Shown here in pieces: positions 1 to 64,000 of a DNA stretch of 64,000 bases. The DNA lies in NCBI GenBank assembly GCA_903881475.1, contig CAIRTK010000001.1:1-64000 (forward strand), written 5' to 3'. The stretch comes from an uncultured Opitutia bacterium. Lineage in GTDB: Bacteria > Verrucomicrobiota > Verrucomicrobiia > Opitutales > Opitutaceae. The notes below the pieces were generated by a model that made no database searches, was not told the DNA's origin, and saw only the letters and a program-made list of their open reading frames with translations. The number at the start of each line of letters is the position of its first letter. Positions within the stretch are counted from its first letter, which is position 1. Made by a program: the position numbers and the translations under genes.

Positions 1-424
1 GCCTTCCCTCCGCCAGGGATGGACAACCAGCGTCAGGAGTATCAACATCAATTAACCATCCAGACCGACTCTGAAGGTGGCTCGAAAAGGTGGATCCGTT
101 CAAGGTGCCTTAGCCGGAGTCATACGATTTGTCCCGAATTCTCCGGCGAAATGCGGGGATTGATAGGTGGAGCGCGTTGCCCTCAACGCGCTGGATTGAA
201 AATTCGCGCCGCTTCCCCATCAAAGGCCTTTCTGCAGACCAACGCGGTGAGGGCAACGCGTTCCACCCTCGGAGAGACAGGACTGAGGAGCTGACTGCTG
301 AAAGCTGCGCAGCCTTGGCCCGATTCGCGACCCGCGCGGAACTGTGCCATGATTGGAGCAATGGCGGCCGGCTATGATTTTTGCCTTTGATCCCCGGCCT
401 TCCGTGGTTTCCCTGAATCCCTCC
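1..424. other. Gene-free leader region upstream of gpmI
   Basis: No convincing gene lies here. The reading frames that cross it have no recognisable protein features. The only structured element is the REPIN at 165-268. The last ~60 bases before the gpmI ATG carry no purine-rich ribosome binding site; the bases next to the start are CCCTCC. Confidence 0.6.
165..268. repeat. REPIN-like element B1
   Basis: Two inverted REP units begin with AGGTGG and end with CCACCT-like sequence. The left unit contains a perfect hairpin, AGCGCGTTG-CCCT-CAACGCGCT (171-192). The right unit (about 241-268) is its inverted counterpart with one arm slightly decayed. The same units recur at 2041-2136, 14133-14161 and 14663-14760, the last two flanking a RAYT gene. 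Confidence 0.8.
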
Positions 425-2020
425 ATGAGCACTCCGCGCCCGCCCGTTCTCCTCGTCATCCGTGATGGCTGGGGCAAGAATCCCGATCCTTCGCAGGATA
501 AGTTCAACGCTGTCTTCCTCGCCAAGAAGGCCTGCGACGACGCCCTGCAGGCGAAGTACCCGCACACCCTGATCGCCGCGAGCGGGCTCGATGTCGGCCT
601 GCCCGACGGGCAGATGGGCAATTCCGAGGTCGGCCACGAGAACATCGGCGCGGGCCGCATCGTGGATCAGGAACTCGTGCGGCTGAACAAGCTGTTTTCC
701 GAAAAGCAACTCGCCGTGAATCCGGTCTGGCACGCGGTGGTGGCGCGCGTGAAGGCCTCGCCCACGGCGAAGCTGCACCTGATGGGGATCGTGTCCGACG
801 GCGGCGTGCACGGCATGCTAGAGCACCTCTACGGCATCCTGCGGCAGGCGAAGGAGGACGGCCTCACGCCAAAGCAGGTCTTCATCCACGGCTTCACCGA
901 CGGGCGCGACACCGCGCCGCAGAGCGGGCTCGGTTTCATCCAGCAGGTGGAGGCCAAATGCCGCGAGATCGGCCTCGGCACGATTGCGACGGTGTGCGGC
1001 CGCTTCTGGGCGATGGACCGCGACAACCGCTGGGAGCGCGTGCAGCAGGCTTACGACATGCTCACGGGCCGCAAGGCCGGGGCCACCGCGACGAGCGCAG
1101 AAGCGGCGATCCGGAATTATTACGAGCACCCGCTGAGCGAGACCCAGAAGGGCGACGAGTTTGTGCCGGCGACAACGATCACCGGACCCGACGGGCGCCC
1201 GCTCGCGACGATCGGCAACGGCGACGCCGTGCTGTTCTATAATTATCGCGGTGACCGTCCGCGCGAGATCACCAAGGCGTTTGTGCTGGATGACTTCAAG
1301 GGCTTCGACCGCGGCCCGAAGCTCGACCTCTATTATGCGACGATGACCGAGTACGAGGCGGGCCTGCCGGTGCATGTGATTTCGGGCAAGCCCGAGCAGC
1401 TGAAGAACATCCTCGGGCAAGTGGTGAGCGACGCCGGGATCGCGCAGTTCCGCTGCGCGGAGACGGAGAAGAACCCGCACGTGACCTTTTTCTTCAACAA
1501 CTACCGCGGCACGCCGTTTCTTGGCGAGGATCGCGCGTGTCCGCCAAGCCCGAAAGTGCCGACCTATGATCTGCAGCCGGAGATGTCTGCGGCCGAGGTG
1601 ACGCGGTTGACGAAGGAGGCGATCCTGTCCGGCAAGTACGGCCTCTTGGTCGTGAACTACGCGAATCCCGACATGGTCGGCCACACGGGTTCGTTGCCGG
1701 CCGCGATCAAGGCAGTCGAGGCGACGGACCGCGGGGTAGGGGAACTGCTGGCCGCGCTCGCCGCGAAGGGCGGCAAGGCCGTGATCTGCGCCGACCACGG
1801 CAACTGCGAGCAGATGTGGGACCCGGTGCACAACGTGCCGCACACGTCGCACACGCTGAACCTCGTCGAGGTGTTTGTCATCGGCGAGGGTCTGATCGCG
1901 GGTAAGACGCGGATGCGGACCGGCGGACGGCTGGCGGACATCGCGCCGACGGTGCTGGCGCTGATGGGTTTGCCGAAGCCCGCGGAGATGACCGGGCAGA
2001 ACCTGGTGCTGGCAGGCTGA
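425..2020 (+). CDS. gpmI: 2,3-bisphosphoglycerate-independent phosphoglycerate mutase
   Basis: This cytosolic enzyme interconverts 3- and 2-phosphoglycerate in glycolysis and gluconeogenesis without the bisphosphoglycerate cofactor. The protein is 531 aa, usual for the family. Visible signatures are the N-terminal metal-binding VIRDGWG, the MGNSEVGHENIGAGR segment containing the phospho-acceptor serine, HGFTDGRDT, CGRFWAMDRDNRWER, and the C-terminal metal ligands ADHGNCEQM and HTSHTLN. I chose the ATG at 425 because it places MSTPRPPVLLVIRDG at the family N-terminus; the upstream in-frame extension to 353 is not family-like. It stands alone, followed by REPIN B2. Confidence 0.97.
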   Translation: MSTPRPPVLLVIRDGWGKNPDPSQDKFNAVFLAKKACDDALQAKYPHTLIAASGLDVGLPDGQMGNSEVGHENIGAGRIVDQELVRLNKLFSEKQLAVNPVWHAVVARVKASPTAKLHLMGIVSDGGVHGMLEHLYGILRQAKEDGLTPKQVFIHGFTDGRDTAPQSGLGFIQQVEAKCREIGLGTIATVCGRFWAMDRDNRWERVQQAYDMLTGRKAGATATSAEAAIRNYYEHPLSETQKGDEFVPATTITGPDGRPLATIGNGDAVLFYNYRGDRPREITKAFVLDDFKGFDRGPKLDLYYATMTEYEAGLPVHVISGKPEQLKNILGQVVSDAGIAQFRCAETEKNPHVTFFFNNYRGTPFLGEDRACPPSPKVPTYDLQPEMSAAEVTRLTKEAILSGKYGLLVVNYANPDMVGHTGSLPAAIKAVEATDRGVGELLAALAAKGGKAVICADHGNCEQMWDPVHNVPHTSHTLNLVEVFVIGEGLIAGKTRMRTGGRLADIAPTVLALMGLPKPAEMTGQNLVLAG

Positions 2021-2040
2021 GACGAACTGACCAGATCGGA

Positions 2041-2136
2041 AGGTGGAGCGAGTTGTCCTCAGCACGCTGAGCAGATCTGCCGAGTTTGGTCGCAGACGGA
2101 GTCCAACAACGCGTTGAGGGCAACGCGTTCCACCCT
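2041..2136. repeat. REPIN-like element B2
   Basis: This copy has the same architecture as B1. The left unit starts AGGTGGAGCG and is decayed (AGTTGTCCTCAGCACGCT), whereas the right unit keeps the perfect hairpin AACGCGTTG-AGGG-CAACGCGTT and ends CCACCCT. It fills the gap between gpmI and the next gene. Confidence 0.8.
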
Positions 2137-2205
2137 CAGTCGCCGAAAAATCAAATTCTCGCCCGTCCGGTCATCATGGGTCAGAGTCGGGTAACACTGT
2201 TCCTC

Positions 2206-2697
2206 ATGAAGCGATCCATTCTCCTCCTTGCCCTGCTCGGCGCGCTGCCGGCCGCGGTGCGGGCGCAGATGCTCTGGCCGGGCACGGAGGCGGGGATGAC
2301 GGTTGATCAGGTGCAGCGCGAATTTCCGGCGGCGCATGCGCCGGAGAACCCGGTCGAACTGCCCAATGAGCGCGGCGTGCAGCTGCTGGAACTCGACGAG
2401 GCGGTCGTCGCCGGGCACACGTTCACTGTGAGGTTTTTCTTCAAGGAGCGGCTCCTCTCGTATGTGGCCCTCGGCGAGACCGGGGAGATTCCGGCGAAGG
2501 AGTTCGAGAAGTTCCGGATCCTCCTGCGCGGGAAATACGGCTTGGAATACTCCACGCTCAACTCCGAGTATATCCAGGTCACCTGGAAGGCGGTCAAAAC
2601 CGTCATCCGGCTGTCCTGGGCGCCCCAGGGACACGGGGTCGCCACGCTCATCATCAGCTACGAAGCCCCGATCATCAAGGAGACCGACCGACTATGA
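2206..2697 (+). CDS. Secreted hypothetical protein, 163 aa
   Basis: I do not recognise a named family. The N-terminus from the ATG at 2206 (MKRSILLLALLGALPAAVRAQ) is a good Sec signal peptide with an Ala-x-Ala-like cleavage site, so the mature protein should be periplasmic. The segment after it (PGTEAGMTVDQVQREFPAAH) resembles the short GMT-x-x-QV helix seen at the start of SmpA/BamE-like and related small periplasmic domains, but this is only suggestive. The stop overlaps the start of a 55-codon gene by four bases (ATGA at 2694), implying translational coupling. An in-frame ATG at 2176 is possible but would bury the signal peptide. Confidence 0.75.
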   Translation: MKRSILLLALLGALPAAVRAQMLWPGTEAGMTVDQVQREFPAAHAPENPVELPNERGVQLLELDEAVVAGHTFTVRFFFKERLLSYVALGETGEIPAKEFEKFRILLRGKYGLEYSTLNSEYIQVTWKAVKTVIRLSWAPQGHGVATLIISYEAPIIKETDRL

Positions 2698-2861
2698 CCT
2701 ACACGGATGCCAATGGCGACCTGACCCTCGAATGCGATCCGTCAGCGGAGGTGATCCGGCTCAAGGCCGTGGCGACCTTCGACGACCCCGTCGAGCTGAC
2801 GGCCGATGCGGCGCGGGAACTCGCGCAGCAGTTGCTCCGACTGGCGGATGAAATTGATTGA
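2694..2861 (+). CDS. Small hypothetical protein, 55 aa, coupled to the secreted protein upstream
   Basis: A 55-codon frame starts at an ATG overlapping the TGA of the preceding gene (ATGA). The translation begins MTYTDANGDLTLECDPS, ends RELAQQLLRLADEID, and is acidic. It has a beta-rich first half and an amphipathic helix at the end, and no signal peptide. Codon choice is GC3-rich like its neighbours. The four-base overlap is the main support that it is translated. No function can be assigned. Confidence 0.6.
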   Translation: MTYTDANGDLTLECDPSAEVIRLKAVATFDDPVELTADAARELAQQLLRLADEID

Positions 2862-2901
2862 GCCTGGCCGGACCGGATTACCCGCGAATGGCCGCTGATT
2901 G

Positions 2902-4053
2902 ATGCGAATGAAAACACCGGTCGGACGGGTTCCACTTTTGGTTTTCTGGCTGGCCGGCCTCATGAGCTGCGCGGTACCTGGTGTGTTGCGGGCCCAAACC
3001 CCTCCGGCCGCCGGATCGCTGACGATCCAGTGCCCGATGGCCTGCCGCATTTCGATCCCGGAACTGGGCGTTAACGACGACGCGCCCAAGGACCACCTCC
3101 AGCTGGCGGGCGTTCCGGCGGGGACCTACACCGCCACGTTCAGCGCCTACAACCGGCAGGTGTCGCACACGTTTGTGATCACCGCGGGGCAGGCGACCCG
3201 TTTCAGTGTGAATATCGCCCAGGGCAAGGTGCGGGATCTCGGTCCACCGGATCCGGCTGCCGCCCCACCGGCCGGACCGGCACCGGTTTCCCCCGATCCA
3301 AAGAGGACCGCCACCCGGGAAGATCCGCTGGCTGCTCCGCGTTTTGTCATCCCGGAGATCGGGATCACGATGATCGCGGTGCCGCCCGCGAGCTTCATCA
3401 TGGGCACGGAACTGGGCAACCGGAACGAGCGGCCGCTGACCCGCATCACGCTTTCCCGCCGGTATTGGTTGAGCCGGACGGAAGTGACGGAGTCGCAATG
3501 GCTGGCCCTGATGGAAACCAATCCTTCGAAGGAGCCGGCCCCGGACCGGCCGGTGACGAGTGTCTCGTGGATTGATGCCATGGAATTCTGCCAGCGCCTG
3601 ACGAGGCACGAGCGGTCCGTGGGACACCTGCCCGAGGGCTATTTCTATATCCTGCCGTTCGAGGCGCAATGGGAGTACGCCTGCCTGGCCGGCGGGGAGG
3701 GCCGTCTGGAGGATGAGCTCAAGCGCACCGGATGGTACCAGTCGAACAGCGGCGGCCATGACCACCCGGTCGGCCAGTTGGCGCCGAACGCGTGGGGTTT
3801 CCAGGACATGCGCGGCAACGTGGCCGAATGGTGCTTTGACTGGCTGGGCGCCTATCCCGGAGGCATGCAGACCGACTACGCCGGGCCGGCGAGCGGCGCA
3901 CAGCGGGTCATCCGCGGCGGAGCCTACGACCTGATCGCTTTCTGCTGCAGGGCTTCCTACCGCACCGGTGAGGCCCCGGATAAGACCCATCCCAACGTCG
4001 GTTTCCGTATCGCCCTGTTCTCGCTGCCGCCAAAGGCGGGTAACGCGAAGTGA
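2902..4053 (+). CDS. Secreted SUMF1/FGE-fold domain protein with N-terminal PEGA-like domain
   Basis: The protein has a signal peptide (about residues 1-30 ending VLRAQ), then a PEGA-like beta domain (SLTIQCPM... to FSVNIAQGKV), a Pro/Ala linker, and a C-terminal formylglycine-generating-enzyme-fold domain. Hallmarks of the latter are VPPASFIMG, RTEVTESQWLALM, PVTSVSWIDAMEFCQRL, FEAQWEYACLAGG, GFQDMRGNVAEWCFDW, RVIRGGAYD and HPNVGFRIAL. The active FGE cysteine after RGGSW is Asp here, so true sulfatase-activating activity is unlikely. Such domains often serve as binding or accessory modules of secreted enzymes. Start is ATG 2902 or 2908 (a TTG at 2899 is also in frame). The bases around these starts match dispersed repeat D. 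Confidence 0.85.
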   Translation: MRMKTPVGRVPLLVFWLAGLMSCAVPGVLRAQTPPAAGSLTIQCPMACRISIPELGVNDDAPKDHLQLAGVPAGTYTATFSAYNRQVSHTFVITAGQATRFSVNIAQGKVRDLGPPDPAAAPPAGPAPVSPDPKRTATREDPLAAPRFVIPEIGITMIAVPPASFIMGTELGNRNERPLTRITLSRRYWLSRTEVTESQWLALMETNPSKEPAPDRPVTSVSWIDAMEFCQRLTRHERSVGHLPEGYFYILPFEAQWEYACLAGGEGRLEDELKRTGWYQSNSGGHDHPVGQLAPNAWGFQDMRGNVAEWCFDWLGAYPGGMQTDYAGPASGAQRVIRGGAYDLIAFCCRASYRTGEAPDKTHPNVGFRIALFSLPPKAGNAK

Positions 4054-4068
4054 GGGTGGGCGGGTTCA

Positions 4069-4331
4069 GCCGGTAGCAGCCGACGTGAGGAGGCTGGCGC
4101 AAGCCGCTTCGGCAGTATCGGCCGGAGTGTGTTGGCCACAAAAAGGCACAAAGGGCCTGTGGTTGCGAAGGAGCTGCCATTGCGCCAGGGGCGCGTATGG
4201 GGATTCGAGCCGAAGCCCTGGTTTTTTTGCGTCTTTTTGTGGCCATCCCTCCAAGGTCAGAGCTCGGTTCGCTAAGGGCTCTTCCGCCTTCGCGTTTCCA
4301 ACCCAGCCTCCTCACGTCGGCTGCTACCGGC
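4069..4331. repeat. REP pair C1 (28-bp inverted repeat) split by element A1
   Basis: The left unit (4069-4096) begins CCGGTAGCAGCCGACGTG, and the right unit (4303-4331) is its near-exact inverse. The gap between the arms is about 205 bp and contains the whole of palindrome A1. A compact, unsplit copy of the same family lies at 43259-43333, so A1 looks like an insertion into C1. Together the two fill the 356-bp gap between the SUMF gene and aspS; I see no gene in that gap. Confidence 0.8.
4133..4245. repeat. Long palindromic element A1
   Basis: One of seven copies of a ~115-bp element whose two halves are inverted complements. It starts TGGCCACAAAAAGGCACAAA and ends GTCTTTTTGTGGCCA. The centre (GCGCCAGGGGCGCG) is decayed relative to the GCGCCTATAGGCGC of other copies. 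Related copies are at 11327, 12368, 19520, 25870, 28006 and 41682. Confidence 0.85.
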
Positions 4332-4409
4332 CCGGTGCATGACCGAAATTCTATTTGCCCGTGGGGCCGGCCCTCCGCTTAGCTCTCCTGTTCCTCCCGG
4401 AACTTTCCC

Positions 4410-6694
<2,285 letters not shown>

Positions 6695-6925
6695 GGACGG
6701 TCGGGGCGGGTAGCGCAGGCATCCTGCCTGCAGTCTGGAGGCTGGGCGGTCACGTCCCATGACCGCATGGGAGGGCTTCATCGTCCTGACTGGCCGCTCC
6801 GGACTCTACCGATCAAGACCCACGCATGCGGGCACAGGGACGTGCCCGCCCACCACTGCCTCCAGGCTGGTTCCGCGGGGAGCCGGTCCTTGGTTTTTGA
6901 GGCAATGACCTGACGGCTTGCCCGG

Positions 6926-6941
6926 TGGCATGGGTGATGCT
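6926..6941 (+). promoter_or_regulatory. Candidate sigma-54 promoter upstream of amtB
   Basis: TGGCATGGGTGATGCT matches the -24/-12 consensus TGGCACG-N4-TTGCW at all fixed positions but two, with exact 10-bp spacing between GG and GC. Sigma-54 control of amtB is established in other bacteria. The predicted transcription start (about 6952) is only a few bases before the ATG at 6954/6960, so the transcript would be nearly leaderless. That is a reason for caution. Confidence 0.45.
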
Positions 6942-6953
6942 TGGAGATAGTTG

Positions 6954-8767
<1,814 letters not shown>

Positions 8768-8817
8768 CCCCTTCCCTGACAGCGTGTCAGGCTGACTACA
8801 ACACAACGACAGACACC

Positions 8818-8849
8818 GCCGGCCCCGTGCAAACGGGGCCGGCGTTTTT
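8818..8849 (+). terminator. Rho-independent terminator of glnK-amtB-glnK
   Basis: A perfect 11-bp stem GCCGGCCCCGT/ACGGGGCCGGC with a GCAA tetraloop is followed by GTTTTTG. It lies just after the second PII gene. A smaller hairpin, CCTGACA-GCG-TGTCAGG, sits before it at 8775-8791. Confidence 0.9.
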
Positions 8850-8930
8850 GTTGGGCGGTCCCGCCCTACCTTTCAACCCGGCCGGAAAAATCCCGTCGAA
8901 ATTCTCCCAAACCTGCTTTCACTGTCCGTA

Positions 8931-9869
8931 ATGTCCGGCCTCCATCGCATCCGTTTCATCGATTCCCACACGGGCGGCGAGCCGACCCGGCTCGTGGTGG
9001 AGGGCGGTCCGGATCTCGGCCCGGGTCCGCTTGGCGAGCGGGTGGCCCGATTCCGGGAAAAATTCGACTCATGGCGCACGGCGATCGTGAACGAGCCGCG
9101 CGGCTCCGACACCGTTGTGGGGGCGTTGTTGGTCGCGCCGCATCGCCTGGACTGCCAGTGGGGCGTCATCTTTTTCAACAACGTCGGCCCGCTCGGCATG
9201 TGCGGCCACGGCACCATCGGCCTCGTGGCGTCGCTGGCGCACCTCGGCCGGATTTCTCCCGGCCGGGTCAACATCGACACGCCGGTCGGTGCCGTCGGGG
9301 CCGAGTTGCACCCGGACGGACAGGTCTCGGTCGACAACGTCGCCAGCTACCGCCGCGCCCGGGGCGTCGCCGTCACGCTGCCCGGACTCGGCGCGGTGCG
9401 AGGCGACGTCGCGTGGGGTGGCAACTGGTTTTTCCTCGTCGAAGAACACGGCCTGACGCTGGACCTGGCGAATCTTGAGCGCCTCACGGAGTACACCTGG
9501 CGGGTGCGGCAGGCCGTGAACGCGCAGGGGTTTCCCGAGGTGGACCACGTCGAACTCTTTGGGTCGTCGCCCCGGACCGGGGCGCACAGCCGGAATTTTG
9601 TCCTCTGCCCGGGCAAGGCCTACGACCGCTCGCCCTGCGGCACGGGCACCAGCGCAAAGCTGGCCTGCCTCGCCGCCGACGGGAAACTCGCCGAGGGGGC
9701 GGCGTGGGTGCAGGAGAGCGTGATCGGCAGCACGTTCACGGGCCGCTATCGCTGGCTGGACCGCGCCAAGGGCGAGGTGGCGCCGGTGATCACGGGGACG
9801 GCCTTCATCATGGCGGAGGGCGAACAGTTGCTCGATCCGCGCGATCCGTTTTGCTGGGGGATCCGCTAA
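8931..9869 (+). CDS. 4-hydroxyproline 2-epimerase (proline racemase family)
   Basis: It inverts C-alpha of trans-4-hydroxy-L-proline to give cis-4-hydroxy-D-proline, the first step of hydroxyproline catabolism. The 312-aa protein has both catalytic cysteines, C91 in GMCGHGTIG and C236 in SPCGTGTSAK. This separates it from the Ser/Thr-bearing trans-3-hydroxyproline dehydratases of the same family. The N-terminal IRFIDSHTGGEPTRLV is the family start. The three genes that follow supply the rest of the pathway, which makes the hydroxyproline assignment much stronger than proline racemase. Confidence 0.92.
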   Translation: MSGLHRIRFIDSHTGGEPTRLVVEGGPDLGPGPLGERVARFREKFDSWRTAIVNEPRGSDTVVGALLVAPHRLDCQWGVIFFNNVGPLGMCGHGTIGLVASLAHLGRISPGRVNIDTPVGAVGAELHPDGQVSVDNVASYRRARGVAVTLPGLGAVRGDVAWGGNWFFLVEEHGLTLDLANLERLTEYTWRVRQAVNAQGFPEVDHVELFGSSPRTGAHSRNFVLCPGKAYDRSPCGTGTSAKLACLAADGKLAEGAAWVQESVIGSTFTGRYRWLDRAKGEVAPVITGTAFIMAEGEQLLDPRDPFCWGIR

Positions 9870-9877
9870 AATGAGTT

Positions 9878-10024
9878 TGCCCGCGAATGGCCGCCAATCG
9901 CCACGAATGAAAACAACCCATCGCGAGGTATGGATAGTTCCGTTCCATGCGGGAGACTTCATGGATCGATCAAAAAATCTCTCATCGGTCGAAATTCGCG
10001 CTTATTCGCGGCCATTCGCGGGCA
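9878..10024. repeat. D-type inverted repeat between pathway genes
   Basis: TGCCCGCGAATGGCCGC (9878-9894) is perfectly inverted at 10008-10024 as GCGGCCATTCGCGGGCA. The spacer includes CACGAATGAAAACAAC. A half copy, CCCGCGAATGGCCGCTGATT followed by GCGAATGAAAACACC, lies at 2880-2917 over the start of the SUMF gene. A looser relative (GCTAATGAGCGCTAATC) is at 26970-27000. Confidence 0.75.
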
Positions 10025-10031
10025 CACCGGT

Positions 10032-11300
10032 ATGACTCCGGCCCGATCGAAATCTGTCATCATTTGCGGCGGCGGCATTGTAGGCCTTAGCTGCGCCTAT
10101 TATCTGGCCCGGGACGGCTGGGCGGTGACGGTGGTGGAGCGCAATGCCGAGGGGGCGGATTCCTGTGCCCAGGGCAGCGCGGGCTACATCTCACCGAGTC
10201 ATGTCATTCCGTTGGCGGCGCCCGGCATGGTGGCGAACGGCCTGAAGTGGATGCTGAGTTCGCGCAGCCCGTTCTACATCAAGCCGCGGCTCGATGCCGG
10301 CCTGCTGCGCTGGGGCTGGCTGTTCGCCCGGTCCTGCACACCACAGCATACCCGCCGCGCCGCGCCGGTGCTGCGCGACCTGTGCCTGGGGGGACGGAAA
10401 CTGTTCCTGGAACTGGCCGCCGCCACGGGCGACGCGTTCGAGCTGAAGCAGGAGGGCCTGCTCAACCTCTGCCAGACGCAGGAAACCCTGGATCACGAGA
10501 CGCACGGCCTCGCCGCGCTCGCGAACGAACTGGGCGTCGAGGCACGCGTGCTCGATGCGAAGCAAACGGCGGTGCTCGAGCCGGGCACGCGGCTCGATGT
10601 CATCGGCTCGGTCTATTTTCCCAGCGATGCGCACCTGACGCCGCGGAAATTCATGCCGGCACTGACCGGACTGCTGCAGCGGATGGGTGTGACCTTTCGC
10701 TGGAACACGAGTGTGGAAGGGTGGCTTGCCGAAGGCGGGCGGGTGGTCGCGGTTCAGACCACCGCAGGCGAACTCAAGGCGGATGAGTTTGTGCTCGCGG
10801 GCGGTTCGTGGTCGGCGGCGATGACCGCCGGCCTGGACATCCGGCTGCCGCTGCAGGCGGGCAAGGGCTACAGCCTCACGCTCGACCAGCCGCGTTTCAA
10901 GCTGACCAAGTCGATGATCCTCACGGAACGCCGCGTGGCGGTCACCCCGATGGGCGACAAGCTGCGCTTTGGCGGCACGATGGAGATCGCCGGCCACAGT
11001 GACCGCATCCGGCCCGAGCGGGTGGAGCAGATCATCGCGGGCGCGCAGGCTTTTCTGCCCGAGTTCACGCCGGCCGACTTTGCCGGGATCAAACCATGGT
11101 TCGGCTACCGGCCGGTGTCGCCGGACGGCCTGCCCTACATCGGCCGCTTCGGCCGTCATCCCAACCTCACCGCCGCCTGCGGGCACGCGATGCTGGGGGT
11201 CACGATGGCCCCGATCACCGGCCTGCTGGTCAGCGAGGTCCTCGGCGGCCGCGAGCCATCGGTCCCGCTCGCAATGCTCAGTCCCGACCGGTTTTCGTAA
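10032..11300 (+). CDS. D-amino-acid (cis-4-hydroxy-D-proline) dehydrogenase, FAD-dependent
   Basis: A DadA-like flavoprotein of 422 aa. The Rossmann FAD motif VIICGGGIVGLSCAYYLARDG is near the N-terminus, and the C-terminal FAD/substrate region is GIKPWFGYRPVSPDGLPYIGR ... ACGHAMLGVTMAPITGLLVSE. By context it oxidises cis-4-hydroxy-D-proline to delta-1-pyrroline-4-hydroxy-2-carboxylate, passing electrons to the respiratory chain. The ATG at 10032 was chosen because it begins just before the FAD motif; the in-frame extension to 9930 is encoded by repeat D. Confidence 0.9.
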   Translation: MTPARSKSVIICGGGIVGLSCAYYLARDGWAVTVVERNAEGADSCAQGSAGYISPSHVIPLAAPGMVANGLKWMLSSRSPFYIKPRLDAGLLRWGWLFARSCTPQHTRRAAPVLRDLCLGGRKLFLELAAATGDAFELKQEGLLNLCQTQETLDHETHGLAALANELGVEARVLDAKQTAVLEPGTRLDVIGSVYFPSDAHLTPRKFMPALTGLLQRMGVTFRWNTSVEGWLAEGGRVVAVQTTAGELKADEFVLAGGSWSAAMTAGLDIRLPLQAGKGYSLTLDQPRFKLTKSMILTERRVAVTPMGDKLRFGGTMEIAGHSDRIRPERVEQIIAGAQAFLPEFTPADFAGIKPWFGYRPVSPDGLPYIGRFGRHPNLTAACGHAMLGVTMAPITGLLVSEVLGGREPSVPLAMLSPDRFS

Positions 11301-11326
11301 ATGCCCAACCCAATCCCACGGGTTGT

Positions 11327-11440
11327 TTGCCACGAAAAGGCACAAGGTTACCAAGGCTCTGAATCGAATCTCCCGCGCGCCTATAGGCGCAATGGAGGCT
11401 CCTTCGCAGCCCTAGCTGCCTTGTGCCTCTTTGCGGCCAA
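11327..11440. repeat. Long palindromic element A2
   Basis: This copy runs from TTGCCACGAAAAGGCACAAG to CCTTGTGCCTCTTTGCGGCC. The central 14-bp perfect palindrome GCGCCTATAGGCGC is at 11377-11390. It fills most of the gap between the dehydrogenase and the deaminase of the hydroxyproline cluster. Confidence 0.9.
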
Positions 11441-11461
11441 CCCTCTGAATCTTCCCATCCC

Positions 11462-12355
11462 ATGAACTGGAAAGGCGTCATCCCGGCCATCACGACCAAT
11501 TTTCGCGCCGATGGCGCGGTCGACCACGCGGCGCTGGCGCGGCATTGCCGCTGGATGATCGACAGCGGCTGCACCGGGATCGTGTGCTGCGGCTCGCTCG
11601 GCGAGGCGGCCACACTGTCGTCCAAGGAAGAGCTCGCCGTGGCTGCGACCTGCGTGAAGGCCGTCGGCCACCGGACCCCGGTCGTGCTTGGCATCGCGGC
11701 GTTGTCGACGGCGGAGGCGGTGGCGCTCGCCAAAGGCGCGGTGCGGGCGGGCTGCGAAGGCCTGATGGTGCTACCGCCGTACGTCTACAGCACGGACTGG
11801 CGCGAGATGAAGGCCCACGTGGGCGCCGTCATCTCCGCCACGAAGCTTTCCTGCCTGCTCTACAACAACCCGCCGGCCTACAAGACGGACTTCCTGCCCT
11901 GGCAGATTGCCGAGCTGGCGGCGGATCATCCGAACCTGCACGCGGTGAAGGAATCGAGCGGCGATACCCGCCGGGTGACGGCCATCCGGATCGCGTGCGG
12001 ACGCCGGCTGGATGTGCTGGTCGGCATGGACGACGCTATCGTCGAGGGCATTTACGCGGGTGCGGTCGGGTGGATCGCCGGCCTCGTGAATGCGTTTCCG
12101 GAGGAGTCGGTCGAGCTGTTCGATTACGCGAGCCGGGGGGACAAGGCGCGCGCGGCCGAACTCTACGCGTGGTTCCTGCCGCTGCTGCGGCTCGATACGG
12201 TGCCGAAGTTCGTGCAGCTCATCAAATGGGTGCAGGCGGAGGTCGGCCGGGGGAATCCCACGGTGCGTGCGCCGCGGCTGCCGCTGGCGGGCGTGGACCT
12301 CGCGCACGCGAAGGCTGTGCTGGCCAAGGCGCTGAAAACGCGGCCCAAGTCGTGA
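11462..12355 (+). CDS. DapA-family lyase, probable 1-pyrroline-4-hydroxy-2-carboxylate deaminase
   Basis: A TIM-barrel class I aldolase-fold enzyme of 297 aa. The Schiff-base lysine is K163 (HAVKESSGD), the helper tyrosine is Y134 (LLYNNPPAY), and the substrate-carboxylate loop is CGSLGEAATLS. These fit the DHDPS/NAL superfamily, but the YNNPxxY variant and the neighbours point to the hydroxyproline-pathway deaminase that yields 2-oxoglutarate semialdehyde and ammonia, not to lysine synthesis. Start: ATG 11462 after CCATCCC, no Shine-Dalgarno. Dihydrodipicolinate synthase activity is the alternative. Confidence 0.88.
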   Translation: MNWKGVIPAITTNFRADGAVDHAALARHCRWMIDSGCTGIVCCGSLGEAATLSSKEELAVAATCVKAVGHRTPVVLGIAALSTAEAVALAKGAVRAGCEGLMVLPPYVYSTDWREMKAHVGAVISATKLSCLLYNNPPAYKTDFLPWQIAELAADHPNLHAVKESSGDTRRVTAIRIACGRRLDVLVGMDDAIVEGIYAGAVGWIAGLVNAFPEESVELFDYASRGDKARAAELYAWFLPLLRLDTVPKFVQLIKWVQAEVGRGNPTVRAPRLPLAGVDLAHAKAVLAKALKTRPKS

Positions 12356-12367
12356 GCTTCGGAATGG

Positions 12368-12482
12368 TTGGCCACAAAAAGGCACGAGGGTACCGGGGCT
12401 GCGAAGGAGCTTCCATCGCGCCTATAGGCGCAATGGAGATCCGATTCGGAGCCTTGGCCCATTTGGGCCTTTTTGTGGCCAA
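12368..12482. repeat. Long palindromic element A3
   Basis: TTGGCCACAAAAAGGCACGA begins it, and GGGCCTTTTTGTGGCCAA ends it. The perfect centre GCGCCTATAGGCGC is at 12418-12431. The symmetry extends outward loosely (TTCGGAATGG on the left, CACCTCCGGAG on the right), suggesting a full element nearer 135 bp. It separates the deaminase and aldehyde dehydrogenase genes. Confidence 0.9.
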
Positions 12483-12547
12483 CACCTCCGGAGTAATTTT
12501 GCCGATGGCATTCGCCACTTTGGCCCAATCCTGTCAGGTTTGAATAC

Positions 12548-14132
<1,585 letters not shown>

Positions 14133-14134
<2 letters not shown>

Positions 14135-14161
14135 GTGGAACGCGTTGCCCTCAACGCGTTT
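14133..14161. repeat. Single REP unit B3, left flank of the RAYT gene
   Basis: AGGTGG is followed by the perfect hairpin AACGCGTTG-CCCT-CAACGCGTT (14139-14160). It overlaps the last bases of the upstream stop codon and lies about 50 bp before the RAYT gene. Confidence 0.85.
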
Positions 14162-14211
14162 GAAGCGTGGCAAACTAGCCGTTCCGACTGCACCACAAAG
14201 CACCGAGCTGG

Positions 14212-14634
14212 GTGAAAGACGGATCGATCTTTCACATCCGCATTCGGACTGATCTCCGTCAGAAAGCCTTACTGACGACGCCAGCGCTGGCGACTGATCT
14301 GTTGAAATCCGTCCAGCTCTACCACGCCGCCGGCAAATGGTGGCGCGACCTCTTTCTGCTCATGCCGGATCACCTCCATGCCTTGCTGGCTTTTCCACGC
14401 GAACCCGGCATGGCGGCGACCATCCGCGAATGGAAACGGGGCGCGGCCCGACTTCAGCGCGTCAAATGGCAGGAGAACTTCTTCGATCACCGTCTCCGCA
14501 GCGACAAGCTCGGTGCGGAGACGTGGCACTATATCCGACGGAACCCGGTCGTGAAGGAATTATGTCCGGATGAGGATTCGTGGACCTATTGGTGGAGCGG
14601 GACGCTTGCTGCCGGCGGAGCAGATGGTGCATGA
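14212..14634 (+). CDS. REP-associated tyrosine transposase (RAYT, Y1_Tnp family)
   Basis: A single-domain Y1 HUH nuclease of 140 aa related to IS200/IS605 TnpA. The metal-binding HUH-type pair is H54-L-H56 in LLMPDHLHALLAF, and the catalytic tyrosine is Y107 in WHYIRRNPVVKEL. No accessory tnpB or IS ends are present, and the gene is flanked by REP unit B3 and REPIN B4, the normal RAYT setting. The GTG at 14212 is the only usable start. The codons before it back to a TAG at 14176 (PFRLHHKAPSW) look like family N-terminal sequence without ATG/GTG/TTG, so the 5' end may be decayed or use a rare CTG (14188). Confidence 0.88.
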   Translation: MKDGSIFHIRIRTDLRQKALLTTPALATDLLKSVQLYHAAGKWWRDLFLLMPDHLHALLAFPREPGMAATIREWKRGAARLQRVKWQENFFDHRLRSDKLGAETWHYIRRNPVVKELCPDEDSWTYWWSGTLAAGGADGA

Positions 14635-14662
14635 CAGGAAACTATTTGAGCTCTCCCGTACC

Positions 14663-14760
14663 CGGGTGGAACGTATTGCCCGCAATACGTTATTTGGCCC
14701 CGTCCACGATTAGACTCGGACGGAGCTGCTCAGCGCATTGAGGGCAATACGCTCCACCCG
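14663..14760. repeat. REPIN-like element B4, right flank of the RAYT gene
   Basis: The inverted pair starts GGGTGGAACGTATTGCCCGC and ends GGGCAATACGCTCCACCC. The core uses ATTGCCC/GGGCAAT in place of the GTTGCCC/GGGCAAC seen in B1-B3, a coordinated change in both arms. It lies between the convergent RAYT and thrS genes. Confidence 0.85.
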
Positions 14761-14767
14761 GGACTTG

Positions 14768-16684
14768 TTAGGTTTTCTTCGCCGGCAGGGCGCGGGTGGT
14801 GACCTCGGTCTTCAGCTTGGCGACATAGGCGTCGACGGTCATCACGCCCTCGTCGCCGCGGGCGCGGCTGCGGACGGAGACGCTGGCGGCCTCGGCCTCC
14901 TTCTGGCCGATCACCAGCGTGTAGGGCACCTTGTCGAGTTCGGCCCGGCGGATCTTGGCGCCGAGCTTGTCGCTGTGCTCGTCGAGCGACGCGCGCAGGC
15001 CTTCGCCCTTCAGGCGGGCGAGGACGGTGTGCGCGTACTCGTTGAGCTTGTCGCTGATGGTCACGAGCCGCACCTGCTCGGGCGCGAGCCACGCGGGGAA
15101 GTCGCCGCCGAAGTGCTCGATCAGCACGCCGCAGAAGCGCTCCATCGAGCCGAACGGCGCGCGGTGGATCATCACGGGACGGTGCGGCTGGTTGTCGGCG
15201 CCGATGTAGGACAGGTCGAAGCGCACGGGCAGGTTGTAGTCGACCTGCACGGTGCCGAGCTGCCACTCGCGGCCGATGACGTCCTTGATGACGAAATCGA
15301 TCTTCGGGCCGTAGAACGCGGCCTCGCCGGGCTCCTCGGTGAAGGGCACGCCGAGGGTCTTGGCGGCCTCGCGGCAGGCGTGCTCGGCCTTGTCCCAGTT
15401 GGCGGCGTCGCCGGTATACTTGTTGGAGTCGGGGTCGCGGAGGCCGACGCGCACGCGGTAGTCGGCCATGCCGAGCGTGGAGAGCACGATCTTCACGAGC
15501 GAAAGGCACCCTAGGACCTCCGCGGCGACCTGCTCCTCCGTGCAGAACAGGTGGGCGTCGTCCTGCGTGAAGCCACGGACGCGGGTCATGCCGTTGAGCT
15601 CGCCGGACTGTTCCCAGCGGTAGACGGTGCCGAACTCGGCGAGCCGCACGGGCAGGTCACGGTAGGAGTGCGGCTGCGAGGCGAAGATCTTGATGTGGTG
15701 TGGGCAGTTCATCGGCTTCAGCATGAAGCCGTCGAGCAGCTGGTCGTCGGGTTTCACACGATCGGGCGTGATGGTTTCCCGGCCGGTGCGCTGGTTGACC
15801 TGCGAGGCGAGGCGCGCGGAGACGGCCTCGAGGCGCGCGTACACCTCGGCGCAGGAGCAACCCTCATGGATGACCTTGGCGAGCGACTCGTTTTCGATCA
15901 CGGGCGAGAACTGCGATTCCTTGTAGTAGGGAAAATGGCCGGAGGTCTTGTACAGCTCGAGCTTGCCGATGTGCGGTGTGAAGACCTGCGAGTAGCCCTG
16001 CTTGCGCAGCTCGCCGCCGATGAAGTCCTGCAGCTCCTGGCGGATGATTGAGCCGTTGGGCGTCCAGAGGATGAGGCCCTGGCCGACGTCCTCGTCGATG
16101 ACGAAGAGCTTGAGGTCCTTGCCGAGCTTGCGGTGGTCGCGGAGCTTCGCCTGCTCCTGCTGCTCCAGGTAGGCGGCGAGCTCGTCCTTGGTCGGGAAGG
16201 CGGTGCCGTAGATGCGCTGGAGCTGCTTGTTCTTCTCGTCGCCGCGGTGATACGCGCCGGCGATGGAGAGGAGCTTGAACGCCTTCAGCTTCGACGAGTA
16301 GCGCACGTGCGTGCCGGCGCAGAGGTCCATGAACTCGCCGTTTTGGTAGAACGAGATCTTCTCGCCCTCGGGGATGTCGGCCAGGCGGCCAAGCTTGTAG
16401 CGCTCCTGGCCGCGGGACTTGATGATCTCGACCGCCTCCTCGCGGGAAACCTCCTTGCGCAGGAACGGCTGGTTCTCGTCGGCGACCTTCTTCATCTCGG
16501 CCTCGATTTTGACGAGATCCTCGGCGGTGAATTTGTGGTCGAGGTCGATGTCGTAGTAGAAGCCGGTCTCCGTCGGCGGACCGATGTCGAGCTTGGCGTC
16601 CGGCCAGAGGCGGAGGATCGCGGTCGCGAGGATGTGCGACGCGGAGTGGCGGAGTTCTTCGAGCGGGGACATGGGCGAGGACAT
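14768..16684 (-). CDS. thrS: Threonyl-tRNA synthetase lacking the N-terminal TGS domain
   Basis: A class II synthetase, 638 aa. The editing (N2) domain starts almost at the N-terminus, with its zinc/editing residues H13-x3-H17 (LRHSASH) and later DLCAGTH. The catalytic core follows (LKPMNCPHHIKIF, YRWEQSGELNGMTRVRGFTQDDAH), then the anticodon-binding domain (PEQVRLVTISDKLNEYA). In typical bacterial enzymes the HxxxH lies near residue 73 after a TGS domain; that domain is absent. About 50 residues containing CSC (around 15730-15890) sit between the SGHFPYYKESQF segment and LKPMNCP, where E. coli ThrRS has a short link. Its leader is pyrimidine-rich (TTTCTTCTC-ATG). Confidence 0.96.
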   Translation of the reverse strand: MSSPMSPLEELRHSASHILATAILRLWPDAKLDIGPPTETGFYYDIDLDHKFTAEDLVKIEAEMKKVADENQPFLRKEVSREEAVEIIKSRGQERYKLGRLADIPEGEKISFYQNGEFMDLCAGTHVRYSSKLKAFKLLSIAGAYHRGDEKNKQLQRIYGTAFPTKDELAAYLEQQEQAKLRDHRKLGKDLKLFVIDEDVGQGLILWTPNGSIIRQELQDFIGGELRKQGYSQVFTPHIGKLELYKTSGHFPYYKESQFSPVIENESLAKVIHEGCSCAEVYARLEAVSARLASQVNQRTGRETITPDRVKPDDQLLDGFMLKPMNCPHHIKIFASQPHSYRDLPVRLAEFGTVYRWEQSGELNGMTRVRGFTQDDAHLFCTEEQVAAEVLGCLSLVKIVLSTLGMADYRVRVGLRDPDSNKYTGDAANWDKAEHACREAAKTLGVPFTEEPGEAAFYGPKIDFVIKDVIGREWQLGTVQVDYNLPVRFDLSYIGADNQPHRPVMIHRAPFGSMERFCGVLIEHFGGDFPAWLAPEQVRLVTISDKLNEYAHTVLARLKGEGLRASLDEHSDKLGAKIRRAELDKVPYTLVIGQKEAEAASVSVRSRARGDEGVMTVDAYVAKLKTEVTTRALPAKKT

Positions 16685-16716
16685 GAGAAGAAAGAGAGAG
16701 ACGGATCAGATTAATG

Positions 16717-16790
16717 GCAAAGACGCGAAGGCGCTAAGGTCGGATGGAAGATGGGTTATGGGTTCGAACTTGGCGCCTTCGCGTCTTCGC
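16717..16790. repeat. F-type inverted repeat F1
   Basis: GCAAAGACGCGAAGGCGC (16717-16734) is inverted at 16773-16790 with one mismatch. The spacer includes GTCGGATGGAAGATG. It matches F2 (25263-25361) in arms and in the CGGATGGAAGA spacer. It lies between the end of cysS and the start of thrS. Confidence 0.75.
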
Positions 16791-16803
16791 GATTCAAAAA
16801 CGA

Positions 16804-18294
<1,491 letters not shown>

Positions 18295-18502
18295 GAAAAG
18301 GGAAGGAGGAAGGGTGGAACGCTGAAGTAAATTCCGCCGCGGCGGAATGCTGTTTTTGCGGGCGGCGCGACCGGGCGCCGGCGGTTGTCGGACTCAACAA
18401 CCGCAACGCGTCGTTCGCGTCGTGGTGGTACGGCGCGAGGCGGTGCAAAAACGTGTGGCGAACCGGGGCATGGCGTGCTCTAGTCCGCCGAAGAACGCGA
18501 AT

Positions 18503-19516
18503 ATGCCCGACAACTTCAAGCTCGATCTCATCCACCGTCCCCGCCGGCTGCGCCGCACGGCCAGCCTGCGCGCCCTCACCGAGGAAACGGTGCTGCACGC
18601 GGCCGATTTCATCGCGCCGCTCTTCGTGGTGGACGGCAAAAGCCGGCCCGAGGAGATCAAATCCATGTCCGGCGTCTTCCGCCTGGGCATCGGCGACCTC
18701 GTCAAGGAGTGCTGCGCGCTGCATCGGCTGGGCGTCCGGGCCGTGGCGCTATTCCCGAAGCTCGATCCAAAGCTCAAGGACCACGAGGGCACGCAGGCCC
18801 TGAACGAGGAGTCCCTGATCCTGCGCGCGGTGCGCGCGGTGAAGCAGGCCGTGCCGGAGCTGGCGATCCTCACCGATGTGGCGCTCGACCCGTACACGAC
18901 CCACGGGCACGATGGCGTGCTCACGGCCGAGATGGACGACGTCGAGAACGACCGGACGGTGGGCATCCTGACTCGGATGGCGGTGATGCAGGCCCGCGCG
19001 GGCGTGGACCTGGTGGCGCCGTCGGACATGATGGACGGGCGCGTGGGGGCGATCCGGCGGGCGCTGGACGCGGCGGGTTTTTCCGGCACGGGCATCATGG
19101 CCTACTCGGCCAAGTTCAACTCGGGTTACTACGGCCCGTTCCGCGACGCGGTCGGCAGCGCCCAGGCGGCGGGCACGCGCCTGCTGAGCAAGGCCACCTA
19201 CCAGCTCAACCCGGCGAACCGCCGCGAGGCCATCGCCGAGGCGCTCCTCGACGAGTCCGAAGGGGCCGATATCCTCATGGTGAAGCCCGCCGGGCTTTAC
19301 CTCGATATCATCCGGGACATCCGCGAGGTGACCCGGAAGCCGGTCGCGGCGTACCAGATTTCCGGCGAGTACGCGCAGATCCACGCCGCGGCGAAACTCG
19401 GCTGGCTCGACCTGGCCCGCTGCCGGCACGAATCGCTGATCGCGATCAAACGCGCGGGCGCGGACATGATCCTGACGTATTTCGCGAAGGAGATGGCGGC
19501 AGAGTTGGGCCGCTGA
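18503..19516 (+). CDS. hemB: Delta-aminolevulinic acid dehydratase (porphobilinogen synthase), Mg type
   Basis: It condenses two 5-aminolevulinate molecules to porphobilinogen in tetrapyrrole synthesis. The 337-aa protein has both Schiff-base lysines (AYSAKFNSGYYGPFRDA and LMVKPAGLYLD). The metal-site loop is DVALDPYTTHGHDGVL with Asp in place of the zinc-binding cysteines, placing it in the Mg-dependent branch. The ATG at 18503 fits the family N-terminus (MPDNFKLDLIHRPRRLR); the upstream frame to 18347 is not family-like. It converges with the next gene across element A4. Confidence 0.97.
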   Translation: MPDNFKLDLIHRPRRLRRTASLRALTEETVLHAADFIAPLFVVDGKSRPEEIKSMSGVFRLGIGDLVKECCALHRLGVRAVALFPKLDPKLKDHEGTQALNEESLILRAVRAVKQAVPELAILTDVALDPYTTHGHDGVLTAEMDDVENDRTVGILTRMAVMQARAGVDLVAPSDMMDGRVGAIRRALDAAGFSGTGIMAYSAKFNSGYYGPFRDAVGSAQAAGTRLLSKATYQLNPANRREAIAEALLDESEGADILMVKPAGLYLDIIRDIREVTRKPVAAYQISGEYAQIHAAAKLGWLDLARCRHESLIAIKRAGADMILTYFAKEMAAELGR

Positions 19517-19519
19517 TCT

Positions 19520-19634
19520 TTGGCCACAAAAAGGCACAAAGGTGCCGGGGCTGCGAAGGAATCACCCTAGCGCCGATAGGCGCGCGGGGGATTAGAGACG
19601 AAGCTTCGGAAATTTTGCGCCTCTTGGTGGCGAA
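19520..19634. repeat. Long palindromic element A4
   Basis: It starts TTGGCCACAAAAAGGCACAA, carries a decayed centre (AGCGCCGATAGGCGCG) and ends TGCGCCTCTTGGTGGCGAA. It sits between convergent genes directly after the hemB stop. It is more diverged on its right arm than the other copies. Confidence 0.85.
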
Positions 19635-19689
19635 AAATCCGAAAGCCTCGCGGTTGTGGGCTGAATTCTGATGGCTGACCGCCGGAACG

Positions 19690-20286
19690 TTAAAACGGCG
19701 AGCGCGGCACCTGGACGGAATCGCCCGGCATCAGGTGGATGTCCTGCGCGGGATTTTTCTGCGCAAGGATGATGTTCACGTCGTAGGCCTTCTGCTCGCG
19801 CGTCAGGTTCACCTTCGTCTCCTTGGCGTAGAGGGTGAAGCCGCCGGCGGCCTGGATCGCCTTGCTCGCGGTGAGGTCGGGCGTCCACACGATGCGGCCG
19901 GGGCGGGCGACTTCGCCGCCGACATAGACATAGCGCTCGGTGACGCTCACGGAGACGTCGACGGTGCGGTAGATTTTTTTGGCGACGTAGGTTTCGCGGA
20001 TGCGCTGCGCCAGCTCCCCCGGGGTCGTGCCCGCGGTGCTCATGATGCCGATGTAGGGCAGGGTGATGGTGCCGCGGTCATCGATCTGCACCGGATTGAT
20101 GCTGGGATCGGGCACGCCCTGCAGGGCGACCGTCAGGCTGTCACCGGGCCGCAGCTGGGCCGAGGCCGTGGCGGCGGCGGGAACCTGCGGGTTGGCGTCG
20201 GAGACGCCGTCGGTCTCGCAGCCTGAAAAAAACACCGGGAGGGCGGCGGCCAGACAGAACAGCAGGGGACGGCGGGGAGAAACCAT
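19690..20286 (-). CDS. Polysaccharide export (Wza/SLBB-type) lipoprotein
   Basis: 198 aa. The N-terminus LLFCLAAALPVFFSGCETDG is a lipoprotein signal with the lipobox SGC. A poly_export domain follows (LRPGDSLTVALQGVPDPSINPVQIDDRGTITLPYIGIM), then one SLBB-like unit (YVYVGGEVARPGRIVWTPDLTASKAIQAAGGF). It is much shorter than Wza (about 380 aa), so it carries only the base module, as in the short proteins of Verrucomicrobia and Bacteroidetes export systems. No other capsule genes are nearby. The ATG at 20286 follows a pyrimidine tract. Confidence 0.88.
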   Translation of the reverse strand: MVSPRRPLLFCLAAALPVFFSGCETDGVSDANPQVPAAATASAQLRPGDSLTVALQGVPDPSINPVQIDDRGTITLPYIGIMSTAGTTPGELAQRIRETYVAKKIYRTVDVSVSVTERYVYVGGEVARPGRIVWTPDLTASKAIQAAGGFTLYAKETKVNLTREQKAYDVNIILAQKNPAQDIHLMPGDSVQVPRSPF

Positions 20287-20326
20287 GAAGCGGGAGGAAT
20301 GGGCCCGGCCGCCGGAAAACGCAACG

Positions 20327-21106
20327 TTACTGTTTGCCGCGGGAGCGGGCCCGGGGCTTCTCGTCCTCGTCGTCATTCTTGGCCGGCTTCTCGTCGTCAT
20401 CCTCGTCCTCGTCGTCCTTGTCCTTCTTTTCCTCGTCCTCGTCCTTGTCCTCGTCGTCCTCATCCCACTTGAGGGAATCATCGTTCTTGAGCTTCTCCTC
20501 CTCGGCCTCGTCGAGCTCGGGCAGGTCGTCGTCCTCCTCGGTGCTCTTGACGGGCTTCTCGTCATCGGACTCGTAGCCGGCGGGCATGAAGTCGAGGATG
20601 GCGGTGATCTCCTCGAAGGAGTGGACGGCCTTGCCCTCGATGAAATGGCTGTTCTGGGCCTCGCGCAGCTCGTCCTCGACCTCGTCCACGGTGAGCTTGG
20701 ATTCGAACTCGAAGAGGTCGTTGAGCATCTTGACGCGGCAGCGCGTGAGGAGGTCGAGCAGGTCGGCGTACGGGCCGTTTTCCTCGTCGAGGATGTCGGG
20801 CAGCACGAAAAGTTTTTCCTCGGACTCGAAGAGCGACTCCTTGGTGCGCTTGAGCCGGACCTTGCCGCCGCCGAGATCCTTCTCGATGCGGAAGGGGATG
20901 AAGGCCCGCTCCATCACATCCTGGTCGAAGCCGTAGTCGCGCAGCGGATCCACGAGCTCGATGAGGTGGTCGCGCTGGCGGGGGTCGATGATGCTGAGGC
21001 CGTCAACATCCCAGCGCACGGGATCGCTGGTTTCACTGACCCACCAATTGTGATCTTCGCCGAGACGAACAACGCACCAATCGAGAGTAGAAGTAGCTTT
21101 GGCCAT
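20327..21106 (-). CDS. Hypothetical protein with very acidic C-terminal tail
   Basis: 259 aa, no signal peptide, family not recognised. Residues 1 to about 175 look globular (MAKATSTLDWCVVRLGEDHNWWVSETSDPVRWD..., helical FEFESKLTVDEVEDELREAQ). From about residue 178 the chain becomes a low-complexity Asp/Glu/Lys tail that ends in a basic RARSRGKQ. On the DNA the tail is a run of GTC/CTC/TCG trinucleotides on the plus strand (20350-20560), which creates long spurious Ser/Leu/Val-rich frames. The gene is 40 bp upstream of the export lipoprotein in the same direction. A scaffolding or nucleic-acid-mimicking role is conceivable but unsupported. Confidence 0.8.
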   Translation of the reverse strand: MAKATSTLDWCVVRLGEDHNWWVSETSDPVRWDVDGLSIIDPRQRDHLIELVDPLRDYGFDQDVMERAFIPFRIEKDLGGGKVRLKRTKESLFESEEKLFVLPDILDEENGPYADLLDLLTRCRVKMLNDLFEFESKLTVDEVEDELREAQNSHFIEGKAVHSFEEITAILDFMPAGYESDDEKPVKSTEEDDDLPELDEAEEEKLKNDDSLKWDEDDEDKDEDEEKKDKDDEDEDDDEKPAKNDDEDEKPRARSRGKQ

Positions 21107-21290
21107 AGAAGAGGAGACGGGGAAGATTTTTGGCGCAGCGTGCGAGGGGGCACCTAAAAAACAAGCACAAAAAAGCCGCTGGGTTACGAGGAGGAAAAAG
21201 GAGAGGCCCAGCTGCAAAAATCCTTTGCTTTCGGGTGTTTAGCCTTGCGGGCCTTGCCTTTTGGCCGGGCGATTTTCACAGTTGCGGGCC

Positions 21291-22355
21291 ATGGGTCTGT
21301 TTTACGAGAAGCTTGTCCGTCCCGCGCTGTTCCAGCTCGACTCCGAGCACGCGCACGAACTGGGCGTGGATGCGATGGCGCTGCTGGCCGCCCTGCCGCC
21401 GCTCTGCCGGCTGCTGGAGGCTTGGAACCGGCTGCCCAAGGCGGGGGCGCGCCCGGTCGAGGCGTTCGGGCTGAAATTCCCCAATGCCGTCGGCCTGGCG
21501 GCGGGCTTTGACAAGAATGCCCGCGCGTGGCCCGCCGCCGCGGCGCTGGGCTTCGGCCACGTGGAGATCGGCACCGTCACGGCGCTCCGCCAGCCCGGCA
21601 ACGACCGGCCGCGGATGTTCCGCTACCCGAAGGAGGAGGCGGTCATCAACCGGATGGGCTTCAACAACCAGGGCGCCGAGGCGGTGGCCGCGCGGCTGGC
21701 CCGCCGGCCCGGTCCCGGCCACCGGCGCGTTCCGCTGGGCATCAACCTCGGCAAGTCCAAGGTCGCCTCGCTGGACCAGGCGGTCGCGGACTACCTCGCG
21801 AGCTTCCACCTCCTCGCCGGGCATGCCGACTACCTCGTGCTCAACGTCAGCAGCCCCAACACCCCCGGACTGCGGCAGCTGCAGGACGGCGACCGCCTGC
21901 GCGAGCTGCTCGGCGCGATCACGGCCGCAAACCGCGACCGGGCCGCGCAGCCGGGTCAGGTGCGCAAGCCGCTGCTGCTGAAAATCGCGCCCGACCTGAA
22001 CTTTCCGCAGATCGACGCGGTGCTGGCCGCGATCACCGAGTACGGCCTCGATGGCATCATTGCCACGAACACGACGCTGGAGCGGCCCGGCGCGCTGGCC
22101 GCGGTCAGCGAAGCCGGCGGGTTGAGCGGGGCGCCGCTGCGCCGGCGGTCGACCGAGATCATCAATTACATCGCGCGCGCCACCCACGGCCGGCTGCCGA
22201 TCATCGGCGTCGGCGGCATCATGGATCCCGCGGCGGCCGGCGAGAAATTCGATGCCGGTGCCACGCTGGTGCAGATCTACACGGGCCTCGTCTATCGCGG
22301 GCCGTTTTTCGTCGGCGAACTCGCCCGCGCGCTCGCCGACCGGCAGCGGACGTAG
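21291..22355 (+). CDS. pyrD: Dihydroorotate dehydrogenase (quinone), class 2
   Basis: A membrane-associated flavoprotein that oxidises dihydroorotate to orotate with quinone. The 354-aa protein has the class 2 N-terminal helical extension (LFYEKLVRPALFQLDSEHAHELG), the FMN region VGLAAGFDKNA, INRMGFNNQGA, the catalytic-serine region LNVSSPNTPGLRQLQ, TNTTLERPGAL, and IIGVGGIMDPAAAGEKFDAGATLVQIYTG. It stands apart from the pyrRBC operon at 28-31 kb. A GC-rich hairpin follows the stop directly. Confidence 0.97.
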   Translation: MGLFYEKLVRPALFQLDSEHAHELGVDAMALLAALPPLCRLLEAWNRLPKAGARPVEAFGLKFPNAVGLAAGFDKNARAWPAAAALGFGHVEIGTVTALRQPGNDRPRMFRYPKEEAVINRMGFNNQGAEAVAARLARRPGPGHRRVPLGINLGKSKVASLDQAVADYLASFHLLAGHADYLVLNVSSPNTPGLRQLQDGDRLRELLGAITAANRDRAAQPGQVRKPLLLKIAPDLNFPQIDAVLAAITEYGLDGIIATNTTLERPGALAAVSEAGGLSGAPLRRRSTEIINYIARATHGRLPIIGVGGIMDPAAAGEKFDAGATLVQIYTGLVYRGPFFVGELARALADRQRT

Positions 22356-22375
22356 GTTGCGCGCTTGCGCGCAAC
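22356..22375 (+). repeat. GC-rich hairpin directly after pyrD
   Basis: GTTGCGCGC-TT-GCGCGCAAC is a perfect 9-bp stem that begins on the base after the pyrD stop. No T-run follows, so it is not a standard intrinsic terminator. It may protect the transcript 3' end. The rest of the gap to the tRNA holds nothing else I recognise. Confidence 0.6.
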
Positions 22376-22596
22376 GGAGATCGCAGTTCGAAGATCGGTG
22401 GAAGAAGCAGGCCGGCGGCGGCTTTTTCGGAACCGTCTGCGAGGTTGCTGTGCAGTCCATGGATCGGCCTCGCACCGTGAACCTGCGCTCGCTACGGCTG
22501 GTAATCGAACTCCGATCTCCTGAATTCACCTCTCCGATTCAGGGCTTTACAAGGATCGGGCGATTCCTCTTAGTCCGCGTTCCCCTGTTTTTCAGT

Positions 22597-22681
22597 GCCC
22601 GGGTGGTGGAATTGGTAGACACACACGTTTGAGGGGCGTGTGCCGTAAGGCGTGCAGGTTCGAGTCCTGTCCCGGGCACCA
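22597..22681 (+). tRNA. tRNA-Leu (anticodon GAG)
   Basis: The acceptor stem GCCCGGG/CCCGGGC, the D-arm GTGGAATTGGTAGACAC, the anticodon stem-loop CACGT-TTGAGGG-style arm with GAG at the anticodon, a long class II variable arm (TGCCGTAAGGCGT) and the T-arm GCAGGTTCGAGTCCTGTC are all present. The discriminator is A and CCA is encoded. GAG reads CUC/CUU leucine codons. The 184-bp stretch from here to the next gene contains nothing else I can identify. Confidence 0.96.
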
Positions 22682-22865
22682 ATTTTTGCCGCCACGCAGC
22701 GGCCGGAAGACAGCCGCGCAAAAGTTCCCCCCGCCGCGCGAATTCGCCGCCGGGAAATCGCTTGCCTCACCCCGGGGCGCGTGAACACTCCGCACCGACT
22801 ACACCGGCGCCCAGCGCGCATTCAGCAAACCACCGCGGGTCCGCACCCGCTTTGCCTCAGACTAC

Positions 22866-24773
22866 ATGGACGACACGCCCGCCAAGGAAAATCCCGCGAA
22901 GGATTTCAACAAACTCGACCTGAGCCAGCTTCAGGGATTCAGCTTCGGCACCCAATGGGCCCAAGACAAGACGTCCGCGCCTGAATCGCGTGAACCGCGC
23001 GGGGACCGTCCGCCCCGCGAGGGCGGCGACCGCCGCGACACCCCGCGCGACCGCCGCGCCTTCCGCAAGCCCACCGGTCCCGTGACCGGCGGTCCGGAAG
23101 GCCGTCCGGCGGACGCCGGCGCGGGCGAGCGCCGCGAATATCCCGGCGGGGACCGCCGGCAGACCGGCGACCGTCGCCAGGCTTACCAAGGCGGCCCCGG
23201 CCCGCGCCGCGACGGCCCGGCTGGAGGCGAGCGCAGTTCGCGCTATCCCGACCGCGGTGAGCCGCAGGATCGCGGCCCGTATGACAGCCCGTATTTCAGC
23301 GCGACGTTCTATCCCGAGGACACCAGCTTCAACGCGCTCGCCAAGACCATCCGCTCCTCCTGCCGCACGATCGAGCTGTTCGAGATCGCGCGCACGGTGA
23401 TCGACAAGCTCGACCGTTTCGTCGTGGTGCTGACCCGCAAGCCCGCGGGCGCGCCCGACGCCAAGCCCGCGCCGCTCTACATTTCCGTGCCAGATGGCCT
23501 GCCCTTCGAGAGCGAGGAGGCGGCCATCGCCCACGTGCTGGGCACGCATCTCGACAAGTTCTTTGACCGGGCCGAGGCGGAGATTGAGCCGCCGAAGGGG
23601 AATTTCCTGGTCATCAACAAGTGCACCGTCACGGGCGAGCTGCTCGGGCCGCCGAATTACCACCGCTACAACCAGATCGTGCAGCAGCATCACACGGCGA
23701 AGATCCGCGGCATGTCGCTCGAGGCCTACCGCAATCGCATCGAGACCATCCGCGATCCCGAGGTCGTGGCCCAATGGCTCGAGAAGATGAAGAAGACCAC
23801 GCGCTACACGTGGAAACCCGCCGGCAAACCCGCGAAGCCCGCGGTGGCGGCCCCAACCGAGGCGCCAGCCGCCTCCGAACCGGCCGCGGAACCGCCCGCG
23901 AGCCCCGCAGAGGCGCCGGCGGCCGAAGCCCCGGTCGTGGAGACGGCGGCCCCGGCCACACCCGAGGCCGTGACCCCGGCCCCGGCCGAACCCGCAGCCG
24001 CGGACGCCCTGACCTTTGATACGTTCGAGGAAGCCCGCACCTATCTGCTCGCCCAGGCCAAGGACAAGCTGGTGCGCCAGACCGATTCCGCGCGCTTCCA
24101 CGGCAAGATTGCCGAGCAACTGCCCGACGGTGAAATCCGCCGTGCGACCGAAGGCGCGCTGGAACGCCAGCGCCGCTTCCCGCTCGACACCGCCAACGCC
24201 CTGCGCGGCCGGCTGCGGCGCGAGCGGTTCACCATCTTCAAGAAGGGCTCGAAGGGCGTCTCCTACGTGTGCGCGGTGAAGCGCAAATTCCGCGTGCCTG
24301 GCCAGACCTTCGCCGACAGCATCGGCGCGCTCATCTCGTTCATCGAGGCGCACCCGATGATCAAGGCGAGCGAACTCTCCACGCAGTTTCTTGGGATCAA
24401 GGTTTCGGCGCCGGTCAAGGCCGCGCCGTCCACCGACACCCCGCCCGCGCCCGTCGAGCCGGTGCTCACCATCGAGGAGCGCACGAAGCTTTCCCGGATG
24501 CAGGGCGACCTGCGCTGGCTCGTGACCGAGGGCTATGTGACCGAGTTCATCGACGGCCGGCTGTTTGCCGCCCCGCCCATGGCCGAGGCGCGCAAGAAGG
24601 AAGTCGAGTCCGAGGAGCACGATCCGGAGAATTTCCCGGAAGCGCCGCCTTCGGTCGCGCCGTTTGAGGCCCCGCCCGCGGTCGCCGCGGCTCCGGCCGC
24701 CGAACCCGCGGTGGAACTGCCCGCGCCATCGGCCGAGGCGCCCGCCCCGGAAGCACCGACCCACACGGACTGA
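22866..24773 (+). CDS. Large low-complexity hypothetical protein (Arg/Gly-rich N-terminus)
   Basis: 635 aa, function unknown. Residues 1 to about 140 are disordered and Arg/Gly/Asp/Pro-rich (REPRGDRPPREGGDRRDTPRD), like RGG tails of RNA-binding proteins. A conserved-looking domain follows (about 143-318: FYPEDTSFNALAKTIRSSCRTIELFEIARTVIDKLDRF ... FLVINKCTVTGELLGPPNYHRYNQIVQQHH). Next come an Ala/Pro/Glu linker, a second domain (about 385-560, including FTIFKKGSKGVSYVCAVKRKFRVPG and a winged-helix-like RTKLSRMQGDLRWLVTEGYVTEFIDGRLF), and an acidic Ala/Pro tail. The context (tRNA upstream) and the RGG-like region suggest, but do not show, RNA binding. Confidence 0.85.
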   Translation: MDDTPAKENPAKDFNKLDLSQLQGFSFGTQWAQDKTSAPESREPRGDRPPREGGDRRDTPRDRRAFRKPTGPVTGGPEGRPADAGAGERREYPGGDRRQTGDRRQAYQGGPGPRRDGPAGGERSSRYPDRGEPQDRGPYDSPYFSATFYPEDTSFNALAKTIRSSCRTIELFEIARTVIDKLDRFVVVLTRKPAGAPDAKPAPLYISVPDGLPFESEEAAIAHVLGTHLDKFFDRAEAEIEPPKGNFLVINKCTVTGELLGPPNYHRYNQIVQQHHTAKIRGMSLEAYRNRIETIRDPEVVAQWLEKMKKTTRYTWKPAGKPAKPAVAAPTEAPAASEPAAEPPASPAEAPAAEAPVVETAAPATPEAVTPAPAEPAAADALTFDTFEEARTYLLAQAKDKLVRQTDSARFHGKIAEQLPDGEIRRATEGALERQRRFPLDTANALRGRLRRERFTIFKKGSKGVSYVCAVKRKFRVPGQTFADSIGALISFIEAHPMIKASELSTQFLGIKVSAPVKAAPSTDTPPAPVEPVLTIEERTKLSRMQGDLRWLVTEGYVTEFIDGRLFAAPPMAEARKKEVESEEHDPENFPEAPPSVAPFEAPPAVAAAPAAEPAVELPAPSAEAPAPEAPTHTD

Positions 24774-24786
24774 GCCGCCCCGCGCC

Positions 24787-25245
24787 ATGCGCCCGGTTCC
24801 CTCCCTGGCGGAGGTTGAGGCTTATCTGCACCAGCACATCCCGCTTTCCGCGGACATGGGCGTGCGCGTCGTGGCCTGCGATGCCGCGGGCGCGACGCTG
24901 CGGGCGCCATTGGCTCCCAACATCAACCACCATGCCACCGTGTTTGGCGGCAGCGCCTCGGCGGTGTCCATTCTCTCGGCGTGGACCTACCTGTATTTCG
25001 TGCTGCGTCGGGCCGGCCACACCTCGCGGCTCGTGATCCAGCACAATACGATGGATTATCTGCTGCCCATCACCGGCGCGTTCGAGGCGAGGTGCCCGGG
25101 CGTCCCGCCGGCGCACTTCGAACGGTTTCTCCGCACGCTGGACCGCCATGGCAAGGCCCGCGTGACGCTCACGGCGGAGCTGCTATGCGATGGCCGGAAA
25201 GCCGCGGCGTTTACCGGCGACTACGTCGCGGTCCGGGGAAGCTGA
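24787..25245 (+). CDS. Hotdog-fold thioesterase, YiiD C-terminal type
   Basis: 152 aa. The sequence LAEVEAYLHQHIPLSADMGVRVVACDAAGATLRAPLAPNINHHATVFGGSASAVSILSAWTYLYFVLR shows the hotdog pattern, with the NHHATVFGGS segment on the central helix typical of the putative thioesterase domain at the C-terminus of YiiD. It would hydrolyse an acyl-thioester; the substrate is unknown. The ATG at 24787 lies 13 bp after the preceding stop, suggesting co-transcription. Confidence 0.82.
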   Translation: MRPVPSLAEVEAYLHQHIPLSADMGVRVVACDAAGATLRAPLAPNINHHATVFGGSASAVSILSAWTYLYFVLRRAGHTSRLVIQHNTMDYLLPITGAFEARCPGVPPAHFERFLRTLDRHGKARVTLTAELLCDGRKAAAFTGDYVAVRGS

Positions 25246-25262
25246 GGAAGGGCAGACTGAGT

Positions 25263-25361
25263 TTAACCGCAAAGGCGCGAAGAGAGCGAAGTCCGGATGG
25301 AAGAAAGGCAGCTGTGATTAATTTCAGGACCTTGGTTTGCCCTTCGCGTCTTTGCGGTTAA
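25263..25361. repeat. F-type inverted repeat F2
   Basis: TTAACCGCAAAGGCGCGAAG (25263-25282) is inverted at 25342-25361 with one mismatch. The spacer contains GTCCGGATGGAAGAAAG, shared with F1. It fills the gap between the convergent thioesterase and tsaE genes. Confidence 0.8.
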
Positions 25362-25368
25362 TTCCAAC

Positions 25369-25860
25369 TCAGCGCAGCCGGAGGGTGTGCCGCTCATCGG
25401 GGGCGATGCCGAGTTCGAGGTGCAGGGCGCCGGCGGGCAGCCACGCGGCGATTTTGTCGGGCCACTCGACGGCGAGGCACCACGGCGACACCAGGAAATC
25501 CTCCAGCAGCAGGTCCTCGATTTCCCGGGCGCTTTCCAGCCGGTAGGCGTCGAGATGCACGAGGGTGCGCGAGGCCGGCCCGGCTTCGCCCGGATTGGCC
25601 CCGCCGTGGGATTTTTGCCGCTCCCGGCCGGGAGCACGATGGACCGTGTAGATGTTGAAGGTGGGGCTGGTCACGGGCTCGGTGAGACCGAAGCCGCGGG
25701 CGAGGCCTTGGACGAAGGTCGTTTTGCCGACGCCGAGATTGCCGTGCAGGGCGAGCGTGGTGTCGGCCGGCAGCCCGGCGGCGAGTTCCGCGGCAAGTGC
25801 CTGGGTTTCGGCGGCCGAGGCGGTGGTAACGCCGGCCCGGAGTTGCTCCAGGATCGTCAT
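25369..25860 (-). CDS. tsaE: tRNA N6-threonylcarbamoyladenosine biosynthesis ATPase TsaE
   Basis: P-loop ATPase partner of TsaBCD in t6A37 formation on ANN-decoding tRNAs. The 163-aa protein has Walker A GNLGVGKTTFVQGLARGFG, SPTFNIYTVH, HLDAYRLE and VEWPDKI. Some 20 residues (PGRERQKSHGGANPGEAGPA) are inserted between SPTFNIYTVH and LVHLDAYRL relative to usual TsaE. That DNA contains a perfect 16-bp palindrome at 25620-25635. Start ATG 25860 precedes the family-like MTILEQL. Confidence 0.93.
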   Translation of the reverse strand: MTILEQLRAGVTTASAAETQALAAELAAGLPADTTLALHGNLGVGKTTFVQGLARGFGLTEPVTSPTFNIYTVHRAPGRERQKSHGGANPGEAGPASRTLVHLDAYRLESAREIEDLLLEDFLVSPWCLAVEWPDKIAAWLPAGALHLELGIAPDERHTLRLR

Positions 25861-25869
25861 GGGCGGGGG

Positions 25870-25984
25870 TTGGCCACGAAATGGCACGAGGACATGTGGG
25901 CTCCGGATCGAATCTCCCGCGCGCCTATCGGCGCAATGGCGACGTCTTCGCAGTCCCGGTACCCTTGGGCCTCATTGTGGCCAA
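25870..25984. repeat. Long palindromic element A5
   Basis: It begins TTGGCCACGAAATGGCACGA and ends GGGCCTCATTGTGGCCAA. The centre is GCGCCTATCGGCGC, one base from perfect. It lies between the thiL stop and the tsaE start, both on the minus strand. Confidence 0.9.
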
Positions 25985-26002
25985 CCCATTCCGGAGTTTT
26001 CA

Positions 26003-26947
26003 TCAGGAGCGCCGGGATCCCTTCAGGTGTTCATAGCCGTGGAACTTGGTCAGGTTCACGATGCCGGGCGGACTATTTCCCGGGGAAACAAACCGGCCGA
26101 TCTGCGTAAGCCGAGTGCGCGGGAAGGCGCGCCGCCAGGCGCGTTCGAAGCCGGTGGGATCGGTCCGGGCGGCGAGGGCGAACACGAGTTCGTAGTCTTC
26201 GCCGTCACCGAGGGCGGCGGCCACCGTGCCACCGGGGCGGAGCGGCAGACTGCCGGGCAGGAGGGCGGGCAGGGCGCCGGGAGGAGTCAGGGCGCGCAGA
26301 TCCTTCGCCAGACCGTCGCTGAGATCCATCATGGCGCGGACGCCAGTCTGGCGGGCCAGCCACGCACCCTCGGCGAGCCGCGGGGTGAACCGATAGTGAT
26401 GTCCGCTGCGCAGGCTGCCGCCCAGCCGGCCCGTGACGTAAATCCAATCACCGGCCCGCGCGCCGGTGCGTGTCACGATCCGCCGGCCTGAGGCGGTGCC
26501 GACCAAGGTGAGGCTGGCGGCGATGATCCCATCGGCCTGGGCGATGTCCCCGCCGACAATGGGCACGCGGTAGTGACGGGCGCAGGCGGCGAGACCGCGG
26601 TAAAATTGCTCCAGCCACTTCCGGCTCACGCCGGCGTCGAGCGTGAGGGCGAGCACGGCGGCGGTGGGCCGGCCGCCCATCGCCGCGAGGTCGCTGAGGT
26701 TGCGCTTGAGCAGCTTCGCGCCGACCGCGCGCGGCGGCACCGTGTCGTCGAAGTGCCGCCCATAAATGACAGGATCCACGGTGATGAGCCGGCGGCCGCG
26801 CGCGGCGGGCAGCACGGCACAATCGTCGCCGATGCCAAACGGAGCGCGGGGCGACGCGGATCCGAGCCAGCGGCGGATGGCGGCAATGAGTTTTTCCTCG
26901 CCGAGGGCCGAGACGGAGTCCGCGTGATGTCGGGTGAAAGGATGCAC
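26003..26947 (-). CDS. thiL: Thiamine-monophosphate kinase
   Basis: It phosphorylates thiamine monophosphate to the diphosphate cofactor. 314 aa in the AIR-synthase-like fold: GIGDDCAVLP near the N-terminus, ITVDPVIYGRHFDD, LLKRNLSDLAAMGGRPTAAVL, PIVGGDIAQAD, VTGRLGGS, MMDLSDGLAKDLRAL and DGEDYELVFAL. Transcription would run on through element A5 into tsaE. Confidence 0.95.
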   Translation of the reverse strand: MHPFTRHHADSVSALGEEKLIAAIRRWLGSASPRAPFGIGDDCAVLPAARGRRLITVDPVIYGRHFDDTVPPRAVGAKLLKRNLSDLAAMGGRPTAAVLALTLDAGVSRKWLEQFYRGLAACARHYRVPIVGGDIAQADGIIAASLTLVGTASGRRIVTRTGARAGDWIYVTGRLGGSLRSGHHYRFTPRLAEGAWLARQTGVRAMMDLSDGLAKDLRALTPPGALPALLPGSLPLRPGGTVAAALGDGEDYELVFALAARTDPTGFERAWRRAFPRTRLTQIGRFVSPGNSPPGIVNLTKFHGYEHLKGSRRS

Positions 26948-27072
26948 GATAAGATCCAGTGCGTTTTAACCGCTAATGAGCGCTAATCTACACTAATGGG
27001 AAAACAAGGAACTGACCTCGGGGATGATGAGTGGAAATGAGCGAAGAGCAGCGGTCAATGGATGCTCCGAGC

Positions 27073-27885
27073 TCAGGTGTCCACGCCGGCGAGGGTGAGT
27101 AGCGCGGCGGTGAGGTTGAAAAGGGCGTGCGCGACCATGGTGGTGCTGATGCGGCCGGTCCGCTCGTAAGCCAGGGAGAAGACCACGCCGAGGGCCACGA
27201 GGGGCGCGAAGCTGGCCAGGTTGGAGTGCAGGGCGCCAAAGAGGAGGGCCGGCAGTAGCAGCGCCGCCCACCGCGTCAGCCGGGTGCGCACAAACCGGAA
27301 GATCCCGGCGCGGAAGATCAGTTCCTCGGTGACGGGGGCGATGCCGATAGCGCAGAGGAGCAGCCCTGTGACGGTTGGCAGGTCGTGGGAACGGAGCAGG
27401 AGGTCGATGGCATCCTGTTTCGGGGCCGGGATGTGGCAGACCTTGAGCAGGGCCTCCCAGATCAGGCTGGTGACCAGCACGACCGGCAGGGCGACCAGAT
27501 AGGTGGCTGCGCCGGCCAGCAGCGGGTTGAAGGCCGCCGTTGGCGGTGAGGGTGGAATCGCGTGCCGGCCAAAGCTGAGTTTGAACACCAGCACGCCGGC
27601 GAGCAGGCCGAGTTGGAAAGCAGCCGTGCCAAGGACCACGCGGAGGTCGTTGGTCAGCGCGTGATGCCTGAACCACAGCCCGGCGGCGTACGGCGCGAGG
27701 ATACCGCCGCAAATTGCCATCCAGAGGAACAGGAAAAAATCTGTCGCTGAAACGTCCCACGCGGGCAACCCGGCGGGCGCGCGGCGCGCGGCCGGGCTCA
27801 GTCCCAGCCGCCACAGCAGGAACAGGCCGCCGATCAGCAGGACGTACTGGGCGGCCTCGACGGCGGAGGAAACGGCGGGAGACAT
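27073..27885 (-). CDS. CPBP-family intramembrane metalloprotease
   Basis: 270 aa with about seven hydrophobic segments. The CPBP (Abi/CAAX) motifs are EELIFRAGIFRFVR (EExxxR), FGALHSNL (FxxxH) and HALFN. Substrates of bacterial CPBP proteins range from prenylated peptides to bacteriocin precursors and none can be inferred here. A second frame on the same strand overlaps it but lacks membrane segments and is a shadow. Its start follows GGAGCCC-ATG. Confidence 0.9.
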   Translation of the reverse strand: MSPAVSSAVEAAQYVLLIGGLFLLWRLGLSPAARRAPAGLPAWDVSATDFFLFLWMAICGGILAPYAAGLWFRHHALTNDLRVVLGTAAFQLGLLAGVLVFKLSFGRHAIPPSPPTAAFNPLLAGAATYLVALPVVLVTSLIWEALLKVCHIPAPKQDAIDLLLRSHDLPTVTGLLLCAIGIAPVTEELIFRAGIFRFVRTRLTRWAALLLPALLFGALHSNLASFAPLVALGVVFSLAYERTGRISTTMVAHALFNLTAALLTLAGVDT

Positions 27886-28005
27886 GGGCTCCCAGTGCGA
27901 AGGAAAACCTCGGGTCGCGCAACGCCAAGTGCGGGGTCGCGGGTCATTCGTTCCGGATTGTCATCACGAAGGTCACGAAGAGCACGAAGGCCGAGCCATC
28001 GGAAG

Positions 28006-28120
28006 TTAGCCGCAAAGAGACACAAAATTTCCGGGGCTCCGGCTCGAATCTCCCGCGCGCCTATAGGCGCAATCGAGACTCCTCCGAAGCCCCTGTACCC
28101 TTGTGCCTTTTTGTGGCCAA
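28006..28120. repeat. Long palindromic element A6
   Basis: It starts TTAGCCGCAAAGAGACACAA, has the perfect centre GCGCCTATAGGCGC (28057-28070) and ends GTGCCTTTTTGTGGCCAA. It lies between pyrC and the CPBP gene. A short run of ACGAAGGTCACGAAGAGCACG-type units (27966-27990) precedes it. Confidence 0.9.
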
Positions 28121-28162
28121 CCCTCCGGGATTTACGGGCAGAGCGTAGTGTGCTCTTCGCGG

Positions 28163-29452
28163 TTAAACAATCCGGCCGCGGTCGAAGACGATCCGGCCGT
28201 CGACGATGGTCGTCTTGACGCGGCCGGTCAGGGTCCGGCCGTGCCAGGGAGAGTTGCTCGACTTGCTGAAACCGGCCTTGGCGTCGTAGCGCCATTTTTC
28301 CGCCGGATCAAAGAGGCACAGGTCGGCCGCGGCACCCGCGCTGAGTGATCCGGCGGGCAGACCGAGGATGCGCGCGGGCTGGCGGGTCATGAGGTCGACG
28401 ACGTGGGCGAGCTTGAACTTGTTCTGCCGCACGAGCACGTCGAGCGCGACGGCCAGCGCGGTCTCGAGGCCGAGGATGCCGTTGGGCGCGTAGTCGAACT
28501 CTTTGTCCTTCTCGTAGTCGGTGTGGGGCGCGTGGTCGGTCGAGATGCAGTCGAGCGTGCCGTCGCGCAGGCCGGCGATGATCGCGCGGCGGTCGGCCGC
28601 GGTGCGCAGCGGCGGGTTCATCTTGAAGTTCGTGTCGTAGGTCCCGAGCTCGTCGTCGGTGAACGCGAGGTGGTGCGGCGTGGCCTCGGCCGTGATCTTC
28701 ACCCCGCGGGTCTTGGCGCGGCGGATGATGCCGACGGAATAGCGCGACGAGATGTGCTGCAGGTGGAGGTGAGCGCCGGTGTACTCCGAGAGGATGACGT
28801 CGCGGGCGACGATGATGTCCTCGGCGGCGTGCGGCCAGCCACGGAGGCCGAGCCGGGTCGAGACGGCGCCCTCATTCATGACCGCGCCCTGGGTGAGCGA
28901 CGCGTCCTGGCAGTGGTCCATGATCGGCAGGTCGAACATCTTGGCGTACTCGCAGGCGCGGCGCATGAGCTCATTGCTCTGCACGCAGTCGCCGTCGTCG
29001 GTGAGGGCGACGACGCCCGCGCGCTTCAGCGAGCCGAAGGGGGCGAGGGCGGCGCCCTTCTGGCCGACGGTGATGCAGCCGGTGGGGAGGACCTTGATGA
29101 CGGCGTCGCGGCGGGTGGCGTCGTTGATGAACTGGATCGTGCCGGCGTTGTCGGCGACGGGCGCGGTGTTGGGCATGCACACGACGGTCGTAAAACCGCC
29201 CGCCGCGGCGGCGCGGGAGCCGGTGGCGATGGTTTCCTTGTGCGTCTGGCCGGGCTCGCGGAAGTGGACGTGGATGTCGACGAGCCCGGGGCAGGCGACG
29301 AGGCCCTTGGCGTCAATCTTCCGGGCGGACTTCTTTGCCGCGGCGGAAAGCGAGGCGACAAACTTGCCGTCGGCGATGAACACATCGCCGGTGGCATTGC
29401 GCTTGGCGGCGGGGTCGATGACGAGGGCGTTTTTGATCCAGAGGGAGGGCAT
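28163..29452 (-). CDS. pyrC: Dihydroorotase
   Basis: It cyclises carbamoyl-aspartate to dihydroorotate. The 429-aa amidohydrolase has DIHVHFREPGQTHKE (metal ligands), MPNTAPVADN, DHCQDASLTQGAVMNEG, HLQHISSRYSVG, EATPHHLAFTD and STDHAPH, the arrangement of the type I (PyrC/CAD-like) class. The ATG at 29452 gives the family N-terminus (MPSLWIKNALVIDP); the upstream frame is E-type repeat. Third gene of pyrR-pyrB-pyrC. Confidence 0.97.
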   Translation of the reverse strand: MPSLWIKNALVIDPAAKRNATGDVFIADGKFVASLSAAAKKSARKIDAKGLVACPGLVDIHVHFREPGQTHKETIATGSRAAAAGGFTTVVCMPNTAPVADNAGTIQFINDATRRDAVIKVLPTGCITVGQKGAALAPFGSLKRAGVVALTDDGDCVQSNELMRRACEYAKMFDLPIMDHCQDASLTQGAVMNEGAVSTRLGLRGWPHAAEDIIVARDVILSEYTGAHLHLQHISSRYSVGIIRRAKTRGVKITAEATPHHLAFTDDELGTYDTNFKMNPPLRTAADRRAIIAGLRDGTLDCISTDHAPHTDYEKDKEFDYAPNGILGLETALAVALDVLVRQNKFKLAHVVDLMTRQPARILGLPAGSLSAGAAADLCLFDPAEKWRYDAKAGFSKSSNSPWHGRTLTGRVKTTIVDGRIVFDRGRIV

Positions 29453-29465
29453 GAGAGTCAAAGCA

Positions 29466-29634
29466 CGAAGCACGAAGCACGAAACTCGAAGCTCGAAATC
29501 CGAAATCCGAAACCGGGAACACGAAATTGGAGTGAAGCTCCGGATTTGGGGAGTAGGGGAGCGGTTGGCCACGTGATCAGGAAATGGCTCATTGGAATTT
29601 CATTCGAGTTTCGGGTTTGGACCTTCGGGTTTCC
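29466..29634. repeat. E-type repeat pair between pyrB and pyrC
   Basis: The left block (29466-29510) is built from CGAAGCACGAAGCACGAAAC-like units followed by TCGAAATCCGAAATCCGAAA. The right block (29597-29634) is the loose inverse (TTTCATTCGAGTTTCGGGTT). It is low in GC and occupies most of the pyrB-pyrC gap. Confidence 0.7.
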
Positions 29635-29639
29635 TGGGC

Positions 29640-30593
29640 TCATCGCGGGTCCGCCCCGGCGTAGACATTCTCCGGCTGGCCGCCCAGGCAGAGATACAGC
29701 GCGGCCATGCGGACGGCGATGCCGTTGGTGACCTGCTCGAGGATCACGCTGCGCTCGCCGTCGGCGAGCTCGCTGTCGATCTCGACGCCGCGGTTGATGG
29801 GGCCGGGGTGCATGATGATTGCCTTCGGGTTGAGCCACGAGGCGCGGGTCTTGTTGAGGCCGAACATACTCGTGTACTCGCCGAGCGACGGGAAGTGGCT
29901 GCTGGCCTGGCGCTCGTGCTGGATGCGCAGGAGCATCACGACCTCGGCGTCGGCGAGGGCGGACTTCAGGTCGTGGGACACCTTCACACCGAGGTCGGTG
30001 AACCAGTGCGGCACCAGCGTGGAGGGGCCGACGAGCGTGACGGCGGCGCCCAGTTTCGTCAGCGCATGGATGTTGGAGCGGGCGACGCGGCTGAAGAGGA
30101 TGTCGCCGAGGATGACCACCTTGCGGCCCTTCAGGCTGCCGAGATGCTCCTTCATGGTGAAGGTGTCGAGGAGGCCCTGCGTCGGATGCTCGTGGGCGCC
30201 GTCGCCGGCGTTGATGACGGGGATGTTGAGGATGCGCGACAGGTAGAGCGGCGAGCCGGCGGCGGCGTGGCGGATGACGATCATGTCGGCCTGCAGGGCC
30301 TGGATGTTCTGCGCGGTGTCGCGGAGGGTCTCGCCCTTGGAGGTGCTGGAGCTGCTGCCGTCGAGGGAGATGACGTCGGCGCTGAGGCGCTTCGCGGCCA
30401 TGTCGAAGGCCATGCGGGTGCGCGTGCTGGGCTCGAGGAAGAGGTTGACGATGGTCTTGCCGCGGAGGACGGGGACCTTCTTCACGCTGCGCGAGAGGGT
30501 GCGCTTGAACGCCGCGGCGGTGGCGTGGATCTGGTCGATCTCGGCGAGGGAAAGCTCCTCGAGGGTGAGCAGGTGGCGGCGGGTCCAGGGCAT
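29640..30593 (-). CDS. pyrB: Aspartate carbamoyltransferase catalytic subunit
   Basis: It forms carbamoyl-aspartate from carbamoyl phosphate and aspartate. The 317-aa protein shows the carbamoyl-phosphate loop FLEPSTRTRMAFDMAAKRL, DGSSSSTSKGETLRDT, HPTQGLLDTFTM, GDILFSRVARSN and LLRIQHER. Its start codon shares one base with the pyrR stop (TAATG overlap), so the two are translationally coupled. No pyrI regulatory-subunit gene is nearby. Confidence 0.97.
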   Translation of the reverse strand: MPWTRRHLLTLEELSLAEIDQIHATAAAFKRTLSRSVKKVPVLRGKTIVNLFLEPSTRTRMAFDMAAKRLSADVISLDGSSSSTSKGETLRDTAQNIQALQADMIVIRHAAAGSPLYLSRILNIPVINAGDGAHEHPTQGLLDTFTMKEHLGSLKGRKVVILGDILFSRVARSNIHALTKLGAAVTLVGPSTLVPHWFTDLGVKVSHDLKSALADAEVVMLLRIQHERQASSHFPSLGEYTSMFGLNKTRASWLNPKAIIMHPGPINRGVEIDSELADGERSVILEQVTNGIAVRMAALYLCLGGQPENVYAGADPR

Positions 30594-31192
30594 TAGAGAG
30601 TGGCGGATTGCGGATGGCGGATACCGGATTTCCCAGGCTGGGCGGGCACGAGGCGAATGAGGTCGAGTTTGGGGTTCTTCGGGTGGAGCAGGACGGTGAC
30701 CTTTTCCTTTTCGCCCGGGGCGAGGGTGAGGCCGGTGTAGTCGGGGGCGACGGGGAGCAGGCGGCCGCCGCGGTCGACGAGGATGGCGAGCTCGACCTTG
30801 GCGGGGCGGCCGTGGTCGAAGAGCTCGTCGAGGGCGGCCTTGATGGTGCGGCCGGAGAACAGGACGTCGTCGACGAGGATCACGGTGGCGCCGTGGACAT
30901 CGGCGGGAATGTGCGTGGGGGCGAACTCCTTGGGGATCGGGTGGCGGCCGATGTCGTCGCGGTGGAAGGAAATGTCGAGGACGCCGGCGGTGGCTTGAAA
31001 AGCGGGGGCTTTGAAGAACTTGGAGCCCTGCGACAGGCTCAGGGTTAGCCTTCTGGCCAGCTCGACGCCGCCGTTGGCGATGCCGAGGAGCAGGAGGGGC
31101 CGGCCGGGTCCATGGCGGGTGGAAATGGCTGCGGCCAGCCGCTCGATCGCAGCGTGAATCTCCCCGGAACCAATGGTCTTGGACGTGGCCAC
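30593..31192 (-). CDS. pyrR: PyrR, bifunctional pyrimidine operon regulator / uracil phosphoribosyltransferase
   Basis: 199 aa with the PRPP-binding VILVDDVLFSGRTIKAALDEL and the PyrR-type VELAILVDRGGRLLPVAPDYTG. The last residues (GKSGIRHPQSATL) are encoded by a repeat segment that recurs upstream of phoH with 27 of 28 bases matching (30601-30628 versus 47416-47443), so the tail appears to be acquired. It starts at GTG 31192. I see no anti-terminator or PyrR-binding loop in the short leader, so the regulatory role is unproven. Confidence 0.93.
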   Translation of the reverse strand: MATSKTIGSGEIHAAIERLAAAISTRHGPGRPLLLLGIANGGVELARRLTLSLSQGSKFFKAPAFQATAGVLDISFHRDDIGRHPIPKEFAPTHIPADVHGATVILVDDVLFSGRTIKAALDELFDHGRPAKVELAILVDRGGRLLPVAPDYTGLTLAPGEKEKVTVLLHPKNPKLDLIRLVPAQPGKSGIRHPQSATL

Positions 31193-31248
31193 GTGCCCCG
31201 TTTGTGACGCCTCGCGCGAGACGAGGGAAGTTTTTTTTGAGAATTTGC

Positions 31249-31280
31249 TTGCCGTACCATCCGTACTAGTGCGACTATAA
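31249..31280 (+). promoter_or_regulatory. Candidate promoter/operator of the GntR-ABC operon
   Basis: TTGCCG (31249-31254) and GACTAT (31273-31278) are spaced 18 bp apart. A tandem CCGTACCAT/CCGTACTAG lies between them (31252-31269) and is a plausible GntR binding site. A start about seven bases after the -10 falls on the GTG at 31285, so the mRNA could be leaderless. Confidence 0.4.
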
Positions 31281-31284
31281 CAGT

Positions 31285-31668
31285 GTGCTTCCCTTTTCCA
31301 TCGAACTCAAGCCGGGCCTGCCCGTGGCGGAGCAGATCCTGTTCGCGGTGAAAAAAGCCGTGGTGACGGGGCAGCTGCGGCCGGGCGACAAGTTTCCCTC
31401 GGTGCGAGTGCTCAGCCAGGAGCTGAAGGTGAACCCGAACACGGCGCACAAGGTCGTCGCCGCGCTGGTGAGCGAGGGCGTGCTGGTGACCACGCCGGCG
31501 GTCGGGAGCGTGGTGGCGGAGCGCGAGCTTGGCGGGCGCAAGGAGCGCGCGGAGCTGCTGGGCGCGGAGGTGGAGTGGCTGGTGGTCGAGGCGCGAAAGC
31601 TCGGGCTGGGCCTGGATGACGTGCAGGCGGCACTGGCGGCGCATTGGAAAAAGCTCGGCGGCAAATGA
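31285..31668 (+). CDS. GntR-family (YtrA-type) transcriptional regulator
   Basis: 127 aa. The winged helix-turn-helix is PVAEQILFAVKKAVVTGQLRPGDKFPSVRVLSQELKVNPNTAHKVVAALVSEGVLVTTPAVGSVV, followed by only a short helical tail, the YtrA layout. It starts at GTG 31285. Its stop overlaps an ATG in the ATPase frame (31665). By analogy it should repress its own ABC-transporter operon until an effector appears. Confidence 0.93.
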   Translation: MLPFSIELKPGLPVAEQILFAVKKAVVTGQLRPGDKFPSVRVLSQELKVNPNTAHKVVAALVSEGVLVTTPAVGSVVAERELGGRKERAELLGAEVEWLVVEARKLGLGLDDVQAALAAHWKKLGGK

Positions 31669-31685
31669 GCGGACGAAATTTCCCC

Positions 31686-32594
31686 ATGAACATCATTGAA
31701 ACCCACAATCTCACCCGGCGGTTCGGGCGGACGGAGGCGGTCCACGGACTCGATTTCAAACTGCCGGCCGGCAGCCTGTGCGCCTTGCTCGGACCCAACG
31801 GCGCGGGCAAGACCACGACGCTCAAGCTGCTGATGAACCTGCTGGCGCCGACGGCGGGCGAGGCGCGGGTGCTGGGCACGGACTCGCGGAAGCTCGGCGA
31901 GCGTGAGTTTGCCCAGATCGGGTATGTATCGGAGAACCAGCAGTTGCCGCTGTGGATGAACGTGCGGCAGTTTTTGGACTATTGCCGGCCGTTTTACCCG
32001 ACGTGGGACCGCGGCTTGGAGGCTACCCTGCTGGCACAATTTGCGCTCCCGGAGAACCGGAAGCTGCAGCACCTCTCGCGTGGCATGCTGATGAAGGCGG
32101 CGCTGCTGTCGGCGCTGGCGTACCGGCCGAAGCTGCTGGTGCTCGACGAGCCTTTCAGCGGCCTTGATCCGCTGGTGCGGGAAGAATTTGTCCGCGGATT
32201 GCTCGAGGTTTCGGCGACGGGCGAGTGGACGGTGCTGGTGTCGTCGCACGACATCGAGGAAGTCGAGCGCCTGTGCGACCGCGTGGCGCTGCTGGACCAG
32301 GGGCGGCTGCGGCTGGATGAATCCGCCGACGGGCTGCTCGGACGGTTCCGACGGGTGGAAGTCACGGGCGCTGCAGCGGAAACGGGGCCCGCGCCGGGTT
32401 GGCTGGAGTGGGAGCGGGCAGGGGTCTTAACGCGGTTCACTGACCCTGCCTATGCCGGCGAAGCCACTGAGCGCGCCTGGCGGGAGCGCTTTCCGGGCGG
32501 GACGGTGGTGGCGCGGCCGATGGCGTTGCGGGAAATTTTCCTGACGCTGGCCCGCTCGGGTTGCAGCGAAACCCTCAAGGGAGCCGCCGCATGA
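31686..32594 (+). CDS. ABC transporter ATP-binding protein
   Basis: 302 aa. Walker A is GPNGAGKTTTLKLL, the signature LSRGMLMKAALLSAL, Walker B LLVLDEPFSGLDPL, and the switch histidine is in VLVSSHDIEEVERL. It pairs with the permease that follows, whose start overlaps its stop (ATGA at 32591). The start may instead be ATG 31665, which overlaps the regulator stop. ATG 31686 follows TTCCCC and begins MNIIETHNLTRRFGRTEAV, as usual for the family. Confidence 0.95.
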   Translation: MNIIETHNLTRRFGRTEAVHGLDFKLPAGSLCALLGPNGAGKTTTLKLLMNLLAPTAGEARVLGTDSRKLGEREFAQIGYVSENQQLPLWMNVRQFLDYCRPFYPTWDRGLEATLLAQFALPENRKLQHLSRGMLMKAALLSALAYRPKLLVLDEPFSGLDPLVREEFVRGLLEVSATGEWTVLVSSHDIEEVERLCDRVALLDQGRLRLDESADGLLGRFRRVEVTGAAAETGPAPGWLEWERAGVLTRFTDPAYAGEATERAWRERFPGGTVVARPMALREIFLTLARSGCSETLKGAAA

Positions 32595-34321
32595 AACTCA
32601 TCTGGCATATCGTCAAAAAGGACCTGGTGCGGATGCGGCTGCCGCTCGCGCTGTGGGTGCTGCTGATGGTGGCGAAGATCGGGCTGGGCGTGGCGCTGCG
32701 CGCCGGCGACGGGGTGGATTTCACCTGGTTCGGCCGGATCGAACTCTACGTGAACCTCTGCACGTGGCTGGACGCTCTGATGATTTATATCCTGGTGGCC
32801 GTGCTGATCCACGGCGACGCGCTCGTCGGCACGCAGGCCGGCTGGAAGACCCGGCCGATTTCCGGCGCACGCCTCCTCGGTGCGAAAGTGCTGGGGACGC
32901 TGCTGATTTTTGGGGTGCTCCCCGTGCTGATCAGCCTGCCCTGGTGGCTGATGTGCGGCTTTGGGGTGCACGAGATCGGCGATGCCATACTCGAGAGCAT
33001 CGTCTGGCAGGCGCTGTTCGTGCTGTCATCGCTGGCGCTGGCGGTGCTGTCAGAGAATTTTTCACGGTATTTCACGCTGACGCTGGCGGTGATCTTCGTG
33101 GTGGCGGTGGGGTGCCTGCTCCAGGTGGCCTATCTGCCGGACCTGGGACATCCGTCGCCGACGGTGCAGGAATCACGGGTGCTGGTCGTGCTGGCGCTGG
33201 TTCTGGCGGGACTCGTCGGCGTGGTGGTCCATCAGTTTCTCACCTTGCGGACATGGCGCTCGGGCGGTTTGGGCCTTGCGGCCATCGGGCTGGCGATGGT
33301 GGCGGCGAGTGTGTGGCCGTGGGACATCGTCCTACATCGGATGGGGCCGGACCCGGAAGTGGCCCGCGGAGTTTCACTGACCTTGGAGCGCCCCTCGATC
33401 GATCGTGGGCCCAACTACGCAGATACAAAGTCGATTCATATCCTCTTTGAACTCCATGCGCACGGGGTACCCGAGGATCGCGTGTTGAGCGCATCCGTCA
33501 CGAGGTTGTCATGGCGCGGCGCCGATGGCGCATGGCTGAATGCAGTGGGGTGGACTAGAGGTGGTCCTCTGGATCTTCCCTTGCGCCGGGTGCTGCAGAT
33601 TCCTCCGGAACGTGTGGACGAAGAAACGCACCGCTTTGTGGCTTTAAGGCAGGCTGAAGCTCATGCGCGCGACCACCAGATGCCTGCGACTCCTCCCGTT
33701 GCGGTACCAGGGGATGCCTATCTCCGTTCCACGGTGACCTTGAAGGCTGAGCTCGCGGATCAGCTGCCGGACAAACTGCAGGAGGGTGAACTTACGACTG
33801 ACTTGGAGCTGGATCGCCCCCTGCCGTTGCTTGATATGCCGTTGAAAGTAGGCCTGCGGCAAGCGAAGGCAGCACGTAGCGTCCGGATAGCCAAAGTCGA
33901 TTTAAGCCCGGTCAAAGTTTGGGCGACCGACCGGATTCTCTGGGTGGTGGAGACCCACCCCCTGAACGCTGCGAGGTGGTGGTGGCCAATATTTCGTGGT
34001 GACTGGACTTATGGCATCGATGGCGGGGCTGGGTATTGGGAAGTCAACCGCTCCCAGGGGATGGTGCGCTGGCTGGCAAGCATGGGGATGGGCTACTCAG
34101 TGGCAGTGGATGGGGTGCGCATCACGTGGGCCCGGATTGAGGTTCAGGCACCGCGCGTGGTACGAGGCGGCAAATGGGTGGCCGGGCAACCGGACTGGGT
34201 GGACGCGACCACGCTGGCGCTGGTGGGCTTCACGGACGCCGTGCGTTTCAGCCGCACGTTGAAGGTCGAGCGGCTGAGCGAGCCGCCGAAACCAAAGGCG
34301 GAGCCGGCGGAGGCGCCGTGA
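32591..34321 (+). CDS. ABC-2-type permease with large C-terminal extracytoplasmic region
   Basis: 576 aa. About six hydrophobic helices occupy the first 250 residues (LPLALWVLLMVAKIGLGVAL, LLGTLLIFGVLPVLISLPWW, ALFVLSSLALAVLS, LTLAVIFVVAVGCLL and others). The remaining ~320 residues are soluble and not recognised. DNA encoding the soluble part (about 33400-34130) is lower in GC than the rest. With the GntR regulator and ATPase it forms an efflux-type or signal-responsive ABC operon. The substrate is unknown. Confidence 0.85.
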   Translation: MKLIWHIVKKDLVRMRLPLALWVLLMVAKIGLGVALRAGDGVDFTWFGRIELYVNLCTWLDALMIYILVAVLIHGDALVGTQAGWKTRPISGARLLGAKVLGTLLIFGVLPVLISLPWWLMCGFGVHEIGDAILESIVWQALFVLSSLALAVLSENFSRYFTLTLAVIFVVAVGCLLQVAYLPDLGHPSPTVQESRVLVVLALVLAGLVGVVVHQFLTLRTWRSGGLGLAAIGLAMVAASVWPWDIVLHRMGPDPEVARGVSLTLERPSIDRGPNYADTKSIHILFELHAHGVPEDRVLSASVTRLSWRGADGAWLNAVGWTRGGPLDLPLRRVLQIPPERVDEETHRFVALRQAEAHARDHQMPATPPVAVPGDAYLRSTVTLKAELADQLPDKLQEGELTTDLELDRPLPLLDMPLKVGLRQAKAARSVRIAKVDLSPVKVWATDRILWVVETHPLNAARWWWPIFRGDWTYGIDGGAGYWEVNRSQGMVRWLASMGMGYSVAVDGVRITWARIEVQAPRVVRGGKWVAGQPDWVDATTLALVGFTDAVRFSRTLKVERLSEPPKPKAEPAEAP

Positions 34322-34330
34322 TGGAGGCAG

Positions 34331-34352
34331 GGCGGGTTATCCTTAACCCGCC
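34331..34352 (+). terminator. Hairpin between convergent permease and protease genes
   Basis: GGCGGGTTA-TCCT-TAACCCGCC is a perfect 9-bp stem starting 10 bases after the permease stop. No T-run follows on either strand, so it is a possible bidirectional 3'-end structure and not a textbook terminator. Confidence 0.45.
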
Positions 34353-34469
34353 TTGGATAGGAGGGACGGGCCTTGCCGCTGAAAGCACGAAGGGAGTTGT
34401 CCGCTTTGGCCGGCCGAATTCAGCGCGTTACGGATGACACGCCCTAACTCGGAATACCCTACCCGATAT

Positions 34470-37400
34470 TTACTGTACGAGGTAGACCTCGATCAGGGCG
34501 ACGCCGGTGTCGCCGCTGGCGCCCTTGACTTGGGCGGAGTAGACACCGGGCGGGAGGGAGATGAGCAACGCGGAATCGTTGGAGCTGGTGTTTGTCAGCT
34601 GGAAGGCGCCCGTCGAAGTGAAGGCAGCGGTGAGTGCGGCGGTGTTCGCGGAGCCGCCGGTGCCCCAGCCGATGTTGGTGTAGATGGGCGTCGAGTTACC
34701 GGACGCATAGATATCGAGACGGGGATCGGGCAGCAAGCCGGCCACGCCATAGGTGGCCAGGGCGGGACCGATGCCGCGGATGAGCACGGTTTTGTTGGTG
34801 GTGCCGGAAATGACGAAGCCGGCGATCAGAACTCCGTTGCCGGTTCCCACCTGGGCGCGGGCGGAGACATTCGTGAGTTGGCCCGTGGCATAGGTGCCGT
34901 CCGCGTCATAGAGCTCGGCCAGGGCGATGCCGGTGTCACCGCTCGCGCCCGTGATCTGGGCCGAATAGACGCCGGGGGCGAGCGACACGAGCAAGGCGGC
35001 GTCCTTCGACGTGGGATCGGGGAGGGTGAAGGCGCCGGTGGAGGCGAAGGCGGCGTCGAGCGCCGCGGTCGTCGCGGAGCTGACACTGCCCCAGCCCGAA
35101 TTGGAATATTGGGCCGTGGAGTTTCCCTGGGTATAGATCTGCAACAACGGATCCGGGAGCACGCCGGTGACGCCGTAGGTACCCAGGGTCGGGCCGATGC
35201 CACGGATGAGCATGGACTTGGTGCCGCCGCTGATGACGAAGCCGGCGATCAGGGTCTGCGCCCCGCTTCCGGCAGTGGTCCGGACCGAGAGATTCGTCAG
35301 GCGTCCGGAGATCGCGTTGGTCACCGTGATGACCGCGGGCGTCGAAGTCGCGGTCGGGCCGGAGCTGCTGATGACGGTGACCGTGTACGTGCCGGAATTG
35401 GAGGTCTGCGCATTCGCCAGGGTGTAGGTCGACCCGGTGGCGCCGCTAATGGCGGAGCCGTTGTAGTACCATTGGTACGAGAGTGAACCGGGGCCCGTGG
35501 CGCTGACGCTAAGCGTGAGCGTGCCACCGATGGCGACGGTCTGGCTCGACGGCGAGGTGGTGATGGAGACGAAGTTGGAGGTGTACAGACCGGTACGCTG
35601 CACGTCGTGGTGGAAGACAGGCCAAGCTGAGGCTGCGGGCGCCTGGTTGGCGGAGGCATTCAGGTTGAAGGCGTAGAGCTGGCCATCTGCGCTGCCGAAG
35701 GTGAGCAGCTCGTTGGCGATCATGGGCGAGGAGCGGATGAGGGCGCCGGTGCAATAGACCCGCACCAGGGCGCCGCTGGAATTCACCGCGTAAACCTTGC
35801 CGTCATAATCGCCGATATAGACGGTGCCATCGGTGCCAACCGCCGGCGAGGAGGCGCGAACCTGGTCACCCATGGTGTAGGTCCACTTGACCGTGGCGCC
35901 GCTGCCGGTGTCGGTCAGGGCGTAGAGTTTGTTGTCATAGGCGCCGAAATAAAGGGTGCCGTCAGTCCCGAGGGAGGGCGAGGACGTGATGCTGTTTCCG
36001 CCCGTGCCCGTCCATTTCCATTTCTGCGAGCCTGACGAATTCAAAGCGTAGAGACTGCCCGAGAGCGTGGCGAAATAGATGGTGCCGTCGGTCGCGATGG
36101 TGGGGGAGGTATAGATGTCATTGTCGGCGGTGAATTTCCATTTCTGGAGCCCGGTGCTGGGATTCACCGCATAGAAGGAGCCGCCGGTGGCGCCCACATA
36201 CACGGTCCCGTCGGCCGCGATCGCGGGCGAGGAGTAGGTGCTGCCGCTGATCGCGAAGCTCCATTTCAAGGTGGCACTGGTGCCGTTGTCCTTGAGCGCA
36301 TAGAGCGTGGTATCGTCGCGGAAATAGACGGTGCCGTCCGCGGCGATCGCCGGCGTGATGAGCAACGGAGTCGTGCCCGGGTAGGTCCACTTGAGCGCCC
36401 CGGTCGTGCCATTCAGGGCGTAGAGCTTGTCGTCGCCCGAGGCGGCGTAGACGGTGCCGTCGCTGCCCACGGCGGGCGACGCGATTTCGAACGGCTGGCC
36501 GGTCGGATAGCTCCACTTCTTGGTGCCGTCGGGGTTGAGGGCGTAAATGCTGGTTTCGGGGTAACTGCCGCTAGTCAAGGGCTGGTCGGTGATGGTGGTG
36601 CCGGCGCCGAAGTAGATGGTGCCGGTGCTGCCGATGGCCGGCGAGGAGACCACGCCCCCGAGGACCGGGTACTGCCAGGCGGAGTCCGCGAGCGACAGCG
36701 TGAAGTCGCCGCCCGTGGGATTTACATTGGTGGTGTCGATCTGGAAATAGTAGGTGGTGCCGGCGGTCGCGGTGAACGACACATAGCTGTTGGTGTTGTC
36801 GGCCCCGGTGCCGGCGTTGGACGCGGCATCGTCATTCCACGCGATCTTGGTCAGGCTGGAAACGGAGGAACCGGTGTAAACGCCGGCGAGCATGTCGATC
36901 AGCGAGCTGTAGGCCGAGAGGCCGTAGTGGCCGCTGGTGGGCGCAACCCAGCGGTACCAGACGGTATGACCGGCGGCGTAATTGGTGGGTGCGGTGGGGT
37001 CGGGTTCGCCGGTCTCGCGCGAGGCGCTCAGGGTGGTCCCGGTGAGCACGAAGCTCGAACCGGTAACCAGCTGGGCATTGGCGAAATTGTCGTTGGCCGG
37101 GATGGAACCGATGGCGAGCATGGTCAACCCGGTGGCGCCGCTGGCACCCTTGCTGGCGACGGCGATCTGATAGGTCGTCCCTTGCGTCACGTTGATCGTG
37201 AGCCGGCTGGTGCCTGAAGTGGTGGAGTCGTTGTAGGCGACGGGCGACAGACTGCCGAGGGAGCTGCCGGTATAAACGGCGACGACGGCACTATAGGCGC
37301 TGCCGCTGGTATCGAAGAAGACCGACATGGTGGCGGGAGCGGTCCACGACCACCAGAGCGAAGAAGAGGTGGCGACGTTGGCATGCTGGGGTTCCCCGGT

Positions 37401-38816
37401 CTCCTCGGTCGCGCCGGTATTGTTGGAGCGGATGGTGACATTGGCCCCAGTGACGATAGCGCGGCTGGCGAAGTTGTCGTTGAACGGGGTGTTTGACGTG
37501 GAGGTGATGGCGTTGGCGAGGTTGAGCCGGCCGCCGCTCTGGACCTTGCCGCTGAGTCCGGCGATCGGCGTCACCGAGCGCAGCAGGCGGTTGATGGTCT
37601 GGCGGTAGGTGTCGGTGGGAAACTTCGCTAGCAGCAAAGCGACCGCGCCCGTGACATGCGGCGCGGCCATGGAGGTGCCGCTCTCCGTGGCGAACGAGAT
37701 GTCGCTGCCCGCCCCGGTTGAATCCTCATACCAGGTCGAATAAATCGACACGCCCGGGGCCGCGAGATCGACGGAGCCCGGTCCGTAGTCGGAGAAGCTC
37801 GCCAGGGCGTCGGTATTGTCGGTCGCCGCGACTGAGACGATGTTGTCGAGCGGGTAGTCCGCGGGATAGAAGGGGGCCGTGTCGTTGTTCAGGGAGGCAT
37901 TGCCGGCGGCAGCGACGAAGATGATGCCCTTGGTGCCAGCGGTCTGGATCGCACTGAACTCGGAATTGGAGTAGGTGTTGCTGCCAAAGCTGGCATTGAT
38001 GACCTTGGCCCCGTTCGACATGGCGAAGTCAATGCACTCGATCTCATCCGACTCGGAGCCGTAGCCGTTGGCCGCGATGAATTTGAGCTCCATGAGCTGG
38101 GCTTTCCAGGCGACACCCGTGATCCCGTAGCTGTTGTTGCCGACGGCGCCGATAATGCCCGACACGTGCGTGCCGTGCCCGGCCTGATCGGTGGGTGTGT
38201 AGTAGCCGGAACTGGTGGAGGAGACGGTGGAATCAATCCCGTGGGTGCCGGACACGCCGAAAGTCGTGCTGGGGTTGCTCCACAGGTTGCCGGCCAGATC
38301 GTCGTGCGTCAGCCGGGCGCCGGAATCGACGACGCCCACGACGATGCTGGAAGCGTCCGTGATCGTATCCCAGGCCGCCACCGCGCCGATGTCGGCGCCG
38401 GCCACACCGCTGCCCGGGCCGTTCGAGCCCGTGTTGCTGAGCGACCATTGCTTGGTGGCGAACAGGAGATCGTTGGGCGTCTTAAGCGCATGGATCAGAT
38501 GGTCGGGCTCGACGTACTCGTAGCGGCCGGTGGCCTGCAGGCGCTTGACCGCTTGGGTGACGGTCTCGGTGGAGGTCAGCTCAAGGACCCGCAGGTCGCC
38601 GAAGCGCGCGAACTTGCGGCGCATATGCAGGCCCTCGCCGGCCTCGGCCGCGTCCACGCTGGCCCGCACCGAGGCGCGAGGCATGGCGAGGACGACGGAA
38701 TCGCGGTAGCCTTGGGCGATTTCCTTGGCGGTGATCGCCGAACCCTGGGGGGCGGCGCTGGCGAACGACCCGATGAGCAGCAACAGACCGGCAAGCCGGA
38801 GGAAGATGGATTTCAA
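34470..38816 (-). CDS. Secreted subtilisin-like (S8) protease with beta-propeller and repeated C-terminal modules
   Basis: 1448 aa. The signal peptide is FLRLAGLLLLIGSFASAAPQ. An inhibitor-like prodomain precedes the S8 catalytic domain with D164 (VVDSGARLT), H214 (GHGTHVSG), N306 (AAAGN) and S382 (GTSMAAPHV). Two PPC-like domains follow (each starting NDNFA), then a PQQ-type beta-propeller of repeated GS(D/T)GTVY(F/V)...LYAL units (about residues 730-1085), one Ig-like domain (SYQWYYNGSAISGATGSTYTL), and two tandem ~125-aa modules (LTNLSVRTTAGSGAQTLIAGFVISG ...; LTNVSARAQVGTGNGVLIAGFVISG ...) that may anchor or export the protein. The start is TTG 38816; no ATG sits before the signal peptide. 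Confidence 0.93.
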   Translation of the reverse strand: MKSIFLRLAGLLLLIGSFASAAPQGSAITAKEIAQGYRDSVVLAMPRASVRASVDAAEAGEGLHMRRKFARFGDLRVLELTSTETVTQAVKRLQATGRYEYVEPDHLIHALKTPNDLLFATKQWSLSNTGSNGPGSGVAGADIGAVAAWDTITDASSIVVGVVDSGARLTHDDLAGNLWSNPSTTFGVSGTHGIDSTVSSTSSGYYTPTDQAGHGTHVSGIIGAVGNNSYGITGVAWKAQLMELKFIAANGYGSESDEIECIDFAMSNGAKVINASFGSNTYSNSEFSAIQTAGTKGIIFVAAAGNASLNNDTAPFYPADYPLDNIVSVAATDNTDALASFSDYGPGSVDLAAPGVSIYSTWYEDSTGAGSDISFATESGTSMAAPHVTGAVALLLAKFPTDTYRQTINRLLRSVTPIAGLSGKVQSGGRLNLANAITSTSNTPFNDNFASRAIVTGANVTIRSNNTGATEETGEPQHANVATSSSLWWSWTAPATMSVFFDTSGSAYSAVVAVYTGSSLGSLSPVAYNDSTTSGTSRLTINVTQGTTYQIAVASKGASGATGLTMLAIGSIPANDNFANAQLVTGSSFVLTGTTLSASRETGEPDPTAPTNYAAGHTVWYRWVAPTSGHYGLSAYSSLIDMLAGVYTGSSVSSLTKIAWNDDAASNAGTGADNTNSYVSFTATAGTTYYFQIDTTNVNPTGGDFTLSLADSAWQYPVLGGVVSSPAIGSTGTIYFGAGTTITDQPLTSGSYPETSIYALNPDGTKKWSYPTGQPFEIASPAVGSDGTVYAASGDDKLYALNGTTGALKWTYPGTTPLLITPAIAADGTVYFRDDTTLYALKDNGTSATLKWSFAISGSTYSSPAIAADGTVYVGATGGSFYAVNPSTGLQKWKFTADNDIYTSPTIATDGTIYFATLSGSLYALNSSGSQKWKWTGTGGNSITSSPSLGTDGTLYFGAYDNKLYALTDTGSGATVKWTYTMGDQVRASSPAVGTDGTVYIGDYDGKVYAVNSSGALVRVYCTGALIRSSPMIANELLTFGSADGQLYAFNLNASANQAPAASAWPVFHHDVQRTGLYTSNFVSITTSPSSQTVAIGGTLTLSVSATGPGSLSYQWYYNGSAISGATGSTYTLANAQTSNSGTYTVTVISSSGPTATSTPAVITVTNAISGRLTNLSVRTTAGSGAQTLIAGFVISGGTKSMLIRGIGPTLGTYGVTGVLPDPLLQIYTQGNSTAQYSNSGWGSVSSATTAALDAAFASTGAFTLPDPTSKDAALLVSLAPGVYSAQITGASGDTGIALAELYDADGTYATGQLTNVSARAQVGTGNGVLIAGFVISGTTNKTVLIRGIGPALATYGVAGLLPDPRLDIYASGNSTPIYTNIGWGTGGSANTAALTAAFTSTGAFQLTNTSSNDSALLISLPPGVYSAQVKGASGDTGVALIEVYLVQ

Positions 38817-39077
38817 GAGGGTAAAGGAGGGATCGCCCTGATCTGACCAACCACGGCGGGGAAAGTGCGCTAAATTCTGGGAGAAACGATCCGCTCAGGC
38901 CGCAGCGGAGGCAAGCTCCGGATGGGTTGCCGCCATCACAGGAAGGGAAGGAACTGGGCAGGGGAAAAGCGAACCGTCGGATGGACCATGGCGCAGTGCG
39001 GGCATGAGCCTGTCATGACGGCGAAACCCGGTGCTGCCGTTACGATGCGTGGAATAATTTCCGCCCGGCTGGCCCGC

Positions 39078-41633
39078 TCAGTCCGGCCGCGCGAGCCAGG
39101 CGGCGAGATCGGCGTCCTCGAGGACATTGAAACCGAACTGGTAGTCGTGGGCGAGCAGGCTGGCGTAGGCGGGTTCCAGGAAGCGGCGGCAGTGCAGGAT
39201 GACGCGGGCGCGCTGGCCGGGGGCGCGGACGAGCCGGCCGAGCGCCTGGTTGACCTTGGTCATGCCGGGAATCTGATAGACCCGGCGGAAGGCGGCCTCG
39301 CGGCCGAGCGGGGAAAATTCCGCCAGCCGCGCGCGCTGCACCGGGTTGACCTCCGGCAGAGCCGGCCCGACGACCATCGCATGCGTCACGCGGCCGCCCA
39401 GCGCATCGATACCCTCGGCAAAGCTGGAGCCGAGCACGAGGAACAGCGCGTCTGTGAACGCGAGCGACTGCTCGACCCACGCGGTCTGGGCCGCGAGATC
39501 GTGCAACCGCGGCTGGACGGCGACGCGCAGGGGGGCGGCGCGCTCGAGTTCGCGGGCGACCGACTCGGCGTAGGCATAGCTCGGGAAGAACACCGCCACG
39601 GGGCCCCGCGCCGAAGCCTGCAGGGCGGCAATCGTGGCGGCGGTCGTGGCGAAATGACGGGAGCGTTGCTGGAAGGTGGTGTCGACGCGCGCGTCGACGG
39701 CGATGTCATAGGCGTGGTCGCGCCAGGGAGTCCGCGCACTCAGGTGCGCGACTTCGGAGATCGTAGATCGCAGATCGCAGATCGGGCTGCCGGACAGTTC
39801 CGCAGCGGATGCGGGGTTCGAAATCATTCTGGTTTCCGGTATCCGCACTCCGAGATTGGAGATACCGCAGGATTCGGCGAAGCTGTCGGCTGGGGTCAAC
39901 GTGGCGCTGGCCAGGACCACGCCACCGTATTCGCGCAGGGTTTCACCGATGGCGTCGGCGGCGTCGAGGCAGGTGAAGGCGAGTTCGCCGGGCCGCGGGC
40001 ACCAGAGCAGTTTTTTGAGGCGGCCATCGGCCAGCCAGTCGTTGAGTTCCTGCACCTGCCAGAGCTGCCCGCTGAAATGCGGGCCGAGCGCGGCGTAGTC
40101 GAGCGGCAGGTCGGCGAGCAGGCTGGCGATCTTGGCGAGGGTGTCGGCGGTGTCGGCCTCGAGTGCGGGGTCGAGTGCGTCCACCGGCTGGAGCGCGAGG
40201 AGCAGCCGGGACCAGCTTTCCCAGGCCCGGACCAGCGGAGCCGGGGCGTGGAGGTGGTCGAGCTCCGCGAGCAGGGCCCGGGCGTCGTCGGCCCGCGCGG
40301 CGTGCGAGTGGGCGTCGGCCACCCGCGAGGGCAGGTTGTGCGCCTCGTCGAGGATGAGCAGGGTGCGCGCGGGATCAAAGCCGGGCTGGTTATAGAAGAG
40401 CGGGCGGGTGCGGGGCGCGAAGACGTAGTTGTAGTCGCCGATCCAGACGTCGTTGAAGGCGAGCGCGGCGCGGGTGATCTCGTAGGGACAGATGCGAGCG
40501 TCGCGGCCGGCGGCGCGGAGGGTGTCGAGGTCGCGCGGGTGGTTTTCCAGGAGGTAGAACCGCGACAGGCCGCTCGCGGGCCAGCGTGCCTCCAGCCGGT
40601 CGAGGTACCCGCACGACTCGCGCACGCAATGGAACGTGGCGTTGATGCAGTGCTCGCCCTTGTTGCGCACATGCCAGACCGCGACCGGCGTGGCGGCCGC
40701 TGCGATCAAAGATTCCGGATTCAAGAGGGAAGAGACCGGAGCGGCAGATGCCCTTGAATCTGGAGCCTGGAATTTTCCTTTGGCGCCGGATGGCGCCGTC
40801 ATGGCGGCGAGGGTGCGGACGACCTGGAGCTGGCCGGTGGACTTGCTGGTGAGGTAGAGCGCGCGGTCGAAGTGGCCGGCGCGAAGCTGGCCGAGGGCGA
40901 ACTCGAGCAGCACGCCGGTCTTGCCGAAACCCGTGGGCGCCTCGAAGAACACGAGGGGCTGCCGCTCGAACGCGGCGGTGAGCTCGGCCCGGGTCGTTTC
41001 CTGGCCGGGGCGCAGGGTGGCGAACGGCGAATGGAAGCGCAGGCCGCGCAGCCGTTCGCGGGCACGCAGGCGGAGGTTGAGGAATTCGGCCACGCGCTCG
41101 AGCTGGGCGCGGAAGAGGCCCTCGTCGGCGGAGGTGAGCAGGACGGTTTGGGCGAGTCCGCTGCCGGTCTCCACGAATACGAGTTCGCCTCGAAGGGAGG
41201 AGGGACGAGTGTCGAGGAAAGAGGAGCCCAAGACGGTCGGGGAAATCCGGTCGAGGGTGAGGTAACTGGCGAGCTGCACGAAATAGCCGGGGTAGTCGGC
41301 GCGCAGGGCGGACTCGTCGGCGGGGAGCGGACGGGTGACGGTCTTGATCTCGCGGAGCGTCACGGCGCCGGCGAGGCGCACGCGCTGGTCGATGCGGCCG
41401 GTCAGGGTGAGCGTCCAGCCGGCGTGGAAGATCCGGCCGGTGATCGCGACCTCGAACTCGGCGCCGGGGGTTTCCTCCGTGGCGCGGGCGCGGAGCTCGT
41501 TGTGCCAGTGGGTGCCGAGCTGCGCCCGCCAGATCCCGGCGGAACCGCCGCCGGCATCATGCGGGCCGGTGGTGAACTCCGAGAATTCACCCACGCTCAG
41601 GCTGGCGCTGCGCTGGTCGAGGTTGAATTCCAT
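39078..41633 (-). CDS. PD-(D/E)XK nuclease fused to XPD/DinG-type Fe-S helicase
   Basis: 851 aa. Residues about 40-130 match a RecB/Cas4-like nuclease: H44, GRID (D82), REIK (E95, K97) and QLASY (Q120). A superfamily 2 XPD/DinG helicase follows: Walker A APTGFGKT (232-239), a four-cysteine Fe-S candidate (CINATFHCVRESC ... RICPYE), DEAHN and the C-terminal LGRLVRAPGQRARV. Cas4 enzymes use additional cysteines that are not evident here. About 43 residues around 39745-39870 and about 30 around 40700-40790 look like in-frame repeat insertions. The ATG at 41633 starts MEFNLDQRSASL. Likely roles are DNA repair or processing of branched or damaged DNA. Confidence 0.88.
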   Translation of the reverse strand: MEFNLDQRSASLSVGEFSEFTTGPHDAGGGSAGIWRAQLGTHWHNELRARATEETPGAEFEVAITGRIFHAGWTLTLTGRIDQRVRLAGAVTLREIKTVTRPLPADESALRADYPGYFVQLASYLTLDRISPTVLGSSFLDTRPSSLRGELVFVETGSGLAQTVLLTSADEGLFRAQLERVAEFLNLRLRARERLRGLRFHSPFATLRPGQETTRAELTAAFERQPLVFFEAPTGFGKTGVLLEFALGQLRAGHFDRALYLTSKSTGQLQVVRTLAAMTAPSGAKGKFQAPDSRASAAPVSSLLNPESLIAAAATPVAVWHVRNKGEHCINATFHCVRESCGYLDRLEARWPASGLSRFYLLENHPRDLDTLRAAGRDARICPYEITRAALAFNDVWIGDYNYVFAPRTRPLFYNQPGFDPARTLLILDEAHNLPSRVADAHSHAARADDARALLAELDHLHAPAPLVRAWESWSRLLLALQPVDALDPALEADTADTLAKIASLLADLPLDYAALGPHFSGQLWQVQELNDWLADGRLKKLLWCPRPGELAFTCLDAADAIGETLREYGGVVLASATLTPADSFAESCGISNLGVRIPETRMISNPASAAELSGSPICDLRSTISEVAHLSARTPWRDHAYDIAVDARVDTTFQQRSRHFATTAATIAALQASARGPVAVFFPSYAYAESVARELERAAPLRVAVQPRLHDLAAQTAWVEQSLAFTDALFLVLGSSFAEGIDALGGRVTHAMVVGPALPEVNPVQRARLAEFSPLGREAAFRRVYQIPGMTKVNQALGRLVRAPGQRARVILHCRRFLEPAYASLLAHDYQFGFNVLEDADLAAWLARPD

Positions 41634-41681
41634 CGGTTCACCACGAACGACACGAAACCCGAGGAAGGCCAATCCTGGAAG

Positions 41682-41795
41682 TTGGCCGCAAAAAGACGCA
41701 AGGGATCCGGGGCTGCGAAGGAGCCTCCATTGCGCCTATAGGCGCAATGGAAACTTGAGATGAAGCCTTGGAAATTTTGTGCCTCTTTGCGGCAA
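41682..41795. repeat. Long palindromic element A7
   Basis: It begins TTGGCCGCAAAAAGACGCAA and ends GTGCCTCTTTGCGGCAA. It has the best centre of the family, a 24-bp perfect palindrome (41727-41750) built on GCGCCTATAGGCGC. It lies between recO and the helicase gene, both on the minus strand. Confidence 0.9.
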
Positions 41796-41843
41796 AACCT
41801 CCGTGGCTTGGGTTGGGGGCCCTTGGTTCCGCCGGTGGGAAAT

Positions 41844-42470
41844 TCATTCCAGCAGGACCTCGGTGTGGTGCCGGAGGTAGTTTTCGAGGTGCTGGATCAG
41901 GGTTTCGGATTTTGGATTTTCGGCTGCGGATTCTCCCAGCTCCGCCAGCGGGGTGTGCAGCCGTTGCTCGGCGGCCGCCCGCAGCGCGGCGGGCAGCGAG
42001 GCGAGCCAGTCCTGTTTCACCGGATAACCCTCGTCGCGGGCAAAGCAGTAGAGGCTCTTGAACCAGACGAGTTCGGGCCGGGCGCCGGCGGCGAAGGACG
42101 CGAGGGCCTGGCGCAGCAGCGCGGCGACCTGCGTGCGGCTGTCCTCGTGCACGGGATTGCGGGCGATGAGCGCGGCCAGCGCGGAAGCGTGGCGGAGCGT
42201 GCCGTAGCTGCGGCCGAGGTCGGCATGGCGCGTCAGCAGGCGGACCTCCTGCACGAACCAGGTCTGGCCCTGGTTGGAACTCTCGAGGCGGAGCGCGACC
42301 TCGTCGAACAGGTCCAGGGCGACGGAGGTGGCCGCGGCCTTGCGGGAGATGCGCTGGTGCACGAGCAGGGCGCCGTGGCCGGCGGAGAAGACGTTGAAAC
42401 CCTGAAAGGCGTCCGACGGCGGGCGCTTCAGCAGCACGAAGGCGTCGGTCTGGAGCGGGAGGCCGGGCAC
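41844..42470 (-). CDS. recO: DNA repair protein RecO
   Basis: 208 aa. The OB-fold N-terminus (LQTDAFVLLKRPPSDAFQGFNVFSAGHGALLVHQR) and the helical C-terminal domain (RHASALAALIARN ... WFKSLYCFARDEGYP) fit RecO, which loads RecA with RecR. A zinc finger is not evident. Residues SAAENPKSE near the C-terminus are encoded by an E-type repeat (41901-41932). It starts at GTG 42470, only four bases after the DUF502 gene stop, so the two are co-transcribed. Confidence 0.8.
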   Translation of the reverse strand: MPGLPLQTDAFVLLKRPPSDAFQGFNVFSAGHGALLVHQRISRKAAATSVALDLFDEVALRLESSNQGQTWFVQEVRLLTRHADLGRSYGTLRHASALAALIARNPVHEDSRTQVAALLRQALASFAAGARPELVWFKSLYCFARDEGYPVKQDWLASLPAALRAAAEQRLHTPLAELGESAAENPKSETLIQHLENYLRHHTEVLLE

Positions 42471-42474
42471 ACGA

Positions 42475-43134
42475 TCAGGCCCCGGGGCCGGGGGACTTCA
42501 GGGCGGGCCACGGTGGCACGACGGCGCCGCCGGAGATGACCATCTTCATGCCGTCACCGACGGACATATCGAGGATGGTGATTTCCGTGGGCGGGAAAAA
42601 GAGGACGAAGCCGCTGGTGGGGTTGGGCGACGTCGGCACGAAGACTGACCAGAGTTCCTGGCCGGCGCGGGCCTGGGCCTCGGCCTGGGTCTTGCTGGTG
42701 AGGAACCCGAGGGTCCAGACGCCGGTGCGGGGATATTGCACGAGCACGACCTGGCTGAAGAGATTGCGGTTCTGGGAGCCGAAGGTGGCGACGACCTGCT
42801 TGACGGAGCTGTAAACCGTGTTGAGGCCCGGGATCCCGAGGATGACGCGCTCGCCCAAGTCGAGCAGGTATTTGCCGAAAAAATAATGGGAGACGAAGCC
42901 GAACAGCGTGATGAGGGCGAACACCACGAGGGTGGCGGCGATTTCCCAGACGAGCGGGATGTCCTGGAAGCGGCTGGGGATGATCGTGTCGAACAGCGGC
43001 CGGAAGCTGCCGCCGACCATCCCGGTGATCTTGAAAAAAGCCCAGACCGTGATCCCGAGCGGCGCGAGCAGGAAGAGGCCCGAGAAAAAGGCGGTGCGGA
43101 GGGTGACGGTTTGATCGGGGGGGCGGGCGGACAT
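42475..43134 (-). CDS. DUF502-family membrane protein
   Basis: 219 aa. Two transmembrane helices (AFFSGLFLLAPLGITVWAFFKITG and IAATLVVFALITLFGFVSHYFFGKYLL) are followed by the conserved DUF502 region GERVILGIPGLNTVYSSVKQVV, PRTGVWTLGFLTSK and VFVPTSPNPTSGFVLFFPPTEI. The biochemical role is not established for the family. The ATG at 43134 begins MSARPPDQTV. Confidence 0.9.
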   Translation of the reverse strand: MSARPPDQTVTLRTAFFSGLFLLAPLGITVWAFFKITGMVGGSFRPLFDTIIPSRFQDIPLVWEIAATLVVFALITLFGFVSHYFFGKYLLDLGERVILGIPGLNTVYSSVKQVVATFGSQNRNLFSQVVLVQYPRTGVWTLGFLTSKTQAEAQARAGQELWSVFVPTSPNPTSGFVLFFPPTEITILDMSVGDGMKMVISGGAVVPPWPALKSPGPGA

Positions 43135-43220
43135 GGTGCGCACCCAAGGTCACGCAAAGCAGCGCGGACGCAAAAGTTTTTTATGAAAACCGCCGGTCTG
43201 CTACGCCGGGGGAATGGGAG

Positions 43221-43243
43221 TTTGTCACCTATTGGGTGACAAA
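43221..43243. repeat. Short palindrome H1
   Basis: TTTGTCACC-TATTG-GGTGACAAA. Its inner 19 bases fit TGTCAYYTAWYRRRTGACA, shared with H2 and H3 near 61.2 kb. It lies between ybeY and the DUF502 gene. Confidence 0.6.
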
Positions 43244-43258
43244 CGGCCAGTTGCTTTT

Positions 43259-43333
43259 GGCCGGTAGGAGCCGACGTAAGGAGGCTGGGTCGAGGGGCCA
43301 CGCCAGCCCAGCCTCCTCACGTCGGCTGCTACG
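43259..43333. repeat. REPIN-like element C2
   Basis: GGCCGGTAGGAGCCGACGTA (43259 on) is inverted, with small differences, by the segment ending TCACGTCGGCTGCTACGGGT. A short spacer separates them. It is the compact counterpart of C1 at 4069-4331. Confidence 0.8.
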
Positions 43334-43353
43334 GGTGGGCGGCTGATTCTCAC

Positions 43354-43974
43354 TCAGCGCCGCAGGGAGAAACGCGGGCGGACTCCGGCGGTCTGCAGAA
43401 GCTGCACGGCGCGGGCCTCGGCGCGGCGCATGACCCGCTTCTTGGCGGGCTGGAGGTCGTCATAGCCGGCCAGATGCAGCCAGCCGTGGACCAGATAGAG
43501 GATGAGTTCGGCGCTAAAATCGCGCCGGTGCTCCCGGGCATAGGCGGCGGCGGTGTCGGCGGACACGCAGATCTCGCCGGCCGTGCCGTGGGCGGGATCG
43601 CCTTCAAAGGTGATGACATCCGTCGGGGTCGGGTCCGCGAGGAAGTCGGCGTGAAGCCGGGCCTGCGCGGCGTCGGTCAGGAAAACGAGGGAGAGATCCC
43701 CGGGGGGGATTTTCGATTTTCGATCCGTGATTTTCGCTTTGGCGGCGGGCGCGGCATCGAAGTGAGCGTCGAGCGTGTGAATGGCGCGGGTCACGTCACG
43801 GCGGCCGAGCTTCAGGCGCGGGTGGCGGTTGGCAATGAAGACCGTCCGGAGGAATTTTCGATTTTTGATTCCCGATTTTTGATTCCCTGCAGGCTGCGCG
43901 GGCGAAACAGCGGAACGGATGGTTTTTCGAATATTGGGTTTCAACTTTCGAATTTTTTCGCCGGCCTCAGGCAT
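43354..43974 (-). CDS. ybeY: Endoribonuclease YbeY with altered metal motif
   Basis: 206 aa. YbeY matures rRNA 3' ends and takes part in ribosome quality control. The core reads FIANRHPRLKLGRRDVTRAI ... LVFLTDAAQARLHADFL ... PTPTDVITFEGD ... GEICVSAD ... HGWLHLAGYDD. The usual HGxLHLxGYDH ends in Asp (43456-43458), so the third metal ligand is changed. The first ~38 residues and AKITDRKSKIPPGD are encoded by E-type repeats, so the functional start may lie further in, near TVFIANRHPR. The start overlaps the pgpH stop by eight bases. Order phoH-pgpH-ybeY is common. Confidence 0.9.
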   Translation of the reverse strand: MPEAGEKIRKLKPNIRKTIRSAVSPAQPAGNQKSGIKNRKFLRTVFIANRHPRLKLGRRDVTRAIHTLDAHFDAAPAAKAKITDRKSKIPPGDLSLVFLTDAAQARLHADFLADPTPTDVITFEGDPAHGTAGEICVSADTAAAYAREHRRDFSAELILYLVHGWLHLAGYDDLQPAKKRVMRRAEARAVQLLQTAGVRPRFSLRR

Positions 43975-46342
43975 TAGCCTCGCTCGCGGGCGGCTGCTCG
44001 ACGGGGTACGCGACGCGGGCGTGCAGCATGTTCAGCAGCGTGAACTGGAAGCTGTTCTTGATCTTGGCGAGTTCCTCAAAGGTGAGCGGCGCCTCGTCGA
44101 GCTGGCCCTCGGCGATGCGGTCGCGGAAGATCCGGTCGAGCAGCGGGGCGAGTTGGCCGGCCGTGATGGACCGCAGGGAGCGCGTGGCGGCCTCCGTGCC
44201 GTCGGCGAGCGAGATGATCGCGCTTTCCTTGAACTGCGGCCGGGGGCCGTCGTAGCGGTAAACCTGCTCGGGGACGGTGCTGATGAGATGACCGAGCGGA
44301 CTTTCGCTGTCCTTCACCCCCGCGAGGCTGGCGAAGGGCGCGCGCGAGGCGGCGACGGCGCGGTCGTAGAAGTACCGCACGAGCGTGGTGCCATGGTGCT
44401 GCTGGATCACGTCGATGACGGCGCGGGGCAGGCGGTGGCGGCGGGCGAGCTCCACGCCGGCGGTGACGTGGTGCTTGATGATGCGGGCGGATTCCGCGGG
44501 GGGGAGCGAGTCGTGGGGATTGACGCGGTCGCGCTGGTTCTCGGTGAAGTAGCCGGCGTTGGGGGTCTTGCCGATGTCGTGGAAGAGGGCGCAGACCCGG
44601 GCGAGGAGCGGGTTGGCGCCGATGGCGTTGGCGGCGTTTTCGGCCAGCTGGGCGACGACGAGCGAGTGGTGGTAGGTGCCGGGCGCCTCGAGCTGCATGA
44701 GGCGGAGGAGCGGGTGGTTGTAATCGGTGAGTTCGAGGAGCGTGATGTCGGTGGTGCGCTTGAAGAGCGACTCGAGGACGGGCAGCACGCCGACGACGGC
44801 CATGCCGGTGAGCAGGCCGGTGGCGACGCCGGCGGTCATCTGGCGGACCAGGGTCGCGAGCGGCACCTGGTCGGCGAAGCCGATGGGCAGCGCGAAGAGT
44901 GCCAGCGTGAGGCCGCCGGCGGCGGCGGCGCGGACGACCCGCCCGCGCTTGTGCACCTCGCGGCAGCCAAAGATGGCCACGAGCGAGGCGAGGAAGGTGA
45001 GCACGATCAGGTCGAGCCGGTTGCCGTAGATGACGCCGGTGAAGATCGAGATCAGCAGCGCCATGAAGATGGCCGAGCCGGCGTCGATGAGGATGGCGAC
45101 GATCAGCGGCGCGAGCGCGGTCGGCGCGACGTAGGGGAGGGTCGAAGCCCACGAGCCGTCATGGATGAAGAAGTCCGCGCCGCCGAGGGAGTAGACGAGG
45201 CGGACGAGCGCGAGATTGACGATGACAACGAGGGCGAGGAGGCCGAGCCGGCCGTTGCTCTGGAGGGTTTCGCGGTCCTCCAGGCGGATGTAGATGACGC
45301 TGGCGATGACCATCGCGAGCACCAGGAGGATGCGGCCGAAAAGCGTGAGGTTCTCGCTGAATTCGGAGTCGGTGTGCTCGCGGACGAAGCGGCGGTAGGC
45401 CATGAGCATTTCATACTGCTCGGGTGCGACCCGCTCGCCGGGCTCGATGATGGTCTGGCCGCGGGCCACGCTGACCATGACCGGCTTGATCTGGCTCCCG
45501 GTCTCGGCCTCGCGCTGCCGGGTGGCTTCGCGGTCAAATACCAGGTTCGGCGCGAGGCCGACCCGGAAAAGGCGGAAAAGGGCCAGGGAGGCCGGACGCG
45601 GGAGGCCCTCGACGGCGAGGTTCACGCGCAGGAAGGTCATCGCGTCCTCCAGCGATTGCACGGAATGGACCGCCACCCCGCCGTTGGGGCGGGCGATCTG
45701 GAAAACCAGCACGCTGTCGGGGCTGGCGCTGCCGAGGCCGTCGTCATGGACCCCCTCGTTGGCGAGATCGCGCAGGGCGGAGAGCCCGTTCTCAAACAGG
45801 GCGGCGCGCTGCTTGGCGTCGCCGGCGGCAAGGACCGCGGCGACGTCCTCGACGGTGGCGTGATAGGGACCGCGGGCGTTGAAGGCGTCAACGACTCCGG
45901 CGAGGTCGGCGCGGCTGTTGCCGAGCAGCGAAACGTTGCCCGGGTGGGTGCGCTCGAAGGCCTCCAGCTGCACGAGCAGGTCGTGCGCGGCGGCCTCGAA
46001 CCGCTGAAACGGCTCGGGATCGAGCCGGTAAACCGGCGGGACCCGGGTGGCCATCTGCTCGCGCAGTGCGGCGGTCTTCTCGCCGCTTTCGTAGGTGAAG
46101 GCGGTGCGGGCGACGACGCGCACCGTCGCGAGCTGGTTGGGGAGGACCGGGACGTTGAGCGTGGTCAGGCCGGCGGAGCTGATGAGCACGATCGCGGTGA
46201 CCGTGGCGAAGAAGATGAGCATCGCGACCGCGCGGCTCCGGTCGAAGAACTCCCGCGTGGCCGAGTGGGCCGGCACCGGCCGTCCCGCCCGGCGGGCGTT
46301 GAGGCCGCCGACGAGGAGCTTGAGCTGGTTGCGAACGGACAT
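43967..46342 (-). CDS. pgpH: PgpH-type 7TM-HDED membrane HD phosphohydrolase
   Basis: 791 aa. A first transmembrane helix (AVAMLIFFATVTAIVLISSAG) and a large extracytoplasmic domain (about 80-330) are followed by a seven-helix segment (FGRILLVLAMVIASVIYI ... MTAGVATGLLTGMAVVGVLP). The cytoplasmic HD domain carries YHHSLVVAQLAENAA, CALFHDIGK and IIKHHVTAG. In Listeria PgpH hydrolyses cyclic di-AMP, and the same role is likely here. It lies between phoH and ybeY on the minus strand. Confidence 0.94.
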   Translation of the reverse strand: MSVRNQLKLLVGGLNARRAGRPVPAHSATREFFDRSRAVAMLIFFATVTAIVLISSAGLTTLNVPVLPNQLATVRVVARTAFTYESGEKTAALREQMATRVPPVYRLDPEPFQRFEAAAHDLLVQLEAFERTHPGNVSLLGNSRADLAGVVDAFNARGPYHATVEDVAAVLAAGDAKQRAALFENGLSALRDLANEGVHDDGLGSASPDSVLVFQIARPNGGVAVHSVQSLEDAMTFLRVNLAVEGLPRPASLALFRLFRVGLAPNLVFDREATRQREAETGSQIKPVMVSVARGQTIIEPGERVAPEQYEMLMAYRRFVREHTDSEFSENLTLFGRILLVLAMVIASVIYIRLEDRETLQSNGRLGLLALVVIVNLALVRLVYSLGGADFFIHDGSWASTLPYVAPTALAPLIVAILIDAGSAIFMALLISIFTGVIYGNRLDLIVLTFLASLVAIFGCREVHKRGRVVRAAAAGGLTLALFALPIGFADQVPLATLVRQMTAGVATGLLTGMAVVGVLPVLESLFKRTTDITLLELTDYNHPLLRLMQLEAPGTYHHSLVVAQLAENAANAIGANPLLARVCALFHDIGKTPNAGYFTENQRDRVNPHDSLPPAESARIIKHHVTAGVELARRHRLPRAVIDVIQQHHGTTLVRYFYDRAVAASRAPFASLAGVKDSESPLGHLISTVPEQVYRYDGPRPQFKESAIISLADGTEAATRSLRSITAGQLAPLLDRIFRDRIAEGQLDEAPLTFEELAKIKNSFQFTLLNMLHARVAYPVEQPPASEANA

Positions 46343-46349
46343 GGTGCGG

Positions 46350-46390
46350 AAAATTCGAAGGAAGAAATACGAAATTCGAAATTGGAGTTT
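46350..46390. repeat. E-type repeat between phoH and pgpH
   Basis: AAAATTCGAAGGAAGAAATA then CGAAATTCGAAATTGGAG. It is low-GC sequence with the same unit vocabulary as the repeats at 6.2 and 29.5 kb. Confidence 0.55.
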
Positions 46391-46407
46391 CGGGTCGGCG
46401 AAGCGGA

Positions 46408-47415
46408 CTAGGCTTTTCCGGCGGTGCCGTTTTCCTGGTGCATCGGATTCCGGTAGGCCTCGTAGGCGTCGATGATGCGGCCGACGAGCGGATGGCGGAC
46501 GACGTCGGCGCCGCTGAAGGTATGGAAGTCGATGCCGGGGATGTCGGCGAGGATGTGGCGGACCTCGAGCAGGCCGCTTTGCTTGGCGCGCGGCAGGTCG
46601 ATCTGGGTGATGTCGCCGGTCACGACCATGCGCGAATCCTCGCCGAGCCGCGTGAGAAACATCATCATCTGCTCGGGCGTGGTGTTCTGGGCCTCGTCCA
46701 GGATGATGAACGACCGCGAGAGCGTGCGGCCGCGCATGTAGGCGAGCGGGGCGATCTCGATGATGCCCTTCTCGGTCAGCCGGGCGGTGTCCTCGGGGTC
46801 GAGCATGTCGCCGAGGGCGTCATAGAGCGGGCGGAGGTAGGGGAGGATTTTCTCCCGGAGGTCGCCGGGGAGAAAGCCGAGGGTCTCGCCGGCCTCGACC
46901 GCGGGACGGGTAAGGATGATGCGCTCGACCTCGTTGCGCAGGAGCGCGGACACGGCGGCGGCCATGGCGAGGTACGTCTTGCCGGTGCCGGCGGGACCGA
47001 TGCCGAAGACGACGGGGTGCGCCAGCATCGACTGCAGGTAGAGTTTCTGGCCGAGGGTTTTCGGGACGATGCTCTTGCGGTTGGTGGCGATCACCAGGGG
47101 CTCGTCGATCAGCGCGCGCATCTGCTCGCCCTCGCCCCGGGCGAAACCGTCCGTGATGCGGTGAAAATCAGGCGTGCGGATCGTCATGCCCTGGCCGCGG
47201 GCCTCGTTCAGGAAATGGAACAGCGCCTCGGTGCGCCGGATGGGTTCGGCGGCGGACGAGGCGGTGGCGCCGGCGGGCGGCTCGATCTTGAGCCAGTCCT
47301 CGCGGGTCACGAGCTTAACGCCCAGGACGCGCTCGGCGTGCGTCAGGTTCTCCTCCCGCCCCGCATAGAGCGAGTGAAGGTGGCGCGGGCTGGGGAAGTG
47401 GAGGGTCTTGCTCAA
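46408..47415 (-). CDS. phoH: PhoH-family ATPase
   Basis: 335 aa from TTG 47415. The P-loop is FGIGPAGTGKTYLAMAAAV, with ILTRPAVEAGETLGFLPGDL, FIILDEAQNTTPEQMMMFLTRLG and VVTGDITQIDLP, all typical of the PhoH/YbeZ ATPase that works with YbeY in RNA metabolism. No ATG is available: TTG 47415 (LSKTLHFPSPRH) is the likeliest start, because sequence further up to GTG 47463 is repeat-derived. Confidence 0.94.
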   Translation of the reverse strand: MSKTLHFPSPRHLHSLYAGREENLTHAERVLGVKLVTREDWLKIEPPAGATASSAAEPIRRTEALFHFLNEARGQGMTIRTPDFHRITDGFARGEGEQMRALIDEPLVIATNRKSIVPKTLGQKLYLQSMLAHPVVFGIGPAGTGKTYLAMAAAVSALLRNEVERIILTRPAVEAGETLGFLPGDLREKILPYLRPLYDALGDMLDPEDTARLTEKGIIEIAPLAYMRGRTLSRSFIILDEAQNTTPEQMMMFLTRLGEDSRMVVTGDITQIDLPRAKQSGLLEVRHILADIPGIDFHTFSGADVVRHPLVGRIIDAYEAYRNPMHQENGTAGKA

Positions 47416-47443
47416 TGGCGGATTTCGGATGGCGGATACCGGA
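47416..47443. repeat. E'-type repeat unit at the 5' edge of phoH
   Basis: A 28-base segment starting TGGCGGATTTCGGATGGC matches 30601-30628 at the end of pyrR with one mismatch. A core GCGGATACCGGA also appears, inverted, inside the helicase gene (39833-39848). Confidence 0.75.
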
Positions 47444-47479
47444 CAGGGCGGAGGGGCCGCCACCTTGGAGCAGCAGTTC

Positions 47480-48028
47480 TCAAGCCGATTTGGGCCGGCG
47501 GGAGGCGGCTTTGCGGGCCCGGGATTTGGCCTTCTTCAGGTGAAGGGTGGCGGCGTCGCCGCTGAGGCGGTCCCACATGGCCCTAAGCGATTCCGGCAGG
47601 ACGCGCGTATAGCCGATGACCGGCATGAAATTATTGTCGCCGTTCCAGCGCGGCACAATGTGACCGTGAAGATGGGCGATGCTGCCGCCGGCGGCGGAGC
47701 CGAGATTGAAGCCAATGTTGAAGCCGTTGGGCTTGAAGGCGGCGGCGAGCAGGCGGCGGGCCAGCGCGATCTCCTCCATCAGGTCGGCCCGCTCGGCCAC
47801 GGTCAGCTCTTCCAGGTCGGTCACTTCGCGAAACGGCACGGCGAGCAGATGGCCGGGGTTGTAGGGATAGCGGTTGAGAACGAGATACGTGAAGGCCGAG
47901 CGGTGGATGATCAGGGCGGCGCGGTCATCGCCCAGGGCCGGCAGCTCGCTGAAAGGGCGCTTGAATTCGGCGGGATAGCGCGGGGCCTCGATGTAGGCCA
48001 TGCGCCAGTAAGCGTGCAGCTGCTGCAT
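47480..48028 (-). CDS. HIT-family nucleotide-binding protein
   Basis: 182 aa. The histidine triad is in IAHLHGHIVPRWNGDNNFMPV, preceded by AFTYLVLNRYPYNPGHLLAVPFREV, the pattern of the Ap4A phosphorylase/HIT hydrolases. A basic C-terminal tail (KKAKSRARKAASRRPKSA) is unusual and could bind nucleic acid. The ATG at 48028 gives the family-like start MQQLHAYWRMAYIEAPR. Confidence 0.9.
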   Translation of the reverse strand: MQQLHAYWRMAYIEAPRYPAEFKRPFSELPALGDDRAALIIHRSAFTYLVLNRYPYNPGHLLAVPFREVTDLEELTVAERADLMEEIALARRLLAAAFKPNGFNIGFNLGSAAGGSIAHLHGHIVPRWNGDNNFMPVIGYTRVLPESLRAMWDRLSGDAATLHLKKAKSRARKAASRRPKSA

Positions 48029-48264
48029 GTTCAAAGGGCGCGCAGCAAAAAGGTCGCCCCGGGCAAAGTCAAAGCCCAGTGCGACGGCGGAGGGCGGATT
48101 TCGGGTGCCGGAGAGAAATTCAGCCGGCCGGAAGTCTGCATGGCCATGGGACCGACGCCTGTTTGGTTGACCTAAAATCCATATGGTTAAGTTTTTGTGA
48201 GAGCCGCGTAGGCTGACGGACAATGAGGGGCCTCCGCAGGACGACATTCCCCTTGCGGTTTGAT

Positions 48265-48278
48265 ATGACGAGCGTCAT
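48265..48278 (+). promoter_or_regulatory. Candidate TetR autoregulatory operator
   Basis: ATGACG-AG-CGTCAT is a palindrome with 6-bp arms located 14 bases before the tetR start codon. Autoregulation at such a site is usual for TetR proteins. The site would overlap the ribosome-loading region or the promoter's downstream edge. Confidence 0.5.
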
Positions 48279-48291
48279 TTCACGTTTTCCC

Positions 48292-48882
48292 ATGCGCTAT
48301 CCACCCGCCCACAAGCACGCCACGCGCTGCCGCATCGTCACGGCCGCGAGCGCCGCGTTTCGGGAGCACGGGGTGGAAGGCACGGGGGTGGACGAAGTCA
48401 TGCGCCGGGCAGGGCTGACGCACGGCGGGTTTTATGCGCATTTTCGCGACAAATCCGAATTGGTCGCGGAGGCGTGCGTCGAGGCCTTTGACGAGGCGGT
48501 GGTCAATCTCAGCCGCATCTCGGCCCAGCCGACCGCCGCCAAGCGCGCGCGGCTGCTCATCGACAGCTATCTGTCGGCGCACCACCGCGACAACCGCGGC
48601 TCGGGCTGCCTTGTGGTCGCCGTTGGGGCGGACATGGCGCGGCTGACGGGCTCGACCCGGGACGGCTACTCGCGCGGCTTTGTGCGTCACCTCGACCGGC
48701 TGTGCGACGCGCTGCGCCTGGCGCGCGATTCCGGCGAAAACCGCGACCGCGTGACCCAGCTCATGAGTTCGCTGGTCGGGGCGCTGATCTTTGCCCGCGC
48801 GATGAACGATTCCGCGCGCAGCGATGCGCTGCTGGCCTCCTCGCGCCGCATGCTCCGGAAAACCTTCGCCTCCTCCCCATGA
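48292..48882 (+). CDS. TetR-family transcriptional regulator
   Basis: 196 aa. The N-terminal helix-turn-helix is CRIVTAASAAFREHGVEGTGVDEVMRRAGLTHGGFYAHFRDKSELV, followed by an all-helical ligand domain (GCLVVAVGADMARL, VGALIFARAMND). The ATG at 48292 follows TTTTCCC. An upstream ATG at 48265 lies inside the operator palindrome and is less likely. The stop overlaps the fabF start (ATGA), so regulator and ketosynthase form an operon. Confidence 0.94.
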   Translation: MRYPPAHKHATRCRIVTAASAAFREHGVEGTGVDEVMRRAGLTHGGFYAHFRDKSELVAEACVEAFDEAVVNLSRISAQPTAAKRARLLIDSYLSAHHRDNRGSGCLVVAVGADMARLTGSTRDGYSRGFVRHLDRLCDALRLARDSGENRDRVTQLMSSLVGALIFARAMNDSARSDALLASSRRMLRKTFASSP

Positions 48883-50204
48883 ACAACCCGCCTGCCACTC
48901 CCGCCCGTCGTGTCGTCATCACCGGCCTCGGCGCCGTCACGCCCTGCGGCAATTCCGCTGCCGAGACCTGGGCCGCGCTCATCGCCGGCCGCAGCGGCCT
49001 CGGCCGCATCACGCGGTTCGATCCCACAGGCTGCTCCGCGCAGATCGCCGGAGAGGTGAAGAACTTCGATCCTGCCCGGGCGCTGCCCGCGGTGCTGCAT
49101 CCGCGCGGGCCGGCGGCCGAGCCACTGGCGCAGTCGATGACGCAAAAGGACGTGAAGAAATTCGGCCGATTCACCCACCTCGGCGCGGCCGCTGCGGTCG
49201 AGGCCTACGCCGATTCCGGGCTCGATGCGCACCGCGCGGCCCTGAACTCCGACCGGATGGGCGTGAACCTTGGGGTCGGCCTGGGCGGCCTGCCCGAGAT
49301 GGAGGCGATGCACGACACCTGGAAGGCGGGCGGCTACCGGAAAATCTCGCCCTTCTTCATCATCCAGATCGCGCCCAACCTGCTCGCCGGGCAGGTGAGC
49401 CTGCTGCTCGATTTCCGCGGACCGAACATGAGCGTGGCCTCGGCCTGCGCCACGAGCGGCCACTCGATCGGCGAGGCCGCGGCGGCCATTGCGCGGGGCG
49501 ATGTCGACGTGATGATCGCGGGAGGCGCCGAGTCCACCGTGACGCCGCTGGCCATCGGGGCCTTCGCGCAGATGCGGGCCCTCTCGACGCGCAACGACGC
49601 GCCCGAGCGGGCCTCGCGGCCCTACGACAAGGACCGGGACGGGTTCGTGCTCGCGGAGGGCTCGGTGGTCTTTGTGCTCGAGGAATACGGGCAGGCAGTG
49701 CAGCGCGGGGCGCGCATCTATGCCGAGGTGCGCGGCTACGGCGCGTCGGCCGATGCGTATCATCTTTCCTCGCTGGCGCCTGGCGCCGAGGGCTCGGCCC
49801 GGGCGATGCGCGCCGCACTCGCCCGCTCGGGTCTGGCGCCGACGGACATCGACTATGTGTCCGCCCACGCGACCTCCACCCCCGGCGGTGACGGCGAGGA
49901 AGCGGCGGCGATCGCGGCGGTGTTTGCCGACAACAAGGCGGGCCTGAACGTGAGCGGCGTGAAATCGATGACGGGCCACCTGCTCGGCGGTGCGGGGGCG
50001 ATGGGACTGTTCGCCGGGGTGCTGGCGATCCGCGACGGCATCGTGCCGCCGACGATCAATCTCGAGAATGTCGACCCCGAGTGCGCGGCGACCGGCCTGA
50101 ACTTCACGCCGAACGTGGCGGTGAAGCGGACGGTGCGCGCGGCGCTGGCCAACAGCTTCGGTTTTGGCGGTACCAACGCGTCGCTGGTGGTCAGCCGCGT
50201 GTGA
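48879..50204 (+). CDS. fabF: Beta-ketoacyl-ACP synthase II
   Basis: 441 aa. Elongates acyl-ACP in fatty-acid synthesis. Catalytic residues are C190 (SVASACATSGHS) and the two histidines in SAHATSTPGGD and KSMTGHLLGGAG; NSFGFGGTNASLV closes the fold. It is some 25 residues longer than E. coli FabF before the active Cys (LPAVLHPRGPAAEPLAQSM). Its location behind a TetR regulator and away from a fab cluster suggests a conditionally used ketosynthase. It converges with the M16 gene with 15 bp between stops. Confidence 0.94.
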   Translation: MNNPPATPARRVVITGLGAVTPCGNSAAETWAALIAGRSGLGRITRFDPTGCSAQIAGEVKNFDPARALPAVLHPRGPAAEPLAQSMTQKDVKKFGRFTHLGAAAAVEAYADSGLDAHRAALNSDRMGVNLGVGLGGLPEMEAMHDTWKAGGYRKISPFFIIQIAPNLLAGQVSLLLDFRGPNMSVASACATSGHSIGEAAAAIARGDVDVMIAGGAESTVTPLAIGAFAQMRALSTRNDAPERASRPYDKDRDGFVLAEGSVVFVLEEYGQAVQRGARIYAEVRGYGASADAYHLSSLAPGAEGSARAMRAALARSGLAPTDIDYVSAHATSTPGGDGEEAAAIAAVFADNKAGLNVSGVKSMTGHLLGGAGAMGLFAGVLAIRDGIVPPTINLENVDPECAATGLNFTPNVAVKRTVRAALANSFGFGGTNASLVVSRV

Positions 50205-50219
50205 CCCGAAGGGGCCCGA

Positions 50220-53054
50220 TCATTTCCGGCCCCAGAAGTGGTCGGAGCCCGGCTCGGCCACGAAGAGGAAGCCGCGCTCCGGGTCGAGGTAGCGGCGGGC
50301 GAGGGCCTCGAGTTCGGGGCGGGTGATGGCGGCGGTGTCGGCCGCGCGGTCCCGGGCGGCGGCGAGGCGGTAGGGGCGGAGCTGGGCATCGCCGAGCACG
50401 GTGTGGCACCAGTAGCCGTTGCTGCGCAGATCCTCCTCGCGCGCGGTGAGGAACGGCCGCTTGGCGCGCTCAAACACGTCGTCATCGATCCCGTGGGCGA
50501 GCATGGCTTCCAGTTCGCGCCGGATGATGCGGGCGGCATGCGGACCCTCGGCGAAGGCGACATCGGCGCGCAGGCTGAAGTAGCTGAAGTCGGGCCAGCC
50601 GTCATACTGGACAAAGTCGGCGGACGGCGTGTAGGTCGCCCCGAGTTCCTGGCGGAGGCGGAGGTTGAGCAGTTCCCCGAGCACGGCGGCGAGCAGCCGG
50701 CAGCGCCGTTCCTGGTGCACGTCGGCGAGGTCCTTCACCGGCCAGTACCAGCCGAGCGCCACCTGCCGGATGCTGGTGGGAAGATCGTAGATGAAGGGCT
50801 TCGGCGGCGCCGAGACGAACCGGATCGGCTCCGCGAGTGACGGCACCGCGTACGGTTCGCGGGAGGGAAGCGCCCCCAGGGTCTCGCCGACGGCGGCCGC
50901 GGTTTCCGCCCAAGTCGTGTCGCCGACCACGCTCAGTTCAATCGCGCCGTGTTTGAACTGGGGCTTAAGCCAGTGTGCGAGTTCGGGAAAAATGCGGGCA
51001 TAGGCCTCGTCTGGCGCGGCGAGGCCGACGAGGGAATTGAAGCCGGTCATCACCCGCTCGACATTCTGCGAGAGAGGGCCGCTGGCGGCAGCGTTGAGGG
51101 AACTGTACAGCGAGCCGAGGGCGGCGCGGGTGTCGGTCATGGCCTCGGGACGGAAGGCGGGGTCGGTCAGGTAGGCCGTGATCACCCGCAGCGCGAGCGG
51201 CAGCTCGCGCCGGGTGCAATGCGCCGTGAAGCAGCAGGCGTCGGGCTCGATGCTGAAGCCCACGCTGAGCAGGTGACGGGCGAGCACCTGGTCGAGTTCC
51301 TCGGTGGTGTGCCGGCCGATCCCGCTGCCGATGAGCCCGTAGTTGGCGAGCAGGTCCAGCCCGGGCTCCGTGTCCGGCTGGCTGAGCTTGCCGGTGCCGA
51401 CGCGCACGCTGACCTCGACCATGTCGGCCTCGAACTTCGTCGGCTTGAAGTTGAGCTTCACGCCGTTGGTGAACTCGCTCAGATGGGCGTCAATGTCCCC
51501 GAGATAGGAGTCGCGCACCAGGGTTCCGGCCGGGCCGAACGTGGTGTAGGCAAACTCGATGGCCGGCTGGTTGTCGGGCGGATGGACGGCGACCTGCCGG
51601 CTGGCGTTGAGCGTGGCGCCGACCTGCCCGGCCGTGGCGGTAAACTTGGAGTTGGCCGCGATGAGCACATGCAGGGCGTCGGCCGTCCACGCGCGGCGAA
51701 AGGCCCGGAGGCAATCCTCGGGCGTGGCCGCTTCCAAATCCGCGGCGAGATCGTGCTGCCACGCAGCCGGCGTGGCGAGGGCGCCACCGTAGAGCAGGTA
51801 GCTCTCGGCCTGGGCCGCGAGCCATTCCGAGCGGCGGGTGGGGGCGGACCGCACGGCCTCCTCATAGTCATTGGCCAGCCTGGTCTTCGCCAGCCGGAGC
51901 TCGTCCGCGGTGAAGCCCAGCAGGTAGGCGCGCCGGTGCTCCTGCTCGAGCTCCGCCGCCACCCGGGCCCATTGGTCGGTCTGGCCAGCCGCGGAGAAAC
52001 TCACGACCTCCCAGCCGGGCAGGTAGGTGTCCGTGGTCACGGCCGGGGAAACGAACGCGGCGTTGCGGCGGTGCGCGTCCCACTCGAGCCGCTTGGCGAA
52101 CATCGCGAAGGCCAGCGACCGGTGCAGGGCCGCCACCCGGACCGCATGGGTGTCCACCGGATCGGGCCGCGGCTGCGGGTGCGTGAAGAAAATCCTGACG
52201 CCGGACAGGCCGTCGTCCGACTGGATGCCGATGGTGGGCCGGGCGGCGCGCTCCGGGACCAGGTCGGCCGGCTCGGCCCGCGCCGGGGCGCGCGCCGCGA
52301 GCGGGCCGAAGATTTCCCGCACGAGCGCCTCGATCCCGGCCGGGTCGATGTCGCCCACCACGATCACGGCCATGCGCTCGGGCCGGTACCACGCGTCGTA
52401 GAAGGCGACGAACTGGTCGCGGGTGAAGCTGCGGATGCAGGCCTCGAGCCCGATCGGGGCGCGCCGGCTCTGGCGCGAGGCGGGCCAGAGAAAGCGGAGG
52501 TTGGCCTCAAAGAGGCGTTCCTGGGGCGTGTTGCGCGTGTCCTGCTCGCTAAGGACCACGCCGCGCTCCCGCTCGATGTCCTCCGGCGCGAACGTGACGG
52601 CGGAGGCGTATTCCCGGAAGGCGTTCAGGCCGAAGCGCAGGGTGTCCGGGCGGACGTCGGGCAGTTCGAGGTGATAGACGGTGTAGTCGTAGGAGGTGAA
52701 GGCGGTGGAGTCGGGCCCGAGGCCGATGCCGCGCCGCTCCAGCGCGGTGGTGAGCGAGCTGTGGGGAAAGGCGGCGGTGCCGCGGAAGGCCATGTGCTCG
52801 ATGAAATGCGCCAGGCCGCGCTCGCTGCCGGTTTCCTCCAGCGAGCCGGTGGCGACGAGCAGGCGCAGCGAGACCCGGCCCCGCGGCTCGGCATTCGGGC
52901 GGATGAGATAACGCAGGCCGTTCGGCAGGGTGCCGGACCGCACGGCCGGATCCAGCGGCAGGTCGCTGTGCAGCGCGCCCCAGGGCGAAGCCGAGCCGGT
53001 GGCGGCGAGCAGGCACAGCAAACCTAACCGGAGGAGGCCGGCGTGTCGGGTCAT
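50220..53054 (-). CDS. Secreted M16 (pitrilysin-like) zinc peptidase, copy 1
   Basis: 944 aa with signal peptide (LLRLGLLCLLAATGSASP). The inverted zinc motif is H83-F-I-E86-H87 (GLAHFIEHMAF), with the downstream glutamate in EDIERERGVVLSEQDTR. M16_C domains follow (WYRPERMAVIVVGDIDP), then a second degenerate M16 half without HxxEH. It is a single-chain, exported, double-length enzyme that probably degrades peptides in the periplasm. The neighbour at 53111 is a paralogue. Confidence 0.94.
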   Translation of the reverse strand: MTRHAGLLRLGLLCLLAATGSASPWGALHSDLPLDPAVRSGTLPNGLRYLIRPNAEPRGRVSLRLLVATGSLEETGSERGLAHFIEHMAFRGTAAFPHSSLTTALERRGIGLGPDSTAFTSYDYTVYHLELPDVRPDTLRFGLNAFREYASAVTFAPEDIERERGVVLSEQDTRNTPQERLFEANLRFLWPASRQSRRAPIGLEACIRSFTRDQFVAFYDAWYRPERMAVIVVGDIDPAGIEALVREIFGPLAARAPARAEPADLVPERAARPTIGIQSDDGLSGVRIFFTHPQPRPDPVDTHAVRVAALHRSLAFAMFAKRLEWDAHRRNAAFVSPAVTTDTYLPGWEVVSFSAAGQTDQWARVAAELEQEHRRAYLLGFTADELRLAKTRLANDYEEAVRSAPTRRSEWLAAQAESYLLYGGALATPAAWQHDLAADLEAATPEDCLRAFRRAWTADALHVLIAANSKFTATAGQVGATLNASRQVAVHPPDNQPAIEFAYTTFGPAGTLVRDSYLGDIDAHLSEFTNGVKLNFKPTKFEADMVEVSVRVGTGKLSQPDTEPGLDLLANYGLIGSGIGRHTTEELDQVLARHLLSVGFSIEPDACCFTAHCTRRELPLALRVITAYLTDPAFRPEAMTDTRAALGSLYSSLNAAASGPLSQNVERVMTGFNSLVGLAAPDEAYARIFPELAHWLKPQFKHGAIELSVVGDTTWAETAAAVGETLGALPSREPYAVPSLAEPIRFVSAPPKPFIYDLPTSIRQVALGWYWPVKDLADVHQERRCRLLAAVLGELLNLRLRQELGATYTPSADFVQYDGWPDFSYFSLRADVAFAEGPHAARIIRRELEAMLAHGIDDDVFERAKRPFLTAREEDLRSNGYWCHTVLGDAQLRPYRLAAARDRAADTAAITRPELEALARRYLDPERGFLFVAEPGSDHFWGRK

Positions 53055-53110
53055 GCCGGCTACGATTTAGCGGCCGGCCGCGCTGTCACGCGGAAAGATG
53101 CGCCGCCACC

Positions 53111-55963
53111 TCACTGCGCCGGCGGCGCGACCGGTGCCGCGGGCAGCACCGTGGCGCGCGAGGCGTGTTCGCGACCGAGGTACGCCTTGGCGAGGACGTT
53201 CAGCTCGGCGGTGGTGATGGACTCGAAGTCCGCCACACGGGAGCGGCACCAGTCGAGCGTCTCGGGTTTCTCCTGGGCCCGGGCAAGGACGGCGCCGAGC
53301 CAGTAGCCATTGTTGCGGAGCGATTCCTTGATCGCCGTGAGAATCGGCTGCTTGGCGCGGGTGAGTTCGTCCTCGGTCACGCCGTTTTTCGCGAGGTCGT
53401 CGCCGATGGCCAGCACGAGGTCGGTGATCTTCCGGGCGGTGGGCGGGGCGACGTCGATGTGGGCGAGGACATAGCCGTAACCGGGGAAAATATCGCTGGC
53501 GTTGCTCGCGGCCTGCGGGGAGTAGGTGCCGCCGAGTTCCTCGCGCACCTTCACGCGGAGCCGGTCGTTCAGCACGCTGGCGAGGAGATTCAGGCGGCGG
53601 GTGCGCTTGATGTCGAAGCCGTCGGCCGTGGGCCAGTAGAGGCGGACGACCCCCTTGGGGATTTCCGAGACGATCGTGTAGTCCTTGCTGAACGGCTGCG
53701 CCGGGAAGACCACGTGGCGCAGGTCGTCGAGTGCGGGTTTGGGCTGGCGCGCCGGGAGTGCGCCCAGGGTCCGGGCGACGGCGGCGATGGTGGCGTCGGG
53801 ATCGAGGTCGCCGACGATCGCCAGCTCAATGGACCCGTGGCTGAGCTGCGGGGCCAGCCAGACGCGGACCTCGTCGAGGGTTCGGCCGAGCAGGACCTCC
53901 TTGGCCGGCAGGCCGAAGCGGGGGTCACCGCTTGCGAGCAGATTGGCCACCTCGGTGGCAAACGGACCGTTCGGCGTATGGTCGAAGCTGAGGTAGAGCT
54001 GCTCGATTCCCTTGCGCGCCTGGCGCAGGGCCTCGGGGCGGTAGCCGGGATCGGTGAGCTTGGCGGCGAGAAACTGGAGTTCAAGGAGCAGGTCCTCGCG
54101 GGTGGTTCCGCCACTGAACTCGAAGGCATCCGTGCCGGGGCGGAAACTGATGCCGACATTTTTTCCGGCCAGGATCCGGCGCAGGTCGTCGGCGCTGTGG
54201 CGGCCGAGGCCGCCGGCATCGAACGTGCCGCCGGCCAGGCCGACCAGGCCGCGCTCGGTGGCGGGCTCGGTGATCATGCCGCTGCCGACGCGGGCGGAGA
54301 TGCGGATGCGGCCGGCCTCGAAGTCGGTTTTCTTGAGATTCAGGCGTACGCCGTTGGCGAAAGTGATGAGGTCAAGGTCGAGGTCCGCCACGTGCTCGCG
54401 CTGCACGACCCGGCCGGCGGGCCCGAAGTCCGGGTAGGCCCAGGCGAGGTCGGTGACGGCGGCGAGCGGATGGACGGCGACGGCCTGGGAGCGGGTGTAG
54501 GCGGCGGCGATGGCGGCATTGGCGTCGCCGGCAATCGCGGCGTTGCCGGCGACCAGCACGTAGCGGCCCGGGACATTGAACGCGGCGCGGAGCGCGGCCT
54601 GGCAGTCGGCGGGGGTGATTTTGGCCAGCGCCGGCCCGAAGAGGGCGAGATCGGCGGCGGGCGTGGTGAACACCTCGCGGTGCAACACGCCCTCGGCGAT
54701 CTCGTCGGCGAGGCTGTCGGAACGGCGGGTGGAGGCGGTCTTCACGGCCTGCTCGAGGGCGTTCTCGTAGGTGGCGACGACCTCCTTCAGCTCGGCGGCG
54801 GAGAACCCGTGCTCGAGGGCGCGGCGCAGCTCCTGGTCGCCGACGGCGAGGGCGGCGGCCCATTGCCCGGGTTTGCAGGTGAGATCGATATCCGCCTCGC
54901 GGTAAAAATCGAACGCCTCCGAAACAGTTGCGCCGGCCTGGCTGAACGGCGCGTCCTCCTTTTTCGCGAGCTCGGAGAAGCGGCGGTTCAGGATGGCGAC
55001 GGCCAGGTCGCGCGGAAGGTCCTTGAGGCGGTTGGCGGCGGTGTCGGTCTCATGGCTGTAGGGCGTGACCGAGGTCAGGGAAACGGTGGTGCTGGGCGCC
55101 TCGGGCTCGGCGTGGTAGTTCGTCCGCACGCCGGTGAACGTGGCGATGGCGCCGAAATCGGGCTCGGGGCGGGCCGGGGCGCGGGCGGTAGCCGGGGAAA
55201 ATGCGGCGACTACCAGTTTCTCCACGGCGGCCGGGTCGATGTCGCCCACGACCACGGCGACCATCCGCTCGGGGCGGTACCACGTGTTCCAGAAATCCGC
55301 GAAGCGGTCGCGCTTCGCCTGCTCGATGACCTCGGTGAGGCCGATCGGCACGCGCTTGGGCAGGAGGGTGGTGCCGAGGGTGGTTTCAAACTGGGAGACG
55401 AAGATGCGGTAGCCGACGGAGTCGCGGGTCCGCTTTTCGCTGAGGATGATGCCGCGCTCCTTCTCGATCATGTCGGGTGGCAGGAGCAGGCCGCCGGCGT
55501 CGTCGGCGAGCACGCTGAGGCCCTCGGTGAGGGTCGCGGCCTTGGTGTCGGGCAGTTCCAGCTGGTAGAGGGTGCGGTCGAAGGACGTGCTGGCGTTGGT
55601 ATCGCCGCCGAAGCTCATGCCCATGCGCTGGAAGAACTCGACGAGCGTGCCGGGCTTGAAGTGCGTGCCGCCGTTGAAGGCCATGTGCTCGAGGAAGTGC
55701 GCGAGCCCGCGCTGTTCCTCGGTCTCCTGGAGCGAACCGGCGAGCACGAGCAGGCGCAGGGAGACGCGGCCCTTGGGCTCGTGGTTGGGATAGATGACAT
55801 AGCGGAAGCCGTTGGGCAGCGTACCGAAGCGCGCGGCGGGGTCGGGGATGAGGTCGCTCGTGGCCTGGGCGAAGCCCGGCAGCGACGGGGCGGAAGCCGG
55901 CGGGGCGGCGAAAACGGGGATGGCCAGCAGGAAAAAGGCGAGGAGGCGGATTAGCTTGGGCAT
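53111..55963 (-). CDS. Secreted M16 (pitrilysin-like) zinc peptidase, copy 2
   Basis: 950 aa. The signal peptide is LIRLLAFFLLAIPVFAAPP. The zinc motif is H89-F-L-E92-H93 (GLAHFLEHMAFNGGTHF), with the downstream glutamate in MIEKERGIILSEKRTRD. It shares the opening FGTLPNG(F/L)RY(V/L)I with copy 1 and the closing TLDWCRSRVADFESITTAELNVLAKAYLG. The tandem, same-strand arrangement indicates duplication with considerable divergence. The ATG at 55963 follows TCTGCCCCTT; the upstream frame runs through repeat G1. Confidence 0.94.
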   Translation of the reverse strand: MPKLIRLLAFFLLAIPVFAAPPASAPSLPGFAQATSDLIPDPAARFGTLPNGFRYVIYPNHEPKGRVSLRLLVLAGSLQETEEQRGLAHFLEHMAFNGGTHFKPGTLVEFFQRMGMSFGGDTNASTSFDRTLYQLELPDTKAATLTEGLSVLADDAGGLLLPPDMIEKERGIILSEKRTRDSVGYRIFVSQFETTLGTTLLPKRVPIGLTEVIEQAKRDRFADFWNTWYRPERMVAVVVGDIDPAAVEKLVVAAFSPATARAPARPEPDFGAIATFTGVRTNYHAEPEAPSTTVSLTSVTPYSHETDTAANRLKDLPRDLAVAILNRRFSELAKKEDAPFSQAGATVSEAFDFYREADIDLTCKPGQWAAALAVGDQELRRALEHGFSAAELKEVVATYENALEQAVKTASTRRSDSLADEIAEGVLHREVFTTPAADLALFGPALAKITPADCQAALRAAFNVPGRYVLVAGNAAIAGDANAAIAAAYTRSQAVAVHPLAAVTDLAWAYPDFGPAGRVVQREHVADLDLDLITFANGVRLNLKKTDFEAGRIRISARVGSGMITEPATERGLVGLAGGTFDAGGLGRHSADDLRRILAGKNVGISFRPGTDAFEFSGGTTREDLLLELQFLAAKLTDPGYRPEALRQARKGIEQLYLSFDHTPNGPFATEVANLLASGDPRFGLPAKEVLLGRTLDEVRVWLAPQLSHGSIELAIVGDLDPDATIAAVARTLGALPARQPKPALDDLRHVVFPAQPFSKDYTIVSEIPKGVVRLYWPTADGFDIKRTRRLNLLASVLNDRLRVKVREELGGTYSPQAASNASDIFPGYGYVLAHIDVAPPTARKITDLVLAIGDDLAKNGVTEDELTRAKQPILTAIKESLRNNGYWLGAVLARAQEKPETLDWCRSRVADFESITTAELNVLAKAYLGREHASRATVLPAAPVAPPAQ

Positions 55964-56062
55964 AAGGGGCAGACTGCGCCGGGGCGGTGAAACCAAAAGC
56001 ACAAAAGTCTCGGCAAATGGTTTTGGTCCTTTTGGACTACGCGGGTGTTTGCAAACGGGGAT

Positions 56063-56153
56063 TGTCATTCTGAACGAAGTGAAGAATCCAGTGGGATGAT
56101 GGCTATAGACGCGGCACGGCCCCACTGGATTCTTCACTTCGTTCAGAATGACA
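56063..56153. repeat. 33-bp perfect inverted repeat G1
   Basis: The arm beginning TGTCATTCTGAACGAAGTGA (56063-56095) is repeated exactly inverted at 56121-56153, with a 25-base spacer. It lies between divergent M16 and waaA genes. Sequences of this ATTCTGAACGAAGTGAAGAAT type are known dispersed repeats in several phyla. Confidence 0.85.
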
Positions 56154-56193
56154 CGGGGGGCCGGCGGCCCCATGGGGCACCCTTTCCACCCTG

Positions 56194-57480
56194 ATGCTCT
56201 GGCTTTACCGCATTCTTTATTTCCCCATGCTGCTGGTGCTGGCGCCGGCCTACCTGTGGCGGATGCGCCGGCGCGGCGGCTACCGGGAGAATTTCCTGCA
56301 CCGGTTCGGGGCGCACCGGGGCCTGCCGGCGAAGCGTCCGGGCGTCCGGCGGATCTGGCTCCAGGCGGTGAGCGTCGGCGAAGTGCTCGCCATCGCGCCG
56401 CTGATCGCGGCGCTGAAGCAGGCGGACGGCGTGGAAATCTACCTCACGACCACCACCAGCACGGGCTACCGGCTGGCGGGGGAGCGGTATGGCGGACAGA
56501 CCATCGGCATCGGTTATTTTCCCCTCGACTGGTGGCCGTTTGCGCGCCGGAGCTGGCGGCAGATCGCGCCGGACCTTGTCATCCTGACCGAGGGCGAACG
56601 CTGGCCGGAGCATATGCACCAGGCGGCGGTGCGCGGCGTGCCGGTGCTGTGCATCAACGCGCGGCTGTCCGACCGGAGTTTTCGCCGGATGCAATCGTTT
56701 CCCCCGGCGGCGCGGCTCATGCTGGAAGGGATCACGCGGCTGCTGCCCTGCTCGGCGCAGGACGCGGCGCGGTTCGGGGAGCTGGGATTTCCGGCCGGGC
56801 GGCTGACAACCACCGGCAACATCAAGCTCGATGTCACGATTCCGCGGCTGACGGCGAAGCGGAAGGCGGACCTGCGCCGCGAACTCGGGTTGCCGGCGGG
56901 ACTCGTGCTGATGGGTGCGTCGACGTGGCCGGGCGAGGAAGCCGCGCTGGTCGCGACACTGCGCCGCGCGCGGGCCGGCGGACGGGACTGCTCGCTGCTG
57001 CTGGTGCCGCGGCATGCGGAGCGCCGGGCCGAGCTCGGGCGCCTGCTGCAGGACACGGGCCTGCGGTTTCATTTCCGCTCGCGCGGCCCCGCGGCCGGCG
57101 AAGTGGATGTGGCGGTGGCCGACACCACGGGCGAGATGCGCCAGCTGCTGCAGCTGGCGGACCTGGTCTTCGTGGGCAAGAGCCTGCCGCCGCACACCGA
57201 GGGACAGACGCCCGTCGAGTCCGCGGCGTTGGAAAAACCGATGCTGTTCGGGCCGGGCATGGGCAATTTCCGGCTGATTGCGCGCGACCTGCTGGCGCGC
57301 CAGGCCGCGGTCCAGGTAGCGGATGCGGCGGCGCTGGCCGAACGGGCGGCATCGCTGCTGGACGATGCGGCGCAACGCGCCAGCCTCTCGGCGGCGGCGG
57401 GCGGGTGGCAGCGCGACAATGCCGGGGCGATGGATCGCACGCTCGCCGTGATCCGCGAGGAGCTGGCGAAGCTGGGCTAG
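56194..57480 (+). CDS. waaA: 3-deoxy-D-manno-octulosonic acid (KDO) transferase
   Basis: 428 aa. It adds KDO to lipid A precursors at the inner-membrane face. It has an N-terminal membrane anchor (LWLYRILYFPMLLVLAPAYLW), the catalytic glutamate region IWLQAVSVGEVLAIAPLI, LTTTTSTGYRLA, LVILTEGERWPEH, GNIKLD, and the CMP-KDO part VADTTGEMRQLLQLADLVFVGKSL ... GQTPVESAALEKPMLFGP. Its presence implies an LPS-type outer membrane. It converges with the histidine kinase gene 13 bp away. Confidence 0.95.
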   Translation: MLWLYRILYFPMLLVLAPAYLWRMRRRGGYRENFLHRFGAHRGLPAKRPGVRRIWLQAVSVGEVLAIAPLIAALKQADGVEIYLTTTTSTGYRLAGERYGGQTIGIGYFPLDWWPFARRSWRQIAPDLVILTEGERWPEHMHQAAVRGVPVLCINARLSDRSFRRMQSFPPAARLMLEGITRLLPCSAQDAARFGELGFPAGRLTTTGNIKLDVTIPRLTAKRKADLRRELGLPAGLVLMGASTWPGEEAALVATLRRARAGGRDCSLLLVPRHAERRAELGRLLQDTGLRFHFRSRGPAAGEVDVAVADTTGEMRQLLQLADLVFVGKSLPPHTEGQTPVESAALEKPMLFGPGMGNFRLIARDLLARQAAVQVADAAALAERAASLLDDAAQRASLSAAAGGWQRDNAGAMDRTLAVIREELAKLG

Positions 57481-57493
57481 GCGCGACCCGCCG

Positions 57494-59575
57494 TCAAAGG
57501 GGCGGCGACTTCGCGGGCGCGGTCCGCAGATAAGGCGAGCAGACCTGGGTGATTTCCGCCATGGTGAAGGGCTTGGCGATTACCGGCACATTCCATTGAG
57601 CAATTTCATCCTCCATCCTGAACTCGCCCGGATGCCCGGTGATAAAGACAAAATTGGGTGCCAGCTTGGAATGGGTTTCGCGGATGCGCACATAAAGTTC
57701 CGGCCCGGTCATGACCGGCATCCTGATATCTGAGAGGATCAAGTTGTAGATGCCCCGTTCGAGCGCCAACAGGGCCTCGGCCCCATTCGCCGCCATATCG
57801 ACTTGGCAGCGAAACTGGGTGCGCAGGACCTCCTGCAGCAACAGGCAGACGACTTCCTCGTCCTCGACGATAAGTACCCGGGTTGTGTGCAGACTGACGC
57901 CGGCCGCGGCGGATGTGGCCGGTTGGGGCGCTTCCGATGCGGACAGCAGCGGAGACCTCTTCTCCAATGGCAGAGTGACGGTGAAAGACGTCCCTTTGCC
58001 AAACTGGCTCTCTACGTGGATTTCGCCTCCGTGCTGCCGCACCACACTGTAGCAAATGCTAAGACCCAAGCCGGTGCCATGCTCCGGTCCCTTGGTGGTG
58101 AAGAAGGGGTCGAAAATGCGACGGAGGTTTTCCCCGGAGATGCCGCAGCCGTTGTCGGTCACCGTCAAGGTGGCGAGGGGGTCGCCGGCCTTGAGTTCCA
58201 GCACCAGCAGCGGATGAGGCCGCCCCGTTAGTGCGTGCATGGCATTCAACATCAGGTTGATGACGACCTGCTTGACCTGGGCGGCTTCGGCCAGGACCCA
58301 GGTGGGTGACGAGGGCAGCAGAGTGCGGATCTCGCAGCGGCTCTCCCGCAGTTGGTAGCGTAGGATGGCCACTGCCTCCTCGACGATCGGCCGCAGGTCC
58401 ACGGTGGCCATGACGGGTGATGCGGGCTTGGAGAGCTGGAGCAGCTGGCGCACGATCTCGGCCGCCTCGGCCGCGCCCTTCTTGATGAACCCGAGGTAGC
58501 TCTGGGCGGTGCTGGCTGGACAGTCGGAGAGTAATTCCGCGAAACCCCTGACGGGGGTAAGCTTGTTGTTCAGCTCATGCGCGATACCGCCGACCAAGGT
58601 GTCGAGCAGCGTCTGCTTTTCCTGGCGCAGCAGGTTCCTTTCGAGGGCGCGCTGGTCAGTGATGTCGTCCAGGCAAGTGCAGACCTGGCCGGTTTCCCGA
58701 ATCCAGTCGAATGAGCACCGGAAGAGGCGGGGACCGCGCTGAGGGACAAGCAGGTTGAATTCGCGGGTCAACGGCGGCGAATCGCCCCGGATGCATTTTT
58801 GCAGCAGCGCGAGGAACTCCGCGCGCTCCTCCGCGACGACGCAGCTTACAAACGGGATGCGGGCGGCTGAATCGGGATCCAGGCCCAGCAGGGCGGCCAG
58901 CCGCTGATTATGTTCATGGAGTCCGCCCTGCACGTCGAGAAACGCCACTCCCAAAATCTGACTCTTAAACAAGCCCAGGTACAGGCCCTGCGATTGCCGT
59001 AACGCATGGTTCGTGCGGAACAACTCGAGATTTTGCTGCCGCAATTCCTCAAGTTGCTGCTCGACCAGGAGGGATTGCAGCTGGGCCAGGGCCCCGACCG
59101 GAATCAGCCCAAGCAGCCGGGACTCACGGTCCACGAGTACGACTTCCTCTTGGAATTCCTCGTTCTGCCGGGCCATCGCGCGATTCAGCAACTCGCGCAC
59201 CGGCATGTCGCAGGGCACGATCAGGGGATGCGAAACGCGCACAGACTCGACCGGGCTTTGGCTGTAGAGGGCAAAGCCGAAGCGCGAACTCATGATGAAT
59301 CCGATTTGCCCGCGGGCGCACAGCCCGACCACCCGGTCGTTGTCCACCAGCGCCATGTACTCCACCCGCTGCGTCTGAAAAGCCCGATGCGCGATTTCCA
59401 GCGGCGTGCCCGCGGCCACAAATTCGCGATGGTGCACGAGCGACTCGAGGGGAGTGCCTTCGGCCTTGAGCAATGACAGCTTGGGTTCCGGAACCGGCGG
59501 CGGCGCGCTTGTCCAGTCGGAATGGGCCGAAACGACTGCTGACAGGGAAGGGTATGAAGCAACATGCGGATGCAT
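57494..59575 (-). CDS. Hybrid histidine kinase: CBS pair, PAS, HisKA, HATPase, receiver
   Basis: 693 aa from ATG 59575. The order is a CBS-domain pair (about 40-175: AHRAFQTQRVEYMALVDNDRVVG ... VVLVDRESRLLGLIPVGAL), a short coiled coil, PAS (205-310), the phospho-acceptor H333 in IAHELNNKLTPVRGF, the N-box NLMLNAMHAL, DNGCGIS, FDPFFTTK, GTGLGLS, and a C-terminal receiver with E-D-E-E, D616 (LSDIRMP) and K668 (IAKPF). There is no transmembrane segment, so it is a cytoplasmic sensor perhaps reading adenine nucleotides via CBS. An alternative ATG at 59644 would add 23 residues. No cognate regulator is adjacent. Confidence 0.93.
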   Translation of the reverse strand: MHPHVASYPSLSAVVSAHSDWTSAPPPVPEPKLSLLKAEGTPLESLVHHREFVAAGTPLEIAHRAFQTQRVEYMALVDNDRVVGLCARGQIGFIMSSRFGFALYSQSPVESVRVSHPLIVPCDMPVRELLNRAMARQNEEFQEEVVLVDRESRLLGLIPVGALAQLQSLLVEQQLEELRQQNLELFRTNHALRQSQGLYLGLFKSQILGVAFLDVQGGLHEHNQRLAALLGLDPDSAARIPFVSCVVAEERAEFLALLQKCIRGDSPPLTREFNLLVPQRGPRLFRCSFDWIRETGQVCTCLDDITDQRALERNLLRQEKQTLLDTLVGGIAHELNNKLTPVRGFAELLSDCPASTAQSYLGFIKKGAAEAAEIVRQLLQLSKPASPVMATVDLRPIVEEAVAILRYQLRESRCEIRTLLPSSPTWVLAEAAQVKQVVINLMLNAMHALTGRPHPLLVLELKAGDPLATLTVTDNGCGISGENLRRIFDPFFTTKGPEHGTGLGLSICYSVVRQHGGEIHVESQFGKGTSFTVTLPLEKRSPLLSASEAPQPATSAAAGVSLHTTRVLIVEDEEVVCLLLQEVLRTQFRCQVDMAANGAEALLALERGIYNLILSDIRMPVMTGPELYVRIRETHSKLAPNFVFITGHPGEFRMEDEIAQWNVPVIAKPFTMAEITQVCSPYLRTAPAKSPPL

Positions 59576-59897
59576 AGGGCATTTTGTCCGAACCCATCGG
59601 TTGCATGCCACCGCGATGCGTAACGATTGAGTGAAACTGCGCATCACCCAGGTCCGGGCGTTATCATGGGAGGGCGAATGATGGAAGGCGCTGTCTGTCC
59701 AAAGCTGGGTGCGCCCGGTCACGCGGCGGGCGACCTGCCCTGGCGCCGGGGATTTTCCGCAATGGGTGAGCCCCGGCAGAGAGAGGGGCGGGGTGCCAGA
59801 GTGGTGTGCCGCTTATATCGGCCTGAAGGTGGCTGATTGTAACATTGGTGGGTTTGTATCCGCCGTGGCCGTGTTCATATTCAATCCACCTATTGCC
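59576..59897. other. Gene-free region between kinase and small hypothetical gene
   Basis: 322 bp between divergent genes that must hold both promoters. I see no strong -35/-10 pair, repeat or structured RNA. The plus-strand frame entering from 59709 is not protein-like before the ATG at 59898. Confidence 0.5.
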
Positions 59898-60209
59898 ATG
59901 GGCTTCTCTGCCGAAACTGACTCAGCAACCTCCCTGGAGAAAGCGAAGGCGCTCTTCGCACTGCTCGATGCGGCGGATGAGGAGGAGCGCCTGCGGGGCA
60001 CAACGTGCAAGCCCCGTTGGATTGAAGCCAAGGGCCGGGCCAATGAGCGAGACTACGATGACGGCGAGACGTATGGGGCCTTGCTCGAGGAGCTCGATCA
60101 GGTCGGCGCGCTGGAAGGCAGCTGGATGCAAGAGCGGTGGCACGACCTGAAGACCCGCCTTGATTGGAGTCGCGGGCCGAATTTGCCTCCGGGGCAGAAT
60201 CGGGGATAG
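59898..60209 (+). CDS. Hypothetical protein, 103 aa
   Basis: It begins MGFSAETDSATSLEKAKALFALLDAADEEERL and continues mostly helical and acidic, with several tryptophans (GSWMQERWHDLKTRLDWSRG). No family is recognised. The start follows ATTGCC. Composition and codon use are compatible with a real gene, but there is no operon partner or motif to confirm it. Confidence 0.5.
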   Translation: MGFSAETDSATSLEKAKALFALLDAADEEERLRGTTCKPRWIEAKGRANERDYDDGETYGALLEELDQVGALEGSWMQERWHDLKTRLDWSRGPNLPPGQNRG

Positions 60210-60301
60210 CGCAGCCACGGGGCCGGGCCAGTCCGGCCTTCGCGACAGGCTCGGGCGGTGGCGTAGCCGGCAGGAATCGAGGGCTGGTTTGCCGACCCGC
60301 G

Positions 60302-61111
60302 CTATAATGCGCTGGCGGTTTCGACCTTCGTCTCCTCCACGGCCTCCGGCTCCGGGGGGAATTCGCGGATGAAGTTCGTGTACTCGATCAGCTCGTAGCG
60401 GCCGTCGAGGTGCTCGACGATGGCGGTGAGCGACTCGACCCAGTCGCCGGAATTCAGGTAGTGGACGCCGCCCAGCATCTTGTCGGCGGCCGTGTGGATG
60501 TGGCCGCACATGACGCCCGTGCAGCCGCGTTCCTGCGCGAGCTGCGCGATGTGGTCCTCGAAGTTCGACACGTGGCTGACGGCCTCCTTGACGCGGGCCT
60601 TGATCGCCCGGCTGAGCGACCAGTATTCCTTGCCGCGCCAGGCCCGCCACGCGTTGTAGGCGCGGTTGAGCCGGAGCAGCGCGCGGTAGCCCCAGTCTCC
60701 GAGATGAGCGAGGAAGACGAAGTTCTTGGTGACGGAGTCGAACACGTCGCCGTGAAGCACGAGGTAGCGTCCGCGCGGACCCTCGTGCACGTAGTCCTCG
60801 ACGATGCGCAGCTGCTCGAAGTCGAGGGGCAGGAACGAAGCGAGGATGTCGTCGTGGTTGCCGCGCAGGTAAACCACCTCGGTGTCGCGCTTTTCCAGCT
60901 TCTTCAGGATGATCCGGATGAAGCGCGTGTGGGCCTTGGTCCACTGGCCGCCGCGCCTTAGCTGCCAGCCGTCGATGATGTCGCCGTTGAGGATGAGTCG
61001 GTCGCAACGGACATGGCGGAGGAAATGATTCACCTCGCGCGCCTTGCAGTCCGCGGTGCCGAGATGGACGTCGGAGAGGATGACGGTGCGGACGCGCAGC
61101 GTGGGTTTCAT
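60302..61111 (-). CDS. LpxH-like UDP-2,3-diacylglucosamine pyrophosphatase family metallophosphoesterase
   Basis: 269 aa. Calcineurin-type motifs are ILSDVHLG, LILNGDIIDGW, YLRGNHDD, VLHGDVFDS and MCGHIHTA, with NSGDWVESL following, the pattern of COG2908 proteins. By homology it would cut UDP-2,3-diacylglucosamine to lipid X in lipid A synthesis, consistent with waaA and lipid genes nearby. Proteins of this longer subgroup also include uncharacterised phosphatases. Confidence 0.86.
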   Translation of the reverse strand: MKPTLRVRTVILSDVHLGTADCKAREVNHFLRHVRCDRLILNGDIIDGWQLRRGGQWTKAHTRFIRIILKKLEKRDTEVVYLRGNHDDILASFLPLDFEQLRIVEDYVHEGPRGRYLVLHGDVFDSVTKNFVFLAHLGDWGYRALLRLNRAYNAWRAWRGKEYWSLSRAIKARVKEAVSHVSNFEDHIAQLAQERGCTGVMCGHIHTAADKMLGGVHYLNSGDWVESLTAIVEHLDGRYELIEYTNFIREFPPEPEAVEETKVETASAL

Positions 61112-61153
61112 GGGAGGGCCGGAAGTTTCCGCCCCCGTTTGCCCCCGGCCGTG

Positions 61154-61192
61154 CCTCCGGCAATGTCACTTATTAAGTGACATTGCCGGAGG
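61154..61192. repeat. 39-nt near-perfect palindrome H2
   Basis: Two 19-bp arms starting CCTCCGGCAATGTCACTTA flank a single central T. The inner 19 bases (TGTCACTTATTAAGTGACA) share a consensus with H1 and H3. It is immediately downstream of the diacylglycerol-kinase-like gene on the minus strand and upstream of the LpxH-like gene. Confidence 0.7.
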
Positions 61193-61206
61193 GCTTCAGC
61201 CGGGAA

Positions 61207-61229
61207 AGTGTCATCTAACAAATGACACT
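61207..61229. repeat. Short palindrome H3
   Basis: AGTGTCAT-CTAACAA-ATGACACT, located 14 bases from H2. It has the same outer TGTCA/TGACA spacing but a different core. H2 and H3 together may form the 3' end of the lipid operon. Confidence 0.65.
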
Positions 61230-61250
61230 GGTCTGAGCGGGTGGGCGGGA

Positions 61251-62195
61251 TCATGGCGGGGAGAAGGCGAAGCCGGCGGGGGCGCGGGCGTCGTCGGCGG
61301 GGGTGACCCGGGCGTGCACGGGCACGAGCAGGCGGAGGCTCCGGGGCTGAGCCCGGACCTCGACGGTGGCCGCGGCCGCATGGGTTTCCCCGTCGGTGTG
61401 GATGAGCCCGGGCCGGGCGCGCTCGATGAGAAAATGCGCGCCCCGCAGCCGCACCACGCGCGGGCTCGCGCCGAGGCGGCCAAGAAACAGCCGGGCGATG
61501 AGCGGCACGGCGGCGGCGTACCCGACGGGCCGCACGGCCACGAGGTCGAGTTCGCCGTCGTCCACGCGGGCGCCCGGGGCGATCAGGGCGCCGTTGCCGT
61601 ACTGGTCGGAATTGGCGATGGCGACGAGGAACGTGGACAGCGCCTCAGTGCGGCCGCCGCCATGGATGACGGTCCACTCGGACTCGCGGGCGTGGAACGC
61701 GGCGAAGCCGGTGCGGGCATAGGCCGCGAGGCCGCGGCGGGTGAGCAGGTTGAAGCGGCGGCTGACCTCGGCATCGAAGCCGAAGCCCATGGCGTTGAAG
61801 AACGGCCGGCCGTTGGCGGTGCCGGTGTCGATCGCGGCGACGCGGGCGGCGGGATCCGCAGCCAGGGCGAGGGCCTCGGGCAGCCGGGTGGGGATGCCCA
61901 GATGGAGCGCGAGGCCGTTGCCGGAACCGCAGGGCACCAGGCCCAGCGCGGCCGGCGAATGCAGCAGCGCCTGGGCGGTCTCGTTCATGGTGCCGTCGCC
62001 GCCGATCGCGATGACGCGGTCGCAGCCCGCGGCGAGGGCGGCCTGCGCGAGCCGGGTCGCGTGTCCGGGACACTCGGTCAGGACCAGGTCGGCCGTGAGC
62101 CCGCGGGTGGCGATGAAGTCGCGGACGTGCCGGGCAAGCCAGGGCCGGCGGACATTGCGGCCGGAGACGGGATTCAGGATGAAGCGGGTTTTCAT
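61251..62195 (-). CDS. Diacylglycerol kinase-family lipid kinase
   Basis: 314 aa. N-terminal KTRFILNPVSGRN, the nucleotide loop VIAIGGDGTMNE, GLVPCGSGNGLALHLG and the C-terminal DGELDLVAVRP and IHTDGETHAAAA identify the DagK/YegS/sphingosine-kinase-like fold. It would phosphorylate a lipid alcohol. Its ATG overlaps the stop of the upstream MGDG-synthase-like gene (ATGA at 62192-62195), so both are co-translated. Confidence 0.92.
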   Translation of the reverse strand: MKTRFILNPVSGRNVRRPWLARHVRDFIATRGLTADLVLTECPGHATRLAQAALAAGCDRVIAIGGDGTMNETAQALLHSPAALGLVPCGSGNGLALHLGIPTRLPEALALAADPAARVAAIDTGTANGRPFFNAMGFGFDAEVSRRFNLLTRRGLAAYARTGFAAFHARESEWTVIHGGGRTEALSTFLVAIANSDQYGNGALIAPGARVDDGELDLVAVRPVGYAAAVPLIARLFLGRLGASPRVVRLRGAHFLIERARPGLIHTDGETHAAAATVEVRAQPRSLRLLVPVHARVTPADDARAPAGFAFSPP

Positions 62196-63322
62196 GCGAG
62201 CGAGACGACGGGGCGCGGTTCGACGGCGGCCAGGACGTGGCGGGCGATGTCGCGGGCGGCCTCGGGGTGGGAGATCGGGGCGAGCGCGGCGCGCCACTCG
62301 CGCCAGACGCGGCCGCGGTCGGCGAACGCGTGGCGCAGCGTGGCGATGACGGCGTCGGGCGTGGGGGCGAGCGCCCCGGCGCGGTGGCGGCGGAGCAGCT
62401 CGTAGTTGCCCTCCTCCTGGCCCGGCACGACCTGGCTGACGACCATCGGGCACAGGGCGTTGATGGCCTCCTGCGTGGTGGCGCCCCCGGCCTTGCTGAC
62501 GACCGCGTGATGCGTCATGAGCAGGTGCGGAATCTGGTGCGTCCAGCCGAGGATGGTCGCGGGCCGCCGGCGGCCCGCCGCGAGGGCGGTGAGCTGGCGC
62601 TGGAGCCGCTCATCGCGGCCGACGGCGCAGGTGATCTCCCAGTCGTCCTCGGCGAGCAGCCGGCGGGCAGTCTCGGCCGCGTGGCGCTTGCCGGAATTGA
62701 TGATCTGCAGGACGCGCGGCGCGGCGCCGGTGGCGAGCTCGGGCGGCGTGAGCACGCCGGCCTGCCGGGCAAATATCGCGGGCACGGGAAAACCGGGGAC
62801 GTGCACGCGGGCCGGATCGAGGCCCGCGCGCAGGACGACGGCCGCGGAGTCCTCGTTGGGCAGGAACCAGCCGTCGCAGGGGGCGCGGTACCAGAGCGAA
62901 TGGATGCTGATGGAGTCGGTGACGATGTTGTACCGCGGGAGGGCGGGGCCGCCGGTGCGCGCGATGTGGTCGAGCAGGAACGTGCAGACGGGAAAGGTGC
63001 AGCAGACGGCGTCGGGCCGCTCGCGGGCGAGCACGCGGCGGAGCACGCGGGTCTCGCGCGCAAAGAACCAGAGGCGGCGCTCGACGACGTGGGAGCGGTC
63101 GATCCAGTGGTACAGGCGGCTCCAGGCATGCGGGGCGCCGTTGATGAGCGTGAGGTAGCCGCGGCGGGCGAGGGAATTGAAGCGCGGGGCGGCGAGGGCG
63201 AAAATGTCCACGACCACCGCAGCGCCCTCGCCGGCCTCGCGGTCGATGGCGGCGGCGAGGGCGCGGGCGGCGGCGTTGTGGCCTTCGCCGAAGCCGGCGG
63301 TGAGGATGAGGATCTTGGTCAT
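62192..63322 (-). CDS. MGDG-synthase/MurG-like glycosyltransferase (GT28)
   Basis: 376 aa. The N-terminus MTKILILTAGFGEGHNAAARAL and the segment FNSLARRGYLTLINGAPHAWSRLYHWIDRS match the monogalactosyldiacylglycerol-synthase domain. The C-terminal half holds LQIINSGKRHA, TILGWTHQIPHLLMTHHAVVSKAGGATTQEAINALCPMVV and QVVPGQEEGNYELL, the UDP-sugar-binding GT28 pattern. It probably glycosylates diacylglycerol for membrane glycolipid. It overlaps genes on both sides by four bases. Confidence 0.93.
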   Translation of the reverse strand: MTKILILTAGFGEGHNAAARALAAAIDREAGEGAAVVVDIFALAAPRFNSLARRGYLTLINGAPHAWSRLYHWIDRSHVVERRLWFFARETRVLRRVLARERPDAVCCTFPVCTFLLDHIARTGGPALPRYNIVTDSISIHSLWYRAPCDGWFLPNEDSAAVVLRAGLDPARVHVPGFPVPAIFARQAGVLTPPELATGAAPRVLQIINSGKRHAAETARRLLAEDDWEITCAVGRDERLQRQLTALAAGRRRPATILGWTHQIPHLLMTHHAVVSKAGGATTQEAINALCPMVVSQVVPGQEEGNYELLRRHRAGALAPTPDAVIATLRHAFADRGRVWREWRAALAPISHPEAARDIARHVLAAVEPRPVVSLA

Positions 63323-64000
63323 GAGGGGCGGTGGGCGGCGACGACGGCAAGCAGGTCGGCCTCGAAGCGGGTGATGACGTGGTCCCAGGACTGGGGTTCG
63401 AGGGTGAGCCGGGCGGCGCGGCGCAGGCGGGTGCGCAGTGGGGCGTCGGCGGCGAGGCGGACGGCGGCGGCGATGAGCTGATCGGGCCGGTCGCAGGGGA
63501 CGGTGAGGCCGTTTTCGCCGTCGCGGATGAACTGGCGGGCGGCGGCATAGTCGAAGCCGGCGACGGCAAGGCCGCTCGCCATGGCCTCGGTCAGGACATT
63601 GCCGAAGGTCTCGGTGAGGCTGGCGTGGACGTAGAGATCCGCCGAGGCGTAGTGGCGCGCGAGTTCCTCGCGGGGAATGAAGCCGGTGAACCGGTATTCC
63701 GGATGCGCGCGCTCGAACCGGCTGCGGAGCGGGCCGTCGCCGACAAGGACGAAGCGGCAGCGGGGCTGGGCGGCGCGGAGGGCGGCGAAGGCGCGGAAGA
63801 GGAGCGGGTAGTTTTTTTCCGCGGCCATGCGGCCGGCGTGCAGCACGACAGGATCATCCGGGCCGGCGCCCCAGGTGGCGCGCAGGGCCGGCGAGGCGTG
63901 GGCCGGATTGAACTGGGTGGTGTCGACGCCGCGCGACAGCACCCGCAGCCCGCTGAAACCGAGGCCCTGCAATTCCGTGCATAGCTCGGCGGTCGGGGCG
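63319..64000 (-). CDS. Glycosyltransferase family 4 (partial, runs off the right edge)
   Basis: Only the C-terminal ~227 residues are in the window; the frame stays open to base 64000 (PTAELCTELQGLGFSGLRVLSRGVDTTQFNP). Motifs are VVLHAGRMAAEKNYPLLFRAFAAL, CRFVLVGDGPLRSRFE, and the GT4 EX7E region YVHASLTETFGNVLTEAMASGLAVAGFDYAAARQFI. It is similar to mannosyl- or glucosyl-transferases acting on membrane lipids. Its stop overlaps the start of the GT28 gene, making it the first visible gene of the operon. Confidence 0.92.
   Translation of the reverse strand, partial: APTAELCTELQGLGFSGLRVLSRGVDTTQFNPAHASPALRATWGAGPDDPVVLHAGRMAAEKNYPLLFRAFAALRAAQPRCRFVLVGDGPLRSRFERAHPEYRFTGFIPREELARHYASADLYVHASLTETFGNVLTEAMASGLAVAGFDYAAARQFIRDGENGLTVPCDRPDQLIAAAVRLAADAPLRTRLRRAARLTLEPQSWDHVITRFEADLLAVVAAHRPS

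Follow-up and report, generated by a model that had tools for sequence, protein, structure and literature searches.

In the window, the whole 64,000-nucleotide stretch of DNA from an uncultured Opitutaceae bacterium that was analysed, a single RAYT-like nuclease gene stands between copies of a hairpin repeat (REP), and this gene or its ancestors most likely spread these repeats through the genome, as judged from sequence. We consider it likely that this locus holds a REP/RAYT unit inherited vertically in a fixed position, whose HUH nuclease would have mobilised paired REPs (REPINs) and whose nuclease gene was lost in some relatives and is now starting to decay in the window. The RAYTs of this clade, a separate verrucomicrobial branch, carry H-x-R in strand beta1, and this motif goes with REPs whose head reads GTGG. 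The features of the locus, and the two other REPINs of the window, are as follows.

14134-14160, plus strand: single REP GGTGGAACGCGTTGCCCTCAACGCGTT, GTGG head at 14135-14138 (direct reading)
14167-14178, plus strand: start position of the nearest orthologue; the window has GTG GCA AAC TAG, with an in-frame stop at 14176-14178
14179-14634, plus strand: frame of the RAYT-like HUH/Y1 nuclease, 151 codons and a stop, with CTG 14188 and GTG 14212 as internal starts
14227-14250, plus strand: strand beta1, H19-x-R21-x-R23 (structure model and conservation)
14371-14379, plus strand: HUH motif H65-L-H67 (sequence and alignment)
14530-14532, plus strand: conserved tyrosine Y118 (sequence and alignment)
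14665-14758, no strand: REPIN 3' of the RAYT, with REP 14665-14691 (plus) and REP 14732-14758 (minus)
166-267, no strand: REPIN, 102 bp (direct reading)
2042-2134, no strand: REPIN, 93 bp, left REP degenerate with 2 mismatches

A preliminary description had placed a REP hairpin upstream of a single-domain Y1 nuclease gene and a full REPIN downstream of it; direct reading bears out the former at 14134-14160, and the latter is present at 14665-14758. The REPINs that it reported at 165-268 and 2041-2136 are also there, at 166-267 and 2042-2134. The first G of the upstream REP is the last base of the stop codon TAG (14132-14134) of the preceding gene, and the same arrangement is seen in the relative with the nearest orthologue (G009). 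We take the left neighbour (12548-14134, plus strand) to be an aldehyde-dehydrogenase-like gene and the right neighbour (14768-16684, minus strand) to be a thrS-like gene, both judged by their sequence. An Rfam search of window positions 1-20000 gave no match.

The assignment of the gene as a RAYT-like Y1/HUH nuclease is well supported by sequence comparison and by a structure model. The protein matches NF047646 (REP_Tyr_transpos) with E 2.5e-16 and 59.9 bits, below the curated cut-off of 80, and Pfam Y1_Tnp with E 0.071, also below the family cut-off. Across 21 clade rows, H65 and H67 of the HUH motif never vary, and neither does Y118. The nearest solved structure by sequence, using profiles of relatives, is E. 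coli TnpAREP (4er8, E 2.3e-11 and 2.6e-13), and the model built from a 37-row alignment (mean pLDDT 86.5) has the same entry as its best fold match (E 7.3e-8, TM 0.69/0.64), with the ISDra2 and IS608 transposases ranking after it. The original proposal of a RAYT-like gene accompanied by REPs of its own clade is well supported by this agreement of sequence and fold, together with a REP head class that follows the RAYT tree. The flanking REPs are inverted and have a head of the GT[A/G]G type plus a palindrome, as expected beside a RAYT. Members of IS200/IS605 typically occur as several near-identical gene copies per genome, and no such set was found: the genome holds one RAYT of this clade, its other matches to the protein reaching at most 44% identity. 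In being single-copy and vertically inherited, with the same two flanking genes in three of 12 genus genomes, the gene is unlike an insertion sequence.

The repeats themselves are numerous and structurally constrained. Nine matches to the 17-base REP pattern (at most three mismatches) occur in the window, six of them exact, compared with a mean of 3.3 in shuffled windows, none of 100 shuffles reaching nine. The genome-wide count of B-type REPs suggested in the preliminary description yields 33+31 copies of the 17-base core in 3.21 Mb at no more than one mismatch, against 1+1 for the reversed pattern, and 55+46 against 4+6 at no more than two; cognate REPs are thus dispersed in many copies, as they are for other RAYTs. 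These pattern counts cover the whole genome, and the own-genome REPs used below for covariation, flanks and spacers come from the genome stretches examined. Within those stretches, 62 of 73 REP sites (at most two mismatches) form at least seven of nine stem pairs. Within this set of 62, stem pair 6/25 is A-T in 35, G-C in 24 and something else in three, and stem pair 10/21 is G-C in 44, A-T in 11, C-G in one and something else in six. Mean stem pairing over the 73 sites is 0.819, against a maximum of 0.761 in 200 shuffles of the arms, and covariation of the REP stems is general in this genome. The compensated variation first noticed in the REPIN at 14665-14758 is real in its left REP, where two compensated pairs give CGTATTG/CAATACG in place of CGCGTTG/CAACGCG, but incomplete in its right REP, which has one compensated pair and one T-G wobble. 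The paired elements have the inverted REPs, outward heads and preferred spacing that define REPINs, 22 of the 32 examined being 93-95 bp long.

Some of these REPINs lie inside a longer element. A flank repeat, here called repeat X (CCGGAGTCATGCAGTTG...), is found 19 or 52-54 bp outside the GGTGG head, and in three own-genome cases (C18:98900-99064, C33:7256-7421 and C55:88541-88707) one side has a long copy and the opposite side a short, inverted one, over 165-167 bp. At no more than five mismatches, repeat X accompanies 17 of 73 own REP sites and 7 of 41 in G008, a genus relative, against 0 of 365 and 0 of 205 at control offsets, respectively; at the same threshold it was found at none of the REP sites of four other genus genomes (0/61 in G003, 0/17 in G006, 0/10 in G004 and 0/8 in G009). 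Repeat X and the REPIN together look like a lineage-specific composite with terminal inverted repeats. The motif GGATTGAAA was considered as an insertion target, with 16 of 62 flanks matching at least six of its nine positions; because it is part of repeat X in several flanks, no target is claimed. The window also holds two dispersed repeat families of 115-130 bp, 73-78% like their reference copy, of which those at 4132, 11316, 12368 and 19520 have matching copies in the homologous contig of G008, and a 300-nt direct duplication (6352-6651 and 8425-8724, 85% identical).

114-165, plus strand: copy of flank repeat X next to the REPIN at 166, differing from the X pattern at 3 positions
4132-4246, 12368-12482 and 19520-19634: dispersed repeat copies, one family
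11316-11445, 25860-25989 and 27996-28125: dispersed repeat copies, other family

A RAYT tree set against REP sequence classes, another check suggested at the outset, shows head class following the tree. From 93 RAYTs at the collected loci, 90 entered a first tree after three under 90 aa were left out. One clade (SH-aLRT 98) unites 25 of them: GTGG REPs flank 24, no REP was found beside one, and GTAG REPs flank none. Head class changes six times on the tree, compared with shuffled means of 24 (90-RAYT tree) and 41 (138-row tree, see below). Strand beta1 reads H-x-R in 25/25 clade rows versus F-x-T in 65/65 others, and the position of the conserved N-terminal Thr is Arg in all 25 versus Thr in all 65. 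The residue after NPx is V in 18, A in six and R in one of the clade rows, and R or K in 62 of the 65 others.

The sample was then widened with a profile search of named records that used a profile of this clade and is hence enriched for its members. Of 304 relatives, 80 were kept; with one identical protein dropped and 18 already in the set, 61 further RAYTs remained, including by record title Opitutaceae, Chthoniobacter, Lentisphaerae and Kiritimatiellales. Heads were assigned by majority call, some rows being mixed (L408, 3 vs 2), and read GTGG in 45 of 46 H-x-R rows (the other is without a called REP) and in two variants that keep the His, and GTAG in all 13 F-x-T rows. Adding 48 of the 61 gave a tree of 138 rows, the 13 left out having stops, being fragments, or having no or mixed heads. 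Once L060 is removed from the H-x-R count as a false pattern match, 64 H-x-R rows form one clade (support 98), of which 63 have GTGG and one has no called head; the 63/63 agreement therefore refers to rows with a called head. A head could be called for 62 F-x-T rows, and it is GTAG in 56 of them and GTGG in six. The association of RAYT and REP, which had rested on proximity, holds, and does so on more than proximity, through the correspondence of clade and head on the tree and through the REP counts.

These data also define how far the correspondence goes. H-x-R goes with GTGG, yet GTGG can arise without H-x-R, and a universal beta1 rule for GTGG was accordingly rejected on the six F-x-T exceptions (L002, L137, L142, L143, L217 and L237, the calls for L142 and L002 each depending on a single hairpin). 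There are too few independent pairs: three lie on starred branches, with the residue at position 23 changing in the same direction in one and not differing in two. Since H-x-R with GTGG has a single origin on the tree, it is consistent with a role for beta1 without being a repeated experiment, and that role is hypothetical. The available part of Corneloup 2021 (PMC8266576) places the residues that contact GTAG in beta1, around beta4 and at the C-terminus, and describes one REP that, given a GTGG head, could be cut at CC; taken together, these points make it plausible that beta1 reads the third base of the head. We tentatively suggest, as a possible reading, that an ancient RAYT clade of Verrucomicrobiota and related PVC bacteria exchanged F-x-T-x-[CN] for H-x-R-x-R and NPV[RK] for NPVVK and thereby its guide GTAG for GTGG, while REP stems diverged freely, with beta1 positions 19, 21 and 23 reading the third guide base. 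If this were true, exchanging these three residues should exchange the preferred head as well, and the IS608-type pairing model predicts the same for the cleavage dinucleotide.

The unit occupies a fixed place within the genus, for which 12 genomes were sampled (G000, the window genome, to G011). A RAYT lies between the same two genes in G000, G009 and G003, in intergenic regions of 633, 503 and 840 bp, and its identity to the window copy is 70% in G009 and 64% in G003. At the corresponding locus of G006 (L151) a REPIN stands alone in an intergenic region of 106 bp, as if the gene had been lost from between its REPs or had never arrived. The intergenic regions of G001, G002, G004, G005, G007, G008 and G011 measure 55-99 bp and contain no GGTGGA or TCCACC, and in G010 the dehydrogenase gene is not adjacent to thrS. 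The end of ThrS in G008 is 97% identical to that of the window, and the RAYT is absent from this genome; because G003 and G009 (83%) carry it, the absence is most simply explained by loss, separate gains in different lines of the genus being the less simple account. The only RAYTs of G004 and G008 are more distant ones, GTAG-flanked or REP-less. The REPIN at 2042 is missing from the homologous G008 spacer, and five of 24 G008 REP elements tested coincide with an own REP (only part of the own REPs having been compared), so the repeats have probably moved since the split.

REP number follows the RAYT only loosely. At no more than one mismatch, the RAYT-bearing genomes G000, G003 and G009 have 64, 184 and 30 REPs. 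Genomes with no clade RAYT found include G006 (89), G008 (39), G011 (34), G004 (27) and G005 (25), and at the low end G002 (8), G007 (4), G001 (1) and G010 (1). The preliminary description had named abundant B-type REPs in relatives without a RAYT of this clade as the observation that would overturn the link, and in part this is what is seen, with 25-89 REPs in five of nine RAYT-less genus genomes; REP presence alone therefore does not track the RAYT, and a strict presence/absence relationship is too simple, as REPs persist where no clade RAYT was found. The test it suggested, whether relatives lacking the RAYT also lack the repeats, has a negative outcome for REPs in these five genomes; exact full REPINs give a clearer split, at 13, 25 and 4 with the RAYT versus 8, 5, 3, 2, 1, 1, 0, 0 and 0 without it (4 of 220 permutations as extreme, one-sided p 0.018). 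Intact REPINs thus track the RAYT better than REP number does, although RAYT-bearing G009 has fewer (4) than RAYT-less G006 (8) and G004 (5).

Across 120 family genomes, at least five exact REPs occur in 11 of the 15 whose RAYT shows 50% identity or more versus 12 of the 105 others (p 1e-6), and in 11 of 22 clade-assigned genomes (21 by tree, G114 by identity of a fragment) versus 12 of 98 (p 2e-4); relatedness is ignored in both comparisons, so these p values are optimistic. The other 11 of the 22 genomes with a clade RAYT have fewer than five exact REPs of this stem. Among the 12 of 105 without a close RAYT but with at least five REPs are G083 (26), G014 (20) and G045 (33), the last having a RAYT fragment at a contig edge that was not counted as clade. 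Beside the G084 RAYT stands a REP with a quite different stem, which at no more than one mismatch occurs 15 times in G084 and 15 times in G075, at most four times in any other of the 120 genomes and not at all in five sampled genus genomes; most of the G075 copies are a variant differing by a single base, and G075 yielded no close RAYT. Most of these genomes are drafts, in which a RAYT can be missed, and G006 is 83% complete. RAYT loss followed by slow decay of REPs would explain most of the REPs in RAYT-less genomes, and the available part of Nunvar 2013 (PMC3686654) explains a like pattern in pseudomonads in the same way.

The preliminary description took the gene as intact, which is doubtful: its frame opens only at 14179, directly behind the in-frame TAG at 14176-14178. 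Where the G009 orthologue starts with ATG AAG GAC TAC, the window reads GTG GCA AAC TAG, a stop in place of a sense codon. Most clade rows have an ATG some codons ahead of the conserved PxRLHH, and in the other 24 the eight codons compared ahead of the aligned start are free of stops. The window copy may therefore already be broken at its start. We regard it as possible, though we are somewhat doubtful, that it still works and is not decaying, either from an internal start (CTG 14188 or GTG 14212) or because a sequencing error produced the stop. In favour of this, the remainder of the frame is open and keeps HUH, WQ and Tyr, and the genome is a draft of 83 contigs; however, L4, H6, P9 and W11 are invariant in 21 rows, all four are lost from GTG 14212, and CTG 14188 begins at L4, so that part of the clade N-terminus would be missing. 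The REPINs also bear on this point. In 13 exact own-genome REPINs the nearest-neighbour spacer identity averages 0.68 and never exceeds 0.78, with shuffled spacers at 0.62, whereas in G003, which has an uninterrupted RAYT frame, it averages 0.88, with 18 of 25 REPINs at 0.8 or above. RAYT-bearing G009 (mean 0.61, 0/4 at 0.8 or above) is low and RAYT-less G006 (0.80, 3/8) is high, so that spacer age and RAYT presence do not agree neatly. On balance the window copy is probably at the beginning of a path toward RAYT loss with REPINs remaining.

Two further accounts would remove the RAYT from its central role. The REPs could be kept for a host function, as a terminator, mRNA end protection or a protein binding site, with the RAYT a passenger and the link of head and clade a matter of shared ancestry. 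Persistence of REPs in genomes without this RAYT, arms in G008 that by eye are still paired in many cases, and the host roles of REPs cited in the available part of PMC6006769 all agree with this; clade RAYTs are nevertheless flanked by REPs with quite different stems, often repeated on both sides, and one such REP class is numerous in only two of 120 genomes, making a host function an improbable explanation. We think it very improbable that B-type REPs are mobilised by another RAYT of the same genome, on C11 or C25 or the broken gene on C69. Three further family matches do exist in the genome, but that on C69 has GTAG REPs and that on C11 a GTGGGCGGGGTG hairpin, and no hairpin with arms of at least eight stands beside that on C25, a weak objection as the same criterion also missed B-type REPs.

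The steps of the favoured account, a REP/RAYT unit with its own nuclease, can be set out as follows. The unit would have been inherited vertically in this genus between the aldehyde-dehydrogenase-like gene and thrS. The RAYT would recognise the GTGG head of the REP hairpin together with the hairpin's stem and loop, and would have copied or moved REPINs, mostly of 93-95 bp, through nicks and strand transfer in single-stranded DNA. H-x-R-x-R in beta1 of the clade, instead of F-x-T-x-[CN], would go with reading G and not A in the head. Some relatives have probably lost the RAYT and kept REPINs, and the window copy, with a stop before the conserved start and spacers diverged almost to random level, is probably entering the same path.

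The other family members in this genome were noted in their own right. A second RAYT (L065, own C69, about 455-951) is split over two frames and flanked by GTAG REPs (GGTAGGGCGCGTTATCCC); the related genes of G014, G054 and G129 are open throughout, with an almost identical REP. A third (L063, own C11, 5479-6058) has a downstream hairpin, GTGGGCGGGGTGccctCACCCCGC, unlike the B-type. L064 (own C25, 4870-5884) codes for a Y1 protein about 330-340 aa long, with matches in nine of 12 genus genomes, and no hairpin with arms of at least eight, a strict criterion, was found beside the three copies of this type examined.

Compared with known systems, as far as the available parts of the cited sources describe them, the locus is largely familiar. 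It shares with E. coli TnpAREP and its REPtron (4er8; PMC8266576) the HUH nuclease with one Tyr, the fold, and a head tetranucleotide with hairpin in inverted orientation beside the gene. The REP of E. coli combines GTAG with a bulged stem, unlike the GTGG REPs found here, whose perfect stems and short loop resemble group 3 of PMC8266576. In E. coli TnpAREP, beta1 reads F15-x-T17-x-N19 (mapped by alignment) versus H19-x-R21-x-R23. Pseudomonad and stenotrophomonad RAYTs (PMC3686654, PMC2817692) likewise have GT[A/G]G heads and REPINs, REP classes that follow RAYT orthogroups, and RAYT loss with slow REP decay. Nunvar 2010 (PMC2817692) describes two features peculiar to RAYTs, an N-terminal Thr conserved at 100% and the motif NP(L/V)(R/K)xG. 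This clade has neither signature: the Thr is absent from the window RAYT and all 25 clade rows, and the window reads NPVVKE at the second motif. By the 2010 motif list the clade thus lacks two RAYT signatures, and by gene structure, REP association and fold it resembles a RAYT. The same source lists GTGG RAYTs of Pseudomonas, so the GTGG head itself is not new. Di Nocera 2013 (PMC3733652) describes a like verrucomicrobial REP set, the GTAG repeats of Opitutus terrae, in which most GTAG-20 copies carry GTGG; unlike the present analysis, the available part of that paper describes neither a RAYT clade nor a correspondence of head and protein. Earlier publications cover GTGG heads, REPINs, RAYT loss and O. 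terrae REPs (PMC3686654, PMC3733652, PMC6006769), and no account of this clade or of its beta1 and NPVV changes was found in the open-licence literature. What is new is a clade without two published RAYT-specific motifs, and a window copy with an in-frame TAG before the conserved start.

How RAYTs recognise REPs, and what becomes of REPs once the RAYT is lost, have been studied mainly in gammaproteobacteria. The clade described here offers a clean protein-DNA correspondence, holding in 63 of 63 rows with a called head. The genus adds a graded series, from G003 with a RAYT and young REPINs, through the window with a RAYT that is perhaps interrupted and G006 with a REPIN alone, to G008 and six others with nothing at the locus.
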